Shown here in pieces: positions 1 to 64,000 of a stretch of DNA of 64,000 nt; the first letter of the stretch is position 1; every line of letters begins with the position of its first letter. Both the position numbers and the translations under genes were made by a program. Source of the DNA: Gillisia limnaea DSM 15749 (lineage in GTDB: Bacteria > Bacteroidota > Bacteroidia > Flavobacteriales > Flavobacteriaceae); the NCBI RefSeq assembly GCF_000243235.1, contig NZ_JH594605.1, forward strand, positions 190,660 through 254,659. The letters are read 5' to 3'. Under the pieces are notes generated by a model. The model saw only the letters and a program-made list of their open reading frames with translations, had not been told where the DNA came from and searched no databases.

Positions 1-1
1 G

Positions 2-484
2 GCAACGAAAACAGTAAACTTGGCAATTAACAATTATGCCCGTGATGTGGAAGCGTCCTATAGGCTTAACCTTCCAGATAACGAATTTACCTATTCTGAT
101 TTTTTTCAGAATAAAATGCTAATCATTCATGCTATAAGAAAAGGACTTCCCTATTCCCTGTTTATTGAGATTCAGAAGCTTACACCTTTTTCTGAAGAGG
201 ACTGGGCTGACTTTTTAAATATTTCGGTTAAAACGCTGCAAAGGCATAAAAAGGAAGAAGATTACTATTTCAAACCGATTCATACCGAAAAAATAATTGA
301 ACTGGCAGAAGTGACTCAATTCGGGAAAGAGGTTTTTGATTCTCCGGAACAATTCTATTCCTGGCTTAACACGCCATCTTATGCCCTTGCAAACTTAAAA
401 CCCGCTGAACTTTTAAAAGATTCCTACGGCAAAGAATTGGTAATGGCAGAACTCAACAGGATTGAACATGGAATATTCGCTTAA
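2..484 (+). CDS. Xre/MbcA/ParS-type antitoxin (partial 5' end)
   Basis: Antitoxin of a RES-Xre type II toxin-antitoxin pair. The frame is open to the left window edge and no ATG is present; the first in-frame alternative start is a TTG at 20, so the true start probably lies upstream and the gene is partial. The N-terminal part carries an Xre-like helix-turn-helix (around WADFLNISVKTLQRHKK). The C-terminal part has the DUF2384/ParS toxin-binding features (GKEVFDSPEQFYSWLNTPSYAL, here shortened to its core FYSWLNTPSYAL, where the family pattern is W...P...L). It overlaps the RES gene by one base, so the two are translationally coupled. By family knowledge it neutralises the toxin and autoregulates the operon. 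Confidence 0.85.
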   Translation, partial: ATKTVNLAINNYARDVEASYRLNLPDNEFTYSDFFQNKMLIIHAIRKGLPYSLFIEIQKLTPFSEEDWADFLNISVKTLQRHKKEEDYYFKPIHTEKIIELAEVTQFGKEVFDSPEQFYSWLNTPSYALANLKPAELLKDSYGKELVMAELNRIEHGIFA

Positions 485-942
485 TGAAGGTTTTTAGGTT
501 ATCCAAAAAGCAATATTCCAGCACCCTTAGCGGGAAAGGCGCAGCGCTATTTGGGAACCGATGGAATTCCAAAGGAACGGAAATGATCTACACCGCCCAA
601 AGCAGGGCTCTGTCCATGGCTGAAGTTGCAGTACATTTGAGTCTTTCTACACTACCCAGCGATTATATGATGATTGAAATCGAAATCCCAGATTTCCTTA
701 AATTTCAAAGCCTAAAAGAAAGCGAATTATCTCAGTACTGGAACAGCCACCCTCCTATTCCGTTTACACAAAAAATTGGGGATGATTTTATAGATTCAGG
801 GAAACATTGTATATTAAAAGTCCCATCTGCCGTGGTGAAAGGTGATTTTAATTTTTTGATCAATCCGCATCATAAAGATTTAAAGAAAATAAAAATCCTT
901 GAAACAACCGACTTTCCTTTTGATAAGAGAATGTTTAAATAA
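484..942 (+). CDS. RES-domain toxin
   Basis: 152-residue RES-family protein, the toxin partner of the upstream Xre antitoxin. RES toxins are ADP-ribosyltransferase-like and degrade or modify NAD+. Family signatures visible: R near the start followed by G..LFGNRWNSKGT (residues about 20-32, the R-G/W-N motif), Y.A.S.ALS.AE.AVH (about 36-51, with the conserved Tyr and Glu), and a C-terminal DFNFLINPHH with conserved Asn-Pro. The length is normal and the ATG overlaps the antitoxin stop. Residues are intact, so it is probably active. Confidence 0.88.
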   Translation: MKVFRLSKKQYSSTLSGKGAALFGNRWNSKGTEMIYTAQSRALSMAEVAVHLSLSTLPSDYMMIEIEIPDFLKFQSLKESELSQYWNSHPPIPFTQKIGDDFIDSGKHCILKVPSAVVKGDFNFLINPHHKDLKKIKILETTDFPFDKRMFK

Positions 943-991
943 GCTCCAAAAAAAAAGTGTTATTAGTTTTTGCCCTTGTGCGACCGTTTGA

Positions 992-1019
992 AATAAGTCC
1001 CCCCTAAACGGGACTTATT
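992..1019 (+). terminator. hairpin after the RES toxin
   Basis: Perfect 10-bp stem AATAAGTCCC / GGGACTTATT with an 8-base loop, 50 bases after the toxin stop. There is no clean T-run, so it may be a terminator or an mRNA-stabilising hairpin. Confidence 0.45.
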
Positions 1020-1058
1020 AGTAGGTTTTCTGCCATTCAGTTAAATAAGATTTTAGAA

Positions 1059-1390
1059 TCATAAATCACTTTCTATTTGTGGGTTAACACCCACTTTCCA
1101 TTTCTTACCACTGCTCCGGGTCCTTGTTTAGTGCTGGGCTGTGCAAAATTACGGGATGATTTCTATTTCTGTTCAGCTCTTCAAAAATGAGATCCGGCTC
1201 ACTTCTGATATCAAATAACCCAAACGCTTTAAAATGGCTTTGTGCTCATACCCGTGAAGTAAATCCTCAAGATCATTTTGGGTAGTTTCTTCCCGCAACT
1301 CTCCTACCATGGGGAGAATTTGGTTTATGCCACCCAACTTATTCTGATAACGCATAAGATCTGCCAGGGTTTGCGTCTGAGATGGTTTTT
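1059..1390 (-). pseudogene. AbiEi-like antitoxin, 3' remnant with frameshifts
   Basis: Three consecutive minus-strand frames give one protein-like series: TLADLMRYQNKLGGIN ... AILKRLGYLISEVSRI, then after a shift DLIFEELNRNRNHPVIL ... LNKDPEQW, then after another shift KWKVGVNPQIESDL and stop. This order (disease-associated ADL..Y..K.GG.N, RLGYL, then KW.V..N at the C-terminus) matches the C-terminal half of AbiEi-type antitoxins of type IV systems. The 5' half is missing: homology starts abruptly at the stop codon of the neighbouring NAD(P)H-binding gene, and no AbiEii partner is nearby. Family assignment is from motif memory. Confidence 0.55.
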
Positions 1391-2029
1391 TTAAGTACGA
1401 ACTGCTTTTTCAATTGGAATCTCACCGGCAACGATTTCAAAAACCTTGTTTTTCTTTACCTCACCATCTAAAACCTCCACTAAAGTTTTAGCTACATCTG
1501 CTCTAGAGATACTTCCCTGTTTATCTAATTTTTCTTTGAGTTTAATTTTACCAGTACCACTGTTATCTGTTAATGAACCTGGTCTTACAATACTATATTC
1601 TAGCCCACTTGCTTTTAGATAATCGTCGGCATTTTGTTTTGCTTTCAAATAATCTTGAAGCTCATCACTTATAGAAGGATTATCTGCTCCCATGGAACTT
1701 AACATTACAAATTTTCCTGCTCCTGATTTCTTAGCAGCATCGGTGAGCCTTTTTGCTCCTTCCTGATCTACCTCTATAACCTTTTTACCTTTAGATCCTG
1801 CTGCAAAAATTACTTTATCCGCATTTTTTACCGCATGGCTTAGATCTTCTTCAAGATCTGCCATAACAGTCATTACATTTTCTTTTTCAAAAAAATCTTT
1901 TTGCTCTTGTTTTCTAACCATGGCTATAGGCCGATAGTTTTCCGACTCCTTCAATAAATTGATGATGATTCTTCCTGTAGTACCGTTAGCACCGGCTACT
2001 AATACATTCTTCTCTTTGCTCATAATCAT
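1391..2029 (-). CDS. NAD(P)H-binding atypical SDR
   Basis: 212-residue atypical short-chain dehydrogenase/NAD(P)H-binding protein (YwnB/YhfK-like). The Rossmann motif GANGTTG lies at about residues 13-19, followed by MVRK and DLEEDL, then VIFAAGS and a YSIVRPGSL segment typical of the family. An ATG two codons downstream is an equally good start. It is last in the doxX-marR-qor operon, 52 bases after the quinone reductase start-proximal gene end. The family acts on NAD(P)H-dependent stress or quinone redox chemistry; the substrate cannot be told from sequence. Confidence 0.85.
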   Translation of the reverse strand: MIMSKEKNVLVAGANGTTGRIIINLLKESENYRPIAMVRKQEQKDFFEKENVMTVMADLEEDLSHAVKNADKVIFAAGSKGKKVIEVDQEGAKRLTDAAKKSGAGKFVMLSSMGADNPSISDELQDYLKAKQNADDYLKASGLEYSIVRPGSLTDNSGTGKIKLKEKLDKQGSISRADVAKTLVEVLDGEVKKNKVFEIVAGEIPIEKAVRT

Positions 2030-2081
2030 TTTTTTTAATTAGTTAAAATTATTACGGTTATTAACTTCATCCTTAAACTGT

Positions 2082-3065
2082 TTAGGCTAGGCTTATAATT
2101 ACTTTTCCTTTTGCTCTTCCTGTAGCCAGATATTCATAGGCATCTATTCCATCCTCCAGAGAATATATAAGATCCACTATTGGCTTGATAGCTATGTCTT
2201 CAACCATAGTTGTAATTTCCTTTAGTTGTTCTGCATTAGGTTGCATCCAGGTTAGTTTATAAACAGCTGATTTCTTTTCGATCAGTTTTGATAATTTTTC
2301 GGGTAGTTTATAATCGGTCATACCCATTTGCTTTGCGGTTTCCTCATCTGGCGGGCCTACTATTGTGGTTACTTTTCCGCCTTCTTTAATAATTTCAAAA
2401 GCATCAAAGGTATAATCGTCTCCTAAAGTGTCGAAAACGATATCCAAATTATTAGCTACTTCTTTATAATCCTCCGTTTTATAATCGATCACACGGTCGG
2501 CTCCCAAAGCTTTTACCCAATCTACATTTTTAGTACTGGTGGTCGTATAAACAATAGCTCCTTTTGCTTTGGCATACTGAATAGCGAAACTACCTACACC
2601 ACCGGATCCGGCATGAATAAGAATTCTATCGTCTTCTTTAATTCCAACTTTTTGTAAAGCTTGGATTGCAGTTAGTCCTGTCAATGGTAATCCAGAGGCC
2701 TGTTCAAAAGAGATGTTTTCGGGTTTTTTAGCAACCAGGCCACTATTAACGGCTACAAATTCTGCTACTGTACCCATTTGTTCTTGTGGCACTCTAGCAT
2801 ATACTTCATCTCCAATTTCGAAATTTTTTACATCCGCACCTTTCTCAACTACCACTCCACTTACATCAAAACCTATTGTACTCGGTAAGTTTAAAGAAAT
2901 CATATCTTTCAGTTTACCTTCCACCATCTTGTAATCGATAGGATTTAATGCAGCTGCTTTAACTTCAACTAGAAGATCGTTTGGTTTTATAACTGGTTTT
3001 TCAACTTCATTAATGGATAGACTATCTTTAATTTCACCATATTTTACTATTTGTAATGCTTTCAT
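2082..3065 (-). CDS. NADP-dependent quinone oxidoreductase, MDR family
   Basis: 327-residue zinc-independent medium-chain dehydrogenase/reductase (QOR type). N-terminal GroES-like domain (AAALNPIDYKM, GFDVSGVV) is followed by a nucleotide-binding domain with AGSGGVGSFAIQ at about 155-166. Cys/His ligands of zinc alcohol dehydrogenases are absent. Family members reduce quinones or reactive enones with NADPH in the cytoplasm. It follows the OhrR-type regulator in the same operon, which supports a role in electrophile or peroxide stress. Confidence 0.88.
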   Translation of the reverse strand: MKALQIVKYGEIKDSLSINEVEKPVIKPNDLLVEVKAAALNPIDYKMVEGKLKDMISLNLPSTIGFDVSGVVVEKGADVKNFEIGDEVYARVPQEQMGTVAEFVAVNSGLVAKKPENISFEQASGLPLTGLTAIQALQKVGIKEDDRILIHAGSGGVGSFAIQYAKAKGAIVYTTTSTKNVDWVKALGADRVIDYKTEDYKEVANNLDIVFDTLGDDYTFDAFEIIKEGGKVTTIVGPPDEETAKQMGMTDYKLPEKLSKLIEKKSAVYKLTWMQPNAEQLKEITTMVEDIAIKPIVDLIYSLEDGIDAYEYLATGRAKGKVIISLA

Positions 3066-3111
3066 ATCTAGTGTGATTTAATGTAATTTCTTATTATCAG
3101 TAATTTAATGT

Positions 3112-3570
3112 TTATTTTCTGTCATTCTGTTTTTCTGAAAGAATATCGACCCAATTATTTAAAATATCTTTTAAAAACAAAATGTCCCCTAACTTAACAT
3201 TTTCTGCCAGCAGGGTGTTGAACAGTTTTTCCGGAATTGGAATGGCATTTTCTCTTAGTTCCTTTCCCTTATCAGTAAGTTCAATAAGTACACTTCTTTC
3301 ATCTGATTTCGATCTCCTGCGATCCAATAATTCCATTTTCTCCATTCGCTTTATTAGAGGAGATAAAGTATTGGTGTTTAGAAGTAATTTCTCGCCGATT
3401 TGATTTATTGATAAATTATCATTCTCCCATAAAACCAGTAAAACCAAATACTGTGGATAGGTCAAGCCCAAACCTTCCAAAAATGGTTTATATGCTTTCG
3501 TTATTAGGCGGGAAACCGAGTATATAGGAAAGCAGATTTGATTGTTTAATTTTAGTTGCTGCTCGTTCAT
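3112..3570 (-). CDS. MarR-family regulator, OhrR-like with sensor Cys
   Basis: About 152 residues, using the start MNEQQLKLNNQICFPIYS; a longer frame exists upstream but it would overlap the DoxX gene. The LxNQxCFxxYxxSR segment is the OhrR signature, so its Cys near residue 12 is the expected peroxide-sensing residue. The winged-helix region (LTYPQYLVLLVLWE ... LSINQIGEKLLL ... SDERSVLIELTDKG) is complete. Only this one early Cys is present, as in 1-Cys OhrR. It starts 5 bases after the doxX stop. Likely represses its own operon via the palindrome at 4031-4042. Confidence 0.87.
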   Translation of the reverse strand: MNEQQLKLNNQICFPIYSVSRLITKAYKPFLEGLGLTYPQYLVLLVLWENDNLSINQIGEKLLLNTNTLSPLIKRMEKMELLDRRRSKSDERSVLIELTDKGKELRENAIPIPEKLFNTLLAENVKLGDILFLKDILNNWVDILSEKQNDRK

Positions 3571-3575
3571 ACCAT

Positions 3576-4001
3576 TTATTTTTTGGAGTTTCTCCATGAC
3601 TGCCATGCACCAGAGGACCAAAGTGCCCAGGCTATAAGAACTGGTTGAAAGAAAAGCCTGATTAATCTTGCTCTATCAGAATTTAAAGCTCCAAAAGCAT
3701 CTTTTCCATCCAGATACTGTGCAACGTTGCCGGGAAATATGAGTATAAAGAAAATAGCTAGTGCCCATCCAATTCTGGCCCGTTGATTTTTCCAGAATAA
3801 TAAGGTGAGACCTAATATCATTTCAACAATACCAGATAGGATTACCACCAAATCTTTGCTTAGAGGAACCCAATCTGGTACCTGAGTCTGAAAATCAATT
3901 CTATTGAAGGTAAGATGACTAAACCCAGCATAGATCATGAATAAGGCTAATAGTATTCTAAATATGTTTTGGGTTAAAGTAGTTTTAACTTCTTTTTTCA
4001 T
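3576..4001 (-). CDS. DoxX-family membrane protein
   Basis: About 141 residues from MKKEVKTTLTQN, with four predicted membrane helices (ILLALFMIYAGFSHL, LVVILSGIVEMILGL, IGWALAIFFILIFPGN, and a C-terminal LIALW-type segment). The pattern YAGFSHL...F.P.VP is typical of DoxX/DoxD relatives. An upstream in-frame ATG at 4046 is rejected because it would place a 12-bp operator-like palindrome inside the gene. First gene of the operon with ohrR-like regulator, quinone reductase and NAD(P)H-binding protein; probably an inner-membrane redox component. Confidence 0.82.
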   Translation of the reverse strand: MKKEVKTTLTQNIFRILLALFMIYAGFSHLTFNRIDFQTQVPDWVPLSKDLVVILSGIVEMILGLTLLFWKNQRARIGWALAIFFILIFPGNVAQYLDGKDAFGALNSDRARLIRLFFQPVLIAWALWSSGAWQSWRNSKK

Positions 4002-4030
4002 CGTCAATTTTTTATATCCCAAATATTTAT

Positions 4031-4042
4031 ATCGTGCACGAT
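4031..4042. promoter_or_regulatory. candidate OhrR-type operator
   Basis: Perfect 12-bp palindrome ATCGTGCACGAT, 29 bases upstream of the DoxX start, in otherwise AT-rich DNA. MarR/OhrR dimers bind such palindromes, and the second gene of the operon is an OhrR-like regulator, so autoregulation is the simplest reading. Confidence 0.5.
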
Positions 4043-4212
4043 TCAAATATAAATGATTTATATAAACCGAACTTAGACTGATGATAGAATTCCCTTATAG
4101 ATTATAATACCACCCTATCCCCAAAATAGCTATTTGCGCCTTTTAGTAATAATAGCCGGAAGCTTTCGTGGCGTTAAGTGATTGATCTCAGTCGATTTGA
4201 AATTTATTGATT

Positions 4213-4341
4213 CTAAAGGTCTTGGTTCGCAAGTGACGGGAATAGCAAAGCAAAATTGTCGGTTTAGTTTTTTGTCACTTAGTCTCTAAAACATCCCTTT
4301 TTAACTGGAATGCCCTCTTTTTGCTGTTAACCGACTTTGCC
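4213..4341 (-). repeat. cassette-like repeat, copy 1
   Basis: First of three homologous noncoding elements, each downstream of a minus-strand gene. The arms GTCGGTT (4258-4264) and AACCGAC (4329-4335) form an inverted repeat enclosing a conserved core (GTCTCTAAAACATC...ACTGGAAT.CCC). The homology continues left of the arms (CTAAAGGTCTTGGTTCG). It lies 64 bases past the methyltransferase stop. The rest of 4047-4405 shows no gene. Confidence 0.7.
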
Positions 4342-4353
4342 TTTCGTTATATA

Positions 4354-4373
4354 ATAAAATCTTTTGATTTTAT
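4354..4373 (-). terminator. hairpin after the methyltransferase gene
   Basis: Perfect 8-bp stem ATAAAATC / GATTTTAT with a TTTT loop, 33 bases past the stop. AT-rich and weak. Confidence 0.35.
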
Positions 4374-4405
4374 AAAGTACAAAGTTTATAGTATCCATAA
4401 TAATT

Positions 4406-5089
4406 TTATTTTACTGCCTGGAGATGTACCCAATATTCTTTTTTGAATGCAATTTGAATATTAGAAAATCCAGCATTCTTTAACCATTCTATTTGGACTA
4501 GATAATCTGTTGGTTTATCAAATGCTTCGTAGTGTTCCATGACCCAGGCCCATTTTTTTCCATCAGGAAAGTTGTTATTAACAAATTTTCCCCATTCCTT
4601 CAGTAGCATTGGGTGATCCGGGTTAGTTTTAGTTATCATTAAGTCGCTATAGGAAAATATACCGCCTTTTTTTAAAGAAGAATTTATATCCCTAAAAACA
4701 GATTGTTTCTCGGTATTATCGCAATGATGAAGACTAAACCCAGCAACAATTAAGTCATAACTTTCTGCATTAAATAAAAAATCTTTAAAATACATATTGG
4801 AATAAATAAAATCATAATCATTGAATTGATTGCGACAAAGATCAATCATTTCGGAAGATGCATCCACCAATGTGAAAATGGCATTTGGAAAATAAGAAAC
4901 GAGTTGAGCTGTAATGTTTCCATTGCCACAACCAAGATCAAGAATGGAATTTGGTTTAAAATTATCCGGAAGGGATTTCACAAAACTTGAAACCAGTTGT
5001 AAATAATGAGGTGCACAACCAATCATATCATTGGTATAATTTTTAGAAAAATCATTGAATTCTAAGGCTATGTTTTTTCCTGTTGTCAT
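4406..5089 (-). CDS. class I SAM-dependent methyltransferase
   Basis: 227-residue methyltransferase. Motif I ILDLGCGNGNITAQL (about residues 48-62), acidic motif II FTLVDASSEMID, motif post-III SYDLIVAGFSLHHC and LKKGGIFSYSDL are all present, so SAM binding is well supported. The substrate is unknown (UbiE/TrmB-like small-molecule type by layout). It stands alone between repeat elements, as expected for single-gene accessory cargo. Confidence 0.88.
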   Translation of the reverse strand: MTTGKNIALEFNDFSKNYTNDMIGCAPHYLQLVSSFVKSLPDNFKPNSILDLGCGNGNITAQLVSYFPNAIFTLVDASSEMIDLCRNQFNDYDFIYSNMYFKDFLFNAESYDLIVAGFSLHHCDNTEKQSVFRDINSSLKKGGIFSYSDLMITKTNPDHPMLLKEWGKFVNNNFPDGKKWAWVMEHYEAFDKPTDYLVQIEWLKNAGFSNIQIAFKKEYWVHLQAVK

Positions 5090-5216
5090 TACTAGATTCT
5101 TTAAAATAATTTATCCCTGGAAATAAATTAGTTACAATAAATGTATGATAATTAATTCACTATTCTTTTAAGAAATTGTAATGATATTTAGTTGCAATCA
5201 TTTTCACATAATGAAG

Positions 5217-5330
5217 GATAACGGTAAAGTATAGGCCCACACAGGGTTTCGGAGCAATAAAATGCCTGTCCAACAGAAAGCTTCTTAAGAGCAAAAAAGC
5301 TCAATTTTACCAATTAAGCCAGCATTACGC
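5217..5330 (-). repeat. possible divergent cassette-like element after the GNAT gene
   Basis: Noncoding segment with imperfect arms GATAACGGTAAAG (5217-5229) and TTTTACCAATTAAGC (5306-5320) and an inner hairpin GAGC-AAAAAA-GCTC. Not homologous in sequence to the three repeats nearby, but similar in layout: long-range imperfect inverted arms just downstream of a small gene. Confidence 0.3.
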
Positions 5331-5356
5331 TTATACAATCTTGGTGTCTGAATTTT

Positions 5357-5839
5357 TTATTTTCTGACTGTCCATTTTATCTTCACCGCTGAAATTTTGT
5401 CAAGTTCAAGTCTTTCTTTTTTAAGAATTTCAAAATCACATTTTTTATAAAAACTCAATGGTGAAGTATATGTCCGCCCATTCTTTTTCTTTTCTTTGTC
5501 ATGGTCTATTACCCAACCATTCAATACATATTCAGATTGTTTAATTTTGTCAAGCATTTTACGGCCTAATCCTTGTCCTTGCACTTTTTCTGATAAAATA
5601 ATTGCAAACCATTTTTCATTCTCTCTTTCAAAAGAAAAGGCCCACCCGTAAATTATATTTTCTTCACTTTTCAGTAGCAAGTGTTTCAAGTTGGTTAACC
5701 GTTGTAAATAGTCATCAAATTCCCCCAAGTCATTGTAAGAAAGTTTTTCAGGATATTCTGTGTTCCACAAGTTAAGCAATTCGTTTTTTGTTTTTTCGTC
5801 CAAATAAATCGTCTCGGTTATTTTGAAATTGTCTTTCAT
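5357..5839 (-). CDS. GNAT-family N-acetyltransferase
   Basis: 160-residue acetyltransferase of the GNAT fold. The acetyl-CoA binding loop is KVQGQGLGRKML (about 89-100, the QxxGxG/A motif), preceded by the beta strand GWAFSFERENEKWFAIILSE region and followed by a GWVIDHD segment. It is an isolated gene flanked by structured repeats on both sides. Substrate cannot be predicted. Confidence 0.83.
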   Translation of the reverse strand: MKDNFKITETIYLDEKTKNELLNLWNTEYPEKLSYNDLGEFDDYLQRLTNLKHLLLKSEENIIYGWAFSFERENEKWFAIILSEKVQGQGLGRKMLDKIKQSEYVLNGWVIDHDKEKKKNGRTYTSPLSFYKKCDFEILKKERLELDKISAVKIKWTVRK

Positions 5840-5873
5840 TTCAATTTATTTGTTTGGTCGGTCAAGCTTACTA

Positions 5874-6002
5874 CTAAAGGTCTTAATCCCTAAGTAGCGT
5901 GGAGTAGGTAAGCTTTCCTTTCGGTTTGGTTGATTGTTAGTTGGTCTTTAAAACATCACTTTTCACTGGAATACCCGCTATTTGGGATTAACCGATTTGG
6001 GC
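5874..6002 (-). repeat. cassette-like repeat, copy 2
   Basis: Second copy of the repeat, 7 bases after the stop of the lipoprotein gene at 6010. Arms TCGGTT (5921-5926) and AACCGA (5990-5995) enclose the core GTCTTTAAAACATCACTTTTC...ACTGGAATACCCGCTATTTG (shortened here to two parts). It aligns without large gaps to copies 1 and 3. Confidence 0.7.
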
Positions 6003-6009
6003 ATAGTTT

Positions 6010-6822
6010 TTAATTATCAATCCAACTATAGTATCTTATATTGTTCCAACTACTAATTGCAATAGTGACACCAGAGTTTTCTACAATATTTTCTGCTGAA
6101 AAGTCATTAAGTATGTTAGCCAATTTATTAAATTCTTGGAAATCTGAGTATATAAAGAATTTAGAAGGGTGGTTAACCCAATTTCCACTAGAACTTTCAG
6201 GGTAAGGTATTCTTCCTTCTCCTTCAAATTCAAATCCAACGAAGTCAGGATTTTGCTCTAATATTGTTAAAAAATCATTGTAAATGCTTGTATTATTTGA
6301 GTTTGTTCCACAAACATAAGCAAATGAATTTTCTGGAATTCTAAAAGTTATAGTGTGCAATGAACTTGTAAAGTTGTTTTCAATAAGGCTAATACAAATT
6401 TTTTCCTGGTTAATTTCTATTGAATATCTATCGATGATATTACCGCTTATAAATGTGATTTTATCGGTAGTTATAGGTAAATCAATATAAGAAATAGCAG
6501 GACCAATTGCAGTTAAGCAGACTTCTGGTTCTAATATTTCATTAAACCTTATGATAAGTTCTTTGCCATTTGTAAATTCGGTCGTCGACATTCCATAGTT
6601 GACACAAGGAAAAATTTTAGATGTAATCAACTTTAGTTTTAAAGATGGCGTTTGTGTTATCCTGTTGTTGTATATTTCTTCAGTCATAAAATTAATGTCT
6701 GATGAAATTAAATCACCTGTTAAATATTGGGTATACTTATCGTTATTAATTGAGTCATCATCGTCGGAATTACAACTAAAAGTGATTATAGATAGTAAAA
6801 ATATTAATGTATATTTTTTCAT
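6010..6822 (-). CDS. lipoprotein of unknown function
   Basis: 270 residues with a lipoprotein signal (MKKYTLIFLLSIITFSC, Cys 17) followed by an acidic DDDD linker, a common Bacteroidota lipoprotein export pattern that often leads to the outer membrane or surface. The remainder is a soluble domain with two Cys-containing stretches (ISKIFPCVNYG, LEPEVCLTAIG, FAYVCGTN); I do not recognise a family. Followed directly by repeat copy 2. Confidence 0.72.
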   Translation of the reverse strand: MKKYTLIFLLSIITFSCNSDDDDSINNDKYTQYLTGDLISSDINFMTEEIYNNRITQTPSLKLKLITSKIFPCVNYGMSTTEFTNGKELIIRFNEILEPEVCLTAIGPAISYIDLPITTDKITFISGNIIDRYSIEINQEKICISLIENNFTSSLHTITFRIPENSFAYVCGTNSNNTSIYNDFLTILEQNPDFVGFEFEGEGRIPYPESSSGNWVNHPSKFFIYSDFQEFNKLANILNDFSAENIVENSGVTIAISSWNNIRYYSWIDN

Positions 6823-7466
6823 TTTTGGTCGCTTAATTAAAGATATGAAAATTTCAAAAGGGTTACTTCAAAATTCTGACAAACGGCAAAATTTAGTATA
6901 ATTTTCCAACATAAAATTTAACTCATTAGCTCAAGGAATTATTAGAGTATCTTATGGTTGGAATTGCCAAGAACGCTAGCCTGTCTAAAAACCTAAGTCT
7001 ACTGCTAATTATTGACCATACCATTGTGTTTATAGCGACAAGGTAGTTTTTAATCTGTAAAAGTGTTGCCATTCAAACCTTAATGATCCGTTGCTTATAA
7101 AGGATATCATTCAGAAAAAACCAAGAATGGCATCATTTGAACCGTTTTAACTGGCACAATTCGAACCGTAGTATTCAGACAATCGCCAACCAAGCAGTTC
7201 AGTAAACAATGAGTTCGTGTTGTCCCGCACCGGATACACTAATTTTAGTTATTGCCAATAGTATTTTTTTGCGATAATCAAGAAGCGAAAATCTATTCTT
7301 TAATAATCAGAGTTTGTCGGTACAGTACTTTCTTTTTATGGTCTTAAGAGGTGATTCCAAAAGATAGATTTGCACTGCAAATTCCAGCATATTCGGATAT
7401 GATTTGGAATTTTTCTCTTACGGCTGTTAAATCCATACAAACAACAGGTTGGGTAATTCTAAATTT
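6823..7466. other. gene-free stretch with insertion remnant
   Basis: No supportable gene on either strand in about 640 bases. Its middle part carries the IS21-like end remnant listed separately; the rest looks like decayed accessory DNA. Confidence 0.6.
7128..7168. mobile_element. IS21-family end remnant
   Basis: Two tandem 17-mers TGGCATCATTTGAACCG (7128) and TGGCACAATTCGAACCG (7152), 24 bases apart. IS21-family ends carry such tandem transposase-binding repeats (TGGCAC.ATT...CCG in Bacteroidota copies). No istA or istB is present, so only a scar remains. Confidence 0.5.
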
Positions 7467-7985
7467 TTAGTAGTTGAGATTTATAGACATTTGCAGAACT
7501 CCTCCATCATATAAAAATTCAGCGTCAGAAAAAGAAGGAGCACTCAATGTAACCTCTGCACCACTGGAAAAACCATAACCTTCCTTCGGAATCCCAAACA
7601 TATTAGTGTCAAGTTCACCGTTGTAGTTTTCATCATGGATCACGGCAATGGCATATTTTCCTGGTAGAATATCTGAAAACTCAAAACTCGCATCTGTTCC
7701 GCTTATTTGTGTTATCATGATCTTACGCGCGAATTTCAGAAATTTATCGGGGAAACCTTCCCCGGATTCAAAAATCGCACAGGCGATAACCCCAGTATTG
7801 TTACTTATGTTCTGAATTTTCACATTAACGGAGGGGCATTCCGTCTGGGAAAACCCATTTGACGGCAGCCATACTAAGCTTAGAGCCAGCCAGAAAGACA
7901 GCTTTGAAAATTTTCGGAAAATCTGGGGCATTTCAGAATGGCCAGTATTTTGAGAAAAAAACTTAAAAAGCAGACTATTCATCAT
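7467..7985 (-). CDS. DUF2141 exported protein
   Basis: 172-residue DUF2141 protein, 130 of them the domain itself. Signature segments: GVIACAIFESGEGFP, LPGKYAIAVIHDENYNGELD (about 116-135) and FGIPKEGYGFS. A better signal peptide starts at the internal ATG at 7931 (MPQIFRKFSK then a hydrophobic stretch ending at GFSQ), so the mature protein is probably shorter than drawn. Secreted or periplasmic; the family has no established biochemical role. Confidence 0.85.
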   Translation of the reverse strand: MMNSLLFKFFSQNTGHSEMPQIFRKFSKLSFWLALSLVWLPSNGFSQTECPSVNVKIQNISNNTGVIACAIFESGEGFPDKFLKFARKIMITQISGTDASFEFSDILPGKYAIAVIHDENYNGELDTNMFGIPKEGYGFSSGAEVTLSAPSFSDAEFLYDGGVLQMSINLNY

Positions 7986-8143
7986 TTCAATGTGTTTTTT
8001 GTATAGAACTGTAATTTAATAATTTTGACGGTGAAATACAAGTCTGTAAGAAGAAATAATGACTGCTTTTCTATAAATTTTTAATATTTATGCTTATTTA
8101 TATTCACTCATTTTTCATTTTTGGTTACTGTCTTTTTCTGACC

Positions 8144-8290
8144 GCCATCAATGTTGGTTCGTGAGTAGTATGGATTAGGGACGCGTTTTTGTCGGTTTTG
8201 TTGTTTTGTTGTTTTGTTATTTTGTTATTTGGTCTCTAAAATCACTTTTTACTCGATTGCCCGCTATTTGCTGGTAACCGACTTTTTGGC
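8144..8290 (-). repeat. cassette-like repeat, copy 3
   Basis: Third copy, 11 bases after the hydrolase stop. Arms GTCGGTT (8191-8197) and AACCGAC (8276-8282). It is longer than the other copies because of a (TTTTGTTR)n microsatellite at about 8196-8231. The core GTCTCTAAAATCACTTTTTAC and the outer GTTGGTTCG block match copies 1 and 2. Confidence 0.7.
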
Positions 8291-8301
8291 AACAGTTTTT
8301 A

Positions 8302-8943
8302 TTACGGATTAAAATTTCCATTAGCCCATTTTATTGTCGGCTCAATCCATTCTTTCAGAGGTTTAAATAAAAATCCGTGGCGCATTCCAGTGTCCAGTTC
8401 AATTTCCTTAAAATGCTTAATGTCGCAGGATGAATTTTCCATCCGGGCTTTCGCCGAAACACCAAATGGATCGGATTTCTCATAAATAGTTAAAATATTC
8501 CCACAATAATTGATTTCAGGCATGTTGGAAATGTCCTCATTTCTAAAACTTGCTATAAAAACAAAGTTTAAATTAGGATTACTCGCCAGAGTTGAAACAT
8601 ATTGAGCAATATACCCGCCTTTTGATGTTCCAACTACTGTTATATTTTTAGGTTCCGTTCCGTTTTTTATTAAGCTGTCAATTTGGGTTACAATTCCGCC
8701 AGCATATTCTCTGGCATTTACATTTCTATTTCTTTTTTCGCTAATAACTTCAAATCCGCTTTTCTCAAATTCGTTGATTATCTCCAAATATTCAGTACGA
8801 CCAAATTCGGGATGTAATTCATTCAAATCGTGTTCTTCTAAAAATCTGTTGTGAAGAAAGAAAATAAATCGGTCTTCATTCTTGTTTTCGCACGCGAATA
8901 GTGTCGAACAAAAAAGAATTCCAATTAGTAAACTTATTTTCAT
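8302..8943 (-). CDS. alpha/beta hydrolase-like lipoprotein
   Basis: 213 residues with a lipoprotein signal (LLIGILFCSTLFAC, Cys 18). The segment ITVVGTSKGGYIAQYV (about residues 100-115) has the GxSxGG nucleophile elbow of alpha/beta hydrolases; later ILTIYEKSDPFG and a RHGF segment fit the catalytic Asp and His. It probably hydrolyses an ester at the periplasmic face; substrate unknown. Single gene followed by repeat copy 3. Confidence 0.7.
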   Translation of the reverse strand: MKISLLIGILFCSTLFACENKNEDRFIFFLHNRFLEEHDLNELHPEFGRTEYLEIINEFEKSGFEVISEKRNRNVNAREYAGGIVTQIDSLIKNGTEPKNITVVGTSKGGYIAQYVSTLASNPNLNFVFIASFRNEDISNMPEINYCGNILTIYEKSDPFGVSAKARMENSSCDIKHFKEIELDTGMRHGFLFKPLKEWIEPTIKWANGNFNP

Positions 8944-9119
8944 TGATTTTCGATTTTCTTAAATTATACGCAACATACTGATAAATGTACTCTCAAAAAT
9001 ATATTTTAAAATAGCACCTGAACCTTTATTCTGGCACCGGAATCCCTTCGCAGCACGAAGTTTAACTTCCTCGAATCTTCGATTTCCCGCCTTTGAAACG
9101 CTGCGATTTTTGACCTCTT

Positions 9120-9202
9120 AAATTCTCACTGATCATCCATAAAATAGCACCGCCAACCGGGGTAGAGCCTAAAGCATATTTTTCAACGGACCTGTTTGTA
9201 AT
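9120..9202 (-). pseudogene. MFS transporter fragment
   Basis: About 27 codons read ITNRSVEKYALGSTPVGGA followed by ILWMISENL, resembling the S.Y..V.LG.TP.GG...GWI.E.FG helix of MFS exporters. No start, no further homology on either side. Weak but specific enough to note. Confidence 0.3.
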
Positions 9203-9203
9203 C

Positions 9204-10358
9204 TTACAATAACAATAGGGGAGCAATAAAGCCAACCCTTACTTCATTTCTGTTATAATTAGATGCACCCAAATTTTCTATAGCATAATTTGTGTGATCA
9301 TAATACCTTCCGATATAAGCGAAGAAAAACCGTACATCAATGTTTTTAAATGGACTGTAATATAAGGTAGGAACCATTCCATAGCTCGTTCTCAGGTGGT
9401 CTTTTTCACTTGTGACGTTATCATAGGCACTGCTGGTCATAAGGGTTAATAGTCCTTTAAATTTTGAACTGAAGCGGTAATCTGCTCTTAACCAATTTTC
9501 GATATACAGCACATCTTCAGCCACAGAGTCATTACCGAGAATACTTGTCACAATACCCTTGGTATCCACTTCTTCATAGCTGTAATTAAAGTCATACATC
9601 AGGGTAAGGTTATGGTTTTGGTATTTATGGCCTAAAGTAAAAAAATAGGTCCCTCTTTTTTTTACCTGGTTGGAATAACTCGTGCTATAAATGGTTTGGA
9701 TTTTTCCATCGAAAAAGTTTCCACGCCAATTTCCAACAATTGCTACCGGCCAGTCAGGTTCCTGGATATTTTCTGCAACTACATCACCGTAAATATCGTC
9801 ATAGAGCATCGTACGCGAGTTTAACACCTGGAACCCGAATTTGTGATTTTTTGAATTTTGGTAAGTAATGCCGGCCCCGGTAACAAATGCCAAAGCATTG
9901 CTTTGAATATCATTATATTCCAAAACATCCATGGCTTTGAACTCGTATTCGTAACCGCCGTAAAACGCATAGGTTTTTCCCAATATAATATTAAGAGAAG
10001 GACTGGCTTTAACGTCAATGTAGGCTAATTCGATATTGCTGCCCAGTTGATCCAACGATTGCACATCGCCACCTTTATTAAAGCGGTTTCTAAAACGAAA
10101 GTTCACCCTTTCGTGTAATTTTGCAGCAATCCCAAGGGCTGTGAACCCATTTTCAAACTGTATCCCATTGTAATAGCGGTCCCCGCCCCTAAAGGTATAT
10201 GCCTGAAACTCCATGCGCATATCGAATGTGATGTTTATATTTTTTAAGAGGCTTGTCTTTTCTATGGAGATAACAGGTTCAGCCAAACTGTCGTTTATCT
10301 GCGAGAATCCCAATAAAGGGGTTAATAAAAGCACGCTTATAAAAAATAACTTTATCAT
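9204..10358 (-). CDS. outer-membrane beta-barrel (porin-like)
   Basis: 384 residues with a signal peptide (MIKLFFISVLLLTPLLGFSQ) and then alternating amphipathic strands throughout (INITFDMRMEFQAY, VNFRFRNRFN, SLNIILGKTYAFYGG, NLTLMYDFNYSYEE, VRFFFAYIGRYYDH). The strands LHERVNFRFRNRFN and LGKTYAFYGGYEYE resemble the phosphate-selective porin O/P fold. It ends VGFIAPLLLL rather than with the usual aromatic residue. Upstream 10359-10829 contains no gene. The transported substrate is unknown. Confidence 0.72.
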   Translation of the reverse strand: MIKLFFISVLLLTPLLGFSQINDSLAEPVISIEKTSLLKNINITFDMRMEFQAYTFRGGDRYYNGIQFENGFTALGIAAKLHERVNFRFRNRFNKGGDVQSLDQLGSNIELAYIDVKASPSLNIILGKTYAFYGGYEYEFKAMDVLEYNDIQSNALAFVTGAGITYQNSKNHKFGFQVLNSRTMLYDDIYGDVVAENIQEPDWPVAIVGNWRGNFFDGKIQTIYSTSYSNQVKKRGTYFFTLGHKYQNHNLTLMYDFNYSYEEVDTKGIVTSILGNDSVAEDVLYIENWLRADYRFSSKFKGLLTLMTSSAYDNVTSEKDHLRTSYGMVPTLYYSPFKNIDVRFFFAYIGRYYDHTNYAIENLGASNYNRNEVRVGFIAPLLLL

Positions 10359-10646
10359 AAAATAACAGGAATTTATGATTTAAATTTTAGTGGAATTGTC
10401 GGCAGAAAAGTCACCAATCGATGCTTTTGGTTAATTAGAGTGGCGTTATTTCTGAAGTATCCATATAAACTTACTAAAATTTTATTAAAATTAGAGTATA
10501 GACTAATAATATCGCTTCAATCTCCTTCAAAGGTATAAGGCTAAAACAAGTTGCGCGGAGAAGGAGTTCCAAGGCAATAGGAAACCAAAGTAAGGAGACT
10601 TCAAGGCGCTTTCAGGTTCTTTCATCATCGTAGCTTGCGCGAGGTA

Positions 10647-10744
10647 ATGAGACCTCACGCAGCGAGGACTTTGAGTAGCGAGAGTTAATGATACCTCAAA
10701 GCAAAAGAAAACTTTGCACAGCGGTCATGAGACCTCACGCAGCG
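10647..10744. repeat. direct-repeat cluster
   Basis: ATGAGACCTCACGCAGCG occurs at 10647-10664 and again at 10727-10744, exactly 80 bases apart, with a degenerate third unit (ATGATACCTCAAAGC) between them. The gene-free stretch 10359-10829 around it is richer in GC than its flanks and has no coding signal. Confidence 0.6.
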
Positions 10745-10829
10745 GGTTGCAGCAAATCACTTAATGAATGTTTGTAGGTTTGTACTAGTTCAAACTAAAG
10801 CATAAATTATAGAGGTGTTGCAAGTAGTT

Positions 10830-11516
10830 TTATTTTCGTCTAACGAAATAAACTATCGTACCTGTAATCAAAATCAGAATCAGTCCTCCACCAATCCACA
10901 GATATGAAGGGTGCTTTGCTACGGTATAACCTACTTTGTAACCAAGATTATATGCTGATTTTCCAATTGCTGATTTACCTAAAAATTGACTTATTTTTTT
11001 ATCAGAATTTATCTTAATAGAATTAAAAAACTGTTCACTATCATTTTCATCAGATTTTACTGTATTCTTATAAGAGAATATGTAAATATTCCTATTTAAT
11101 AAGAAATATTCGACCTCATAAATACTATTTTTTTTAGCGCCTGTGAATCTTAAGTGAAAACCTTTAAAACTGTTATTTTCAATTAATTTTTCAGATTCTA
11201 ATTTTAAATTAGTACTCTTAACGTAGTTTTTAGCCAAAGTTTCATAATACTTTTCTAGACTTTTTAAATCGTATGGAAGATTAGAATCATAAATACTTAA
11301 GCTATCGTTTTCAAATAATTCTTTTTGAACAGAAAATTCAGAATTTCCAATCATTGAATAAAAATTGATTGCAATCTTCTCATTTTGAAGAGAATCAATC
11401 TTAATATCTTCCCCAGAAATGCTGACTGAAACTATTGAATCAATCTCATAATTATTCTGACTCCACAAGGAATTAGAAGAAATAATAATTAGGCATAGTA
11501 AAAGTATCTTTTTCAT
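10830..11516 (-). CDS. exported, C-terminally anchored protein of unknown function
   Basis: About 228 residues from MKKILLLCLIIISSNSLWSQ, a clear signal peptide; the upstream ATG at 11540 only adds a poor prefix. A lysine- and serine-rich soluble region of about 170 residues is followed by a single membrane helix (SYLWIGGGLILILITGTIVYF) and VRRK at the end, so the bulk faces the periplasm. No family recognised. Confidence 0.65.
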   Translation of the reverse strand: MKKILLLCLIIISSNSLWSQNNYEIDSIVSVSISGEDIKIDSLQNEKIAINFYSMIGNSEFSVQKELFENDSLSIYDSNLPYDLKSLEKYYETLAKNYVKSTNLKLESEKLIENNSFKGFHLRFTGAKKNSIYEVEYFLLNRNIYIFSYKNTVKSDENDSEQFFNSIKINSDKKISQFLGKSAIGKSAYNLGYKVGYTVAKHPSYLWIGGGLILILITGTIVYFVRRK

Positions 11517-11773
11517 ATTTTTTTTCAATATTAGTTGCACATTTTCATTTTTTGTTACAGTTTTTTGTCTTAAATTACCTAAAACTCATTATAAAATGCT
11601 TTTTTTATAATTCTGTATCCCATTCTAATCAAGAATAACAGTTTGATTATTAACCAAATTACACTTAATTCTTTCTCATTTTGTACCACAAATTTTCCCT
11701 CCAAAACCTTAATCCATTCATTCTCTATGAATTCTTTGAGAAATCATTACCACCTAAAAGAATTCCCACACTT

Positions 11774-11885
11774 CTATGGACTTTCTACTTTGGCGATTTC
11801 CTCATCAGTCAACCCATAAAATTCATAAACCAACTGATCGATTTGGGAACGGTTGAGTTCAACTTTTAAGACAGCTTTGTGAGTG
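11774..11885 (-). pseudogene. restriction-modification protein, C-terminal scrap
   Basis: The minus strand reads KVELNRSQIDQLVYEFYGLT then DEEIAKVESP and a stop (TAG at 11774). IDxLVYxLYGLTxEEIxxVE is the typical C-terminus of Eco57I-like and related type II restriction-methyltransferases. A stop lies just upstream in the same frame, so only about 35 codons survive. The 11517-12343 interval otherwise has no supportable gene. Confidence 0.5.
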
Positions 11886-12343
11886 CATTGTGGGGTTTAG
11901 AATACGAGGATTTCCTTTAGAAATAGGTTGGTCTATTGATATTAAAAAAAAAGATTAAAATTATGCAAAAGCCTGTAGAATAATGGTTTTGCTGGTTCTC
12001 TGTTAAATAAATCTTAAAAATAAGAATTTTTTTAAGATATTTTCGAAAAGGAGAATAAGAATTTAATAGCTGCCTAAATACCACCGCAGGTTCTTTGGAA
12101 AAATACCACTCCCTGTTTCTACTAAAAAAATGTTTACTGTAAAAAATAATATCCAAAAACGCACACTTCTCTCTAACTCCACTCTCTGTAACCTTCCACA
12201 TCCCTGCTTCCTGAACCGGTTTAGAGGTTTCCGGGATTTCTTTATAAGTGGTGGTAAATATAATCCAGGTAGTTTTGCCTTGAACGCTTGCGGGTAGAAT
12301 TCACATTCTAAAATTTCTTAAATTGAAGATCTAAAATTTTTAT

Positions 12344-12961
12344 ATGTGTTACCGTACAAAATTAAATTCCAGGTTATCTGCTATTGAAAGATTATTTGAA
12401 GCGCGGTTTATAGAACCCGAAGCCTATTCCCCTATGGATGAGATCAACGCTTTCACATTTATAAAAACCCCAGTGATCACCGATGAAAAACAGGGTGAAA
12501 TCCAACTATATAATTGGGGCCTGATCCCCTTTTGGGCAAACGACGATAAAATAAAAAAGATGACCCTAAACGCCAAAATTGAAACTGTAACAGAAAAACC
12601 GGCCTTCCGGAATTCAGTAAAAAATCGATGCCTCATCATCGCAAATGGATATTACGAATGGCAATGGCTTGATACTAAAGGCAAGGAAAAACAGAAATAT
12701 TTAATCACAACAAAGGATCAGGAAATTTTTGCCTTTGCCGGGATTTATTCAAGCTGGAAAAACATGCAGACAAATGAACTTATAAACTCCTACTCCATCC
12801 TTACTACCCAAGCCAACGAATTGATGAGTAGGATACACAACAACAAAAAACGAATGCCGGTAGTGCTAAAAAAAAAAGATAGAAATAAATGGTTGAGTGG
12901 CGGGGAAGTGGAAAATTTTACTTTCCCGTACGATGTTGAACTGGAGGCGGTAGAAGTGTAA
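12344..12961 (+). CDS. SRAP / YedK-HMCES family protein
   Basis: 205-residue SOS-response-associated peptidase family protein. Cys2 follows the initiator Met (MCYRTK) and would form the thiazolidine crosslink to abasic sites in single-stranded DNA. Other conserved parts: WGLIPFWA, NAKIET (catalytic Asn and Glu region), RCLIIANGYYEWQW, and HNNKKRMPVVL with the conserved His. It protects abasic sites at replication forks. Isolated gene. Confidence 0.92.
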   Translation: MCYRTKLNSRLSAIERLFEARFIEPEAYSPMDEINAFTFIKTPVITDEKQGEIQLYNWGLIPFWANDDKIKKMTLNAKIETVTEKPAFRNSVKNRCLIIANGYYEWQWLDTKGKEKQKYLITTKDQEIFAFAGIYSSWKNMQTNELINSYSILTTQANELMSRIHNNKKRMPVVLKKKDRNKWLSGGEVENFTFPYDVELEAVEV

Positions 12962-13043
12962 TTGTTAAATGTATGACTGACATTCAAGGCAGCCTTGCCT
13001 GAATGAGATTCATTTCGGGCAAACCAACCCATACCGTTCGGAC

Positions 13044-13072
13044 AAGCCTGCCCGTATCGTTTGGGCGGGCTT
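13044..13072. repeat. GC-rich hairpin after SRAP gene
   Basis: AAGCCTGCCC / GGGCGGGCTT with a 9-base loop and one mismatch; it can act as a terminator for the SRAP gene although no T-run follows beyond TTT. Confidence 0.4.
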
Positions 13073-13115
13073 TGGGAAATACTTATGGTGTCATAGGTTT
13101 ATATTATTCTTTTCT

Positions 13116-13123
13116 TACCTTTG
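13116..13123 (+). promoter_or_regulatory. Bacteroidota -7 promoter box
   Basis: TACCTTTG matches the TAnnTTTG consensus, about 40 bases ahead of the small gene at 13163. No convincing -33 TTG was found. Confidence 0.45.
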
Positions 13124-13162
13124 TAAAAATAAGTTTTTTTATATTTAAAGCAAAAACCTGTT

Positions 13163-13366
13163 ATGGGAAGACCTTCCACAAAACCTAAAGATTTAAGGGA
13201 TGGCTTTTATATAGAAGTCCGCAATAAAAATCAAAGAACCGGTGTCAAAATTCGAAGGGACACAAAAGAACAACTTAAACTCGCTATTGAAGAATATAAA
13301 AACAAGGATGTGGTGATTTTAGGGAAATCGAAAAATGGAAAAATGATAGCTATTCCAGATCTTTAA
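13163..13366 (+). CDS. small basic conserved protein, function unknown
   Basis: 67 residues, highly basic (MGRPSTKPKDLRDGFYIEVR at the start, then GVKIRRDTKEQLKLAIEEY). The MGRPS.KP.DL.DGFYIEVR.K pattern looks like a conserved Bacteroidota small protein, possibly nucleic-acid binding. A TAnnTTTG promoter box lies upstream. No family name known to me. Confidence 0.65.
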   Translation: MGRPSTKPKDLRDGFYIEVRNKNQRTGVKIRRDTKEQLKLAIEEYKNKDVVILGKSKNGKMIAIPDL

Positions 13367-13401
13367 TTCGATAAATAGCTTTTTAATGCCAATCGAAATT
13401 T

Positions 13402-13734
13402 CTTTATCCCAAAAAGCTGGAAGAGCGAGTAAAAGAGCTTTCCTGTCTTTATGAAGTGTCATCTGTCATTCGCAAACATTCTGGTTCTCTTATTGAGATG
13501 CTGGAATAAACTTGTGAATTCACCAAGGAAGCCTGGCTTTTTCCAGATAATGCCATTGTAGAATTAGAATTTGAAGATTACAAGGTATTAACGCAAAACC
13601 TTCCTGAGAATGCCATTTTTCAACAAAACGATATTTTACTTTTTAATGAATACAAAGGTTCTATAAAAGTTTATTATAACACCGAAGAGGTAAAAAAGAT
13701 ATTAAAATTCGTCTTTTCTAGTGTCTTTAATTGA
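13402..13734 (+). pseudogene. sensor histidine kinase N-terminal fragment
   Basis: One plus-strand frame reads KKLEERVKELSCLYEVSSVI ... IEMLE, a TAA stop (13507-13509), then TCEFTKEAWLFPDNAIVELE ... LTQNLPENAIFQQNDI ... GSIKVYY. LEERVKELSCLYE(I/V)S followed by C..TK.AW.FP..A.VE is the N-terminal sensor region of a Bacteroidota histidine kinase family. The kinase core is absent, so this is a relic. The following 13735-14050 has no gene. Confidence 0.5.
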
Positions 13735-14098
13735 AACAATAGCGCTTTAAATTCGAAAGTCAAATCAACCCAAAAATGTATTTTTGAGATAGTGAATTAA
13801 CAACAAAATTGTGTTCACTAAACAAGGCGAAATCATACCATATCAAATAATCCCACAAAAAAAACACTGAAAGTCAATAGATTAATAGTTTTTATATTTC
13901 CGTTTGAGTACGATTAGTCGGGGCGGCAGGTTGTATAGAACTTATGCAAGGGATTCGTTTTTCCGCTTTTTATCCCCAGACATCCTTTGCAATGAAACCC
14001 AAATAAAGTAGCTCTAGTTTATACTTAAATGCGAGATCCATTAGAAACAAATGATTTCTAAAAAAGGATATCGGGCATATAATTTATACTTTAGCTTG

Positions 14099-15331
14099 AT
14101 GCAGAAATCCTGGATCCTCACAGCCTTAATCAATTTCCTTATCGCCGCGCTACTGGGACTTTTGTTGCGGTACCAATTTGTAAATACGCTGGATATCAAT
14201 TTCCGTTATGTTACCCACGCACATTCACATGTTGCCATGCTCGGATGGATATATTTAATGCTTTACGCCTTCCTAACCTATTATTTTGTTCCAGAAAAAA
14301 AACTGATTTACACGCGGCTTTTCTGGATTACACAATTTGCCGTAATTGGAATGATGTTAAGTTTTCCTTTTCAGGGATATGCGGCTATTTCTATAAGCTT
14401 TTCTACCCTGCATATTTTCTGCAGTTATTATTTTGTGAAATTGCTGTGGAAAGATCTACGTACAAAAGAATTATCAGAAAGGCTATTGTTAAAGGCTTCT
14501 CTATTGTTTATGCTCCTTTCCACAATTGGTGTCTGGTGCCTTGGTCCTGCAGTCGCTACCCTGGGAAGCCAGTCTGCTTTTTACAATATAGCCATTCAGT
14601 TCTTTTTACATTTCCAGTTTAATGGATGGTTTCTCTTCGCGGTTTTAGCAGTTCTATTCAAATTTTTTCACCTTTCGGGGGTTAAGACAAATCCGAAGGA
14701 TTTCAAACTGTTCTTCAAGTTACTTGTAATTGCTACCATTTTAACTGTGGCTTTGCCAATAAGCTGGTATATTTCCCATTCGGTTTTTTTATGGATCAAC
14801 GCATCTGGAATCCTATTGCAACTAATTGCTGCAATAATCTTTATCAAGTTGATGAAATCTCAATGGACATTTTTTTGGTCTAAAATGTCTGGCCTGGCGA
14901 AATTGATGATTGGCTTCGCTTTTATTTGCCTGATTTTGAAAACAGGAATGCAAAGTACATCCCTCCTACCTGAAATCGCGGCCCTTTCAGCTCAAATTCG
15001 AAACTTCGTGATTGGGTTTATACATTTGCTTATGCTAGGGGTAATAAGCGGATTTTTATTGGCTTATCTTTTTGAAAGTCCGTTGGTAAATTTAAAATGC
15101 ACCTGGCTTAAATACGGAACAGGTTCGTTTCTACTTGGATTTATAACAACCGAAATATTGCTGTTTATCCAGGGAGGAATGTTTTATTTTGGAAGCGGAA
15201 TGATCTCAAATTACTATTTGGCATTATTCGTTTTTAGTGGCTTTTTGGTTTTAGGTATTCTCTTTATCGCATTAAGTGTTCTTAGAACGAACCATCCCGG
15301 TTCCAAAACTATTGTTGAGGAACCCGACTAA
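14099..15331 (+). CDS. heme-copper-oxidase-subunit-I-like membrane protein
   Basis: About 410 residues and 11-12 membrane helices. The start at 14099 (MQKSWILTALINFLIAALLG) is preferred because the first helix follows directly; an upstream ATG at 14051 adds 16 residues. His-bearing segments resemble heme-copper oxidase subunit I/NorB/CcoN: RYVTHAHSHVAMLGWIYLML (helix II-like), FFLHFQFNGWFLF and GFIHLLMLGVISGF. No partner subunits lie next to it; the nitrite reductase cluster is about 6 kb away. Function uncertain: an assembly factor, NnrS-like protein or degenerate oxidase are all possible. Confidence 0.68.
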   Translation: MQKSWILTALINFLIAALLGLLLRYQFVNTLDINFRYVTHAHSHVAMLGWIYLMLYAFLTYYFVPEKKLIYTRLFWITQFAVIGMMLSFPFQGYAAISISFSTLHIFCSYYFVKLLWKDLRTKELSERLLLKASLLFMLLSTIGVWCLGPAVATLGSQSAFYNIAIQFFLHFQFNGWFLFAVLAVLFKFFHLSGVKTNPKDFKLFFKLLVIATILTVALPISWYISHSVFLWINASGILLQLIAAIIFIKLMKSQWTFFWSKMSGLAKLMIGFAFICLILKTGMQSTSLLPEIAALSAQIRNFVIGFIHLLMLGVISGFLLAYLFESPLVNLKCTWLKYGTGSFLLGFITTEILLFIQGGMFYFGSGMISNYYLALFVFSGFLVLGILFIALSVLRTNHPGSKTIVEEPD

Positions 15332-16185
15332 AAAACCTTGATTTCTGGATCTTGTTTAATTAGCTGGTATTCAAAAACATCAAGTTCGCCGTTGCAGGTT
15401 AAATTGTATTGAGTTGTTTAATAAGTGGAGTAAGTAGTAAAATTTTCTTCAACTCACAGAGAAAAATTAGCCATGGTAAAAACACGGTTTTACGAATTGA
15501 GGGGGTCCCTAAGTTACCTTGTGTAACTTCTCTACTCACTGTGGAAAAAGCGGCCAAAATCTATTGAAAGAGAAGCCAGCATTAAATAATGGAATTGCTA
15601 AAGTGTAGCAAAAAATTTCAGCGTTTAATAATTCCTAATTATTCTCTTATCAAGACAATAACCCTCTAACATAGAGGGATAGTAGCCCATTATTTTATTA
15701 TTCAGGACTGAGCATTTCCTTTTCTAAACATGCGTTTTTAGGAAAAATGTAGAATGCTGACGAAAATTTATGGTCTCTTTCTTGATCATTGTTGGGATCT
15801 GATACTTGTACCTGCAAAATATGGATGTCATTATGGAACCACAAGAAAAACAAACTAACAAAAAAGATCTTATAGTGCATTTCCTAAGCAAAGTCAACTC
15901 AGACCGCCTATTTTTTAATGGATTCCTAATCCTGGGAAGCATTTTATTTTTGGGTTTCGTAATCTTCTGTTTACGGTATTTGTTGTAATTCTTTACAGGC
16001 TTACACCCTAACTCTCATTTTTGAATGAACCTTTAGAAAACATGTTCCCTCGCTCAGTTTTTTTTTAACTCACTTTTCCAGGTTTACAATTGAAGCAACA
16101 ACATAAGTATGAATATCCTACACATTAAGTTTTGTTGCTTCCCGTTCAATAACAAGCTAACCCTGAAGAACGTAAACGTGAAATA
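15332..16185. other. 850-base interval with little coding signal
   Basis: Holds a perfect small hairpin AAGTTAC-CTTGT-GTAACTT (15511-15529), a CCCTCT..AGAGGG hairpin near 15662, and one possible small membrane protein listed separately. No other gene is supportable. Confidence 0.55.
15821..15988 (+). CDS. possible small membrane protein
   Basis: 55 residues from MDVIMEPQEK (a second ATG at 15833). Polar, Lys-rich N-terminus then one membrane helix (FNGFLILGSILFLGFVIFC). Plausible but without homology support. Confidence 0.3.
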   Translation: MDVIMEPQEKQTNKKDLIVHFLSKVNSDRLFFNGFLILGSILFLGFVIFCLRYLL

Positions 16186-17067
16186 TTATTTAGGTGTCCG
16201 TTTAAACATATGGCTTATAATTAAAGCGTGCGGAAAAGTAAGGGCCGCTATGAAAGGGAGAAAAATAGACAATAAAATTTGTTTTTCACCCCTAGCGAAA
16301 TAAAATAGTACCAAAAGCCCTGTCAAAGCCGTCAACCAGTATAAGGTAGAATCTTTTAGATAATTAAAAAAGCTTTTCCAGCTCACCTTGCCGTTCATAT
16401 ACCTTAACTGAGATAAAATAGAAGGAATTGAATGCCAGATAACAAAATAAATTGCAAATCCCCAAACCAAAGAGGAACGGCTAAAAATAACAGCAAGAAC
16501 CGCGAGGACGACCAATTCCCTGAAAATTCTTTTTTTAATTGGAATTCTGGAGCTTTTAAGAAACCAGGAAGACACTACAAGTGCAATGGATGCAAAACCT
16601 AAGATTATATTAAGCAGGTTTTTGTTGAGTTGAAACGAAGACATCTCACTTAAAATTTGTTCAGTTTCCAAAAAGTTAATTCTCAATAGTAAAACTATAA
16701 TGACCAGCCCGTAACAAAACGCAAAACCTATCTCCAAAATCCCCTTTTTCACAACTGTATCCAGCCAGTGTTGCTCTCCAAAGTGATAGGCACTAAAAAA
16801 AACAAATACAGCCATAAGAACCGGTGGGCTAAATGTATAGAGTAAGGCAAAGGAAACCACAGAAAGAAGATAAAGTCCCAGTATCCTGAAATATTGAAAT
16901 TTCTCCTTTAACATTTTTTTGGTAATAAAAATATCATGTGCACCGTGAATAACTCCCAGACTAAGAATAAGTATGAGGGCAATTGTTTGTTGCTGAGACT
17001 GGGTTAAGAATCCAGACATCCACAAACTGAAAAAAGTTGCAACAATTAAATAATTACCATATTTCAT
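16186..17067 (-). CDS. blh: beta-carotene 15,15'-dioxygenase, Brp/Blh family
   Basis: 293 residues, about 8 membrane helices. Conserved His/Asp segments of the Brp/Blh family: GVIHGAHDIFI (about 38-48), FSAYHFGEQHW (about 90-100), FVIWHSIPSIL (about 213-223) and FPHALIISH near the C-terminus; these His residues bind the catalytic iron. It cleaves beta-carotene to two retinal molecules in the inner membrane, supplying chromophore to the divergently transcribed proteorhodopsin next to it. Confidence 0.93.
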   Translation of the reverse strand: MKYGNYLIVATFFSLWMSGFLTQSQQQTIALILILSLGVIHGAHDIFITKKMLKEKFQYFRILGLYLLSVVSFALLYTFSPPVLMAVFVFFSAYHFGEQHWLDTVVKKGILEIGFAFCYGLVIIVLLLRINFLETEQILSEMSSFQLNKNLLNIILGFASIALVVSSWFLKSSRIPIKKRIFRELVVLAVLAVIFSRSSLVWGFAIYFVIWHSIPSILSQLRYMNGKVSWKSFFNYLKDSTLYWLTALTGLLVLFYFARGEKQILLSIFLPFIAALTFPHALIISHMFKRTPK

Positions 17068-17103
17068 GCCTGATTGTTAAAATAATTAAAAAAATTAAAA
17101 AAC

Positions 17104-17121
17104 TTATTATAAAGATAATAA
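17104..17121. promoter_or_regulatory. inverted repeat between blh and proteorhodopsin
   Basis: TTATTAT-AAAG-ATAATAA, a perfect 7-bp-arm inverted repeat in the 108-base divergent intergenic region. AT-rich, so chance is possible; it could be a shared operator. A near-consensus -7 element (TATAATTG, 17143-17150) precedes the rhodopsin gene. Confidence 0.35.
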
Positions 17122-17175
17122 ATTTTTTGTTTAACTTTATCCTATAATTGTTTAACAAAATAAAAATTATTTGCT

Positions 17176-17910
17176 ATGATGAATTTTATTTCTTCTTTTT
17201 CGCTTATTACCCAACTTGATCCTACAGACTATGTAGGATTTTCTTTTTTCGTGAGTGGTATGGCTATGCTGGCTGCGTCAGTGTTTTTCTTTTTATCGTT
17301 GGGTTCCTTTGAAAAAAAATGGAGAACATCGATTTTAGTATCTGGGCTAATTACTTTTATTGCCGCAGTGCATTATTTCTACATGCGCGATTATTGGGCA
17401 GAGTACGCCGATTCTCCTACTTTCTTCAGGTATGTTGATTGGGTACTTACCGTGCCTTTAATGTGCGTTGAGTTTTACCTTATCCTGAAAGTTGCAGGAG
17501 CAAAAAAATCTCTCATGTGGAGATTGATCCTCTTTTCAGTGGTGATGCTAGTAACTGGGTACGTGGGAGAAGCTATTAACAGAGACAATGCCTGGCTATG
17601 GGGTCTCATTTCAGGGATAGCTTATTTCGCTATCGTTTATGAAATCTGGCTTGGACAAGCCAAAAAACTTGCCCGGGAAGCAGGAGGGGCTGTCCTATCT
17701 GCCCACAAAGTGTTATGCTGGTTTGTCTTGGTGGGCTGGGCAATTTATCCCGTAGGATATATGGCCGGAACTCCAGGTTGGTACGAAGGGATCTTCGGCG
17801 GGTTGAACCTGGATGTGATTTATAATCTGGGTGATGCTGTCAACAAGATTGGGTTTGGACTGGTAATTTACAACCTGGCCATAATTGCTTCTTCCAAAGA
17901 GGTAGTTTAG
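17176..17910 (+). CDS. proteorhodopsin, H+-pump type
   Basis: 244-residue, seven-helix microbial rhodopsin. Helix C reads RYVDWVLTVPLMCVEF: Arg85, proton acceptor Asp88, Thr92 and proton donor Glu99 form the DTE set of outward proton pumps. His66 (IAAVHYFYM) is the counter-ion-linked His. The retinal Schiff-base Lys is K224 with Asp220 in NLGDAVNKIGFG. The spectral-tuning position is Met96, as in green-absorbing flavobacterial pumps. blh is divergent upstream and supplies retinal. A second Met at 17179 is also a possible start. Confidence 0.96.
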   Translation: MMNFISSFSLITQLDPTDYVGFSFFVSGMAMLAASVFFFLSLGSFEKKWRTSILVSGLITFIAAVHYFYMRDYWAEYADSPTFFRYVDWVLTVPLMCVEFYLILKVAGAKKSLMWRLILFSVVMLVTGYVGEAINRDNAWLWGLISGIAYFAIVYEIWLGQAKKLAREAGGAVLSAHKVLCWFVLVGWAIYPVGYMAGTPGWYEGIFGGLNLDVIYNLGDAVNKIGFGLVIYNLAIIASSKEVV

Positions 17911-17932
17911 TTTTAAATATTACAGTAAAATC

Positions 17933-17967
17933 AAGGAGAGTGCAATATATAGCACCCTCCTTTTTTT
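17933..17967 (+). terminator. proteorhodopsin terminator
   Basis: AAGGAGAGTGC / GCACCCTCCTT stem with one mismatch, 8-base loop and a run of seven T, 23 bases after the stop. Confidence 0.75.
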
Positions 17968-18000
17968 ATTTCCAAGAATTGTTTATCAATAACTTATGTT

Positions 18001-19255
18001 CTACCTGGAGGTTGAAAACAAGTCCGAATTAAAATTCACTGCCAGCCACGCCCAGTTCTGAGTCTGATTTGAATTTCCTCCTTTTAAAATTTCTAAACTT
18101 TTAGTCCCGAACATTTGCGAGTATCCCATCGCTATTGAAAACATCTCATTTACCCTGTAATTGCCTGTGAGATCAATTTCGGTTCCCAGGTAAGAATCCA
18201 TTTTATTGAAACTCGTATCGTGAATAGTGGCTGCGGTAGAAAATACATGTGGGATCGCCGAAATATTGAATTTCCCTGAAGTATAGGTGAATTTCCCGTA
18301 GAGATCTGTTAGTCCTACTGAATTCTGATGATTCCCTACATAAAAATAATCCATAAGTCCATTGAAAGCATGGTTGGTCCCAAAAAGAGGTGTAAACGAC
18401 CTGAGATCTTCAGAGGTAGTTCCCATATCGATTCCCGAAAGATATTCTCCACCTGCTCCAATACTCCAGGTTTCTGAAATTTTATAGTTAATTATTCCTC
18501 CAAGATTCCAGGCCTGAACATCCCTGTTGGCCTTCTTTCCTAGTTGCGCATATCCATAAAAGTCTCCAAATAAATTATTTTTACTGAATTTGTAATAAGA
18601 ACCACCCGTTTGCAAATACTGTAATTCCTGCCTAGATTCGGAAACCGGAAATTCGTATCCTGTATTCAGCAATAAAAAGCTGATTTTAGATTTGTCGAAA
18701 TCCAGATGATACCAGGCAAACTGGATATTTTTGTAGTTGTTTACCCGGTAAGGAGTATCGAACAAGTTTTCATTATCTGAATTCAATGCGAACCCAAGAT
18801 CCAATTGTTGGTTTTCGCCGGGTAACCAGGTTAAAAGAGCTGCATCGTGGCTTTGTCCCTGTTGAGCCCAATCTACCTCCCCAAAGATACGCTGGTTGTC
18901 ATAGGACAATACCTGTCGTCCTAAGCTGAAGCTAAGCTCGGGACTTACCAAATAAGTTCCTAAAGCTTCAAAAACAGCAATCCCATTTTTATCGGTAGCG
19001 GTCATCGTGGGAACATCTCCCCAAACCCTGATATTTTGAGCAGAAAATTTAAGCTGAAGTTTTTCATTTGTAAAATTCAGTTTTAACCTGGAACGCTGAG
19101 AAACAAATGAAGTTGCATCCTGTCCCTCATTTAAAAGGGTTTTGTATCCATTTCTATATTCAAAACGGGCCTTAGTTGAAGGGAAACATCAAATTCCTGT
19201 GCAATAGAGGGCAGTCCTGCCAGGATAGTGACAAACAGGATTAATATCTTTTCAT
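18001..19255 (-). pseudogene. alginate-export-family outer-membrane protein, broken by two indels
   Basis: The longest open part (18001-19005, 334 residues) is a barrel of the alginate-export type (SFSLGRQVLSYDNQRIFGEV, DAALLTWLP, FAWYHLDFDK). Its natural 5' end lies in other frames: ATG at 19253-19255 then, with one extra base, KKILILFVTILAGLPSIAQE (signal peptide) and FDVSLQLRP; one more missing base near 19166-19171 restores RFEYRNGYKTLLNEGQ through RVWGDVPTMTATD. Two single-base losses in A and GC runs therefore disrupt it. This could be true decay or assembly error. Confidence 0.8.
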
Positions 19256-19374
19256 CTGTTTATATTATTGTTTTATCGGACTCCCGATAGCTAACAGGAT
19301 TAACATCCAAATAATCATTCCCCTGTGTGAGAGGATCTTTCGAATAGATGCTTAATCAAAACTTAAAAGAGTAA

Positions 19375-19983
19375 TTACCTTTCACTTACGGTTTCTTTGA
19401 TATTTCTAATTGTATTATCTGAATTTACTCCAAGTCCTTCTTGTTGAAAAACCAGCTCTCCCTGCCTGTTAAAAACACTTATAATATTGGAATGTGAAAA
19501 ATCCAAAGGGGTAATTTGTTTATAATTTACGGCTAACACCGCGGCGAATTCCCGGGTATTTTCTTCTGAAGATCTCAAAAATATCCAGGGGTCCTGGTCC
19601 ATGAAATTTTCTTTCGCGAAGGCTTTTAAACGTTCTGGAGTATCGGTTTCAGGATCTATGCTCACAAAGATCATTTTCACATCATCTTTGACCTCATCCG
19701 GCAATTTCTCTTCAATATTCCGCATATCGGCAACCAACCTGGGACAGGCAGCTTTACAGGAAGTATAAATCATCACCATGACCAAAACATCTCCCTCCAA
19801 ATCCTTAAGCTGAATATCTTCATTATCCTGATTGGTCCAGGTAGCTGGTAGGTTGTAAACAGACATTTCAGAAATTCCTTCGGAACGTTCCTGAGCGATC
19901 TCCTCGATCTCTTTATTTGCCGATTGTTTACAGGAGCTAACCAGGAACAGTGTTAGCAAAGAGAAATATATTATTTTTTTCAT
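19375..19983 (-). CDS. SCO1/SenC copper chaperone lipoprotein
   Basis: 202 residues, lipoprotein signal (LTLFLVSSC, Cys18) and thioredoxin-like SCO domain. The copper ligands are present: CKAAC (Cys76 and Cys80 of the CxxxCP motif) and His in DFSHSN. SCO proteins load copper into cuproenzymes at the membrane. Located 115 bases after the SUMF1-type gene downstream of nirK, so it probably metallates NirK. Confidence 0.92.
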   Translation of the reverse strand: MKKIIYFSLLTLFLVSSCKQSANKEIEEIAQERSEGISEMSVYNLPATWTNQDNEDIQLKDLEGDVLVMVMIYTSCKAACPRLVADMRNIEEKLPDEVKDDVKMIFVSIDPETDTPERLKAFAKENFMDQDPWIFLRSSEENTREFAAVLAVNYKQITPLDFSHSNIISVFNRQGELVFQQEGLGVNSDNTIRNIKETVSER

Positions 19984-20097
19984 CGGTTAATTTTTAATGT
20001 TTTTTTAAAGTTCACCTGAAATTTTCAGGATCAGTTAACCCGGCTTTCCGAATAAGGGAACAAAATTTACATTGGTTATTCACGTTTTCTAGTAGCT

Positions 20098-20886
20098 CTA
20101 TAAACTTTGAGCATCCCGGGCACATCTAAAACCAAGATTTTTAATGGAATAACGTGCTTTAATACTTCCACGAAATGCATACCGCATTAAAGCTGCATAG
20201 TTCATAAGATCTGTCGCGCCTACTGATCCGCTACCGCAGAATAAATTCCTGTCTGTATCACTGTCATTTCTTGATTCTCCGGAAAGCAACACGGCGTTGA
20301 AATCCAGCGTCCATTCCCATACGAGTCCATGGAGATCGTACACACCCCAGTAATTTTTAAAGGTGCTTCCAACATTGTTTTCAAAGGTTTTTGGAGTTTC
20401 ATACCAGGAAAGTATCTTTTGATTGTAACTTTCCTTCACTCGGGCATCCGGCGTATCTTCATCGGCCATTGCTGCATATTCCCATTCATCTAAAGTTGGT
20501 AATCTTTTTCCCTGGCACTCACAGAATCTTTTGGCTGCAAACCAGGAAACATTTGTTACCGGCGCCTTTTCAGAAACATTCTCTCCAAGTGAATAATCGC
20601 TTTTCCAGTTATATAAATAGCGTTCATCTGCAAAGAGCTTTTTTATTCCAGACTTTTTCCATTCAGAGTTTTCATGTACGAACTTTAAAAATTCAGCATT
20701 TGTCACCGGATATGGATCCAAAAGAAAATCATCTACTTTAACCCAGACAGAATCGGCTCCGTAAAGGGGAATATAGGATCCCCCTTTAACATAAGCCATG
20801 TCTTCCTTTTGCTCCTGAGCAAAGAACTGCTGGCTCAGGAACCATATAGCTGTTAGTAATACTAAATTTAATTTCGAGTTGAGCAT
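20098..20886 (-). CDS. nirV: NirV-like SUMF1/FGE-domain protein
   Basis: 262 residues with signal peptide (ending QQFFAQ) and a formylglycine-generating-enzyme/SUMF1 fold: MAYVKGGSYIP, DPYPVTNAEFLKFV, APVTNVSWFAAKRFCECQGKRLPTLDEWEYAA (given in parts), YDLHGLVWEW, and LGFRCARD at the end. NirV proteins of this type accompany nirK in many bacteria; their exact role is not settled. It starts 18 bases after the nirK stop. Confidence 0.88.
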   Translation of the reverse strand: MLNSKLNLVLLTAIWFLSQQFFAQEQKEDMAYVKGGSYIPLYGADSVWVKVDDFLLDPYPVTNAEFLKFVHENSEWKKSGIKKLFADERYLYNWKSDYSLGENVSEKAPVTNVSWFAAKRFCECQGKRLPTLDEWEYAAMADEDTPDARVKESYNQKILSWYETPKTFENNVGSTFKNYWGVYDLHGLVWEWTLDFNAVLLSGESRNDSDTDRNLFCGSGSVGATDLMNYAALMRYAFRGSIKARYSIKNLGFRCARDAQSL

Positions 20887-20904
20887 CCTGGTGTATTTTA
20901 AAAT

Positions 20905-22371
20905 TTACCTTCTTTGCTCCTTTACCATCGCAGGAGTTACTTTTGTTTTATTGTTGCCCCAGTTGTTATAAACATAGGTCATAACATCGGCAATTTCCTC
21001 GTCGGTAAGGTTTTGGCTGGTCATTACCGAGTTATATTTATCACCATTTACAGTGATTTCCCCGGTTAATCCGTAAAGAACAGCATTAATGCTTCTACCT
21101 ACATCTGCATTCAAATAATCTGATTTTGCAAGAGGGGGAAAAGCCCCTGCAATTCCCTGTCCTGCAGATTGGTGACAGGCAAAACAGGTTTGGGCATAAA
21201 GTTGTTTTCCGTGAACCAATTGCTCTGCCAGGGTTTTATCGGGCACATTTTGAGGTTCTTTACCCTTTTCGGCCACAGGCATTGCCTGGATCACACTCCC
21301 CTCAGGCAAGTATGTTTTTTCCAATTGGGTTCCAGAATATACCTTCTCATTTTCATCTCCGCCAACCTTAAGCATTCCAAGGGCACCTTTATTAAAGGCA
21401 CGGAAGATAGAATGATCAACAAGAATAAATGTTCCTGGAACCTCCACTTTAAATTCTACTATAGCGGCACCTCCGGCAGGAATTAAAGTAGTTTGAACAT
21501 TTTCATTTACCATACTCCCTCCTTCAACATATACTTTATTAAAGATCTCCCCTATCAAATGAAAGGAAGATACCAGATTTGGACCACCGTTCCCAACAAA
21601 TAACCGAACAGTTTCACCTACTTCAGCAGTTAAAGCATTGTCCCCGCTAATGGCTCCTACGGCACCGTTAAACACCACATAATCTGCATGCTCATCGATT
21701 GCTTTTTGCATACTGAATGCCTGGAGCCCTGGTTTTCCATAATCTCCTTCGGTATAAAAATCACCTTGCATCACATAATATTCCTTGTCTACCGGTGGCA
21801 AACCTCCCTTGGGTTCTACCAGGATTAAACCATACATCCCATTGGCAATATGCATTCCCACGGGCGCTGTTGCGCAATGGTATACATACAATCCAGGATT
21901 TAAGGTTTTAAAAGAAAACACCTTTTCCTGGCCTGGAGCAACGAAAGAAGATTCTGCTCCTCCTCCAGGACCGGTGACAGCGTGAAGATCGATGTTATGC
22001 GGAAGTTTGTTGTCCGGGTGATTTTTTAAATGGAACTCCACTTCATCCCCTACTCTGGTGCGAATAAAGCTCCCTGGGACAGTACCGCCAAATGTCCAGT
22101 ACACATATTTAACTCCTCCGGTCATTTCTCCCTCCATTTCTATAATTTCCATATCCACCACAAGGTTTGCAGCCTTTCTTGCTCCAACAGGCGCAGGAAC
22201 AAAGGGAGGAGAAGTAAGTTGGGCCTGGATCTTTGATTCTACTCGAATATCTTCAGCTTTCGCTTCCTCGGGCTTGCAGGAAAAAAGCGTTAGCAGCACT
22301 ACCAAAATTAAAACAAGTGCCAGATAAAATTTGAAGATTGAATTTTTACTGAGCTGATTGATACTTTTCAT
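20905..22371 (-). CDS. nirK: copper nitrite reductase fused to cytochrome c
   Basis: 488 residues: lipoprotein signal (Cys32), two cupredoxin domains (about 60-340), then a C-terminal cytochrome c domain (about 380-485). Type 1 Cu ligands: H125 (LPHNIDLHA), C166, H174, M179. Type 2 Cu: H130, H165, H320 (LVDHSIF). Catalytic Asp128 and His271 (FHLIGEI). Heme motif CFACH at 396-400. It reduces nitrite to NO in the periplasm; the attached heme domain probably delivers electrons. First gene of nirK-nirV-sco, with an FNR/NnrR-like site upstream. Confidence 0.94.
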
Positions 22372-22425
22372 TGGTTTAGGTTTTATCTATGATACAAAAA
22401 AAGATAAAATTGTCCGATTACAATA

Positions 22426-22437
22426 TGACGATAGTCA
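22426..22437 (-). promoter_or_regulatory. FNR/NnrR-like operator upstream of nirK
   Basis: TGAC-N4-GTCA (TGACTATCGTCA on the minus strand), 55 bases upstream of the nirK start. CRP/FNR-family NO and oxygen regulators bind such dyads, consistent with a denitrification gene. Confidence 0.45.
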
Positions 22438-22576
22438 GTTTTCAACTCAAAATCAGATTCAAATCTTCAAAAAGATAACTTTGGTAAAAAAAATAATCAA
22501 CCAGAAACTTCTACAGGAAAAATGGGAGATATCTATTTATTCATTTAAATTTGACTCGAATCATTCAAACCCCACT

Positions 22577-23827
22577 ATGAATCATAAGATACTTTGCCTA
22601 TTAGGAGTTTTTATATTTTCTTTTACGGTTGAAGCTCAGGAAATCACTGAAACCAATTCGGATATTATTTACCAACGTGCATTGGAAGCCTATAAAAATG
22701 AGGCATATTCTGCCTCCCTAAAACTTACCAAACGCGGACTTGAACTCGCCCCAGAATATCACGATATCCGGATATTACAGATACGGAATCTCTGGGCTTT
22801 GGAGGAACTTCAGGCTGCTGATTCCGATCTGGATTATTTACTAAAAGAAGCTCCGGAGTATGTGGATGTTAAGCCATTGGTGTATCAACGGATCAATAAA
22901 TTCGAGAATAGTACAGAGGTTTTTAATTTTATAGATAGGCTTAGCCATGTCTATCCCGAAGATACCTCATTAAATATTAGAAAAGCTCAGGCGCTTTTAA
23001 AAGATAAACAACGTAAAGAAGCACGGGCCCTTGCGATGGAACTTATTGCTATTAAGGGAATTTCAGGAGCCGATCGCTATGTTTTACAGACATTGCTGAA
23101 TAGAACTGTTTCTGATGAAATAGGATTAAATTACCAATATATAAATTTCAGTGAAGACTATTCCAGGAATGATTCGTGGAATAGCATTAGTGCTGAATAT
23201 CAACATAATTTTAACCGTACGGCCGTTATTGGTCGGGTGAACTATGTAGATAGAAGTTATCAGCAGGGGACCTTATACGAGCTGGAGGCTTATCCGGTTT
23301 TTAGTGACCGGCTTTATACTTTTACAAATATTGGAGTTTCTAATGGGACTATGTTCCCCGACGTGCGAACCAGTGCTTCGGTTTTTTACAATTTCGCAAA
23401 AGTATTTGAAGCAGAAGCAGGTGGTCGGATGCTGTTTTTTAACGATAACGCTTATTAGACAGGAATTATAGGTCTTACAGCATATCAGGGGAAGTTTTAC
23501 CTAAATGCAAGAACTTTTATTGGACCCGAAAGAAAAGGTAATCTGGTTGAGAATTACCAGGCAAATGTGCGGTACTATTTTAAAAATGCCGATAATTATT
23601 TATTCCTGAGATTAGGAAATGGAATTTCTCCGGATGAACGTACCATCTTCACACAGGTTCAGGAGAATCCTGCTCTGGAAGCCTATTACGGCAATTTTGG
23701 GATTAAAAAAAACCTCGGAATCCATCACATTTTTCAGTTGGGAGCAGGATATCTTTTTGAAGATATCACCCCGGAAAACCAAGGGAATCAATTTATTGGA
23801 ACCCTGGGATATCGGTATCGCTTTTAG
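22577..23827 (+). pseudogene. YaiO-type outer-membrane barrel with internal amber
   Basis: The natural start is ATG at 22577 (MNHKILCLLGVFIFSFTVEA, signal peptide); the longer upstream frame is not a gene. TPR-like repeats (YQRALEAYKNEAYSASLKL, LELAPEY) lead to a YaiO-like barrel (YQYINFSEDYSRNDSWNSIS, AVIGRVNYVDRSY). A TAG at 23456-23458 interrupts it (FNDNAY*TGIIGLTAYQGK). The same frame then continues uninterrupted to 23827 (AGYLFEDITPENQ, IGTLGYRYRF), the expected barrel end. So one point mutation separates an otherwise complete 416-codon gene. Confidence 0.8.
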
Positions 23828-24030
23828 AAAATATTTTTTCTGAAAATTTAAGTTGTGGTGCTGGTATTAAGTCTAAAAGATACACCCTTAAATAAACACA
23901 GGTAAAAATAAAATAGCAGTAGTCCAGGTAATAAGCACCAGGTATCCGAAAACAATGATGCAAATTACTCATAGAAATTCTACGTTGGGAACACCAAATT
24001 CAAAAAACATTCAATAGCATAAATGAAACC

Positions 24031-27000
24031 CTAATCATTTTCTTTAAGAAAATATTTTAACCCAAAACTAAAGCTATTGGAATAAAAGTTTTTTAAGGTG
24101 TAAAATTCTAATTGGGTATTAAAATGCAGGTATTTAGAAATTGGCCATAAAACAGTTCCTCTGTAACGTTGAAATTCATCAGAAAAAGTATCAAGAAAAT
24201 ATCCTGCATCAAGATTCACCTTCCAGAAATTCTTTTCATTTGAATATTCATAAGCAATCCCCAAACCGCCGTAAAACCTTTCATCCAAGGTCCAATATGG
24301 ATATCCGCCCGGCCTGCTGGTATTCCCCAACATTCCAAAAATTTCTGTATAAGTCCTAAATTTAGCTCTCTTATTCAACTTGAAATCCATGGACAAGCTG
24401 GTAAGCGCCTGCACATCCAAAACATCATCATCATTATAATGATTCCCTTCTAAATAAAAAACAGCCTGAAATTTTTCTTTAAATTGAAGCTCTTCATAAA
24501 TATTGAATTGGGTTTGATAAATATCTAATTGATACGCGGGTCCCGTTATGGCCGGTTTTCTAAAAAATTGAAATGAACTGTAGAGACTGTCTTTTGCAAA
24601 AGAAGCGCTACCAAGTATATGAAAATAAGCTTTGCCCACATCACTGAATTCTAACCTGGTACCAAAACCATAATTTAACTTTTCTATTCTTTCCCGGTTT
24701 TTAAATCTATAAATAAGTCCGTATAAATTTATGTCACTATTATTTTCTAATTCTATTTGAGAGGGGATCTCATATGCAGCACCGCGACTCACGCCAAATT
24801 GATGCTGGTTGAATTTTTTATCTCGTATCCCATAAACTGCTTCTGCATCAAAAAATGTAAGATCTAACTTATCACTAATAGTATTGCTACCAATGTTAAT
24901 AAAATCCCCTTCAGCAATCCTCAGGTTTTGTTTTATTTGCTCGGCGACTTCCGGATAAAAAAGTATAGGATACTTTTCTAATAAAAACCTTTTTTGATCA
25001 GGTTTTAAATAAACTACATCTTTGTTTAGTTGATTTCTAAAACGATCGTTATTTGTTGAAATTCCTAATTCTGAAACCATTTGCCAGGAATTAACAATGT
25101 CCCCACGGCTCATATAAAATTCGACCATAAACTCTTGAACAGTCAGTTTTTCTTCATTATTCCCTCCGGAATAATTAGTATATAAACGCTCTATTTCGCT
25201 GTAATTACCCAAAGAATTTAACCAATACATACGTTCTACTAAAGGAAAATCTTTTGCGCATAAAGACCATTCTAAGGCTTTCCTGTAACTTCCTTGCCCG
25301 GCATAAGTATATGCAATTGTGGTGGCCAAATATTTTAGGTTTTCCGTACAAGCCCTTATTTCCAATAATTCCTGTGCCGCCTTCTTATTATTTGCCGCAA
25401 TAAGATATTCTATATAGAGCGAAAAATTCCGTTCTTTTAAAAACTCATATTCACCTGATTGAACCCGCCAATCGTCCACTATACTTTCTGTAATATTTTT
25501 GCTACATTTCGACCATAAAATAGCTTTTTTATAATCCTGAGCATCTGCAAAAATCCAGGAAATAGTAGAAGCCGCCTCCCTGAAATCTTCCCGGCAAGGA
25601 ATAATGTTTTTGACCAATTTAAAGGCAGTTTCCGGATATTTTTCATTTAGTAATAACAAAATAGAAAGTCTTTCCTCGCCTAATTTTGTATCTTCTATTA
25701 ATTTTAGTAATTCTTCTGCACTTAGTTGCACCTCAGTATCGCTACCAAAATAACCTATAAAATCTCTTCTAAGTTTAACACTTTCAGGATGCATGTTTAT
25801 TTGCCTTAGCATCCAGCGCCTTCTGGTTTCTAAATTTGGATAATCGCTTTGCTTGGTAAATTCCTCAGATAGATTTATATATACAGAAGTTTTGTTCTGG
25901 GTATACTTTCTTTCCAGCAAGGGCCAAATCTCGTCTTGACGATCGTTCCAGCCCAAATACTGAAATAATTTCAACCATACCTCGCGCTGAAACTTCTTGG
26001 TTTGTGCAATTCTAGACTTTAATTCCAAAATTTCGTTATCATTATCACTGAGGATTTCTTTTGGTTCTATAAGCAGGTAGGATTCGTAATCCTGTATTAC
26101 TGAAGCATGCATTTTTTTTGGATAATCATTAAACTTAGGTAAGCTTAATTCCTTTTCCCTAGTTTCGATGTTAAAGAGAAATCCGTTTAAAAAAGGGGTT
26201 CTAGTAAAGTTTGTATTGCTATCTTTCAGATAACGCTCCATATTCTTATTATTTGCTTCTGATACATAAGAAAACCAATAGTTTTCGCCCTTAGCCGAAT
26301 TTCCAATACTGGCGGCTACCAGGATATTATTTTCGGTTTCTGTAAATTCATAAGGAATTTCCCTCCAGGTTTTTGTGATTTTTGCCGCTTCAGAAACCTT
26401 TAAAAAACGAATCAATGGAAAGGTTTCTTTAACCTTTTTAATATAATTCTCGAATCTTGGAAATAATCCTGGGGAACCGTCCTGTGATACTCTCCACCCA
26501 TAAGAGTTCGCATTTCTCAAGGTATAATCACCGGCGCTTAAAAGGGGCTCCTCCCCTGGAATCTGATAAATATCGTCCGGATGAATAAAATGCGTCCAAA
26601 TACCGGTAAAGAGATACAAAGATTGTTGGTTGAATTCTTGCGACGTGCTCATTGCATACCCGCTACTAATTCGCGGAAAATTAAAAAAATGATAATTAAG
26701 TGGTTCAGGATCAAATTCTCTGTACCCACCTTCTTCAAAATCACCCAGGTAAATACTTGCGTTGTAAACAATACTTGGAATATTTTCTTCTAGTGCAATA
26801 AAACCAATACTATCTATAATATTAGAAGGCGGAACATAGGATACTGGTAGTGTGCCATAACGTAATGCTGACCATCGCTTTTTAACCGATTCAAGACTTA
26901 AAGCCATATAGTTCTTATTCGGCCACTCTTCAAGTGTAAGGGAAGCGTGATTATAACCGTGCAGTGCCACTTCATGTGAAGATTTCTCAAAGTCTATCAT

Positions 27001-28026
27001 AAGCCTGTCAGCCGCATTTCCAACATTGGAACCTTTTATGACAGACTGCTCCCACTCGGGAAAATTAAATGGAGGTGAGGTTTGGTTAGAATAATCAAAA
27101 CATACATAAGCCGAGTAATGTATGTCATACTTTTTTGCCAGTTTAAGCATGTCTTTCCACCAAACTTCGGTATAAAATTTTGCCTGAGTAATTCCCATTT
27201 CTGATTGTACTGGTTCCATTTTAGAATTGTAGAGTGGTGCCGGAAAATCATCTAACATTATACTTGATGCATTTGCAATGGGATAAGGTACACCCTCTAA
27301 ACCCTGCAGAATAGCAGCAAAGAATAATCCTCTTTCTTGTTTTTCAGAAAATTGCTCGGTATTTATGGCAATTACCGAACCTTTACCTATTTCGTTTTTT
27401 ATTATTAAAGGGTAGTTTTCCTCAGTAATTGAAGTGGCTAAAACTTTGATATCTTTCTTGAAATTTTCAGCTTTCAGTCCATAGTGTTTAGTAAGGTTTT
27501 TATATGACTTGTCCTTAAGGGCTGGAAGAAAATTTATTTTGAACTTATAACCCTGCGAAATTGTATCAATCTCGTAATTTGCATCTCCTTTAACTCCCGC
27601 TAAAAACCCGAACTTTTTGTTAGCTCCGACTGTGGGGATGAATATGTGCCCACCATTAGAAACAAAATTTAAAAGAAAATTCATTGCAGGCTCATTCAAA
27701 GAGGCAAGATTGTAAATTACTATCACCTTAACTGAATTCGGCACGGCTTGCTCCCTGTTAAATTCATTAAGATTAATCTCTCCATAGGGGATCTTAGCAT
27801 AGTTAAGGGCTTTCCTAACGTTATTCTTGTTTTTTTCATTTAAAACATCTCCGGGTTCATAAATATAGGATACCCAAGGCATGTTGCTGTTTTCATCATA
27901 TAATACCTCGGGGTTATCTCCTGTTATTTTCTTATTTATCGTATCTAATTCACAGCTTGCAACTGTGAGAAAACACAAGAATAAAAAAATAAACTTCAGG
28001 ATTTTTTTGGGTAAAATAATTTTCAT
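24031..28026 (-). CDS. Pel-like deacetylase / helical repeat / outer-membrane barrel fusion
   Basis: 1331-residue lipoprotein (lipobox TVASC, Cys25). Residues about 50-240: alpha/beta region (GEINLNEFN, VIVIYNLASLNEP). About 250-560: DUF2194/polysaccharide-deacetylase-like domain with metal-type motifs LDDFPAP (Asp259, Asp260) and HGYNH (356-360), plus a THFIHPDD segment. About 640-1030: repeated helical units, TPR-like (YKKAILWSKCSKN, YRKALEWSLCAKD). About 1040-1331: strand-rich barrel-like region ending SFSFGLKYFLKEND. The order corresponds to PelA deacetylase plus PelB scaffold and porin. Last gene of the Pel-like operon (ATGA overlap). Domain identity is inference from motifs. Confidence 0.7.
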   Translation of the reverse strand: MKIILPKKILKFIFLFLCFLTVASCELDTINKKITGDNPEVLYDENSNMPWVSYIYEPGDVLNEKNKNNVRKALNYAKIPYGEINLNEFNREQAVPNSVKVIVIYNLASLNEPAMNFLLNFVSNGGHIFIPTVGANKKFGFLAGVKGDANYEIDTISQGYKFKINFLPALKDKSYKNLTKHYGLKAENFKKDIKVLATSITEENYPLIIKNEIGKGSVIAINTEQFSEKQERGLFFAAILQGLEGVPYPIANASSIMLDDFPAPLYNSKMEPVQSEMGITQAKFYTEVWWKDMLKLAKKYDIHYSAYVCFDYSNQTSPPFNFPEWEQSVIKGSNVGNAADRLMIDFEKSSHEVALHGYNHASLTLEEWPNKNYMALSLESVKKRWSALRYGTLPVSYVPPSNIIDSIGFIALEENIPSIVYNASIYLGDFEEGGYREFDPEPLNYHFFNFPRISSGYAMSTSQEFNQQSLYLFTGIWTHFIHPDDIYQIPGEEPLLSAGDYTLRNANSYGWRVSQDGSPGLFPRFENYIKKVKETFPLIRFLKVSEAAKITKTWREIPYEFTETENNILVAASIGNSAKGENYWFSYVSEANNKNMERYLKDSNTNFTRTPFLNGFLFNIETREKELSLPKFNDYPKKMHASVIQDYESYLLIEPKEILSDNDNEILELKSRIAQTKKFQREVWLKLFQYLGWNDRQDEIWPLLERKYTQNKTSVYINLSEEFTKQSDYPNLETRRRWMLRQINMHPESVKLRRDFIGYFGSDTEVQLSAEELLKLIEDTKLGEERLSILLLLNEKYPETAFKLVKNIIPCREDFREAASTISWIFADAQDYKKAILWSKCSKNITESIVDDWRVQSGEYEFLKERNFSLYIEYLIAANNKKAAQELLEIRACTENLKYLATTIAYTYAGQGSYRKALEWSLCAKDFPLVERMYWLNSLGNYSEIERLYTNYSGGNNEEKLTVQEFMVEFYMSRGDIVNSWQMVSELGISTNNDRFRNQLNKDVVYLKPDQKRFLLEKYPILFYPEVAEQIKQNLRIAEGDFINIGSNTISDKLDLTFFDAEAVYGIRDKKFNQHQFGVSRGAAYEIPSQIELENNSDINLYGLIYRFKNRERIEKLNYGFGTRLEFSDVGKAYFHILGSASFAKDSLYSSFQFFRKPAITGPAYQLDIYQTQFNIYEELQFKEKFQAVFYLEGNHYNDDDVLDVQALTSLSMDFKLNKRAKFRTYTEIFGMLGNTSRPGGYPYWTLDERFYGGLGIAYEYSNEKNFWKVNLDAGYFLDTFSDEFQRYRGTVLWPISKYLHFNTQLEFYTLKNFYSNSFSFGLKYFLKEND

Positions 28027-30017
28027 TGAAATAGTAGTTCATTAATATTACTGGAACCTTTTTTATTTACTATTTGGTAGACGTCTAGATCCTTATTTTG
28101 GTAATAAAGTACCACATCCCTTCCTTTTGATATTAAAAGATTTATCCTTTGAAGCGTTAGATCTTGCTGATTTTTGAATAATTGCTTCTTCATTGAATTG
28201 GTTTTTTCAGAATTGGTATAAATAAAGACAAACAAAGCCTGAGGTAGGATAACATTTGGATTATTACTAAGGTATTGTGCATCATCTTTATGCCTATTGA
28301 AAAGTCGGTCACGTGAGATATAATTATTGTTAAAATAATCGTAGCCATAATAATAATGACTGTTTTTACTAAAACTAGAATATTGCGAAGAATTTACCAC
28401 AGCATAAGAATAAGGTAAATTCCGTGATTGTATTTTAGAATACACCTCAAAGATTAGGTTCTTCGTTTTATCGTTTTCATAATTAAGTTTAGTGGCGGGA
28501 GTAAATGTTAAAAATACTAAAGCAGTAATAACTAAAGCACCCATACTCACTTCTAAAGCTATCGCGCGTCTAGGCGCGAGATTGAAGAATGAAAGGGAAT
28601 CAATTATAATGTGTAGTACAATTCCGAAGAATATGGGAAGAAATATGCAAAGTACCTGACTTAATATATCCCTATCTACCACAGCTTCATTTAACTGATA
28701 AACGCCGAATAAAAGATTTATGAAGGTAAGAAAAACGATGGTAGAAATCCATTTAAGCGGCTTTCTAATAAAATTAAAAACGGTGATAAGCAAAAAGAAA
28801 ACGCCGGTTATCTGGTAATAATACATAAGCTCACTAAATGGAATTACCAAATTTGGATTATAGGTATAGGCATCGAAAGAATAAAGATTAGAAACTATAA
28901 AAGCAATAAAATCCTCACCTTTAATCAATGCTGCAATACCATAAATACTTCCTATTAAAACTACCGAAACCAGGTAAGCAAATAATGTTTGCAAACTTTG
29001 TTTTAGATTATGCCGGAACTTGAAAAATAGAACAAGCAGTAAAAATGGGAATACTAGTAAAACACCTACAAATAGATCAATCATTAATACAGCACTGAAT
29101 AATACTATTATCCAGCTGAAATTGAATTTATTAGTAAAACGAAAACTTTGTGGATAAATACAGAAAAACATGGTAGGTAAAGCAATAACTAAGGCAGTAA
29201 AAACCGATTTATGTTCTGCCAGCAATTCTATATTAAATGGCAGAAATGAATATAGCAAGGCAAAACTTAAACCCGAAATTATCCCGGAAGAATGTTTTTT
29301 TGAAATTTTAAAAACAACCCAATATATTATTAAAGAAAGTAAAGCAGATTCTAAAACACCAAATGTTTGTAACGCCTCAGCGTAAGTTATGTTGGTAATT
29401 TTAGAATAGAGATTTATAAGCAAATAATCTCCCATCATTTCACCAGCCTGAAAGAACCATTGATTGTTAGAAATTCCATTTATGATGTCAAGATCTTTGA
29501 ACCAACTTGATGAGAGGGTGTATATATCTTGGTTGAAAAGTGAATTTCTTGAAATGTATGTTATTACCGGTAACGAAAAGCCAATAGCTAATTGCCAATT
29601 TTTATGGTATCGGGATAATCCCTGATCTTTGTTTTTATATGTGGGCTTAATAAAATTGTCCTTGTCTAAAAAACTCTTCCGTTTCTCAAGTTTAATGGTA
29701 ACATATAGAATGGTGCGGGAATAGATTCTTTGTACCTGATCTTTTATGGGTCTGGTAAAATCCAGTTTCATAAAAGTTAGGATAATAAGCGTAATAGCAA
29801 TGCTAATTACAACAAAAAGATCAAAGGTATAAGTTAAAACCAAAATAAAACTTCCAACTAACACAGAGGAAAGTACCAGGGTAATTACAGGAATTAAAAA
29901 ATTTAATGCTGTTAGTGCAGAAATTTTAGTAGAAATTAATCTATTTATAAACAGGGTTAATGCAAATAAAAAAATTATCCTTAAAGGACCGGAGAGTAGG
30001 TAGGGCTCTAAAAACAT
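28023..30017 (-). CDS. large polytopic membrane protein of Pel-like operon
   Basis: 664 residues with about 14 membrane helices and a soluble C-terminal tail of about 130 residues. The first extracytoplasmic region (LSSSWFKDLDIINGISNNQW) recalls GT-C glycosyltransferases, which have an acidic motif there, but no firm family match. Position between the GH114-type hydrolase and the deacetylase/barrel gene, 8 bases and a 4-base overlap away, argues for a partner role in polymer synthesis or export. It could replace PelD/PelE functions, which are missing here. Confidence 0.6.
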   Translation of the reverse strand: MFLEPYLLSGPLRIIFLFALTLFINRLISTKISALTALNFLIPVITLVLSSVLVGSFILVLTYTFDLFVVISIAITLIILTFMKLDFTRPIKDQVQRIYSRTILYVTIKLEKRKSFLDKDNFIKPTYKNKDQGLSRYHKNWQLAIGFSLPVITYISRNSLFNQDIYTLSSSWFKDLDIINGISNNQWFFQAGEMMGDYLLINLYSKITNITYAEALQTFGVLESALLSLIIYWVVFKISKKHSSGIISGLSFALLYSFLPFNIELLAEHKSVFTALVIALPTMFFCIYPQSFRFTNKFNFSWIIVLFSAVLMIDLFVGVLLVFPFLLLVLFFKFRHNLKQSLQTLFAYLVSVVLIGSIYGIAALIKGEDFIAFIVSNLYSFDAYTYNPNLVIPFSELMYYYQITGVFFLLITVFNFIRKPLKWISTIVFLTFINLLFGVYQLNEAVVDRDILSQVLCIFLPIFFGIVLHIIIDSLSFFNLAPRRAIALEVSMGALVITALVFLTFTPATKLNYENDKTKNLIFEVYSKIQSRNLPYSYAVVNSSQYSSFSKNSHYYYGYDYFNNNYISRDRLFNRHKDDAQYLSNNPNVILPQALFVFIYTNSEKTNSMKKQLFKNQQDLTLQRINLLISKGRDVVLYYQNKDLDVYQIVNKKGSSNINELLFQ

Positions 30018-30025
30018 ATATAGCT

Positions 30026-30838
30026 TTAGTTTGTATCAGGAATTTTTTGCAACTCAATCTTCCCTATAAAATATGGCCAAGTGGTAACTTCTAACCTTTT
30101 TTTAATTGCCACTTTTAATTCTGGGGTATCGGCATATTCAATTAAAACAACTGGAACCTCAAAATCTTTAGTAACCTGTTTAAGCTCACTTAAGACCCTG
30201 GTAAAAATCTCTTCATCTCGTAATTTGTATTTCTTATTCTTAAAATCGTAATCCGTGGCTATGCTTTCCTTTGCTATAGCATCTATATATGGATATGTAT
30301 CTTTTATGATAGAAATTCCTGAGTTTTGCATTAAGTAAATGTTGGGGAACGTTACTTTTAATACTTCCAAAAAATCGAGAAGCGCTTCTTTTTTTTCTGG
30401 GGTAGGTCCAAATTCAGTATAATTATCAATATTATCCAGAAACATGCCATCAAGGCCTTTTTCCATATTAAAATTAAAAATTTCCAAGAGCGTTTTTTGG
30501 GTTTTTATATTTTCAATGTTCAGTATATGACTATTCCAAATTTCATTTTTGCCCAGGGTAACTTCTTTTAATTCTGGATAATGAGCCGCTGCTTCATTTA
30601 CCTCTCCCATGCTTACATAGCCTAAAACCTTAGCATTTTGTTGTTTTAAAACCGCGATATCTTGACTATCAAAATGTGCGCTTTCAATTACCAAAATCGC
30701 ATAATTAGAAACATCTTCCGGATAAAAATCGCCGTACGTGAAAAGCACCTGCTTTTCATCAACCGTCTTTTGGGCCACAACTTGGGGGGCGTTCAGACAA
30801 AATGTGCCTACAATCATAAAAAAATTAATAAGATGCAT
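30026..30838 (-). CDS. GH114/PelA-type glycoside hydrolase
   Basis: 270 residues with a signal peptide (ending QVVAQ). TIM-barrel signatures of the endo-alpha-1,4-polygalactosaminidase group (GH114, related to the GH166 domain of PelA): GYVSMGEVNEA (about 73-83), GLDGMFLDNIDNY (about 136-148), LMQNSGISI, and AKESIATDYDF (about 195-205) with acidic residues fitting the catalytic pair. It overlaps pelG by 14 bases. By analogy it trims alpha-1,4-galactosamine-type polymer during export. Confidence 0.82.
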   Translation of the reverse strand: MHLINFFMIVGTFCLNAPQVVAQKTVDEKQVLFTYGDFYPEDVSNYAILVIESAHFDSQDIAVLKQQNAKVLGYVSMGEVNEAAAHYPELKEVTLGKNEIWNSHILNIENIKTQKTLLEIFNFNMEKGLDGMFLDNIDNYTEFGPTPEKKEALLDFLEVLKVTFPNIYLMQNSGISIIKDTYPYIDAIAKESIATDYDFKNKKYKLRDEEIFTRVLSELKQVTKDFEVPVVLIEYADTPELKVAIKKRLEVTTWPYFIGKIELQKIPDTN

Positions 30839-32438
30839 AATAATAATAATCTAGGTTTTTAAAGAAATGATTGGTTGCTCTTGTGGTTAAAACCATAAAT
30901 ACAATGGAACCGATAAGCATTCCTATAACACTATATTCATAACCAATCCACCTGCTTGCAGGAATACCTATAACTAAGTTAACCAGGAAAGCAATAACTA
31001 TGGCCACCAAAGGTTTTCTATGTCGACCAAGGGTATAAAGATATAGTACGTTAAGCATTCCCAGGCTTAGGAATAAATAACCAATACTTCCCAAGATACA
31101 TACTTTAATGCTTAAGGGACTAAGAATTTCTTCAAATCCCGATGTATAGCCCCAGGGTTGAGTAATTAAAAAATATAAAAAGATCGCGATAATAAACGCA
31201 CTAACGCCTAACAGACGCAAGTGTTTAACGTACATCCTTTTCATCTTTTTATTGAAATTATAATATTCAGAATACTTTATTTCTAACTGGTGAAAATCCA
31301 TATGTCTTATATAAGAATGAATTGCATATTCCATAACCCCTCCAAGCAGGAAGAAAATTAAAATGGCGAGATCCATCCCAATTTCATAATCTTTTTCATA
31401 ATAAATTACATATGGTATCTCCCTGTTTGAAGTGGAAGACCACGCAACAATTCTATCTAAAAAAACAAAAAGGAAAATAAATGTACCGTAAAGAAAGTAA
31501 TTGAAATTTCGATATAACGATAACATTACCTTAGGTTGCTTTTTAACAGCAACATTTTGTTTCAGTTTATATCTAAAAAACATATAAATATATCCTACTG
31601 AAATTAGTGAAGCTGTAAGTATTCCAATCCAATGAATAAAATAAGGATGCAAATCAGTATTAAAATGAAGTATAAGCGCTAATGTCGTACCAACGAAAAT
31701 GCTTACAGAAAGCATCCATCTCTGCTTCAAGGCATAAAGAGGCGCTAATACAAGTAATAAAAAACCGACAAGAAGCGCATAGGAAAAGCTTATTAAAACA
31801 AAAAGGAAACTATATAGTGGAAAAATAAAATTAATTACAATAGAAAACACAAAAAAACCTATGATAGCAAGGGTGCCATTTTTAATGATTTTTTTGGTTG
31901 AATAACTAGCCATATGGTAATCTTTGTTATACCAATAGTAAGAAACCTGTTTCCCTATTACCTGAATAAAACCACCGCTTAATATGAAACCCAGAATTAC
32001 TCCCAGTACCACAGCGGTAGACTGCAAATTATTAAACCTTGAATATGTCCAGAGTGAAAAACCAAACAATATAATAGCAAATACCTGTAAAAAAATTGGA
32101 AATAAATGAATGAGACCTGAGCTGTAATCTGCAATAAATCTTCTGGTATTTTTGGTAGTAATATAATCGTTTAGCGCAAGCCTTTTATAGGTCTTTGCCT
32201 CGGCAATACGCTGGTTATTATTTTTAAGGTTTGCAAGGGCTACAAAACCACAAGCTTTATAGATATATTCTGATAAATGAATAATACTTTCAAAACCGTA
32301 ATCTTCTTTTATATCTTTTTCCCTAATACCAAAAGATTCTATGGTTGCTGCTACTACATAAACGTTAACCGGTTTGCCGTTACGTTCTTTAACCGCAACA
32401 ATTAGTTTTGCAATGGCTTTGATTTGGGAGCTATTCAT
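30825..32438 (-). CDS. pelG: PelG-like exopolysaccharide transporter
   Basis: 537 residues: about 105 soluble N-terminal residues (RNGKPVNVYVVAATIESFGI, ..YKACGFVAL), then about 12 membrane helices (FIADYSSGLIHLFPIFLQ onwards, GFILSGGFIQVIGKQVSYYW, ASRWIGYEYSVIGMLIGSIV). MATE-superfamily flippase of the Pel system by arrangement and by its partner PelF. Classical PelG is shorter (about 456 residues), so the N-terminal extension is unusual. It starts 8 bases after pelF. Confidence 0.75.
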   Translation of the reverse strand: MNSSQIKAIAKLIVAVKERNGKPVNVYVVAATIESFGIREKDIKEDYGFESIIHLSEYIYKACGFVALANLKNNNQRIAEAKTYKRLALNDYITTKNTRRFIADYSSGLIHLFPIFLQVFAIILFGFSLWTYSRFNNLQSTAVVLGVILGFILSGGFIQVIGKQVSYYWYNKDYHMASYSTKKIIKNGTLAIIGFFVFSIVINFIFPLYSFLFVLISFSYALLVGFLLLVLAPLYALKQRWMLSVSIFVGTTLALILHFNTDLHPYFIHWIGILTASLISVGYIYMFFRYKLKQNVAVKKQPKVMLSLYRNFNYFLYGTFIFLFVFLDRIVAWSSTSNREIPYVIYYEKDYEIGMDLAILIFFLLGGVMEYAIHSYIRHMDFHQLEIKYSEYYNFNKKMKRMYVKHLRLLGVSAFIIAIFLYFLITQPWGYTSGFEEILSPLSIKVCILGSIGYLFLSLGMLNVLYLYTLGRHRKPLVAIVIAFLVNLVIGIPASRWIGYEYSVIGMLIGSIVFMVLTTRATNHFFKNLDYYYYASY

Positions 32439-32446
32439 TTTTTTGA

Positions 32447-33964
32447 TTAATCTTCGACTTTGGCTAATTTTTGGTTAGCTTTCTTGCTTTCCATTAAATT
32501 ATTATAAACAGTTTCATATTCACTTACGAATTTGTTTAAAGTAAAGTTTTTTAAAACCCTTTCCCGGGCATTTTTCCCCATACTTTTTCGTAAATCTTTA
32601 TCTAAAAGCAACTTGGTAACGGCATTTCCAATTCCCTCGGTATCTTTTGGTTTACATGTAAATCCACAGCTTTCATCTAGGGCTTCCTTAACACCACCAA
32701 CCTCAGTTGAAACTACGGGAATACCGCAACCCATAGACTCAATAACCGTATAAGGAAAACCTTCAGAAATAGAAGTTAAAATAGAAAGATCTCCTTCCAG
32801 GAAAATATTTTGAGGATCTTTTCTTGGCCCCATAAATTTGAAGTTTTCCTGTAAACCTAATTCGTCTATAAGGTCCAGACATTCATTTGTATATTCTGGA
32901 ACTGCCTGATTATCTCCATAAACCAAATATTGCACATTTGGGATTGTCTTTTTTACCACTGCACAGGAGCCTATCATGGTAAAAATATCTTTAAGTTCAA
33001 ATACTCTTGCCACTGCTACAACCGTAGGGATATCTTTTAAATGCGCAGGTTTTGGGCCAGGTTTAAAAACATCTGGATCTATGCCGTTGTATATAATTTT
33101 AAATTTGTCAGGATCTGCACCATACCATTTTTCCCATTTTTGGTTGAATGTGGTTACCGACACAATAACGTCAGCTTTGTAATAAGCCAAACGTGCAATA
33201 GCTTCAGAAAACTTTATTAATAAGCTTTTTAAGAAATATGGGTATTCTGAGTTGCTAATGGCCAATAGCCTTTCCCGAATAAAAACACCATGCTCTGTAA
33301 GCATAATTTTAGTGTCATGCTTGAAATTAGCAATAAGTGCCGGGATAACAGGAAAACCACTTAGAGTTAAGTGTACGACATCAACTTTAGGAATATTCAC
33401 AATTGAAAGGGGGATTAAAAACCTGTAAATCCAACGCAATCCTATAGTAATATCTATTAAGGAGGCATCGGGGTTGCGTTCTCCTATAATAAATTTAGAC
33501 AGGGTATCCCTATAAGTGGTCCACACGTGCCTATTTCTCATGGTATCTTTGTAATCATAATCTTCAAAGTAAAACCATAATTGATGAAAAATTATATCCA
33601 GATCCTCTATCTCCTGGTCATCACTATAAATAAATTCTAGTAAGCTTCTAAAAATCGGGATAAACTTTTGGGCAACTATCTCGTCATTTGTCCACTCCTT
33701 TTTAGCAACAGTTTTATAATATTCCTCTCCATAACTAATATAATCATATGGCTCATCTGGTGTCCAAAGGGGTACTTGTATAACTTCGGTAATATTCTTA
33801 CTAAGTTCATATCTTGGTTCATCCTCAAAAGAAGCGTTTAAGGAATATAACTTAAAATCAACATTGTTTACCTTATTGCATAGGTGATGGGCCCAGGTTG
33901 ATACGCCGCCACCATTGTAGGGATAGGTGCCTTCCAAAATAAGCAGAACTGAGGGCTTTGCCAT
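32447..33964 (-). CDS. pelF: PelF-type GT4 glycosyltransferase
   Basis: 505 residues. GT-B fold, GT4: donor-side motif at the N-terminus GTYPYNGGGVSTWAHHLC (about 12-29), PelF-specific; C-terminal half VARVFELKDIFTMIGSCA, and EGFPYTVIESMGCGIPVVST (E-x7-E motif). In P. aeruginosa PelF is the cytosolic polymerase using UDP-hexosamine donors. First gene of the operon, with a 284-base divergent intergenic to the GH114-type gene at 34249. Confidence 0.88.
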   Translation of the reverse strand: MAKPSVLLILEGTYPYNGGGVSTWAHHLCNKVNNVDFKLYSLNASFEDEPRYELSKNITEVIQVPLWTPDEPYDYISYGEEYYKTVAKKEWTNDEIVAQKFIPIFRSLLEFIYSDDQEIEDLDIIFHQLWFYFEDYDYKDTMRNRHVWTTYRDTLSKFIIGERNPDASLIDITIGLRWIYRFLIPLSIVNIPKVDVVHLTLSGFPVIPALIANFKHDTKIMLTEHGVFIRERLLAISNSEYPYFLKSLLIKFSEAIARLAYYKADVIVSVTTFNQKWEKWYGADPDKFKIIYNGIDPDVFKPGPKPAHLKDIPTVVAVARVFELKDIFTMIGSCAVVKKTIPNVQYLVYGDNQAVPEYTNECLDLIDELGLQENFKFMGPRKDPQNIFLEGDLSILTSISEGFPYTVIESMGCGIPVVSTEVGGVKEALDESCGFTCKPKDTEGIGNAVTKLLLDKDLRKSMGKNARERVLKNFTLNKFVSEYETVYNNLMESKKANQKLAKVED

Positions 33965-34248
33965 TTAAATTAGGTTTCGGTAAAAATATATTAAAAAAAA
34001 GTTAATAAGCAACATACAGGCAAAAATTTCGTGTTTAGTTGTGCTAATTTTTTCATCAGTAATGACATAGGGTTTCAGATAAAACTTTTTTGGCACTGAA
34101 GCAGGTGCAAAGCATTTGACGTTATCTTTTTTCACGTATATTTACTCCGTTAAAAAAATGTACTTTTTATTATTTTTTCGGGTATAATTATAAAATTTTT
34201 CGGTTTATTTCCCAAGTCCCTGAGTAGAATACTTTCAATTTGTATCAC

Positions 34249-35226
34249 ATGAATTTATACAACATAAGCACTGCTATCTTTTGCTGCTTTCTTTTTTCCT
34301 GTTTTGAAAACACGGCTCAGAAAATGGAAAATAAAAATTACCGAAAGGAAATGCGAGATTTTGTTATTGATATAAGCAAAACCGCAAAAGCAAAAAACCC
34401 CAATTTTATAGTCATTCCGCAAAATGGTGTGGAGCTTATACTTAAAAATACTTCAAATCAAAAACTGTTTGCTTTAGATTATTTAGACGCGATAGACGCC
34501 TTAGCACAGGAAGACCTTTTCTTTGGCTATCCTAAAATGAATGATACAACCCCTTTTTCGGATAATCTTTATCTAAGCACCTATCTACATCTTGCAAAAA
34601 GTAAAGGAAAAGAGGTTTTAGTTACAGATTACTGCTCTTCCCTTAATTTGATAAATACTTCTTACAAGCTTAATGAAGAGAGCGATTTTATATCTTTTGC
34701 AGCACCAACACGAGATTTAAATCAAATCCCAAACTACCCGGTTTACAAAGAAAATAGATCTAATATCACTACTCTTTCTGAAGCTCAAAATTTCTTATAC
34801 CTGATAAATTTTTCTGAATATTCTTCCAAACAGGATCTTATTTCTGAACTGAAAATCACGAATTACGATATAATTATCCTGGATCTTTTTTTTGAAGGAA
34901 AAGCTTTTACTAAAGAAGAAATTCGGCAATTAAAGCTGAAGAAAAATGGTTGTAGTAGGCTTGTTATCGCTTATATGTCTATTGGCGAAGCCGAAGATTA
35001 CCGTTATTACTGGAAAAACTCCTGGGAATTAAATTATCCGGAATGGATTGTTGAAGAAAATCCTGATTGGGAAGGGAATTTTAAAGTAACATACTGGAAC
35101 GAAGAATGGAAGAAAATTATCTACGCAAGTGAAAATGCTTACTTAAGTAAAATACTTGATTCGTGCTTTGACGGAGTTTATCTTGATATTATCGACGGAT
35201 TTCAATATTTTGAAGACAACTTCTAA
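34249..35226 (+). CDS. second GH114-type hydrolase-like lipoprotein
   Basis: About 325 residues from MNLYNISTAIFCCFLFSCFE, with a lipobox-like Cys at about 15; a TTG nine bases upstream is less likely. C-terminal half carries the TM1410/GH114 pattern: RLVIAYMSIGEAEDYRYYW and FDGVYLDIIDGFQYF. The N-terminal half (about residues 30-170) has a related YLDAIDALAQEDLFFG segment, so the protein may be a duplicated barrel. Divergent from pelF, so it probably belongs to the same polysaccharide system. Confidence 0.78.
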   Translation: MNLYNISTAIFCCFLFSCFENTAQKMENKNYRKEMRDFVIDISKTAKAKNPNFIVIPQNGVELILKNTSNQKLFALDYLDAIDALAQEDLFFGYPKMNDTTPFSDNLYLSTYLHLAKSKGKEVLVTDYCSSLNLINTSYKLNEESDFISFAAPTRDLNQIPNYPVYKENRSNITTLSEAQNFLYLINFSEYSSKQDLISELKITNYDIIILDLFFEGKAFTKEEIRQLKLKKNGCSRLVIAYMSIGEAEDYRYYWKNSWELNYPEWIVEENPDWEGNFKVTYWNEEWKKIIYASENAYLSKILDSCFDGVYLDIIDGFQYFEDNF

Positions 35227-35493
35227 GATATTCACCAAAGTTATCTCACTGTGCTACTATATATTTTAGACAGTTTAAAGATCTTTAATCAGTATTAGCA
35301 ATAGAAAATTTATTAAATCTCCTAAACCCCAAATTAGATGGACATTCCAGAAGTATTTGTAAAGTATACCCTTGCCTTTCGGAATTTGTAAATTATTCTG
35401 GATAATTAGGATGATCTGAAAAATATAAATCTTATAAAAAGATATCAAAAAAGGATTCGAAAAGTGGATTCGCAATCTCACACCGGGAACAAC

Positions 35494-35548
35494 AAAAAAG
35501 CCCCGCACTATCGTGCAGGGCTTAACTTCGTCGGGGTGGCAGGATTAC
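35494..35548 (-). repeat. second copy of tRNA-Pro 3' end and terminator
   Basis: About 53 bases matching 35664-35718 with two or three mismatches: terminator hairpin (35498-35523) followed on the plus strand by TCGGGGTGGCAGGATT, the 3' 16 bases of tRNA-Pro. The remainder of the tRNA is absent. Intergenic 35227-35493 shows no gene. Confidence 0.75.
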
Positions 35549-35613
35549 CTCCCGTTGGTCGGTGATCCTGAGGGTGATGACTAAAGTTGGGCCTTACAGG
35601 CTATCGCCTGCGT

Positions 35614-35671
35614 GCTTTTTAGTTTAACCCTTACCCAGAAGCAAGCTTCCGGCAATGTTAAACTAAAAAGC
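35614..35671. repeat. 15-bp perfect inverted repeat
   Basis: GCTTTTTAGTTTAAC (35614-35628) and GTTAAACTAAAAAGC (35657-35671), separated by 28 bases, between the two tRNA-3'-end copies. Confidence 0.7.
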
Positions 35672-35693
35672 CCCGCACTTTCGTGCAGGGCTT
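35668..35693 (-). terminator. tRNA-Pro terminator
   Basis: AAGCCCTGCAC-GAAA-GTGCGGGGCTT followed by a T-run on the minus strand, 8 bases after the tRNA 3' end; one G-T pair in the stem. Confidence 0.8.
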
Positions 35694-35700
35694 AACTTTG

Positions 35701-35775
35701 TCGGGGTGGCAGGATTCGAACCTGCGGCCTCCTGCTCCCAAAGCAGGCGCGATAACCGGGCTACGCTACACCCCG
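35701..35775 (-). tRNA. tRNA-Pro (TGG)
   Basis: 75 bases. Acceptor CGGGGTG / CACCCCG, T-loop GGTTCGAATCC, anticodon loop TTTGGGA with anticodon TGG, discriminator A; CCA is not encoded. Followed by the terminator at 35668-35693. Confidence 0.95.
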
Positions 35776-36001
35776 AGGTGTAATTTTCAATAATAAATTT
35801 CTAATTCCAAAATTGAGTAAGAAATAGATCGCTTAACTTAAAACCTAAGCGGCTGCAAATATAAGTGAATTCATCGAATACCAACTATTAACCAAAGAAA
35901 AATTTTGAAATTCCCTGTTAACATATATTTTGGAGCTTTTTGTGCTTTTTTATTTATCTTTTGCCCTAATTTAAATACCTATGAAATGAGCAGAACGGAA
36001 A

Positions 36002-36166
36002 CACGGCAAAAACACCTATGAAGCTATGCGAATTAAATATTACCATTAAAAAACAATAAATATATAAATATAAAATAAGCATAACGCGAAGTGGGGTACA
36101 AACACCGATGAAGTTGTGCGAATTGCTCCCAATAGCTATTGGGAGAACATAAAAAACAATAAATAT
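36002..36166 (+). repeat. tandemly duplicated leader upstream of PQQ dehydrogenase
   Basis: Unit 1 (36002-36063) and unit 2 (36092-36166) share CAAAAACACC.ATGAAG..TGCGAATT, then AAAAAACAATAAATAT. Unit 2 is longer due to a 20-bp palindrome CTCCCAATAGCTATTGGGAG (36126-36145). The palindrome core AATAGCTATT recurs as a half in CCCGATAGCT at about 19283, so it may be a dispersed repeat. The 35776-36001 part shows nothing else. Confidence 0.6.
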
Positions 36167-36172
36167 CTACTT

Positions 36173-37306
36173 ATGAAATCAAATTTATTTTTACTCTTAA
36201 GCGCGGCAATAATGTCATTTTCTGCCTGTGGTCAAAAAGATACAAGTATTGAAACTCCAAAAACCTCCATAGATTATGAAATGGTTGTAGATGGCCTTGA
36301 AATTGCCTGGGGAATGACCTTTCTTCCCGATGGAAGTATGATCATTACAGAAAAAGGCGGAGAGATCATCCATTTTAAGAACGGAGAAAAACAACAGCTT
36401 ACCGGAGGTCCTGAAGTATATCAACGCGGACAGGGTGGCTTATTAGACATCGTTCTGCATCCCAATTATGAGGAAAATGGATGGATCTATATGAGCTATT
36501 CATCTTCTGAAGGTGATGGTGAAGGCGGAAATACCGCCGTTATGCGTGCAAAACTTAACGGAACACAATTCACAAACAAAGAGGTATTGTACAAAGCGAC
36601 CCCTAATACTACCAAAGGACAACATTTTGGTTCCCGAATGGTTTTTGACAAGGATGGATATTTATATTTTTCTATTGGAGACCGTGGAGCAAGGGATGAA
36701 AATCCACAGGATATCACCCGGGATGGCGGTAAAATTTACAGAATTAATGATGATGGTAGTATCCCTCAGGATAACCCTTTTGTAGGGGAACCAAATGCCA
36801 AGCAAGCTATCTACAGTTATGGCCACAGGAACCCTCAGGGGATGATCCTTCACCCGGAGTCCGGAGAAGTTTGGGTTCACGAACATGGTCCACAAGGTGG
36901 TGATGAGATTAATATTATTAAAAAAGGCGCTAATTATGGTTGGCCTGTTGTTACCTATGGTGAAAATTATGGTGGAGGCGCTATTACAGATGAGACCAGC
37001 AAACCGGGAATGGAAGATCCTCTCCACTATTGGCTGCCTTCAATAGCACCAAGCGGAATGGCATTTGTAAGTACTAATAAATATCCATCCCTTCAGGGAA
37101 ATCTTCTCGTTGGTTCCTTGAAATTTCAATATCTGGAACACGATGTACTGGATAACAAAGAAGTAAAAAGAAGAGAGAAATTACTGGAAGGAATTGGTCG
37201 AATTAGAGATGTGAAAGAAGGTCCTGATGGAACTATTTATGTATCTGTGGAGCAAAAAGGCATCGTAAAACTGGTAGAAAAAGAAATCACAAAAACTCAA
37301 GAATGA
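36173..37306 (+). CDS. PQQ-dependent sugar dehydrogenase lipoprotein
   Basis: 377 residues from MKSNLFLLLSAAIMSFSACG (lipobox Cys). Six-bladed beta-propeller of the soluble glucose/sorbosone dehydrogenase family: GLEIAWGMTFLPDGSMIITE, GQGGLLDIVLHPNY, GQHFGSRMVFDKDGYLYFS, SYGHRNPQGMILHP (catalytic His region), HEHGPQGGDEIN. It oxidises a sugar or alcohol in the periplasm using PQQ and passes electrons to the cytochrome c encoded next. The GTG at 36116 is not a start. Confidence 0.87.
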   Translation: MKSNLFLLLSAAIMSFSACGQKDTSIETPKTSIDYEMVVDGLEIAWGMTFLPDGSMIITEKGGEIIHFKNGEKQQLTGGPEVYQRGQGGLLDIVLHPNYEENGWIYMSYSSSEGDGEGGNTAVMRAKLNGTQFTNKEVLYKATPNTTKGQHFGSRMVFDKDGYLYFSIGDRGARDENPQDITRDGGKIYRINDDGSIPQDNPFVGEPNAKQAIYSYGHRNPQGMILHPESGEVWVHEHGPQGGDEINIIKKGANYGWPVVTYGENYGGGAITDETSKPGMEDPLHYWLPSIAPSGMAFVSTNKYPSLQGNLLVGSLKFQYLEHDVLDNKEVKRREKLLEGIGRIRDVKEGPDGTIYVSVEQKGIVKLVEKEITKTQE

Positions 37307-37758
37307 GATTAATTGTTAGTTTTATAGTATTTGCTTGCCTTTTAGGTTGTAAATCGGAAAAATCAAATAATCCTATGGCCTATACTTCTTTGGAAGAAAA
37401 CAGCATAGCACAGGTTCCGGAAATTCAAGATAGCGAAAGTTACAAACGCGGGAAAGATGTTTACCTAGATTTTTGTATAACCTGTCACCTTGCCGATGGG
37501 AAGGGAATAACAGGGACATTTCCACCCCTGGACGGATCTAACTGGCTAACTGAAAAACGCAAAGAAAGTATTCGTGCTGTAAAACATGGTTTACAAGGTC
37601 CAATTGAGGTCAATGGAGAGAAGTACAATATGGCTATGGCCCCTCTTGGACTTACCGACCAGGAAGTTGCAGATGTGATGAATTACGTGATGAACTCCTG
37701 GAGCAATTCAAGTAAAAAACCTGTAACCCTTGAAGAAGTAAAGGCAATAGAGAAATAA
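37303..37758 (+). CDS. class I cytochrome c lipoprotein
   Basis: 151 residues: lipobox (ACLLGC), then one heme-binding CITCH (about 58-62) and a distal Met in YNMAMAPLGL. The domain GKGITGTFPPL..SNWL ... VNGEKYNMAM ... LTDQEVADVMNYVMNSW aligns with the cytochrome c domain of NirK at 20905. Overlaps the dehydrogenase by 4 bases (ATGA), so it is its likely electron acceptor. Confidence 0.9.
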   Translation: MRLIVSFIVFACLLGCKSEKSNNPMAYTSLEENSIAQVPEIQDSESYKRGKDVYLDFCITCHLADGKGITGTFPPLDGSNWLTEKRKESIRAVKHGLQGPIEVNGEKYNMAMAPLGLTDQEVADVMNYVMNSWSNSSKKPVTLEEVKAIEK

Positions 37759-38095
37759 AATTATACTTTTCTCCCATTTTTTTAAAAACCAAATTCTCCT
37801 TATTAAGTATTTGCTTGACAGTACATTACATGGAATTTCCAGATGAATCTCTATTAAAGCATCCTATATTTTAATGCCTAAAATCAAATCTATTATAGGA
37901 CTGTTCACCCCAGACAAGGCAGGAAATTGTGAATAAAAAAGCAGCCTCTTATAAAATATCTAAACAGTAGATCTTCAAAAATACCGGATCCAGCACCTTG
38001 GATTCTAAATTTTAAGTCAAAATAATTATTCAAATAAAAAATCAATTCTACTGCATTCAACTGGAATAATTAACTTTGCCAAAAAAAATTAAAAT
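37759..38095 (+). promoter_or_regulatory. udk upstream region with TAnnTTTG box
   Basis: 337-base intergenic without a gene. TAACTTTG at 38071-38078 matches the Bacteroidota -7 consensus, 17 bases ahead of the udk start. Confidence 0.5.
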
Positions 38096-38704
38096 ATGTT
38101 GATTATTGGAATTGCCGGTGGAACCGGAAGTGGAAAAACTACCGTGGTAAGACAAATAATGGATGAAATGAAAAATGAGGAAGTAGATGTAATATCTCAG
38201 GACTCCTATTATCAGGATACCAGCCATTTGAGTATGGGAGAACGAAAAAAGATCAATTTTGACCACCCAAAATCGATAGATTTTGATCTCTTGGTAGCTC
38301 ATTTAAAAGAATTAAAAGCAGGGAATTCTATCGAGGAACCAGTATATTCCTTTCAGGAACATAATCGCACAAAAGAAACCAGAACCATCCATCCAAGGAA
38401 AGTCATCATCGTGGAGGGAATTTTAATTCTTACTCATACAGATATACGCGAAATGTTCGATATTAAAATCTTTGTTCATGCGGATAGTGATGAGCGCATG
38501 ATACGAAGACTAAAAAGAGATATTAACGAACGGGGAAGAGATCTCAATGAGGTTCTATGGCGTTACCAAACCACCCTTAAACCTATGCATCAGCAGTTTA
38601 TTGAACCTACAAAGGAATTTGCAGATATCATTATACCTACCAACCGTCATAACACTGTAGCAGTGGATATTGTTCAAACTATTATAAAGGACAGATTGGC
38701 TTAA
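38096..38704 (+). CDS. udk: uridine kinase
   Basis: 202 residues. P-loop GIAGGTGSGKTT (5-16), DSYYQD (about 36-41), NFDHPKSIDFD, RTIHPRKVIIVEGIL, and RRLKRDINERGRDL. It phosphorylates uridine and cytidine in pyrimidine salvage. Length typical. Followed by the DivIC/FtsB-type gene after 79 bases. Confidence 0.95.
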   Translation: MLIIGIAGGTGSGKTTVVRQIMDEMKNEEVDVISQDSYYQDTSHLSMGERKKINFDHPKSIDFDLLVAHLKELKAGNSIEEPVYSFQEHNRTKETRTIHPRKVIIVEGILILTHTDIREMFDIKIFVHADSDERMIRRLKRDINERGRDLNEVLWRYQTTLKPMHQQFIEPTKEFADIIIPTNRHNTVAVDIVQTIIKDRLA

Positions 38705-38783
38705 TTTTGTATCTTTAAAAAATGTTGGTAATAATAAATTCAGCTTTTTTAAAACATATTAAAAGACTATAAATTTTTATCTA

Positions 38784-39098
38784 ATGAAGCTAAAAGAGCT
38801 CCGGCAAAAAAGATGGTTTAAAATTGTAAGCAACCGGTATGTTTTACTGTTGTTAATTTTCGCATTCTGGATGTTCTTTTTAGATAGTAATTCCTGGTTA
38901 ACACATCACGAATTGGATCAGGAGGTTAACGAATTGCAGGAAAATAAAGAATATTACCAAAAAGAAATTGCCAAGGACGGCGCTACTATAAATAAATTGA
39001 ACGATTCGTTTGAATTGGAAAGTTACGCCAGGCAGCATTATTATATGAAAAGAGCGAATGAAGATATTTTTATTATTCAATATGACACAATTGATTAA
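38784..39098 (+). CDS. DivIC/FtsB-type septum formation initiator
   Basis: 104 residues: cytoplasmic basic N-terminus, one membrane helix (VLLLLIFAFWMFFL, about 21-34), a coiled coil (ELDQEVNELQENKEYYQKEI) and the conserved end ESYARQHYYMKRANEDIFII. Part of the divisome FtsL/B/Q complex by family. Confidence 0.88.
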   Translation: MKLKELRQKRWFKIVSNRYVLLLLIFAFWMFFLDSNSWLTHHELDQEVNELQENKEYYQKEIAKDGATINKLNDSFELESYARQHYYMKRANEDIFIIQYDTID

Positions 39099-39149
39099 GC
39101 GGTAGAAATCTTTTTCCTTTTCAATTTTTTCATTCAAAATTATAAGAAA

Positions 39150-40526
39150 ATGAGTCAAAGCCTATTTCAGGAATTTGAAGAAGTTTCCGCCAAAGAGTGG
39201 AAACAAAAAATACAATTTGAATTAAAAGGAGCCGATTATAATGAAAAGTTGGTTTATAAAAGTCGGGATGGAATTAATGTAAAACCTTTTTATAATTCCG
39301 AGGATATTTTTGAAACCCCCAAAAGTATTTCTCCAAAAAACTGGGCAATCTGCGAAAAGGTCTATGTGGTTTCTGAAGAAAAAAGCAATCATACAGCTCA
39401 GGAAGTCCTCAAAAAAGGCGCGGAAAGCCTTTGGTTCATTCTTCCTTCAGAAAAAGTTGATTTTAAAATATTATTTCAGGATCTGGATCTTGAAAAAGTT
39501 CCGGTTTATCTTGGGCTGGAATTCCTTTCTGAAAAGTTCTTCAAGAACTTAAATACCTTTCTTTCAGGAAAAAATCACCAAATCGTGCCTCAGGTGGATA
39601 TCGTTGGAAACCTGGCCCGATCCGGAAATTGGTACTTCAATCTGGAAAAAGATCATACCATCTTGACTGCAATCCTTGCCGGAGGAGATCCCTTTAAATC
39701 GATTTTAAGCGTAGATGCTACCTTGTATCAAAATGCAGGAGCAACTATTCCGCAGGAATTGGCGTATTCTTTGGCACATGCAAATGAATATTTAAATCAT
39801 ATTTCCAACTCTGAAAAGATCAAAAAAGATCCTGAAATACAATTCCTGATCTCTGAAGGCAGCAATTATTTTTTCGAGATTGCCAAAATCCGGGCTTTAA
39901 GAATTCTATATGCAAGTCTAACCTCGGAATACAATTTTCAGGGGAACTGTCAAATTCTGGCGCAACCAACAAAACGGGATAAAACACTGTATGATTACAA
40001 TGTGAATCTCCTGCGTACCACCACACAAAGTATGAGTGCAATCCTGGGAGGTGCAAATACCGTTTACAATTCCCCTTACGATGCTGTTTTTCATAAAAAC
40101 AATGAGTTTGGTGACAGGATCGCCCGGAATCAACTTTTGGTTTTAAAGAACGAAAGTTACCTCGATAAAGTTTCCAATGCCGCTGAAGGTTCCTACTACA
40201 TTGAGAGTCTTACAAATCAGTTTGCAGGAAAAGCGCTAGAAATTTTTAAGGAGATCGAAGCCGGCGGAGGGTTTTTAAAACAATTAAAGGAAGGGATTAT
40301 TCAGAAAAAAATATCGGAAAGCGCCCAAAAGGAACAGGAACTATTCAATAATGGGGAATTGGTTCTTATTGGGACCAATAAATTTGAAAATCCTGAAGAC
40401 AGGATGAAAAATGATCTGGAACTATATCCTTTTCTGAAAATGAATCCGAGAAAAACTTTGATCCAGCCTATATTAGAAAGGCGTTTGGCAGAAGGAATGG
40501 AACAGGAACGTTTAAAAAAAGAGTGA
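39150..40526 (+). CDS. mutA: methylmalonyl-CoA mutase small subunit
   Basis: 458 residues, homologous to the large subunit but lacking the B12-binding domain, as for the noncatalytic MutA chain: QFELKGADYNEKLVYKSRDG, LAYSLAHANEYLNH, FFEIAKIRALRILYASL, NTVYNSPYDAVFHKNNEFGDRIARNQLL (in parts). Partners MutB encoded 166 bases downstream; interconverts succinyl-CoA and methylmalonyl-CoA. Confidence 0.93.
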   Translation: MSQSLFQEFEEVSAKEWKQKIQFELKGADYNEKLVYKSRDGINVKPFYNSEDIFETPKSISPKNWAICEKVYVVSEEKSNHTAQEVLKKGAESLWFILPSEKVDFKILFQDLDLEKVPVYLGLEFLSEKFFKNLNTFLSGKNHQIVPQVDIVGNLARSGNWYFNLEKDHTILTAILAGGDPFKSILSVDATLYQNAGATIPQELAYSLAHANEYLNHISNSEKIKKDPEIQFLISEGSNYFFEIAKIRALRILYASLTSEYNFQGNCQILAQPTKRDKTLYDYNVNLLRTTTQSMSAILGGANTVYNSPYDAVFHKNNEFGDRIARNQLLVLKNESYLDKVSNAAEGSYYIESLTNQFAGKALEIFKEIEAGGGFLKQLKEGIIQKKISESAQKEQELFNNGELVLIGTNKFENPEDRMKNDLELYPFLKMNPRKTLIQPILERRLAEGMEQERLKKE

Positions 40527-40628
40527 GTTTATATTTTAAAGAATCAGTTCCCCCGGAAAAAGTCACACGGTAATTTAAAAGAAGAAATATCCAGAACTTC
40601 GATGAAATCCGAACGGGCGGGCGTTGAA

Positions 40629-40652
40629 GAATTAAACCCTCAATGAGGGATT
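40629..40652. repeat. 24-base palindromic repeat, copy 1
   Basis: GAATTAAACCCTCAATGAGGGATT, identical to 62734-62757, with a CCCTCA/TGAGGG dyad. Between mutA and mutB. Confidence 0.6.
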
Positions 40653-40692
40653 AAATAATGCTGAATAAGTTCAGCTGAAGAATTTAGCACAA

Positions 40693-42834
40693 ATGTCACG
40701 AAAGAACCTACAAAATATCACGTTAAAGAAATCGGTTTCAATAAAATCTGAAGAACAAAAAGCAGATAAAAATTTTGAAACTGCTGAAGAAATTGACCTT
40801 AAAAAGGTTTATTCCGAAGAAGATATAAAAGATGCTGGGCATTTAAATTTTGCTGCCGGAATCGCGCCGTATCTGCGGGGTCCTTACAGCACGATGTACG
40901 TGATTCGTCCCTGGACAATTCGCCAATATGCTGGATTTTCTACCGCAGAAGAAAGCAATGCATTTTATAGAAGAAATCTTGCTGCCGGGCAAAAGGGATT
41001 ATCGGTCGCTTTTGATCTTCCAACACACCGCGGCTATGACAGCGACCACGACAGGGTTGTGGGAGATGTTGGAAAAGCAGGAGTTGCCATAGATACCGTG
41101 GAAGATATGAAGATCCTCTTTGACAAAATCCCGCTGGATAAAATGTCGGTTTCTATGACAATGAATGGAGCCGTTTTGCCAATTATGGCTTTTTACATCG
41201 TCGCCGCAGAAGAACAGGGCGTAAAACCCGAACTGCTTTCAGGAACGATTCAAAACGATATTTTGAAGGAATTTATGGTACGCAATACCTACATCTACCC
41301 TCCTACTCCTTCTATGAAGATCATTTCTGATATTTTTGAGTACAGTTCTAAAAATATGCCCAAATTTAACAGCATCAGTATTTCGGGATATCACATGCAG
41401 GAGGCAGGCGCTACGGCCGATATTGAGCTTGCATATACGCTGGCAGACGGATTGGAATATATAAGAAAAGGACTGGGAGCAGGAATGGACATAGATTCTT
41501 TCGCTCCCCGCCTATCCTTTTTCTGGGGAATTGGGATGAACCATTTTATGGAAATCGCAAAAATGCGGGCTGCCAGGATGTTATGGGCGAAACTGGTAAA
41601 GCAGTTTAATCCAAAAAGCGAAAAATCCCTGGCTCTAAGAACACATTCTCAAACCAGTGGCTGGAGCCTGACAGAGCAGGACCCCTTTAACAATGTTGCA
41701 AGAACCTGCATTGAAGCGGCCGCAGCTGCTTTTGGAGGCACTCAGAGTTTACATACCAATGCATTGGATGAAGCCATTGCGTTGCCTACAGATTTCTCTG
41801 CCAGGATCGCGAGAAATACCCAGTTATTCCTTCAGCAGGAAACAAAAATAACCAAAACCGTCGACCCTTGGGCAGGTAGTTATTATGTAGAAAGTCTTAC
41901 TCACCAAATCGCTCAAAAAGCCTGGAAACTGATAGAGGAAGTGGAAGAATTAGGCGGGATGACAAAAGCCATTGAGTCCGGAATTCCAAAAATGCGGATA
42001 GAAGAGGCCGCAGCAAAGAAGCAAGCCAGGATAGACAGTGAAACAGATATCATTGTAGGCAATAATAAGTATCGTCTTGAAAAAGAGGATCCTTTGGTTA
42101 CTTTGGAGGTGGACAACCAAACAGTACGTATTCAACAGGTAGAAAGACTGGAAAGAGTAAAAAAAGAGCGCGATGCTCTTAAGGTTAAAAATGCTCTTAA
42201 ATCCTTAACCGAAGCTGCTAAAAATAAAGACGGGAATTTACTGGAATTGGCTGTAGTTGCTGCAAGGGAAAGAGCTACCTTAGGAGAGATTAGCGATGCT
42301 TTGGAAGAAGTTTATGGAAGGTATAAAGCGAAAATTCAATCCTTCAGCGGCGTTTATTCAAAAGAGATGAAAGACAATACTTCCTTTAAAAAAGCCAGGG
42401 AACTGGCAGATAAATTTGCAGAACAGGATGGCCGCCGTCCCCGCATCATGATCGCTAAAATGGGTCAGGATGGGCATGATCGTGGAGCGAAAGTGGTTGC
42501 TACAGGATATGCCGATTTGGGATTTGATGTGGATATTGGTCCACTCTTCCAGACTCCGGCAGAAGCAGCGAAACAGGCAGTGGAAAATGATGTGCATATT
42601 CTGGGCGTATCTTCCCTGGCTGCAGGACATAAAACACTGGTACCCCAGGTAATTGAAGAATTGAAAAAACACGGAAGAGAAGATATTATGGTCATTGTGG
42701 GTGGGGTGATCCCTTCACAGGATTACCAGTTCCTTTTTGAATCCGGAGCCGTTGCTGTATTTGGACCCGGAACAAAAATTAGTGAGGCAGCGATACAATT
42801 ACTGGAGATTTTAATTGATTACGATGCACCTTAA
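40693..42834 (+). CDS. mutB: methylmalonyl-CoA mutase large subunit
   Basis: 713 residues. TIM barrel: [20 protein letters not shown] (substrate CoA channel), [49 protein letters not shown]-terminal cobalamin-binding domain (about 570-710): [16 protein letters not shown] (DxHxxG with the lower-ligand His), [10 protein letters not shown]12-dependent mutase with MutA. Confidence 0.97.
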
Positions 42835-42910
42835 ACCAACAAAGAAAGAATCTTCAATCTATAAAACTAAGAAGGAAAGGCAATAATATGCCTGACCGTA
42901 ATATTAAAAA

Positions 42911-42942
42911 AAATGCTTTTCAACTAAGAAAAGCATTTTTTT
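42911..42942 (+). terminator. terminator after mutB
   Basis: AAATGCTTTTC / GAAAAGCATTT with a 6-base loop and a T-run; 76 bases after the stop. It can serve the convergent ferritin-like gene too. Confidence 0.8.
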
Positions 42943-42965
42943 GGAGGAATATCCAAAATGTAAAA

Positions 42966-43808
42966 TTATTCCTTGCATCCCAGGAACGGTGCAATTATTT
43001 GAAGAACTTCCTGAGTAGCAAGAGGTTCATCATAAGATTGTGAAACCTCAACTGCTCCAAATTCTGTTAGTTCGACAAGATTAACACCGCCTTGAACTAC
43101 CTCTTCTTCACCATCGTAAACAGGTTGTGTAATTGGTGGCATACCCGGGCCTCTATTGTCTAAAGTTATCCAGGGAAGAGCATCCTCATCAAGTGAAATA
43201 TCCAAAAAACCGGCCCTTAGACGTCTTACCTCAGCAGCATGCCTGGCTTCCACAGAATGTATTCGTAATGCCGGCATTAAAAACGGGGTTCCTTGTAAGT
43301 TTCCAGCTTGCCCCTTATAAGCCCTGACTCCCGTATCTTCAAAAGCTTGTGCTAGTGTTAATAATTGCAGGTAAGCATCAGGATTGGACGTATCAAAAGG
43401 TGCAAAGGCACCATCGGCCGTATAGTCAAATTCGGGCTTAAATACTGGTTCCACTCCGGCACCTTCCAATCCAGCTTTTAAAAATTCCACATGGGCAGTT
43501 TCGTGTTTAGAGATTTGCATATAGACCGCTTCTGGTCTTCCATTGGGTAACACGCCTGAATCTAGGGCCTTAATGTAAAATTCGGCTTCTAAATATTCCA
43601 GGATTAGTGCTAGTTGTAGTGCATTAACAGCAGCACCATTGCTTTGCTTAAGTGCTTCTTTGCCAGATGCCGTTCTAAAACATGGAGCGGCGGCCATCAA
43701 TGCCTGTGTCCCAAAAACACCGAAGGCTGCGAGTGCACCTCTTCTTGATGACATCCTGGCGGTTAATTTTTCGGTTGTAAAACCGTCTAAAAATTTTATA
43801 ATATCCAT
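42966..43808 (-). CDS. ferritin-like (Ferritin_2) domain protein
   Basis: 280 residues. A four-helix ferritin-like region with metal-ligand type motifs: LEYLEAEFYIKAL (about 70-82), SKHETAHVEFL, QAFEDTGVRAYKG, and HSVEARHAAEVRRLR. The N-terminus has SRRGALAAFGVFG, a hydrophobic stretch reminiscent of a Tat signal but without a clean cleavage. Pairs with the related gene 27 bases upstream; iron-handling role is inferred from family. Confidence 0.85.
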   Translation of the reverse strand: MDIIKFLDGFTTEKLTARMSSRRGALAAFGVFGTQALMAAAPCFRTASGKEALKQSNGAAVNALQLALILEYLEAEFYIKALDSGVLPNGRPEAVYMQISKHETAHVEFLKAGLEGAGVEPVFKPEFDYTADGAFAPFDTSNPDAYLQLLTLAQAFEDTGVRAYKGQAGNLQGTPFLMPALRIHSVEARHAAEVRRLRAGFLDISLDEDALPWITLDNRGPGMPPITQPVYDGEEEVVQGGVNLVELTEFGAVEVSQSYDEPLATQEVLQIIAPFLGCKE

Positions 43809-43835
43809 AATTCTTTCTTTTAGTAATGTTATTAA

Positions 43836-44585
43836 TTATTCTGTAGGTAAATTATTGGCAGTGAATGGTGTAACAATAAATCCGGTATTGCCAACTTCTT
43901 GCAAGATAGTTTGAGGGCGCCGTGCCACATCAAGTCCTTGTTCATCAACTACATCATCTCCTGCAAATTCTGTAAATCCAGGTAAATAAACAGATCTCAA
44001 GGCTGCTGCGTGCCTTGCTTCTACCGATACAATTTTACCCGCCAGCTGCAGATATAGAGTTAAATCAATAAGATCTCCCGCTCCATTATAAGCGGCAACC
44101 CCGGTATCTTCCAAAAGAATTGAAGTGCTTAAAACAGAATCGCGATTGCTGAAATCAACACCGCTAAAATCGAATTCTAATTCAGGTAATACTTGTTCTG
44201 GAGGGGCTACCGCATTGATTGCAGCTTTAAAAAATTCCCTATGAATAACTTCATGACCCCTAATATCTTCCAAATATAATCTCTCTATTGGGGATGCACC
44301 GGCCCAATAAGCCCCATCTAGGACCCTTGTGTAAAATGCGGCTTCCAATTGTTCAAGTGCATACGCAAAATTTAAAATACCCAGATCCCCACTTCCAAGG
44401 TCAAAGACATCCCCTTCACTTTGCCGTTGCTGTGCAAACGGTTCATCCTCCGGAATACAAGAATAAAGCAGTAAACCCGAACCTGCAACAGCAAGTCCTC
44501 CCAATTTTAAAAAGTGTCTTCGGGATTTAAAATCATCCCTTTTTTTCGACAGAGGTTGTCCCTCCATAGTTAATGGTTTTTTCAT
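43836..44585 (-). CDS. Tat-exported ferritin-like lipoprotein
   Basis: 249 residues with twin-arginine signal (SRRHFLKLGGLAVAGSG) and lipobox (LLLYSC). Ferritin-like motifs: ALEQLEAAFYTRVL, GHEVIHREFFKAAI, LEDTGVAAYNGA, SVEARHAAALRSV. Exported folded, so it probably binds its metal in the cytoplasm before transport. First gene of the two-gene operon. Paralogue of the gene at 42966. Confidence 0.87.
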   Translation of the reverse strand: MKKPLTMEGQPLSKKRDDFKSRRHFLKLGGLAVAGSGLLLYSCIPEDEPFAQQRQSEGDVFDLGSGDLGILNFAYALEQLEAAFYTRVLDGAYWAGASPIERLYLEDIRGHEVIHREFFKAAINAVAPPEQVLPELEFDFSGVDFSNRDSVLSTSILLEDTGVAAYNGAGDLIDLTLYLQLAGKIVSVEARHAAALRSVYLPGFTEFAGDDVVDEQGLDVARRPQTILQEVGNTGFIVTPFTANNLPTE

Positions 44586-44916
44586 AATTAATAAGATTTA
44601 ATAAATTAGTATTATGGGAGGAAAGCTTAAATTTAAGGAAAAAAAATCCTTTTTTGAAGATCTCATAGTGCCTAAAATGTTAATTTAATAATAAATTCAC
44701 AAAAAATATAAGAAATACCCTACTATTAAAATGTTAATCTTTTCTTTCAAACATTTAACTTGTTTTAAAGGGAAATAGAAACCTTAAATAGTGGTATTCA
44801 ATTTCTTAAAAATCCTTACTTTTCCACTTTTAATGAAAACAATTTTTTTTACCAAATTTTGTAAGTATAATCAAAACAGCTTAACGCTTATGGCTTCAAG
44901 CTTAAACCAATAAAAA
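44586..44916. other. divergent intergenic without gene
   Basis: 331 AT-rich bases between two divergent operons; no gene or clear operator seen. Confidence 0.6.
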
Positions 44917-45792
44917 ATGAACTTCAAACAAAAAATGCTTAGAGACGATGCCTTAAAAGGTAAAACAATAGTTGTAACCGGCGGCGGAAGCGGACTTGGA
45001 AAAGCGATGAGTACCTACTTCTTAGAATTGGGTGCAAATGTAGTGATCACCTCCAGAAATATGGAAAAACTGGAAAACACAGCCAGGGAACTTGAAGAAA
45101 AAACAGGAGGCCAGGTTTTACCTGTGCAATGTGACGTCCGGCATTATGACCAGGTGGAAGCAATGGTGAAAGCATCTGTGGAAAAATTTGGGCAGGTAGA
45201 TGTATTGCTTAACAATGCAGCAGGAAATTTCATCTCTCCTACCGAAAGACTTTCAGCAAATGCATTTGATACTATAATAGATATTGTTTTAAAAGGTAGC
45301 AAGAATTGTACGTTGGCATTTGGAAAACACTGGATTGACCAAAAAGAAAAAAATAAGACCATTTTAAATATTGTAACGACCTATGCCTGGACAGGATCTG
45401 CCTATGTGGTGCCAAGTGCTACTGCAAAAGCTGGAGTTTTAGCGATGACGCGATCATTAGCTGTAGAATGGGCAAAGTACGGAATACGCTCGAATGCGAT
45501 AGCTCCCGGTCCATTTCCTACAAAAGGTGCCTGGGACAGATTATTACCAGGGGATTTGAAAGAGAAGTTCGATCTTGCTAAAAAAGTTCCCTTAAAAAGA
45601 GTTGGAGAACACCAGGAACTGGCAAATTTAGCTGCGTATCTGGTGTCCGATTTTTCAGCTTATGTCAACGGCGAAGTGATAACCATCGATGGTGGAGAAT
45701 GGTTAAAAGGTGCCGGACAGTTTAACCTCCTGGAAGCTATTCCGGAGGAAATGTGGGATCAACTTGAAGCCATGATTAAGGCTAAGAAGTAA
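44917..45792 (+). CDS. SDR, 2,4-dienoyl-CoA reductase-like
   Basis: 291 residues, classical SDR fold with GGGSGLGKA (about 22-30), NNAAGNF (about 97-103). The usual YxxxK is replaced by SATAKAG: Lys is kept while Tyr is not, which is the pattern of 2,4-dienoyl-CoA reductases (DECR). PG.GPFPTKGAW and GEVITIDGGEWL follow. Probably reduces dienoyl-CoA in unsaturated fatty acid oxidation. Confidence 0.85.
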   Translation: MNFKQKMLRDDALKGKTIVVTGGGSGLGKAMSTYFLELGANVVITSRNMEKLENTARELEEKTGGQVLPVQCDVRHYDQVEAMVKASVEKFGQVDVLLNNAAGNFISPTERLSANAFDTIIDIVLKGSKNCTLAFGKHWIDQKEKNKTILNIVTTYAWTGSAYVVPSATAKAGVLAMTRSLAVEWAKYGIRSNAIAPGPFPTKGAWDRLLPGDLKEKFDLAKKVPLKRVGEHQELANLAAYLVSDFSAYVNGEVITIDGGEWLKGAGQFNLLEAIPEEMWDQLEAMIKAKK

Positions 45793-45826
45793 AAATAAAT
45801 AAGAATTTTTCCTGTTAAAATAGAGT

Positions 45827-45860
45827 AAGCAGTTTCTAAATTATCTGAAACTGCTTTTTT
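45827..45860 (+). terminator. terminator after the SDR gene
   Basis: Perfect AAGCAGTTTC / GAAACTGCTT stem, 10-base loop, followed by T-run; 35 bases after the stop. Confidence 0.85.
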
Positions 45861-46028
45861 AGTGGAAAGATTTCATTTCAAATAATTAAATTATACTGGT
45901 AAACAACTTAATTACAATCATTTATAGTTAGAACACAAAAAATAAAAAAAACGTAACTTCCTCTCGTTATTTTTCCTAGCTACCCTACTGGTTAATTTAA
46001 TTTTTATAAACAAACAAGTAAAACAGGT

Positions 46029-48869
46029 ATGAAAAAAATTGTAATGAATTCTATCGCTGCCCTTTTGTTTATTTCCGCAGGAAATAGTTTTGCACAGGTA
46101 GACGGTAAAAATGAGGTGAAAAAACTTCCTTCGGAAAACATTCCTACAGATCCTAATGTAAAAATAGGCAAGCTGGAAAATGGTCTCACCTACTACATCC
46201 GGAACAACGGTAAACCCGAGGACAAGGTGGAATTACGCCTTGCCATCAATGCAGGGTCTATCCTTGAAAATGAAGATCAGCAAGGACTTGCTCACTTTGT
46301 GGAGCATATGAACTTTAACGGAACTAAAAACTTTGAGAAAAATGAACTTGTAGATTACCTACAAAGTATAGGGGTGAAATTTGGTGCCGATCTTAATGCG
46401 TACACAGGATTTGATGAAACAGTTTACATTCTACCAATTCCAAGTGATAATTCAGAAACCTTGGAAAAAGGGTTCCAGATCCTTGAAGACTGGGCGCACA
46501 ATGCGTTAATGACAGATAAGGACATCGACGAGGAACGAGGTGTAGTAATGGAAGAATACCGACTTGGCCTTGGACCAGATAAGCGAATGATGACGGAATA
46601 TTTACCTAAACTTATGTACGGGTCCCAATATGCTGAAAGACTTCCTATTGGAAAACAAGAAGTTATAGAAAACGCCGATTATGAAACGGTAAGAAATTAT
46701 TATAAAGATTGGTACCGGCCAGATTTAATGGCTGTAGTAGCAGTAGGAGATCTGGATCCCGAAGTGATGGAACAAAAGATCAAAGATCATTTTTCAAAAC
46801 TTATACCGGTTGAGAACGCTCGGGAACGAAAAGTGTTCGATCTTCCAAATCACGATGAAACTTTTGTAGCAATAGCTTCAGATAAGGAAGCTCCATTTAG
46901 CCAGGTACGGGTTTATTACAAAGACCTTGAAAACGCTAAAGATATAGTTACTACGAACGATTACAGAGATCAGTTGGTTAAAAATCTTTTCTCTACCATG
47001 ATAAATAACCGTCTGGACGAACTTCGTAATAGTGCAAACCCACCCTTTACCTATGGATTTTCAAGCTATGGAGGAACCTATGCAAGGTCCAAGAATGCAT
47101 ACCAGTCATTTGCAATGAGCGGAGCCGGCGAGCAGTTAAAATCTCTTCGCGCATTACTTGAAGAAAACGAACGTGTAAAACGTTTTGGCTTTAATTCGGG
47201 TGAACTGGAAAGGGCTAAAAAAGAATATCTTGCCCAGCTGGACCGTCAGTTCAAAGACCGCGACAAGCAGGAAAGTGGTAGGATCGTTGGCTCCTATGTA
47301 AGTCATTACCTATCGAATGCTCCAATTCCTGGAATTGAATGGGTTTCGCAATTTGCCGGAGCTACCCTACCTGGAATAAAGCTTGAAGAAGTAAACAAAC
47401 TTATCAATGATTTTCTTCACGAGGAAAACCGGGTAATCATTCTTACCGGACCAGAAAAAGAAGATATCACTCAGGTAAAAGAGGAGGAAGTTTTGGCCTT
47501 GCTTAAAGAGGTAGAGAATTCTGAAATTGAAGCTTATCAGGAATCAGACATTCGCGAGAACTTAATTACCAATGCTCCTAAGGCAGGAACAATTAAAAAA
47601 GTTGAAAGCAACGATAAAGTTGGATTCAAGAAGCTGTTGCTTAGCAATGGCGCTACTGTAGTGTATAAAAATACTGATTTTAAAAACGATGAAATTTTAT
47701 TTTCTGCATATAGCCCCGGTGGAACATCGTTGTATTCAGATGAGGATTATCTTAATACAGGATTTGCCAATAGCGGCTTAGCTGAAGCTGGTATTGCAGA
47801 CCTCTCTCTAAACGATATGAGTAAAATGATGAGTGGGAAGTTGGTTTCTGTTAGCCCAAATATCGGAAGTATTTCTGAAGGTTTTAATGGATCCTCGACG
47901 CCTCAGGATTTGGAAACTTTGTTCCAGATGGTACATTTATATTTTACAGATCTCAATAAAGATGAAGAAGCTTATAATTCATTTGTGACCAAGCAGAAAA
48001 ATTTTCTTGGAAACTTATTATCCAATCCCAATTTCTATTTTCAAAATGAGCTGGGAAAATTTAGAAACGAAGGAAATTCCCGTTACTTAGGATTTCCAAC
48101 TCCTGAAGCTTTTGACAGCCAAAACTATGATCTTGCTTATGAGAAATATAAGGAACGTTTTTCCAATGCTGGAGATTTCACCTTCTATTTTGTGGGTAAT
48201 ATAGATGAAGCAAAATTAAAGGAATTTGCCTCAACGTACCTTGCCAGCCTGCCATCCAGTGCTAAAAAAGAAGAATATAAGGTACCGGAATTTAGAGAAG
48301 TTGATGAATATCGCAAAAAGGTGATCAATAAAGGAACCGACCCTAAAAGCCAGGTTACTATTCTTTGGAATGGGGAAACAGATTATAATCAAGAAGAAGA
48401 TTTTGCCCTTGAAGCATTGGGAGAGGTCCTAACCATAAAACTCGTAGAACAACTTCGGGAAGAGGAAGGTGGAGTTTATGGTGTTGGAGCCAGAGGAAGT
48501 ATGGCCAAAATTCCTTATGGATCCTACAACTTCAGCATTTCTTTCCCTTGTGGGCCAGAGAATGTAGATAAATTGACTGCAGCCGCATTAAAGGAAGTAG
48601 AAAAAATTAAAAAGGAAGGCCCTTCAGAAAAGGATCTGGCTAAAATAAAAGAATCCCTTTTATTGAACAGAAAAGAAAGCATTAAGCAAAACCGTTTCTG
48701 GCTAAACCAACTATCTGCTGCAGATAGGGAAGAAAAAGACATAAATGAACTGCTGCAATTTGAAGAAAAAGTTGCTGCACTCACGGTTAAAGATGTAAAG
48801 GATGTTGCCAATACTTTTTTAAATGACAAGTACCTTTTAGGCATACTGATGCCGGAAGAAATAGAATAG
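46029..48869 (+). CDS. M16-family zinc metallopeptidase (PqqL-like)
   Basis: 946 residues with a signal peptide (ending NSFAQ) and two M16 halves. The inverted zinc motif HFVEH (His89, Glu92, His93) with a later Glu in EERGVVMEEYR is in the N-terminal half; the C-terminal half (from about 540) is the inactive M16 copy (NGATVVYKNTDFKNDEILFS). Periplasmic peptidase by signal. Stands alone. Confidence 0.92.
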   Translation: MKKIVMNSIAALLFISAGNSFAQVDGKNEVKKLPSENIPTDPNVKIGKLENGLTYYIRNNGKPEDKVELRLAINAGSILENEDQQGLAHFVEHMNFNGTKNFEKNELVDYLQSIGVKFGADLNAYTGFDETVYILPIPSDNSETLEKGFQILEDWAHNALMTDKDIDEERGVVMEEYRLGLGPDKRMMTEYLPKLMYGSQYAERLPIGKQEVIENADYETVRNYYKDWYRPDLMAVVAVGDLDPEVMEQKIKDHFSKLIPVENARERKVFDLPNHDETFVAIASDKEAPFSQVRVYYKDLENAKDIVTTNDYRDQLVKNLFSTMINNRLDELRNSANPPFTYGFSSYGGTYARSKNAYQSFAMSGAGEQLKSLRALLEENERVKRFGFNSGELERAKKEYLAQLDRQFKDRDKQESGRIVGSYVSHYLSNAPIPGIEWVSQFAGATLPGIKLEEVNKLINDFLHEENRVIILTGPEKEDITQVKEEEVLALLKEVENSEIEAYQESDIRENLITNAPKAGTIKKVESNDKVGFKKLLLSNGATVVYKNTDFKNDEILFSAYSPGGTSLYSDEDYLNTGFANSGLAEAGIADLSLNDMSKMMSGKLVSVSPNIGSISEGFNGSSTPQDLETLFQMVHLYFTDLNKDEEAYNSFVTKQKNFLGNLLSNPNFYFQNELGKFRNEGNSRYLGFPTPEAFDSQNYDLAYEKYKERFSNAGDFTFYFVGNIDEAKLKEFASTYLASLPSSAKKEEYKVPEFREVDEYRKKVINKGTDPKSQVTILWNGETDYNQEEDFALEALGEVLTIKLVEQLREEEGGVYGVGARGSMAKIPYGSYNFSISFPCGPENVDKLTAAALKEVEKIKKEGPSEKDLAKIKESLLLNRKESIKQNRFWLNQLSAADREEKDINELLQFEEKVAALTVKDVKDVANTFLNDKYLLGILMPEEIE

Positions 48870-48889
48870 TAGAATAAAACCTAATTTAA

Positions 48890-48922
48890 AACCTGACAGG
48901 AATAATCCTGTCAGGTTTTTTT
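48890..48922 (+). terminator. terminator after M16 gene
   Basis: ACCTGACAGGA / TCCTGTCAGGT stem with a TTTTTTT tail, 21 bases after the stop. Confidence 0.88.
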
Positions 48923-49110
48923 GTTCCAGACTGAGTGTAAATCATTTATCTTAAATTAAGTATGTTGAAATCTAAGGGAGTGCAGGTTAATTAAGCCTAA
49001 ATTAAGAAGAAAATCGCATTCCCTATATTTTAATGTATAAGCTGTTAACAAAATCATTTTCTAAACCTGTAATAAATTGTATTTTTACCTTTTAAAACTG
49101 AAGAGAATTA

Positions 49111-49875
49111 ATGGGTAAAATCATTGCTATTGCAAACCAAAAAGGCGGGGTAGGTAAAACTACCACCTCTATAAATCTGGCAGCTTCCCTGGGAGTTCTT
49201 GAGAAAAAAGTTCTATTGATTGATGCAGACCCTCAGGCAAATGCCACTTCAGGGTTAGGAATTGATGTTGAAACCGTAGAGTTTGGGACGTATCAATTGC
49301 TCGAACATTCCATAAAGGCAGAAGAAGCCATCATAAAAACCAGTTCTCCAAATCTTGACATCATCCCTTCTCATATAGATTTGGTGGCTATTGAAATTGA
49401 ATTGGTAGACCAGGATGAAAGGGAATATATGCTTAAAAAGGCCATTACACACCTTAAGAAGAAATATGATTATATCCTTATAGACTGTGCCCCTTCCTTA
49501 GGTCTTTTAACCTTAAATGCCTTAACCGCAGCAGATTCTGTGATAATTCCAATTCAATGTGAATATTTTGCACTTGAGGGGTTAGGGAAATTACTAAACA
49601 CAATAAAAAGTGTTCAGAAGATACACAACAAGAACCTGGATATTGAAGGGCTATTATTAACCATGTATGATTCCAGACTTAGACTGTCAAATCAAGTGGT
49701 AGATGAAGTTCAGAAGCACTTTAATGAGATGGTTTTTACCACAATCATTCAGCGAAATGTGCGTTTAAGTGAAGCACCCAGTTACGGGGAAAGCATCATT
49801 AATTATGATGCAAGCAGCAAAGGGGCAAATAATTATTTGAGCCTGGCGCACGAAATTATAAAGAAAAATTCCTAA
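49111..49875 (+). CDS. parA: chromosome-partitioning ATPase ParA
   Basis: 254 residues. Deviant Walker A KGGVGKTT (11-18), LLIDADPQANATSG, YILIDCAPSLGLLT. DNA-binding ATPase moving ParB-parS complexes. ParB follows 3 bases later. Upstream TACCTTTT resembles a -7 box. Confidence 0.96.
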   Translation: MGKIIAIANQKGGVGKTTTSINLAASLGVLEKKVLLIDADPQANATSGLGIDVETVEFGTYQLLEHSIKAEEAIIKTSSPNLDIIPSHIDLVAIEIELVDQDEREYMLKKAITHLKKKYDYILIDCAPSLGLLTLNALTAADSVIIPIQCEYFALEGLGKLLNTIKSVQKIHNKNLDIEGLLLTMYDSRLRLSNQVVDEVQKHFNEMVFTTIIQRNVRLSEAPSYGESIINYDASSKGANNYLSLAHEIIKKNS

Positions 49876-49878
49876 GAA

Positions 49879-50784
49879 ATGGCGAAAGCTACCAAAAAAC
49901 AAGCATTAGGACGCGGACTTTCGGCATTGCTGAAAGATCCCGATCACGATATAAAATCTGTTGAAGACAAAAATGCCGATAAGTTAGTTGGTCATATTGT
50001 AGAGCTGGATTTAACTTCTATTGAGATGAATCCATTTCAACCAAGAACCAGCTTTAACGAAGAATCACTCCGGGAACTGGCTTCTTCCATCAGGGAGCTT
50101 GGAGTTATTCAGCCTATTACGGTTAGAAAACTTGATTTCAATAAATACCAGTTGGTTTCAGGAGAACGAAGATACCGGGCTTCTGGTTTAATTGGTTTGG
50201 AAACTATTCCCGCATATATTCGCATTGCCAATGATCAGGAATCCCTGGAGATGGCTTTGGTTGAAAATATTCAGCGTCAGGATCTGGATCCTATTGAGAT
50301 TGCAATTTCTTATCAGCGATTACTGGACGAAATAAACCTTACTCAGGAACAATTGAGTGACAGGATAGGTAAAAACAGATCTACCATTGCCAACTATTTA
50401 AGGTTACTAAAACTGGATCCTATTATCCAAACCGGAATGCGCGATGGTTTCGTAACTATGGGCCATGGCCGTGCATTGATAAACATTGAAAATACTCAAA
50501 TTCAACTCGATATCTACGAGAAAATTCTTGAGAAATCCCTTTCTGTAAGGGAAACCGAAAAACTGGTAAGAGAATTGAACGGTGTTGAGTCTAAGGAAAA
50601 AACCACTTCGAAAGAAAAACCCCTGCCGCAGAATCTCAAAAAGGGGATAAAAGAATTTTCAGATTATTTGGGAGCCAAAGTGGATATTAAAGTGGCTCAA
50701 AAGGGAAAAGGAAAACTTATAATTCCATTTACTTCCGAAGAAGATTTTCAACGTATTAAAAAACTCATCCAGGGTGAGAATTAA
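49879..50784 (+). CDS. parB: chromosome-partitioning protein ParB
   Basis: 301 residues. ParB/Srx CTPase domain with GERRYRA (about 95-101) and ENIQRQDLDPIE; helix-turn-helix (LTQEQLSDRIGKNRSTIANYL). Binds parS and loads SMC. The gene overlaps the next one by 11 bases. Confidence 0.96.
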   Translation: MAKATKKQALGRGLSALLKDPDHDIKSVEDKNADKLVGHIVELDLTSIEMNPFQPRTSFNEESLRELASSIRELGVIQPITVRKLDFNKYQLVSGERRYRASGLIGLETIPAYIRIANDQESLEMALVENIQRQDLDPIEIAISYQRLLDEINLTQEQLSDRIGKNRSTIANYLRLLKLDPIIQTGMRDGFVTMGHGRALINIENTQIQLDIYEKILEKSLSVRETEKLVRELNGVESKEKTTSKEKPLPQNLKKGIKEFSDYLGAKVDIKVAQKGKGKLIIPFTSEEDFQRIKKLIQGEN

Positions 50785-51376
50785 ATTCATTTTTTCGATG
50801 GTATTTTCCTTAATGCTCTCCAGTTTGCTGGTGGCTCAGGAAGAGGATACACTTTTGGTGGAAACTGCTGCTGATACTATCGTTAAAAAGGATAAAGATT
50901 ACAAACCCTACAATGCCCTTGCGCCCGCGAAAGCTGCTTTTTATTCTGCTATTTTACCTGGGTTAGGGCAGGCATACAACGGGAAATACTGGAAAATCCC
51001 AATAGCCTATGCCGGATTAGGAGCCGGTATTTATTTTGTCATTGAAAATGATAAACAATTGGATAGATATCGAAGTGCTTATAAAAGAAGACTTGCAGGT
51101 TTTAATGATGACGAATTCTCGAACCCAAATCCCGATGGACCTCCGCGAGTTTCAACCGATGGATTGATTCGGGCTCAAAAATTGTTTAGGCGCAATAAAG
51201 AACTGGCTCTTTTGGTTACAGCCGGCATCTATGCCCTTAATATTATTGATGCAAACGTAGATGCCCATTTACAACAGTTCAATGTAAGTGAGGATTTGTC
51301 CCTTAGGCCCGGAGTAAATTTTGATCAATTTACCGGTAAGACAGGTTATGGACTTACACTCAATTTTAATTTTTAA
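50774..51376 (+). CDS. DUF5683 membrane protein
   Basis: 200 residues with GTG start overlapping parB; an ATG at 50798 is an alternative. Signal peptide (MVFSLMLSSLLVAQ), then a conserved region ALAPAKAAFYSAILPGLGQA and YNGKYWKIPIAYAGLGAGIYF, the DUF5683 core. Located in the conserved parAB-dapB-lepB cluster of Bacteroidota. Role unknown, envelope-linked. Confidence 0.85.
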   Translation: MRIKFIFSMVFSLMLSSLLVAQEEDTLLVETAADTIVKKDKDYKPYNALAPAKAAFYSAILPGLGQAYNGKYWKIPIAYAGLGAGIYFVIENDKQLDRYRSAYKRRLAGFNDDEFSNPNPDGPPRVSTDGLIRAQKLFRRNKELALLVTAGIYALNIIDANVDAHLQQFNVSEDLSLRPGVNFDQFTGKTGYGLTLNFNF

Positions 51377-51447
51377 CAAAGCTCTTCAACTTAGAGGATC
51401 CAAAACAAAACTTCTGATTCTTCAGGGGAATTTTAATAAACATATCT

Positions 51448-52152
51448 ATGAAAATTGCACTCTCCGGTTACGGTAAAATGGGAAAAACCATTGAAAAGAT
51501 AGCTCTAGGCAGGGGGCATGAGATCGTGCTCAAAATTTCAGAAAATATTGAAGAGTATAATTTGAGCGAAGCTGAAATAGTTATTGATTTCAGCATTCCA
51601 ACAGTTGCCTTAAAAAATATCACAACCTGTTTCCAGAATAAGTTACCTGTTGTTAGTGGGACCACAGGATGGCTTAAGGATTATGAAAAAGCTGTTCAAG
51701 TTTGTAACGAAGAAAATTCGGGTTTTATATATGCTTCAAATTTTAGTATTGGCGTTAACTTGTTTTTTGAATTAAACGAGAAACTGGCGAAAATGATGGA
51801 TGGTTTTAAGGATTATTCAGTAGAAATTGAAGAGATCCACCATACTCAAAAACTGGATGCTCCAAGCGGAACAGCGATAAGCCTGGCCCAGCAAATAATA
51901 AACAATTCCTCTAAGGATGGATGGGAACTGGACAAGGCAAAAGAGAATGAGATCCCTATTTACGCTAAACGAATTGAAAATGTTCCCGGAACACATAGGG
52001 TTTCATATAATTCTGAGGTGGATTCCATAGAGATCAAACATACTGCACATTCCAGAGAAGGTTTTGCTTTGGGTGCTGTTATCGCAGCAGAATGGCTTTT
52101 CAATAAAAAGGGAGTTTATACTATGAAGGATGTTCTTTCCGGTTTAAGCTAA
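51448..52152 (+). CDS. dapB: 4-hydroxy-tetrahydrodipicolinate reductase
   Basis: 234 residues. N-terminal NAD(P) motif GYGKMGKTI, VVSGTTGW, ASNFSIGVNLFF, EIHHTQKLDAPSGTA (catalytic HH and Lys). Second step after dihydrodipicolinate synthase in the lysine/DAP pathway. Sits between DUF5683 and lepB. Confidence 0.96.
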   Translation: MKIALSGYGKMGKTIEKIALGRGHEIVLKISENIEEYNLSEAEIVIDFSIPTVALKNITTCFQNKLPVVSGTTGWLKDYEKAVQVCNEENSGFIYASNFSIGVNLFFELNEKLAKMMDGFKDYSVEIEEIHHTQKLDAPSGTAISLAQQIINNSSKDGWELDKAKENEIPIYAKRIENVPGTHRVSYNSEVDSIEIKHTAHSREGFALGAVIAAEWLFNKKGVYTMKDVLSGLS

Positions 52153-52208
52153 TTTTTTGTAACAGATATGTCTGAACACACACTAATATTCAGTAAATAA
52201 TTTATACT

Positions 52209-53768
52209 ATGACGTTCACCCAATGGTTTTTGTTCATCATCCTGGTCCAGGTAGTTCATTTTTTAGGAACCTGGAAACTCTACATCAAGGCAGGCAGAAA
52301 GGGCTGGGAAGCTGCAATTCCCATTTATAATGCGGTGATCCTAATGAAAATAATAAACAGGCCATGGTGGTGGACCATACTATTGTTTATTCCTGTTGTA
52401 AACCTGATCATGTTCCCTGTAATTTGGGTGGAGACCATTCGTAGCTTTGGCAGGCACAGCACCTGGGAAACATTTCTGGTAATACTTACAGGTGGACTTT
52501 ATATTTATTACCTTAATTATGTTGCAGATGTTACCTATATTCAGGAAAGGAGTCTTAAACCAAGAACGAGTGCAGGAGAATGGATAAGCTCTGTGCTTTT
52601 TGCGGTTATTGCAGCAACGCTGGTTCACACTTACCTTATTCAGCCGTTTACAATACCTACATCTTCCCTTGAAAAAACACTGCTGGTTGGGGATTTCCTT
52701 TTTGTGAGCAAATTTCACTACGGAGCAAGAACACCTTTAACCGCAGTTGCTTTTCCTATGGTTCATGATACGATCCCGGTTGCAAATGTAAAATCATACC
52801 TGGAAAAACCTCAAATACCCTATTTCAGGCTCCCTGGTTTTCAGGATATTGAAAGAAACGACATTGTTGTGTTTAACTGGCCGGTAGATACCATGAGAAA
52901 CATGTATTATACCGATAAGTATTATTATAAACCAATAGACAAGAAAACCAACTATGTGAAGCGTGCAGTTGGGGTTCCCGGGGATTCCCTTCAAATCATC
53001 GACGGAAAAATCCATATTGATTCCCAACCACTGGAATTGCCGGAAAGAGCACGGCCACAGTTCTCTTATGAGGGAACAACTAAAGGGCAGGCATTTGATT
53101 ATAATTATTTATATGAACGCTATGATATAACCGATCCTTATGGTTATAATCCCAACAACAATACATTCCGGATAAATCTTACCGAAGAAGCCTATTCAAA
53201 ATTTAAAAACCATCCCAATGTAGCTACCATTCAAAGAGTGATAGATTCTGTTGGAAGAGAGGCAGATATTTTCCCGTCAAGTCAGGATATATCCTGGAAT
53301 CGTGACAATTTTGGTCCCATTTACATTCCTAAAAAAGGGGTAACGATTCCAATCACACAGAAATCACTTCCTTTTTACAAAAGAATCATTGAGGTGTATG
53401 AAGGTTCGGAACTGGGAATAGAAAATAAAATTAGCCAGAACGGCACACAGATCCTGCTAAATGGATCAACTATAGAATCGTACACCTTCAAGCAGGATTA
53501 TTACTGGATGATGGGAGATAACAGGCATAATAGCTTAGACAGCCGCTATTTTGGTTATGTGCCCGAAAATCATGTGGTTGGAAAACCTGTTTTCATCTGG
53601 ATGAGCTGGGATGCCAATGGTAAAGGTTTTTTTGATAAAATAAGATGGGAACGAATGTTCACCACAGTAAAAGGAGGTGGAACTCCAATATCCTATTTAC
53701 CCTATTTTCTTATAGTAGTGGTTATTTTAATAGCATATAATTTTTTCAAAAAAAGAAGGGATTCTTAA
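52209..53768 (+). CDS. lepB: signal peptidase I
   Basis: 519 residues, longer than the E. coli enzyme because of a multi-helix N-terminal extension (about 1-110, DUF5684-like) typical in Bacteroidota. Catalytic Ser in IPTSSLEKTLLVGD (about 158), Lys in YVKRAVGVPGDSLQ (about 250); MMGDNRHNSLDSRYFG near the end. Cleaves Sec/Tat signal peptides in the inner membrane. Confidence 0.95.
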   Translation: MTFTQWFLFIILVQVVHFLGTWKLYIKAGRKGWEAAIPIYNAVILMKIINRPWWWTILLFIPVVNLIMFPVIWVETIRSFGRHSTWETFLVILTGGLYIYYLNYVADVTYIQERSLKPRTSAGEWISSVLFAVIAATLVHTYLIQPFTIPTSSLEKTLLVGDFLFVSKFHYGARTPLTAVAFPMVHDTIPVANVKSYLEKPQIPYFRLPGFQDIERNDIVVFNWPVDTMRNMYYTDKYYYKPIDKKTNYVKRAVGVPGDSLQIIDGKIHIDSQPLELPERARPQFSYEGTTKGQAFDYNYLYERYDITDPYGYNPNNNTFRINLTEEAYSKFKNHPNVATIQRVIDSVGREADIFPSSQDISWNRDNFGPIYIPKKGVTIPITQKSLPFYKRIIEVYEGSELGIENKISQNGTQILLNGSTIESYTFKQDYYWMMGDNRHNSLDSRYFGYVPENHVVGKPVFIWMSWDANGKGFFDKIRWERMFTTVKGGGTPISYLPYFLIVVVILIAYNFFKKRRDS

Positions 53769-53785
53769 TTTTCAGAAACTATAAG

Positions 53786-54406
53786 ATGCAGGAAATTTTA
53801 CTACATCTCCCCTACTTCGGACCGGTTTCCCATTTTAGGGAGCTGGTAAAACCTGCTGGTATTTGTTTTGAAAATGAAGATAATTATCAAAAACAAACCT
53901 ATAGAAACCGCATGTATATTTACGGTGCAAATGGAAAATTACTGCTTAATATTCCTGTAAAACACCTTCCTAAATCCAAGCAAAGGCAGCATCAAAAATA
54001 TAGAGATATCAAGATAGAGAAAGATCTTAAGTGGCAAAAACAGCATTGGAAATCATTAAAATCTGCCTATCAAACATCCCCGTTCTTCGAGTTTTATGAA
54101 TATGAAATAGCTCCCCTTTACCTTAAAGATTATAATTTCCTAATGGATTTTAATTACGATTGTTTTGATGTTATTCGCAGTTGCCTCCAGTTGGAGATCG
54201 ATTTTAAAAAAACTGAGGAATATTTTAATGATGCTAACGACTTCATCGATAAGCGGGATCTTATCAACGCTAAAAAAAATATCGAAATTCCGGAGTATGT
54301 CCAGGTTTTTCAGGATAAATTTGGGTTTTTATCCAATCTTTCCATTTTAGATCTTCTCTTCAATGAAGGCCCTAATACGACCAATTATTTAAAAAGCCTT
54401 AAGTAG
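53786..54406 (+). CDS. WbqC-like family protein
   Basis: 206 residues. LHLPYFGPVSHF near the start, then FENEDNYQKQTYRNRMYI, WQKQHWKSLKSAYQTSPFFE (about 77-96), YYEIAPLY type segments: the WbqC family. Member roles are tied to polysaccharide or small-molecule modification but not settled. 17 bases after lepB. Confidence 0.85.
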   Translation: MQEILLHLPYFGPVSHFRELVKPAGICFENEDNYQKQTYRNRMYIYGANGKLLLNIPVKHLPKSKQRQHQKYRDIKIEKDLKWQKQHWKSLKSAYQTSPFFEFYEYEIAPLYLKDYNFLMDFNYDCFDVIRSCLQLEIDFKKTEEYFNDANDFIDKRDLINAKKNIEIPEYVQVFQDKFGFLSNLSILDLLFNEGPNTTNYLKSLK

Positions 54407-54409
54407 CCT

Positions 54410-55435
54410 TTACCATTTAATGTGGCTCATTATTGGAAAATGATCGGATAATTGTTGATCGCTAAAAGTCTCAAAGGAATTTATTTCCAGCTCCTTATCG
54501 ATTAAAAGAAAATCGATGCGCAGAGGAAAATAACTAAGGTCAAAAGATTTTCCAAATCCAGCACCGGCGTCCATAAAGGCATCTTTAAAACGATCTCCTT
54601 TGACGTATTTATAGATATAAGAAAACGCAGTGTTATTGAAGTCTCCTAAAATCAAAGTTTTATAAGGTGATTTGTTAACTTCCACCATCATTAATTCCGC
54701 CTGTTCCTGCTGAAGTTTAAATCCATAGGCAATTCGCCCAACCAACTTTTTTGAATCTCCTTCCTGAAGGTTTTTAATTTCTGGTTTTATATTTAGTGAC
54801 TGAAAATGCACATTAAATATGCGAAGCGTATCCTCATTTTTAACAATATCTACAAAAATTGCATTGTTGTTGCCATTATGAGGAAAATCGACCGAATGTT
54901 CCTTAATGATGGGATACTTCGAAAAAATTGCAGATCCAAACTCTGAATTTTTATCTTTTAACTTTATAAAGCTGTGAGGGTAGATTTCCTTCAGTCCGGA
55001 TACACCCACATAATGCTCTTGAGTAACCAGAATATCAGGATCTTTTTCATTAATAAATTCAGTGATCTTTTTAGGGATCAATTTGTCATTGGTCCAGTTA
55101 TATGCATTGAACATCCGCACATTATAACTCATTATAGAAAGATCCCCGGAGGTTGAGTTATTTATACCCCCAAACTGAATCCAGGAAATAACATTCGAAT
55201 AACCCAGAATTAAAATGATAAGAGACAATAAAAACTGACGTCTAAATCTAATGGCCCATAACAGCATAAAAAGGATGTTTGCCAGTATTAAAACCGGAAC
55301 ACCCAGACTTAATACAGAAAGCAATGGAAATGCAGAGGGGGGTACAAATGGTAATAAATAGGAAAGCAAAAGAGCAAACGCGAACAAAGAATTGACAATA
55401 AACAGGAATTTATCAAATAACCCGAGTTTTCTCAT
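54410..55435 (-). CDS. endonuclease/exonuclease/phosphatase-family membrane protein
   Basis: 341 residues: two to three N-terminal helices (SLFAFALLLSYLLPFVP, LSVLSLGVPVLILANILFML), then an EEP domain: SYNVRMFNAYN, VTQEHYVG, LILGDFNNTAFSY (catalytic Asp/Asn) and LSDHFPIMSHI (His). The domain faces the periplasm. One base separates it from the rhomboid gene upstream. Confidence 0.88.
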   Translation of the reverse strand: MRKLGLFDKFLFIVNSLFAFALLLSYLLPFVPPSAFPLLSVLSLGVPVLILANILFMLLWAIRFRRQFLLSLIILILGYSNVISWIQFGGINNSTSGDLSIMSYNVRMFNAYNWTNDKLIPKKITEFINEKDPDILVTQEHYVGVSGLKEIYPHSFIKLKDKNSEFGSAIFSKYPIIKEHSVDFPHNGNNNAIFVDIVKNEDTLRIFNVHFQSLNIKPEIKNLQEGDSKKLVGRIAYGFKLQQEQAELMMVEVNKSPYKTLILGDFNNTAFSYIYKYVKGDRFKDAFMDAGAGFGKSFDLSYFPLRIDFLLIDKELEINSFETFSDQQLSDHFPIMSHIKW

Positions 55436-56344
55436 TTAATTATCTTTCCCTGCATTAAACAAAAAATCTTTTTCCTGTTTAGTAAGGCTGTCATAGCCGC
55501 TTTTGCTTATTTTATCTAAGATAGAATCGATTTTTTCCTGCTTTTCAGTCTTAGTTATTTTTGAGGAAACAGTTTTTGAAGTGGTTTGCCCGGTTCTTTT
55601 ATAGACTGTGCGCATGATTGGCTTTGATTTTCCAGAGCTTTCAAAAAGGGCAAGAAACCAAATGACTGATTTTTCAAATCCGCTGGCGATATCATTCCCT
55701 TTTGCCAGTTGGGATGAATAAAAATACCCAAATAAAGCTCCTCCCAGGTGTGCCAAATGCCCGCCCGCATTGCCAAAGGGAATTTGAACAACATCCAATA
55801 CCACTAGAAAAGCAGCAATATACCAGAATTTAATATTTCCCAGGATAAGAAGACGTATTCCCATATTGGGAATTCTGGTGGCTATTCCAACCAATACAGC
55901 CATCACCCCGGCAGATGCTCCCAACAAATAAGAACGACCGGTACCCTGAAAGGCAGGAAATAAATTATAGCTCAACATATACACCATCCCACCTACAATC
56001 ACTCCAAGAAAATAAAAGGTGAGCAATTTTTTTGAAGGAAAATAGCTTAGGAAATAATTTCCCGCATAGTAAAGAATAAGCATATTGGATAAAATATGCC
56101 AAATCCCGGAATGCATAAAAGAATACGTGATAATAGACCAGGGTTTAAAAATATATTCCCCCGGTTCTTTGGGAAAAACAAGCCATTCCAATAAAAAATC
56201 TGAAGGCAACTGAAACAAGAAAGCGATGGTTTTAAAAACATAAAACAAAATAAAAACCAACACATTTATGCCTATTAATTTTTCAACTACCGAAGCCGTT
56301 TGAAATTTATGCCTTATTTTATCTGCTGCGCTCATCAATCCCAA
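55436..56344 (-). CDS. rhomboid-family intramembrane protease
   Basis: 302 residues, six helices plus a basic C-terminal tail of about 80 residues ending in a repeat-like KISKSGYDSLTKQEKDF. Catalytic Ser144 in LLGASAGVMAVL and His199 in GGHLAHLGGALFGY. HSGIWHILSNML is the loop-1 pattern. It overlaps the next rhomboid upstream gene by about 10 bases. Confidence 0.92.
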   Translation of the reverse strand: MGLMSAADKIRHKFQTASVVEKLIGINVLVFILFYVFKTIAFLFQLPSDFLLEWLVFPKEPGEYIFKPWSIITYSFMHSGIWHILSNMLILYYAGNYFLSYFPSKKLLTFYFLGVIVGGMVYMLSYNLFPAFQGTGRSYLLGASAGVMAVLVGIATRIPNMGIRLLILGNIKFWYIAAFLVVLDVVQIPFGNAGGHLAHLGGALFGYFYSSQLAKGNDIASGFEKSVIWFLALFESSGKSKPIMRTVYKRTGQTTSKTVSSKITKTEKQEKIDSILDKISKSGYDSLTKQEKDFLFNAGKDN

Positions 56345-57078
56345 CGGTTTTGGTTAAACTGATTTTTTTTCCAGTACCACATCATAATAAATCCAAATAA
56401 CGCCCCTCCTACATGGGCAAAGTGCGCTATCCCACCTCCAAATAACGAATATCCTGTGACTCCTGAAAATAAATCTATGCCTATTAATACAGGAATAAAT
56501 ATTTTTGCTTTAATTGGAATTGGAACAAAAAGCAAAAAGAGTTCGACATTGGGAAATAACATTCCAAAAGCTACAAGAATACCGTAAATAGCACCGGAGG
56601 CACCTACTGCAGGAGTATTATAAGCGGTAAACATACTTTCCAGGGTTTCCCGTGGCACCGAATCTAAAATAGCCGTGGAATACTGCCCGGTTTCCAATAA
56701 TTGCTGGATGGCCGCGGGATTCATTCCTGCCTCTACTAAGGTGCTGTACGCACTTTCTACGTGGAAATAATTCACCAGGGAATGGATTATAGCAGCTCCA
56801 ATTCCGCATGAGAAATAAAAGAACAGAAATTTCTTCTGCCCCAGCATTTGTTCTATTGGACTACCAAAGGCCCATAATGCATACATATTAAACAGAATGT
56901 GCATAAAACTCCCGTGCATGAACATATGGGTAATTACCTGCCAAATTCCAAAATTATCATTTTGAAAAAACCATAAGGAGAATATTTTGTAGGTAAAATC
57001 CCCAATAAACATAGTCCCTGCAAAAAACATTGCATTTATAATTATAAGTACTTTTACAGTATCTGTAATTTTTCCCAT
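56335..57078 (-). CDS. rhomboid-family intramembrane protease
   Basis: 247 residues. Catalytic Ser161 in AVGASGAIYGIL and His222 in AHFAHVGGALFGF; HMFMHGSFMHILFNMYALW is the rhomboid L1 region. The two tandem rhomboids plus mutL (ends next to 57079) form a compact minus-strand block in Bacteroidota. Confidence 0.93.
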   Translation of the reverse strand: MGKITDTVKVLIIINAMFFAGTMFIGDFTYKIFSLWFFQNDNFGIWQVITHMFMHGSFMHILFNMYALWAFGSPIEQMLGQKKFLFFYFSCGIGAAIIHSLVNYFHVESAYSTLVEAGMNPAAIQQLLETGQYSTAILDSVPRETLESMFTAYNTPAVGASGAIYGILVAFGMLFPNVELFLLFVPIPIKAKIFIPVLIGIDLFSGVTGYSLFGGGIAHFAHVGGALFGFIMMWYWKKNQFNQNRWD

Positions 57079-58923
57079 TTACATGAATTTTTTTTCCAGT
57101 TCTTCAACCGGCAAGGTAATAAAAACAGGTTTGTTAAAAGGGGTAATCGATGCCTCTTTACAGGCAAATAAACCGTTGACTATATGCTGCTGTTCTGTTG
57201 AATTCAATAAATTTCCAGATTTCACTGCCATACTCTTTGCCAGGGATTTAGCAAGAAGATCTGTTTGTGAAAAGTTGTTCTCGGGAACCTCATTTTCAAA
57301 GTCAGATAAAAGTTGTTCCAGCAACATTTCCACCTCACTTTCGAGAATAAGCGTGGGAATCCCTGTAATTTCTACCGAATCTGATTTTATTTCAGAAAAA
57401 ATGAATCCCGTTTGCTCCAGAGAATCCTTTATCCCTTTGAGTAATTCTATTTCTTGTTGGTTAAACTGAAGGATCAATGGAAACAACAATTGTTGACTTA
57501 CCGCTGCAGAAACCGTGATACTTTTTAAAAGCTCTTCATACAAGATCCTTGTGTGAGCCCGGTGTTGGTCTATCACTAACATTCCATTTTTAAGCGTGGT
57601 AATGATGAATTTTTTATTGAGCTGAAATGTGGTGTTCTGCGCTTCCTCGGTTTTATAAGCTCCAAAAAGATTCCCGGTAACCTCTTCACTTTCAAACTCT
57701 ATTTGCCTCACATCGGGATCAATTCCTGAAGACTCACTTTTTAATCCTGTGTAGAGACTTTCCCAGCCAACAGATTCCTTTTTATAATCGTTTCTAAAAC
57801 TACCCCGGTGCTCATTCTTAAAAGGATTAAAATTCCTGTCTACCTCCACCTGTGGAGCCGAGGCATGCCTTTTTTCATAATCATACGGCGTATCCAGCGT
57901 TGGGTCTCTTTCAAAATCCAAAACAGGCGCTACATTAAACTGCCCGAGACTGTGTTTAATCGCACTTCTTAAAATGGCATATAAAGCGTGTTCATCATCA
58001 AATTTTATTTCGGTTTTTGTAGGATGAATGTTTATATCAATACTTTTGGGATCAACTTTTAGATATAAGAAATAACTTGGATAGCTTTTATCTTTCAGCA
58101 AACCTTCAAAAGCTGCGGTAACAGCATGATTTAAATAAGGACTTTTAATGAACCTGTCGTTTACAAAAAAGAACTGTTCGCCACGGGTGCGTTTGGCATA
58201 TTCAGGTTTTCCAACAAATCCTGAAATTTTCACAATTTCGGTATTTTCATTAACGGGCACCAGTTTCTCGTTAGTCTTTCCTCCAAGAATGTTGGTAATC
58301 CTTTGCCTGTAATTGGTATCTGGGAGTTGAAACAACTCGCTTGAATTATGCACCAAAGAAAATGCTATATGTGGATGTGCCAGGGAAACCCGTTGAAATT
58401 CATCTATAATATGCCGGGTTTCCACCGTATCCGATTTCAGGAAATTTCGTCTTGCAGGAATATTATAAAAAAGGTTTTTAACACTTATAGATGTCCCGGA
58501 TGAAGCTACGCAGGCATCCTGAGAAATAATTTCACTTCCTTCTATCCTGATACAGGTTCCTACTTCATCTTCTTCCCTGCGGGTTTTGAGTTCTACATGA
58601 GCAATCGCCGCGATGGAAGCTAATGCCTCTCCCCTAAAGCCCTTTGTTTGAAGGCTAAAAAGATCTTCAGCCGATTTTATTTTGGAAGTCGCATGACGTT
58701 CAAAGCTTAGCCTGGCATCCGTAAGACTCATGCCAACTCCGTTATCAACAATCCTAATAAGTATTTTGCCCGCTTCTTTTATATAAACCTGTATATTACT
58801 GGCCTGAGCATCGATGGAGTTTTCGAGTAATTCCTTTATAACGGACGCCGGACGCTGCACTACTTCTCCGGCGGCGATTTGGTTGGCTACATGGTCCGGC
58901 AGCAAATGGATAACATCTTTCAT
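57079..58923 (-). CDS. mutL: DNA mismatch repair protein MutL
   Basis: 614 residues. GHKL ATPase: LLENSIDAQASNIQV, VDNGVGM, TKGFRGEALASI. C-terminal dimerisation domain has DQHRAHTRILYEE where the endonuclease motif DQHAxxExxxxE would be; the Glu and Ala are replaced, so endonuclease activity is doubtful. It couples MutS recognition to strand incision. Confidence 0.95.
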   Translation of the reverse strand: MKDVIHLLPDHVANQIAAGEVVQRPASVIKELLENSIDAQASNIQVYIKEAGKILIRIVDNGVGMSLTDARLSFERHATSKIKSAEDLFSLQTKGFRGEALASIAAIAHVELKTRREEDEVGTCIRIEGSEIISQDACVASSGTSISVKNLFYNIPARRNFLKSDTVETRHIIDEFQRVSLAHPHIAFSLVHNSSELFQLPDTNYRQRITNILGGKTNEKLVPVNENTEIVKISGFVGKPEYAKRTRGEQFFFVNDRFIKSPYLNHAVTAAFEGLLKDKSYPSYFLYLKVDPKSIDINIHPTKTEIKFDDEHALYAILRSAIKHSLGQFNVAPVLDFERDPTLDTPYDYEKRHASAPQVEVDRNFNPFKNEHRGSFRNDYKKESVGWESLYTGLKSESSGIDPDVRQIEFESEEVTGNLFGAYKTEEAQNTTFQLNKKFIITTLKNGMLVIDQHRAHTRILYEELLKSITVSAAVSQQLLFPLILQFNQQEIELLKGIKDSLEQTGFIFSEIKSDSVEITGIPTLILESEVEMLLEQLLSDFENEVPENNFSQTDLLAKSLAKSMAVKSGNLLNSTEQQHIVNGLFACKEASITPFNKPVFITLPVEELEKKFM

Positions 58924-58930
58924 GTGTAAT

Positions 58931-59218
58931 TTAATTCGAAAAGATGGATAAATCGAAGTCGATGATCCATAGGAAAATAAGGATCAAAAGGATGATAATA
59001 TAGATTACTCTTTTATTGATCTCCCGGTTTCCTCTGGTCCTGCTCGAGGTGCGGGCATCGGCCCATTGGGAGCCAAAATCTATGGAGTTGGTAGTGTTTT
59101 TGTATTTATTGAATTTTGATTCAAAGGAGTAAATATTGCCCTCTTCTTTCCCTTTATAATAACGAGGAGTGTAATTATAGCGGGAATTCTTTCGGAGTTT
59201 GCCTAAATTGAGTTTCAA
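58931..59218 (-). CDS. small C-terminally anchored membrane protein
   Basis: 95 residues, basic soluble N-terminus (NLGKLRKNSRYNYTPRYYKG), then one helix (RVIYIIILLILIFLWIIDF). Placed between mutL and ribH; it looks like the gene often called riboflavin synthase beta by position, but it has no such domain. Function unknown. Confidence 0.75.
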   Translation of the reverse strand: MKLNLGKLRKNSRYNYTPRYYKGKEEGNIYSFESKFNKYKNTTNSIDFGSQWADARTSSRTRGNREINKRVIYIIILLILIFLWIIDFDLSIFSN

Positions 59219-59322
59219 AATTTTCGGATTTATTTATGTTCAAATTTACTTAAAAAGCTACAGAAAATAAAGCTTGTTTAGGTAATTTTAAGGGAACAAG
59301 AATAATGCCGAATAAAGTAAAT

Positions 59323-59820
59323 TTAGAATCGGGCGTCTTTCCTGAGTTGTGCCATTTTAATAGCAGCCACACCGGCTTCAGATCCTTTATTACCATGTTT
59401 TCCCCCGGAGCGGTCAATGGCCTGTTGCATATTTTTATCGGTTAGCACACAAAAGATCACAGGAATATCGTGGTGCACATTAAGATCTTTAATTCCCTGG
59501 GATACTCCCTGGCAAACAAAATCAAAATGCTTTGTCTCCCCTTCAATCACGCTTCCAATAGCGATAATAGCATCCAGCATATCATAGCTTTCCTGCATTT
59601 TTTTACAGGCATAAATAAGTTCAAAACTTCCAGGAACATTCCAGCGTACGATATTTTCGTTGATGACGCCGTTTTCTTTCAGTGCATTAAAAGCACCCTG
59701 GAATAAACCTTCCGTTATCTCCTCGTTCCACTCTGCTACCACAATTCCAAAACGAAATTCTTTTGCATCCGGAACCCGGCTTTTATCGTATTCTGAAAGA
59801 TTTTTACCTTCGGTGGCCAT
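59323..59820 (-). CDS. ribH: 6,7-dimethyl-8-ribityllumazine synthase
   Basis: 165 residues. FRFGIVVAEWNEEITEGLFQ, VPGSFELIYACKKM, IAIGSVIEGETKHFDFVCQG, VLTDKNMQQAIDRSGGKHGNK (in parts): all RibH signatures. Makes lumazine for riboflavin in an icosahedral or pentameric complex. 9 bases after the TPR gene. Confidence 0.96.
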   Translation of the reverse strand: MATEGKNLSEYDKSRVPDAKEFRFGIVVAEWNEEITEGLFQGAFNALKENGVINENIVRWNVPGSFELIYACKKMQESYDMLDAIIAIGSVIEGETKHFDFVCQGVSQGIKDLNVHHDIPVIFCVLTDKNMQQAIDRSGGKHGNKGSEAGVAAIKMAQLRKDARF

Positions 59821-59829
59821 AGGATTTTT

Positions 59830-60600
59830 TTATTTCATTGCCTGAGCTCTTCCCAGGTAAACAGGTACCTGATTTGCTTCAGGAGCACCAGAGAATTCAT
59901 CTTTTATCCTGTTTAAATACTTAACAGCTTGTTCTCCTTTTCCTAATTCTATTGCCGTAAGAGCAGCCTTCAGCAAAAACCTTGGTGTTGTAAACTCATT
60001 GGAACGCATAGAAGCAGCCTCATCATAATAACTTAAGGCTTCTTCCGGTTGATTCAATTGCATAAAGGCATCACCAATTCCACCTTTAGCCAAAGGCGCG
60101 AGGATCTCATCATCACTATTAAAATCTTCCAGAAATTCGATAGCTTCCTGGTATCTGTTAGAATTTAAATACGCAAATCCTGCATAGTAATTGGCAAGAT
60201 TAGCGGCATTTGTACTGCTATATTCTTCGATGATGTCAAGAAAACCATATTTTCCTTCGCCACCGTTTAATGCCATATTATATAAAGAGTCACTCTGCGC
60301 ACCGGATCCGGCTAATGCATTATCAAAATACTGCTGTGCCTGGAACATTTCATTTGCAGCTTCAAGTTCCTTTGGCTCCTGAACAAAACGTTGCCATCCT
60401 AAATATCCCAGGATTACTACAGCGGCCAAACCAACGATAACATAGATGTATTTTTGATTTTTCGCTACAAAGGCTTCTGTTTTATTTGCACCTTCATCCA
60501 GCGTATTAAATACCTCTGCAGTTGTAGATTCATCCTCTACTTTTTTTGCCTGTTCTTCTTTATTAGATGGTTTATGTCCTTTTTTCTTGTAAGTCGCCAT
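59830..60600 (-). CDS. TPR-containing membrane protein (YfgM-like)
   Basis: 256 residues: basic, Lys-rich cytoplasmic start (ATYKKKGHKPSNKEEQAKK), one helix (YIYVIVGLAAVVILGYLGW, about 50-68) and periplasmic TPR repeats (NYYAGFAYLNSNRYQEAIEF, GDAFMQLNQPEEALSYYDEA). Similar layout to YfgM, a periplasmic chaperone partner. Precedes ribH. Confidence 0.82.
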   Translation of the reverse strand: MATYKKKGHKPSNKEEQAKKVEDESTTAEVFNTLDEGANKTEAFVAKNQKYIYVIVGLAAVVILGYLGWQRFVQEPKELEAANEMFQAQQYFDNALAGSGAQSDSLYNMALNGGEGKYGFLDIIEEYSSTNAANLANYYAGFAYLNSNRYQEAIEFLEDFNSDDEILAPLAKGGIGDAFMQLNQPEEALSYYDEAASMRSNEFTTPRFLLKAALTAIELGKGEQAVKYLNRIKDEFSGAPEANQVPVYLGRAQAMK

Positions 60601-60745
60601 AGAATTGGTTTAATGTGTGGCAAAAATAAAATTTTTATTCAGATATAAAAGGGAAAAATTTTGTTATTTTTTAATAATTTTAACGCTATTCCTTTACCTT
60701 TACAACTCAAGCTATTTTATTCATTAAGCTGAATTACAGCATTTT

Positions 60746-61825
60746 ATGTTTTTAAAAACCCTTTCACTAGTCAATTATAAGAATTTTACTACCGCCTCCT
60801 TTGATTTTGATTCCAAAATAAACTGTTTAGTAGGTCATAATGGGGTTGGAAAAACCAATGTGCTGGATAGTATTTACCATCTCTCCTTCGGAAAAAGCTA
60901 TTTCAACCCAATTACCAGTCAGAATATTAATCATGACGCCGAATTTTTCGTGATCGACGGTACTTTGGAGAAGAATGACCGGGAAGAGCATATTCTGGTA
61001 AGTGCGAAACGTGGCCAAAAAAAGGTGATCAAACGAAATAATAAAGCCTACGAGAAATTTAGTGAGCACATTGGCTTCATTCCTGCCGTGATCATTTCCC
61101 CGGGAGACCGGGATCTTATTATAGAAGGTAGTGAAACCCGTCGTAAATTTATGGATGGGGTGATTTCCCAAAGCGACCAGGAGTACCTGAATGCATTGAT
61201 ACAGTATGGAAAAGTGGTTGCACAAAGAAATGCACTTTTGAAATTTTTTGCTGCAAATTCCAAATTTGACAGGGATACCCTTGATATCTATAACGCCCAA
61301 ATGAACGATCTGGGAAATTTACTTTTTGAAAAAAGAAAGGTGTTTTTGGAGGAATTCATTCCCATCTTTGACAAACGCTATGCTGAAATCACCAACCAAA
61401 AAGAAAGGGTTGCCATAGAATACAAGAGCCAGTTATTTGAAAAACCTATTTCCGAATTGCTGGATCAAAACCTGCAGAAGGATATGATGCTTCAATACAC
61501 TAGTGTGGGACTTCATAAAGATGATCTCAGTTTTGAGATAGAAGGACATCCCATTAAAAAATTTGGGTCTCAGGGTCAGCAAAAATCTTTTCTCATCGCT
61601 TTAAAACTCGCTCAATTCGATTTCATAAAAAAATTGAGCAAATCCAGTCCGTTATTGCTTCTGGATGATATTTTTGATAAATTGGATGAACAACGTGTAG
61701 CGCACATTGTTACCCTGGTTGCTGAAAATGAGTTAGGACAAATATTTATTAGTGATACCCATCCAGACAGGACAGAAAAAGTGGTTAAAGAAAGTAATCA
61801 GTCCTATAAAATGTTTAGATTGTGA
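60746..61825 (+). CDS. recF: DNA replication and repair protein RecF
   Basis: 359 residues. Walker [13 protein letters not shown] (about 34-45), LSLVNYKNF start, [17 protein letters not shown] (signature), [12 protein letters not shown] (Walker B, about 304-315). Loads RecA at gaps with RecO and RecR. TACCTTTA (60695-60702), a near-consensus -7 box, is upstream. Confidence 0.95.
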
Positions 61826-61881
61826 TCTGTTCCGCAGTATCTATTTCAGCAAATAATAAAAATAACTCCAAACCTGTATAA

Positions 61882-62319
61882 ATGAAAAACCTGGTATTAA
61901 TAATCCTACTTACTACGTTAATTACAAGCTGTAACCAACAAACTCCTGAGGAAAAACTCATCAATTTGAACGGATACTGGGAGATTGAAAAAGTAGAGTT
62001 CTCTAAAGATTCCATCAAACAATTTCGGATGAGTGAAAATGTGGATTATTTTGAAATTAAAGATGGTGTTGGTTTTAGAAAGAAGGTCCGCCCTCAATAT
62101 GACGGCACCTACATCGTTACCGAAGATGCAGAAAAGATTGAAGCAAGGATCGAAAATGACAGTCTGAATTTATATTACGCTACGCCTTTCGATTCCTGGA
62201 AGGAAACAGTTTTAAAAGCGAGCGAAGATAAAATGAGTATTAGGAGCAACCAGGGGTTTATTTATCATTACAAAAGATTTAAATCATTATTAAACGAGCT
62301 AAATGAAGAAGAGATATAA
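61882..62319 (+). CDS. lipocalin-like lipoprotein
   Basis: 145 residues with lipobox (LTTLITSC). Then a small barrel-like domain: LINLNGYWEIEKVEFS, YFEIKDGVGFRKKV, YDGTYIVTEDAEKIEA; this resembles lipocalin-type families (GxW near the start). It overlaps the dciA-like gene by 17 bases. Ligand unknown. Confidence 0.78.
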   Translation: MKNLVLIILLTTLITSCNQQTPEEKLINLNGYWEIEKVEFSKDSIKQFRMSENVDYFEIKDGVGFRKKVRPQYDGTYIVTEDAEKIEARIENDSLNLYYATPFDSWKETVLKASEDKMSIRSNQGFIYHYKRFKSLLNELNEEEI

Positions 62320-62599
62320 CGAAAACATGAAACTTAGTGATGCTTTGCAGGATTTTGTAGCAAGCAACAAGCTTCAAACAGGCCTGGATAAAGTAAATGC
62401 AAGGGATGTATGGAATGCCCAAATGGGGCCGGCAATCGAAAAATATACCACCTCCATAAAACTTGATGGCAGCACGCTTTATGTCCAATTGAGTTCATCT
62501 GTACTAAGGGAAGAATTGAGTTATGGGAAGGAAAAGATCGTCAAACTTCTTAATGAAGAATTAGGCAAGAACCTCATCACCAAATTGGTTTTAAGGTAG
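62303..62599 (+). CDS. DUF721 / DciA-like protein
   Basis: 98 residues. The family pattern LSDALQDFVASNKLQTGLD, VWNAQMGPAIEKYTTS, YVQLSSSVLREELSYGK, ELGKNLITKLVLR is full. DUF721/DciA-related proteins near recF are proposed to help load the replicative helicase. Internal MKLSD is a second possible start. Confidence 0.85.
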   Translation: MKKRYNENMKLSDALQDFVASNKLQTGLDKVNARDVWNAQMGPAIEKYTTSIKLDGSTLYVQLSSSVLREELSYGKEKIVKLLNEELGKNLITKLVLR

Positions 62600-62733
62600 G
62601 GTTCCCGAACCTTTTTAAACAAAGATCCTTAATTTTCTTCCAAACAATTCCTTATCAACCGGAGTAACCTTTTTCATAAAGGGGAAACTTCTTTTGCGAA
62701 TCCATTATCCACAAAGAAGTTTGCCAGTAGGCT

Positions 62734-62757
62734 GAATTAAACCCTCAATGAGGGATT
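62734..62757. repeat. 24-base palindromic repeat, copy 2
   Basis: Identical to 40629-40652. Lies in the 258-base intergenic between the DUF721 gene and pcm, which holds no gene. Confidence 0.6.
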
Positions 62758-62857
62758 TAACTTCACTGTTGGGATTAAAAAAAACTTAAAGCTTTCAAAT
62801 TTATTTTATTTCGGGTCTTAATTAATTAACTTTAAGAAGATGTAACATCAGGGAATC

Positions 62858-63487
62858 ATGAATGTGAGCAGGGAAGAAATGATTGAAAATCAACTAATAA
62901 GGAGGGGGATAAGCGACCCCATGGTTTTACAGGCGATGCGGGAGATAGATCGTGCACTTTTTATACCGGAGGAAATGCAGGAGTTCGCTTATGAAGACAG
63001 GCCTTTGAGCATTGGAAATGGACAAACTATAAGCCAGCCTTTTATAGTTGCTTATATGGCCCAGGAATTAAAACTAAACCGGGAAGATATAATCCTGGAG
63101 ATAGGCACTGGTTGTGGTTACAATGCTGCAATTATGGCTAACATCGTAAACCATGTGTACAGTATTGAAGTGATAGAATGGCTGGAGGAATACGCAAGTG
63201 AAAACCTGAAAAAAGCAGGAATTAAAAATGTAACAACACGTTGTGAAGATGGCTACAAAGGTTGGCCGGAAAAAGCCCCTTTTGATGCTATTACCCTCAC
63301 TGCGGCGCCACCCTACATCCCTCAACCTCTTAAAAAACAACTTGCAATTGGCGGACGTTTGCTTGCCCCGGTAGGTAGGGCAAGGCAACAACTAAAACTT
63401 TTGGAAAAAACCGGAGATGATACTTTTATTGAAAACAGGCTCTTGATGGTAAGTTTTGTCCCCATGACGGGGGAAGCACAGAAATAG
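62858..63487 (+). CDS. pcm: protein-L-isoaspartate O-methyltransferase
   Basis: 209 residues. MIENQLIRRGISDPMVLQAM, FAYEDRPLSIGNGQTISQPF (substrate motif), LEIGTGCGYNAAIMA (SAM motif I), FDAITLTAAPPYIP, RLLAPVGR. Repairs isoaspartyl residues in damaged proteins. ATG start conserved. Confidence 0.95.
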   Translation: MNVSREEMIENQLIRRGISDPMVLQAMREIDRALFIPEEMQEFAYEDRPLSIGNGQTISQPFIVAYMAQELKLNREDIILEIGTGCGYNAAIMANIVNHVYSIEVIEWLEEYASENLKKAGIKNVTTRCEDGYKGWPEKAPFDAITLTAAPPYIPQPLKKQLAIGGRLLAPVGRARQQLKLLEKTGDDTFIENRLLMVSFVPMTGEAQK

Positions 63488-63622
63488 AGGGCGTGATTTG
63501 AAAAATGATTGCCAAACCTTTTCAAGGCCATAGCAGCGAGCAAAGTTGCGAAAGAAATATTATACTGCTTTTTCAGGAAAATCCTGGGAAATGAAATTTA
63601 TAAGAAAGAACAAAACAAAAAA

Positions 63623-63642
63623 ACCACCCAAAAGTGGGTGGT
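63623..63642 (-). terminator. ndk terminator
   Basis: ACCACCCA / TGGGTGGT perfect 8-bp stem with CTTT loop and T-run on the minus strand, 25 bases past the ndk stop. Confidence 0.85.
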
Positions 63643-63666
63643 CATTAATTATTTTCTGAAAAATGG

Positions 63667-64000
63667 TTAAAACATTTCTCTTCCGGCGAAATGAAAAGCA
63701 GATTCTATTGCTGCATTTTCATCGCTATCGCTTCCGTGGATCGCATTTTCAGCGATTGAAGCAGCATATTTCTTTCTGATAGTTCCTTCAGCAGCATCCT
63801 CAGGATTGGTAGCACCAATCAAAGTTCTGAAATCTTCTACAGCGTTGTCCTTTTCTAAAACAGCAGCTACAATAGGTCCCTGTGTCATATAATCTACCAA
63901 TTCCCCGTAAAATGGACGTTCCTTATGCACTTCATAAAAAGTTTGTGCATCGCTTTTTGTCATTTGGGTCATTTTCAGTGCAACGATCCTGAAACCTGAA
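63667..64000 (-). CDS. ndk: nucleoside diphosphate kinase (partial 5' end)
   Basis: C-terminal about 110 residues are in the window; the frame continues to the right edge ([18 protein letters not shown]), so the start lies outside. Signature [10 protein letters not shown] with the catalytic phospho-His, and [37 protein letters not shown] (in parts). Makes NTPs from NDPs using ATP. The 63973 boundary seen at an internal Met is not the start. Confidence 0.95.

Follow-up and report, generated by a model that had tools for sequence, protein, structure and literature searches.

The closest described counterparts of the locus analyzed here are the pel systems of Pseudomonas and of Gram-positive bacteria. 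In Pseudomonas, contact between PelA and PelB enhances deacetylation, and for the question of how the PelA deacetylase hands the polymer to PelB an answer has been published from a modelled complex (PMC12022489). The PelB barrel has 16 strands, of which strands 7 and 8 are separated by a short helix (Plug-I) (PMC12141448). In Gram-positive pel loci the hydrolase and the deacetylase are separate (PMC7112168); the domains of the Gram-positive deacetylase PelADA have been named CBM114 and CE26, and CE18 (Agd3) is its structural neighbour (PMC13254593). A precedent for joining a modifying enzyme with a pore is BcsZ-BcsC of Zymomonas (PMC7112194). Two GH191 members have been studied, of which one cleaves Pel; TM1410 was inactive on fungal GAG (PMC12054363). 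Full-length PelA homologues have been reported from 16 phyla, which are listed in a supplementary table (PMC12022489). That list apart, the term "Bacteroid" was absent from the accessible text of the Pel papers PMC12022489, PMC13254593, PMC12141448, and PMC12345266, as was "Bacteroidetes" from that of PMC7112168 and PMC7112194. The accessible portions of two other papers place Pel proteins in a table of annotated genomes, beside Psl and alginate genes (PMC8305213), and pelADEFG in candidate phylum KSB1 (PMC9012183), and describe no fusion. Here we analyzed a window of 64,000 nucleotides from Gillisia limnaea DSM 15749 (contig NZ_JH594605.1, positions 190,660 to 254,659), which probably encodes a Pel-type exopolysaccharide machine peculiar in form to Bacteroidota, with a fused deacetylase-exporter.

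Gene organization and conservation of the locus

Open reading frames called in the window placed five tightly packed genes on the minus strand at 24031–33964, in the order pelF, pelG, GH166 hydrolase, polytopic membrane protein, and long lipoprotein. Gaps of 8 bases separated pelF from pelG and the hydrolase gene from the polytopic gene, and there were overlaps of 14 bases between pelG and the hydrolase gene and of 4 bases between the polytopic and lipoprotein genes. This confirmed the original prediction of five minus-strand genes in this order with gaps of 8 and overlaps of 4–14 bases, and the overall coordinates and the size of the 1331-residue protein also matched. Sequence comparison identified PelF, PelG, the GH166 hydrolase, and the PelADA-like domain and showed the conserved order, the catalytic residues, and a permutation described below; structure modelling predicted the repeats, the barrel, and the GT-C fold. 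The original prediction had proposed a search for the same gene order in other Bacteroidota. Of 80 relative loci, 71 showed this order; contig ends cut the remaining nine, so that the order was the same in all 71 loci with enough DNA. Ten loci were inspected from a further 22 Bacteroidota genomes of this kind, and nine of them kept the order, plus one extra gene, including L130, in which the hydrolase was read as two open reading frames; the tenth (L124) was a unit without a hydrolase match. In a sample of 395 genomes from the phylum, the fusion protein and the polytopic membrane protein co-occurred in exactly the same 27 genomes. This co-occurrence, together with the order in 71 of 71 loci, indicated that the five-gene arrangement is more than chance. 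A promoter and terminator scan gave a number of hits similar to that in shuffled sequences.

PelF (505 aa, 32447–33964, minus strand) was identified as a GT4 glycosyltransferase by NCBIfam NF038011 (178 bits against a cut-off of 100); of 18 matches in the genome, it alone exceeded the cut-off. The PelG translocase (537 aa, 30825–32438, minus strand) passed PF16933 narrowly, at 32.5 against 29 bits; the match began at residue 103 of the protein and position 23 of the profile, and the protein had about 80 additional residues at its N-terminus. The third gene (30026–30838, minus strand) encoded a GH166 hydrolase of 270 aa that passed PF03537 and whose best solved relatives were PelA hydrolase chains (5TCB, E 3e-13), in agreement with the predicted stand-alone PelA-type hydrolase. 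Its catalytic Asp aligned with D160 in the 5TCB alignment by hand count, and D135 and E191 were present in all 70 aligned sequences (the window protein, 64 of the 74 from relative loci, and five distant ones).

Deacetylase and predicted exporter in a single chain

The last gene of the unit (24031–28026, minus strand) encoded a lipoprotein of 1331 aa that matched DUF2194 with E 3e-75. The open reading frame, DUF2194, the structure 9ZAU, a structural model, and Foldseek together pointed to a PelADA-like deacetylase, helical repeats, and an exporter-like barrel in a single chain. The fusion was present in this flavobacterium, which has been called marine, and in many relatives. The probability that the fusion is a chance or annotation artefact, with two genes read as one, is negligible: the window sequence had a single uninterrupted frame, as did relatives with as little as approximately 30% identity, and of the 28 DUF2194 matches that passed the cut-off in the 395 genomes, 27 lay in open reading frames of 1268–1349 aa. 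This conservation of the long frame refuted the artefact.

The N-terminus carried a signal sequence with a lipobox-like Cys25 (27952–28026, minus strand; SCELD at residues 24–28). In 75 of 80 relatives a Cys matched a loose lipobox pattern, although in about six of these it lay within the hydrophobic stretch and was probably the wrong Cys; an acidic residue followed within five positions in 68 of the 75. Acidic residues after the lipobox Cys are surface-export signals in Bacteroidota, and if they act as such here, they fit poorly with a periplasmic deacetylase.

Residues 53–488 aligned with residues 38–469 of Bacillus cereus PelADA (CE26; 9ZAU) with E 2e-44, covering both the CBM114 and the CE domains. 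An alpha/beta domain at residues 53–250 (27277–27870, minus strand) aligned with the CBM114 domain, and residues 251–560 (26347–27276, minus strand) were assigned as a CE26-like deacetylase from the alignment and conserved motifs. D259/D260, H356/H360, P400, and N402 aligned with D262/D263, H350/H354, P405, and N407 of PelADA, and R452, H482, and D484/D485 with R458, H488, and D490/D491 (PelADA residues were counted by hand with a numbering offset of +25). The putative base, metal triad, Arg, and acid of PelADA were thus all retained in the alignment; at the level of aligned residues, the lack of metal-binding geometry that the original prediction had named as refuting did not arise. The DD, HGYNH, and HPDD motifs were found in the window protein and in all 75 relatives with at least 1270 aa, five shorter open reading frames being excluded, and R452 was invariant in the 53 rows of alignment A2. 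HGYNH lay at residues 356–360 as predicted, and LDDF, predicted at 257–261, at 258–261. Full-length PelA (9CGY, CE21) gave no match at E ≤ 1 to the 1331-aa protein or its six-row profile; 9CGY was in the same database as 9ZAU and was retrieved there by the GH166 hydrolase query. With 9CGY unmatched and 9ZAU matched at E 2e-44, assignment to CE21 was rejected. Judged by its sequence, the region of residues 53–488 is a Pel-type deacetylase of the Gram-positive PelADA kind (CE26), with predicted activity.

To characterize the remainder of the protein, residues 240–1331 were modelled (pLDDT 84.6). The model contained predicted TPR-like helical repeats at residues 636–1041 (24904–26121, minus strand) and a predicted 16-stranded outer-membrane barrel at residues 1042–1327 (24046–24903, minus strand), in which a short helix separates strands 7 and 8. 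The possibility of there being no barrel, which had been raised for a strand-rich region guessed at residues 1040–1331, accordingly did not arise in the model, where the barrel was set at 1042–1326 against that guess. When compared with 350,542 PDB chains by Foldseek, the model gave BcsC, BcsC, 4Y25 (which we take to be PgaA), BcsC, and PelB at ranks 1–5. With a pTM of 0.44 and superpositions at rmsd 4.4–20 Å and target TM-scores of 0.41–0.72, the model gives no reliable relative placement of the domains. By sequence, the C-terminal part had no match to PelB, BcsC, or PgaA chains, and when the A2 profile or the L124 sequence was used as query, the matches listed included TPR proteins and did not include an exporter. 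Pfam TPR was absent from the window protein; among 15 scanned members two showed it, L124 being the single clear case, and PgaA_barrel was seen in one of the 15, with E 0.006, below the cut-off. The charges of the barrel were approximately even (34 acidic and 31 basic), and therefore gave no support for an anionic lining such as that of PelB.

The barrel might alternatively be an outer-membrane anchor for the deacetylase and not an export channel, as the lack of a sequence match to known exporters would allow; a YaiO-domain barrel protein adjoined the unit at 22358–23458, so that barrels are at hand outside it. However, the top five Foldseek matches were all exopolysaccharide exporters, Gram-negative Pel requires an exporter, and the unit held no other exporter gene; we consider the anchor improbable. 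Judged solely from its predicted structure, the C-terminal half appears to be a PelB-like exporter, and the Pel-type deacetylase and this exporter appear to form one chain. The predicted joining of a deacetylase to PelB-type repeats and barrel therefore stood as a fusion of a Pel-type deacetylase to a modelled exporter, but its origin from Pseudomonas PelA did not. Nor was the claim that the PelA hydrolase had been split off borne out: because the deacetylase is of the PelADA type (CE26) and not the CE21 of Pseudomonas PelA, a split PelA was not demonstrated, and because hydrolase and deacetylase are also separate in Gram-positive pel loci, "split off" is one of two possible directions.

Membrane protein with a predicted GT-C fold

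The gene at 28023–30017 (minus strand) encoded a polytopic membrane protein of 664 aa that had no Pfam, NCBIfam, or PDB sequence match. Its model (pLDDT 84.3) gave GT-C enzymes or complexes containing one at Foldseek ranks 1–23, with probabilities of 0.99–1.00, query TM-scores of 0.31–0.40, and identities of 10–14%; 14 of these matches had E ≤ 0.001. An acidic residue in the first outer loop is a hallmark of GT-C enzymes. The first-loop residue D164 was invariant in 50 Flavobacteriia-type rows but missing from all seven aligned L124–L133 sequences, and the claim of catalysis by Asp164 was dropped. Identification as PelE or PelD was also rejected, since the model resembled GT-C enzymes rather than a repeat protein or one of GAF/GGDEF type. 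We predict from the model that the 664-aa protein has a GT-C fold and is a candidate new component of the Pel-type system.

None of the five genes was assigned as a PelC-like small lipoprotein, PelD, or PelE. As for PelC, the genes were packed, and there was no open reading frame of 200 aa or more beyond the five at 23900–34200. The PelD profile PF16963 found nothing in the genome, but control genomes were equally empty. A search of the genome for GGDEF proteins was negative, and eight of 14 controls were positive; the Pel-type system of this organism seems to work without c-di-GMP.

Circularly permuted GH191 gene

The original prediction gave no explanation of the 664-aa protein and omitted a sixth gene, at 34249–35223. 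This gene, divergent from the unit on the plus strand, encoded a circularly permuted GH191 (TM1410-type) hydrolase with its halves swapped relative to TM1410. Pfam covered only half of GH114, and a truncated pseudogene was considered; this was ruled out because relatives shared the length and ends and the "missing" half sat at the front. The gene was found in 31 of the 80 relative loci, and in L006–L009 it lay on the same strand, upstream of pelF. The protein has the TM1410-like barrel, and catalytic D313 and E88 were present in 23 of 23 rows (the window and 22 of the 31 copies). The permuted GH191 hydrolase is likely a sixth member of the Pel-type system.

Discussion

The apparent fusion of deacetylase and pore, together with parts for which described Pel systems have no known counterpart, makes the locus look like a separate Bacteroidota variant of an established biofilm machinery. 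In the pathway that we propose, PelF would polymerise amino sugars into a chain in the cytoplasm, which PelG would move over the inner membrane. The CE26-type domain of the large lipoprotein would remove some acetyl groups in the periplasm, the helical repeats would guide the now cationic chain, and the lipoprotein's own 16-stranded barrel would provide passage through the outer membrane. The GH166 hydrolase may trim or release the chain, with the permuted GH191 hydrolase as a second trimming enzyme, and the GT-C-fold protein would occupy the operon place that PelD/PelE have in other systems. The polymer chemistry, the direction of flow, and the roles of the GT-C protein and the hydrolases are what we infer in this scheme. 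The fusion would tie the deacetylase to the pore 1:1; the equivalent coupling in Pseudomonas is the PelA–PelB contact.

A similar machine could also make another polymer, either one that is not GalN/GalNAc Pel or one decorated by the GT-C protein with sugars from a polyprenyl-phosphate donor. The GT-C-fold protein occurred in the 27 fusion genomes and in none of the others in the sample of 395, the window PelF was only 49–56% identical to PelF of five relatives, and our literature search found no chemical data on these organisms, all of which would suit another product. On the other hand, the adjoining hydrolases come from families that have galactosamine polymers as substrates (GH166; GH191, PMC12054363), and the closest deacetylase, PelADA, acts on alpha-1,4-GalNAc oligomers (PMC13254593). 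The uneven retention of the first-loop Asp leaves GT-C catalysis putative. We regard another polymer as a real possibility, but not the one that we would expect. More doubtful still is a wider extension of the Pel reading, in which Bacteroidota would hold a separate, mostly c-di-GMP-independent Pel lineage: a GT-C core part would add lipid-carried sugars in the periplasm, or prime or anchor the chain, deacetylation and export would form one covalent channel, and the permuted GH191 would be a dedicated trimming enzyme. If this were true, the product would be a decorated or anchored Pel, of which we found no description in the literature. Because the deacetylase and the pore are naturally one chain, deacetylation-coupled export could be investigated within one protein at fixed stoichiometry. 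The system also offers an enzyme with a natural permutation and, in the GT-C protein, a candidate new component.

Comparison with known systems

The permuted hydrolase shares both halves and both catalytic residues with TM1410/GH191, with the halves in the opposite order. The 664-aa protein has its predicted fold in common with GT-C glycosyltransferases such as OST/STT3, PglB, ArnT, and AftA, but has no sequence family match, and the first-loop acidic residue is not kept outside the Flavobacteriia-type set. The cellulose and PNAG exporters BcsC and PgaA, which were the best structural matches of the lipoprotein, belong to the same fold class of repeats and 16-stranded barrel, but have no fused deacetylase. 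A hydrolase, a deacetylase, repeats, and a 16-stranded barrel are common to the window system and to PelA and PelB (with PelC) of Pseudomonas aeruginosa, and both barrels have the short helix between strands 7 and 8. However, in Pseudomonas PelA a CE21 deacetylase shares one chain with the hydrolase and the exporter is separate, whereas the window deacetylase is CE26-like and the hydrolase is separate; PelC, PelD, and PelE belong to the P. aeruginosa operon and are not among the genes assigned in the window unit. Bacillus cereus PelADA is homologous to the fusion protein over residues 53–488, with the same catalytic residues, and its gene likewise sits in a pelF/pelG operon. PelADA consists of three domains and is held in its Gram-positive cell by a transmembrane helix at the N-terminus, whereas the window protein would be lipid-anchored at one end and carry helical repeats and a barrel at the other.

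Organization and conservation of the five-gene unit

Five open reading frames were located on the minus strand as the original prediction had placed them, with gaps of 8 bases or overlaps of 14 and 4 bases: pelF (32447–33964), pelG (30825–32438), a hydrolase gene (30026–30838), a gene encoding a 664-residue protein (28023–30017), and a gene encoding a 1331-residue lipoprotein (24031–28026), the long protein, which was present in one copy in its own genome of two contigs. Alone among 18 matches in the genome, PelF exceeded the cut-off of the NCBIfam PelF model; PelG, which had approximately 80 additional N-terminal residues, narrowly exceeded that of PF16933. The nearest solved relative of the 270-residue hydrolase was the PelA hydrolase of family GH166 (PDB ID: 5TCB, E 3e-13), and 9CGY, the complete PelA chain, was likewise matched through its hydrolase part. 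Asp135 and Glu191 were conserved in all 70 aligned hydrolases, comprising the window sequence, 64 of the 74 from relative loci (255–275 residues), and 5 distant ones. Asp135 aligned with PelA Asp160, and Glu191 with a PelA glutamate, residue 218 by hand count, which we take to be the position changed in inactive mutants. The acid/base residue of PelA is given as Glu223 in the available text of PMC12054363. At one relative locus (L130), the hydrolase gene (4955–5818) was divided into two open reading frames (104 and 168 amino acids) and may be broken or mis-sequenced.

A species-level genome collection contained 184 stretches encoding relatives of the long protein, and among the best 80 of these, which were retained, the closest was the homologue of Salegentibacter sp. 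24 (71% identity in the best segment). Nine of the 80 loci were interrupted by a contig end, and in all 71 with enough DNA the five genes were ordered on a single strand (63 within a strict spacing rule; in the other 8, either the gap was larger or the gene was called with a longer start). With even sampling, the window's genome being counted, 5 of 296 genomes drawn from the order and 4 of 395 drawn from the class encoded the long protein. Across the phylum, 395 genomes were searched at the domain level; 46 had matches at E ≤ 0.001, 28 of which were over the cut-off. Because 27 of these 28 lay in open reading frames of 1268–1349 residues, the remaining one being a marginal match in a frame of 696 residues (30.8 vs 30.4 bits), fusion was the rule within this sample.

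The N-terminal half of the long protein

Residues 65–586 of the long protein corresponded to DUF2194 (Pfam, E 3e-75), and the sole strong match among all PDB sequences was 9ZAU (E 2e-44), Bacillus cereus PelADA, which the available text of PMC13254593 describes as the founder of CE26 and CBM114, acting on alpha-1,4-GalNAc oligomers. In the 9ZAU alignment, with a numbering offset of 25 by hand count and residue names from the same text, identical residues were paired at the active-site positions named there: Asp259/Asp260 with PelADA Asp262/Asp263, His356/His360 with His350/His354, Pro400 with Pro405, Asn402 with Asn407, Arg452 with Arg458, His482 with His488, and Asp484/Asp485 with Asp490/Asp491. 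The HGYNH motif lay at 356–360 as predicted, and LDDF at 258–261 rather than 257–261. The DD, HGYNH, and HPDD motifs were present in the window protein and in all 75 relatives with a length of 1270 residues or more, the 5 shorter frames among the 80 being excluded. A PelA-type deacetylase had originally been proposed; however, neither the long protein nor a six-relative profile matched the CE21 deacetylase of PelA (9CGY) at E ≤ 1, whereas the CE26 enzyme was matched, and PelADA-type is therefore the right name. The putative deacetylase half of the fusion was thus named from, and is supported by, sequence.

The C-terminal half of the long protein

A model of residues 240–1331 (53 sequences, mean pLDDT 84.6, pTM 0.44) contained about two dozen helices at 636–1041, C-terminal to the deacetylase, and exactly 16 strands of about 10–15 residues each at 1042–1326; because the pTM was low, the mutual placement of the domains was not fixed. 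The only helix of at least 4 residues in the predicted barrel lay between strands 7 and 8, within the stretch TGPAYQLDIY (1161–1170), whose Gly, Pro, Ile, and Tyr were invariant in a six-row alignment. The first five Foldseek ranks among 350,542 PDB chains were BcsC, BcsC, 4Y25, BcsC, and PelB (E 6e-11 to 4e-7, target TM-scores 0.41–0.72, rmsd 4.4–20 Å), other barrels ranking lower; 4Y25, titled a polysaccharide secretin, is presumably PgaA. The C-terminal barrel of the original prediction thus appeared in the model. PelB likewise has 16 strands, the seventh and eighth being separated by a short helix, according to the available text of PMC12141448. Sequence searches gave no match to the exporters BcsC, PgaA, or PelB, and among 15 diverse members Pfam detected TPRs in two (clearly in L124 only) and PgaA_barrel weakly in one; the assignment of this half as a predicted exporter therefore relies on modeled structure.

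An acidic residue lay within five positions after the cysteine in 68 of the 75 relatives with a lipobox-like cysteine (residues 25–31 in the window protein). Such residues resemble the surface-lipoprotein signals of Bacteroidota, an unexpected feature here, because the enzyme domain should lie on the periplasmic side.

A membrane protein with a predicted GT-C fold

The 664-residue protein (28023–30017, minus strand) had no family match and no PDB sequence match. In a Foldseek search with its model (50 sequences, pLDDT 84.3, pTM 0.85), ranks 1–23 were all enzymes that we take to be of the GT-C class, namely oligosaccharyltransferases, PglB, DPY19, ArnT, AftA, ALG3/9/12, Pmt4, and AftB (probability 0.99–1.00, 14 at E ≤ 0.001, query TM-scores 0.31–0.40); the non-GT-C entries among the best 50 structural matches had probabilities of at most 0.20. 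We infer that the matched chains of large complexes (such as 8B6L_I, 9N9J_I, and 6FTG_5) are catalytic subunits. The protein was found in 27 of the 395 genomes, precisely those with the fusion, the match in G858 being partial (E 2e-17). Asp164 in the first loop was invariant in the 50-row alignment and missing from the seven aligned sequences of other Bacteroidota loci (L124–L133), which counts against an enzymatic role.

A permuted GH191 gene upstream

When the product of a sixth, divergent gene (34249–35223, plus strand) was compared with TM1410 (GH191), residues 200–322 matched the front half and 29–129 the back half. A 23-row profile also matched TM1410 in two stretches (i-E 1e-30 and 5e-10), as it did 9EP5, a second solved GH114/GH191-type chain, and TIGR01370 was matched over two stretches with a score above its cut-off (183.9 vs 181.25 bits). 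The catalytic residues of TM1410, Asp156 and Glu225 in the available text of PMC12054363, corresponded by hand count to Asp313 and Glu88, both invariant in the 23 rows. The gene product is thus a circularly permuted GH191 (TM1410-type) hydrolase in which the catalytic pair is conserved. The unpermuted order was detected in two other genomes of the phylum sample (G953 and G433), and the method therefore separates the two arrangements. With Pfam alone, the permuted gene appears truncated.

The sixth gene occurred in 31 of the 80 loci (8 divergent before pelF, 21 on the same strand before pelF, and 2 after the unit). In the phylum sample, 30 genomes had some match and 24 a profile-spanning permuted match, with one in-frame stop each in G815 and G872; 22 of the 24 were among the 27 fusion-bearing genomes (Fisher p 3e-29, uncorrected for kinship), often with the gene on a different contig from the fusion. 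The string 'permut' was absent from the available text of the GH191 paper (PMC12054363), the only match of a joint literature search. Beyond this gene, a 56-base stretch including the 3' end of a tRNA-Pro gene (35700–35775, minus strand) occurred twice, at 35491–35546 and 35661–35716, with 95% similarity between the copies, a partial tRNA-end duplication resembling those that integration leaves.

GGDEF proteins and additional genes

A search for GGDEF proteins, positive in 8 of 14 control genomes, detected none in the window's genome; of the 12 fusion-bearing genomes checked, 10 were without them and two (G683 and G858) had them. Ten of the 22 fusion-bearing genomes of the phylum sample outside the window's class were inspected, and in nine a single gene encoding 518–543 residues lay between pelG and the hydrolase gene (3615–5237 in L125, with equivalents in L126–L133), with an HD domain in both of those scanned. 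In the tenth (L124), the fusion was instead separated from the membrane protein by a SpoIIE/GAF gene and a GAF/HD gene (4462–8038). These genes may occupy the place of PelD and substitute for it; the unit of Flavobacteriia was without such a gene. Streptococcus intermedius provides a precedent for Pel without c-di-GMP (PMC12345266, available text).

Comparison with known systems

The unit is a real, conserved, and tidy variant of the Pel machine. This fusion was not described in the titles and abstract beginnings of the listed open-licence literature on DUF2194, Pel genes, and Bacteroidota or Flavobacteria, and at listing level the sole match for GT-C together with Pel polysaccharide was a type IV pilus paper. 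Present knowledge is most likely to be altered by the GT-C partner and by the apparent absence of c-di-GMP control. Most likely, the fusion sends the modified chain directly from the active site into the pore. A precedent for joining a modifying enzyme to a pore is the BcsZ-BcsC fusion of Zymomonas (PMC7112194, available text).
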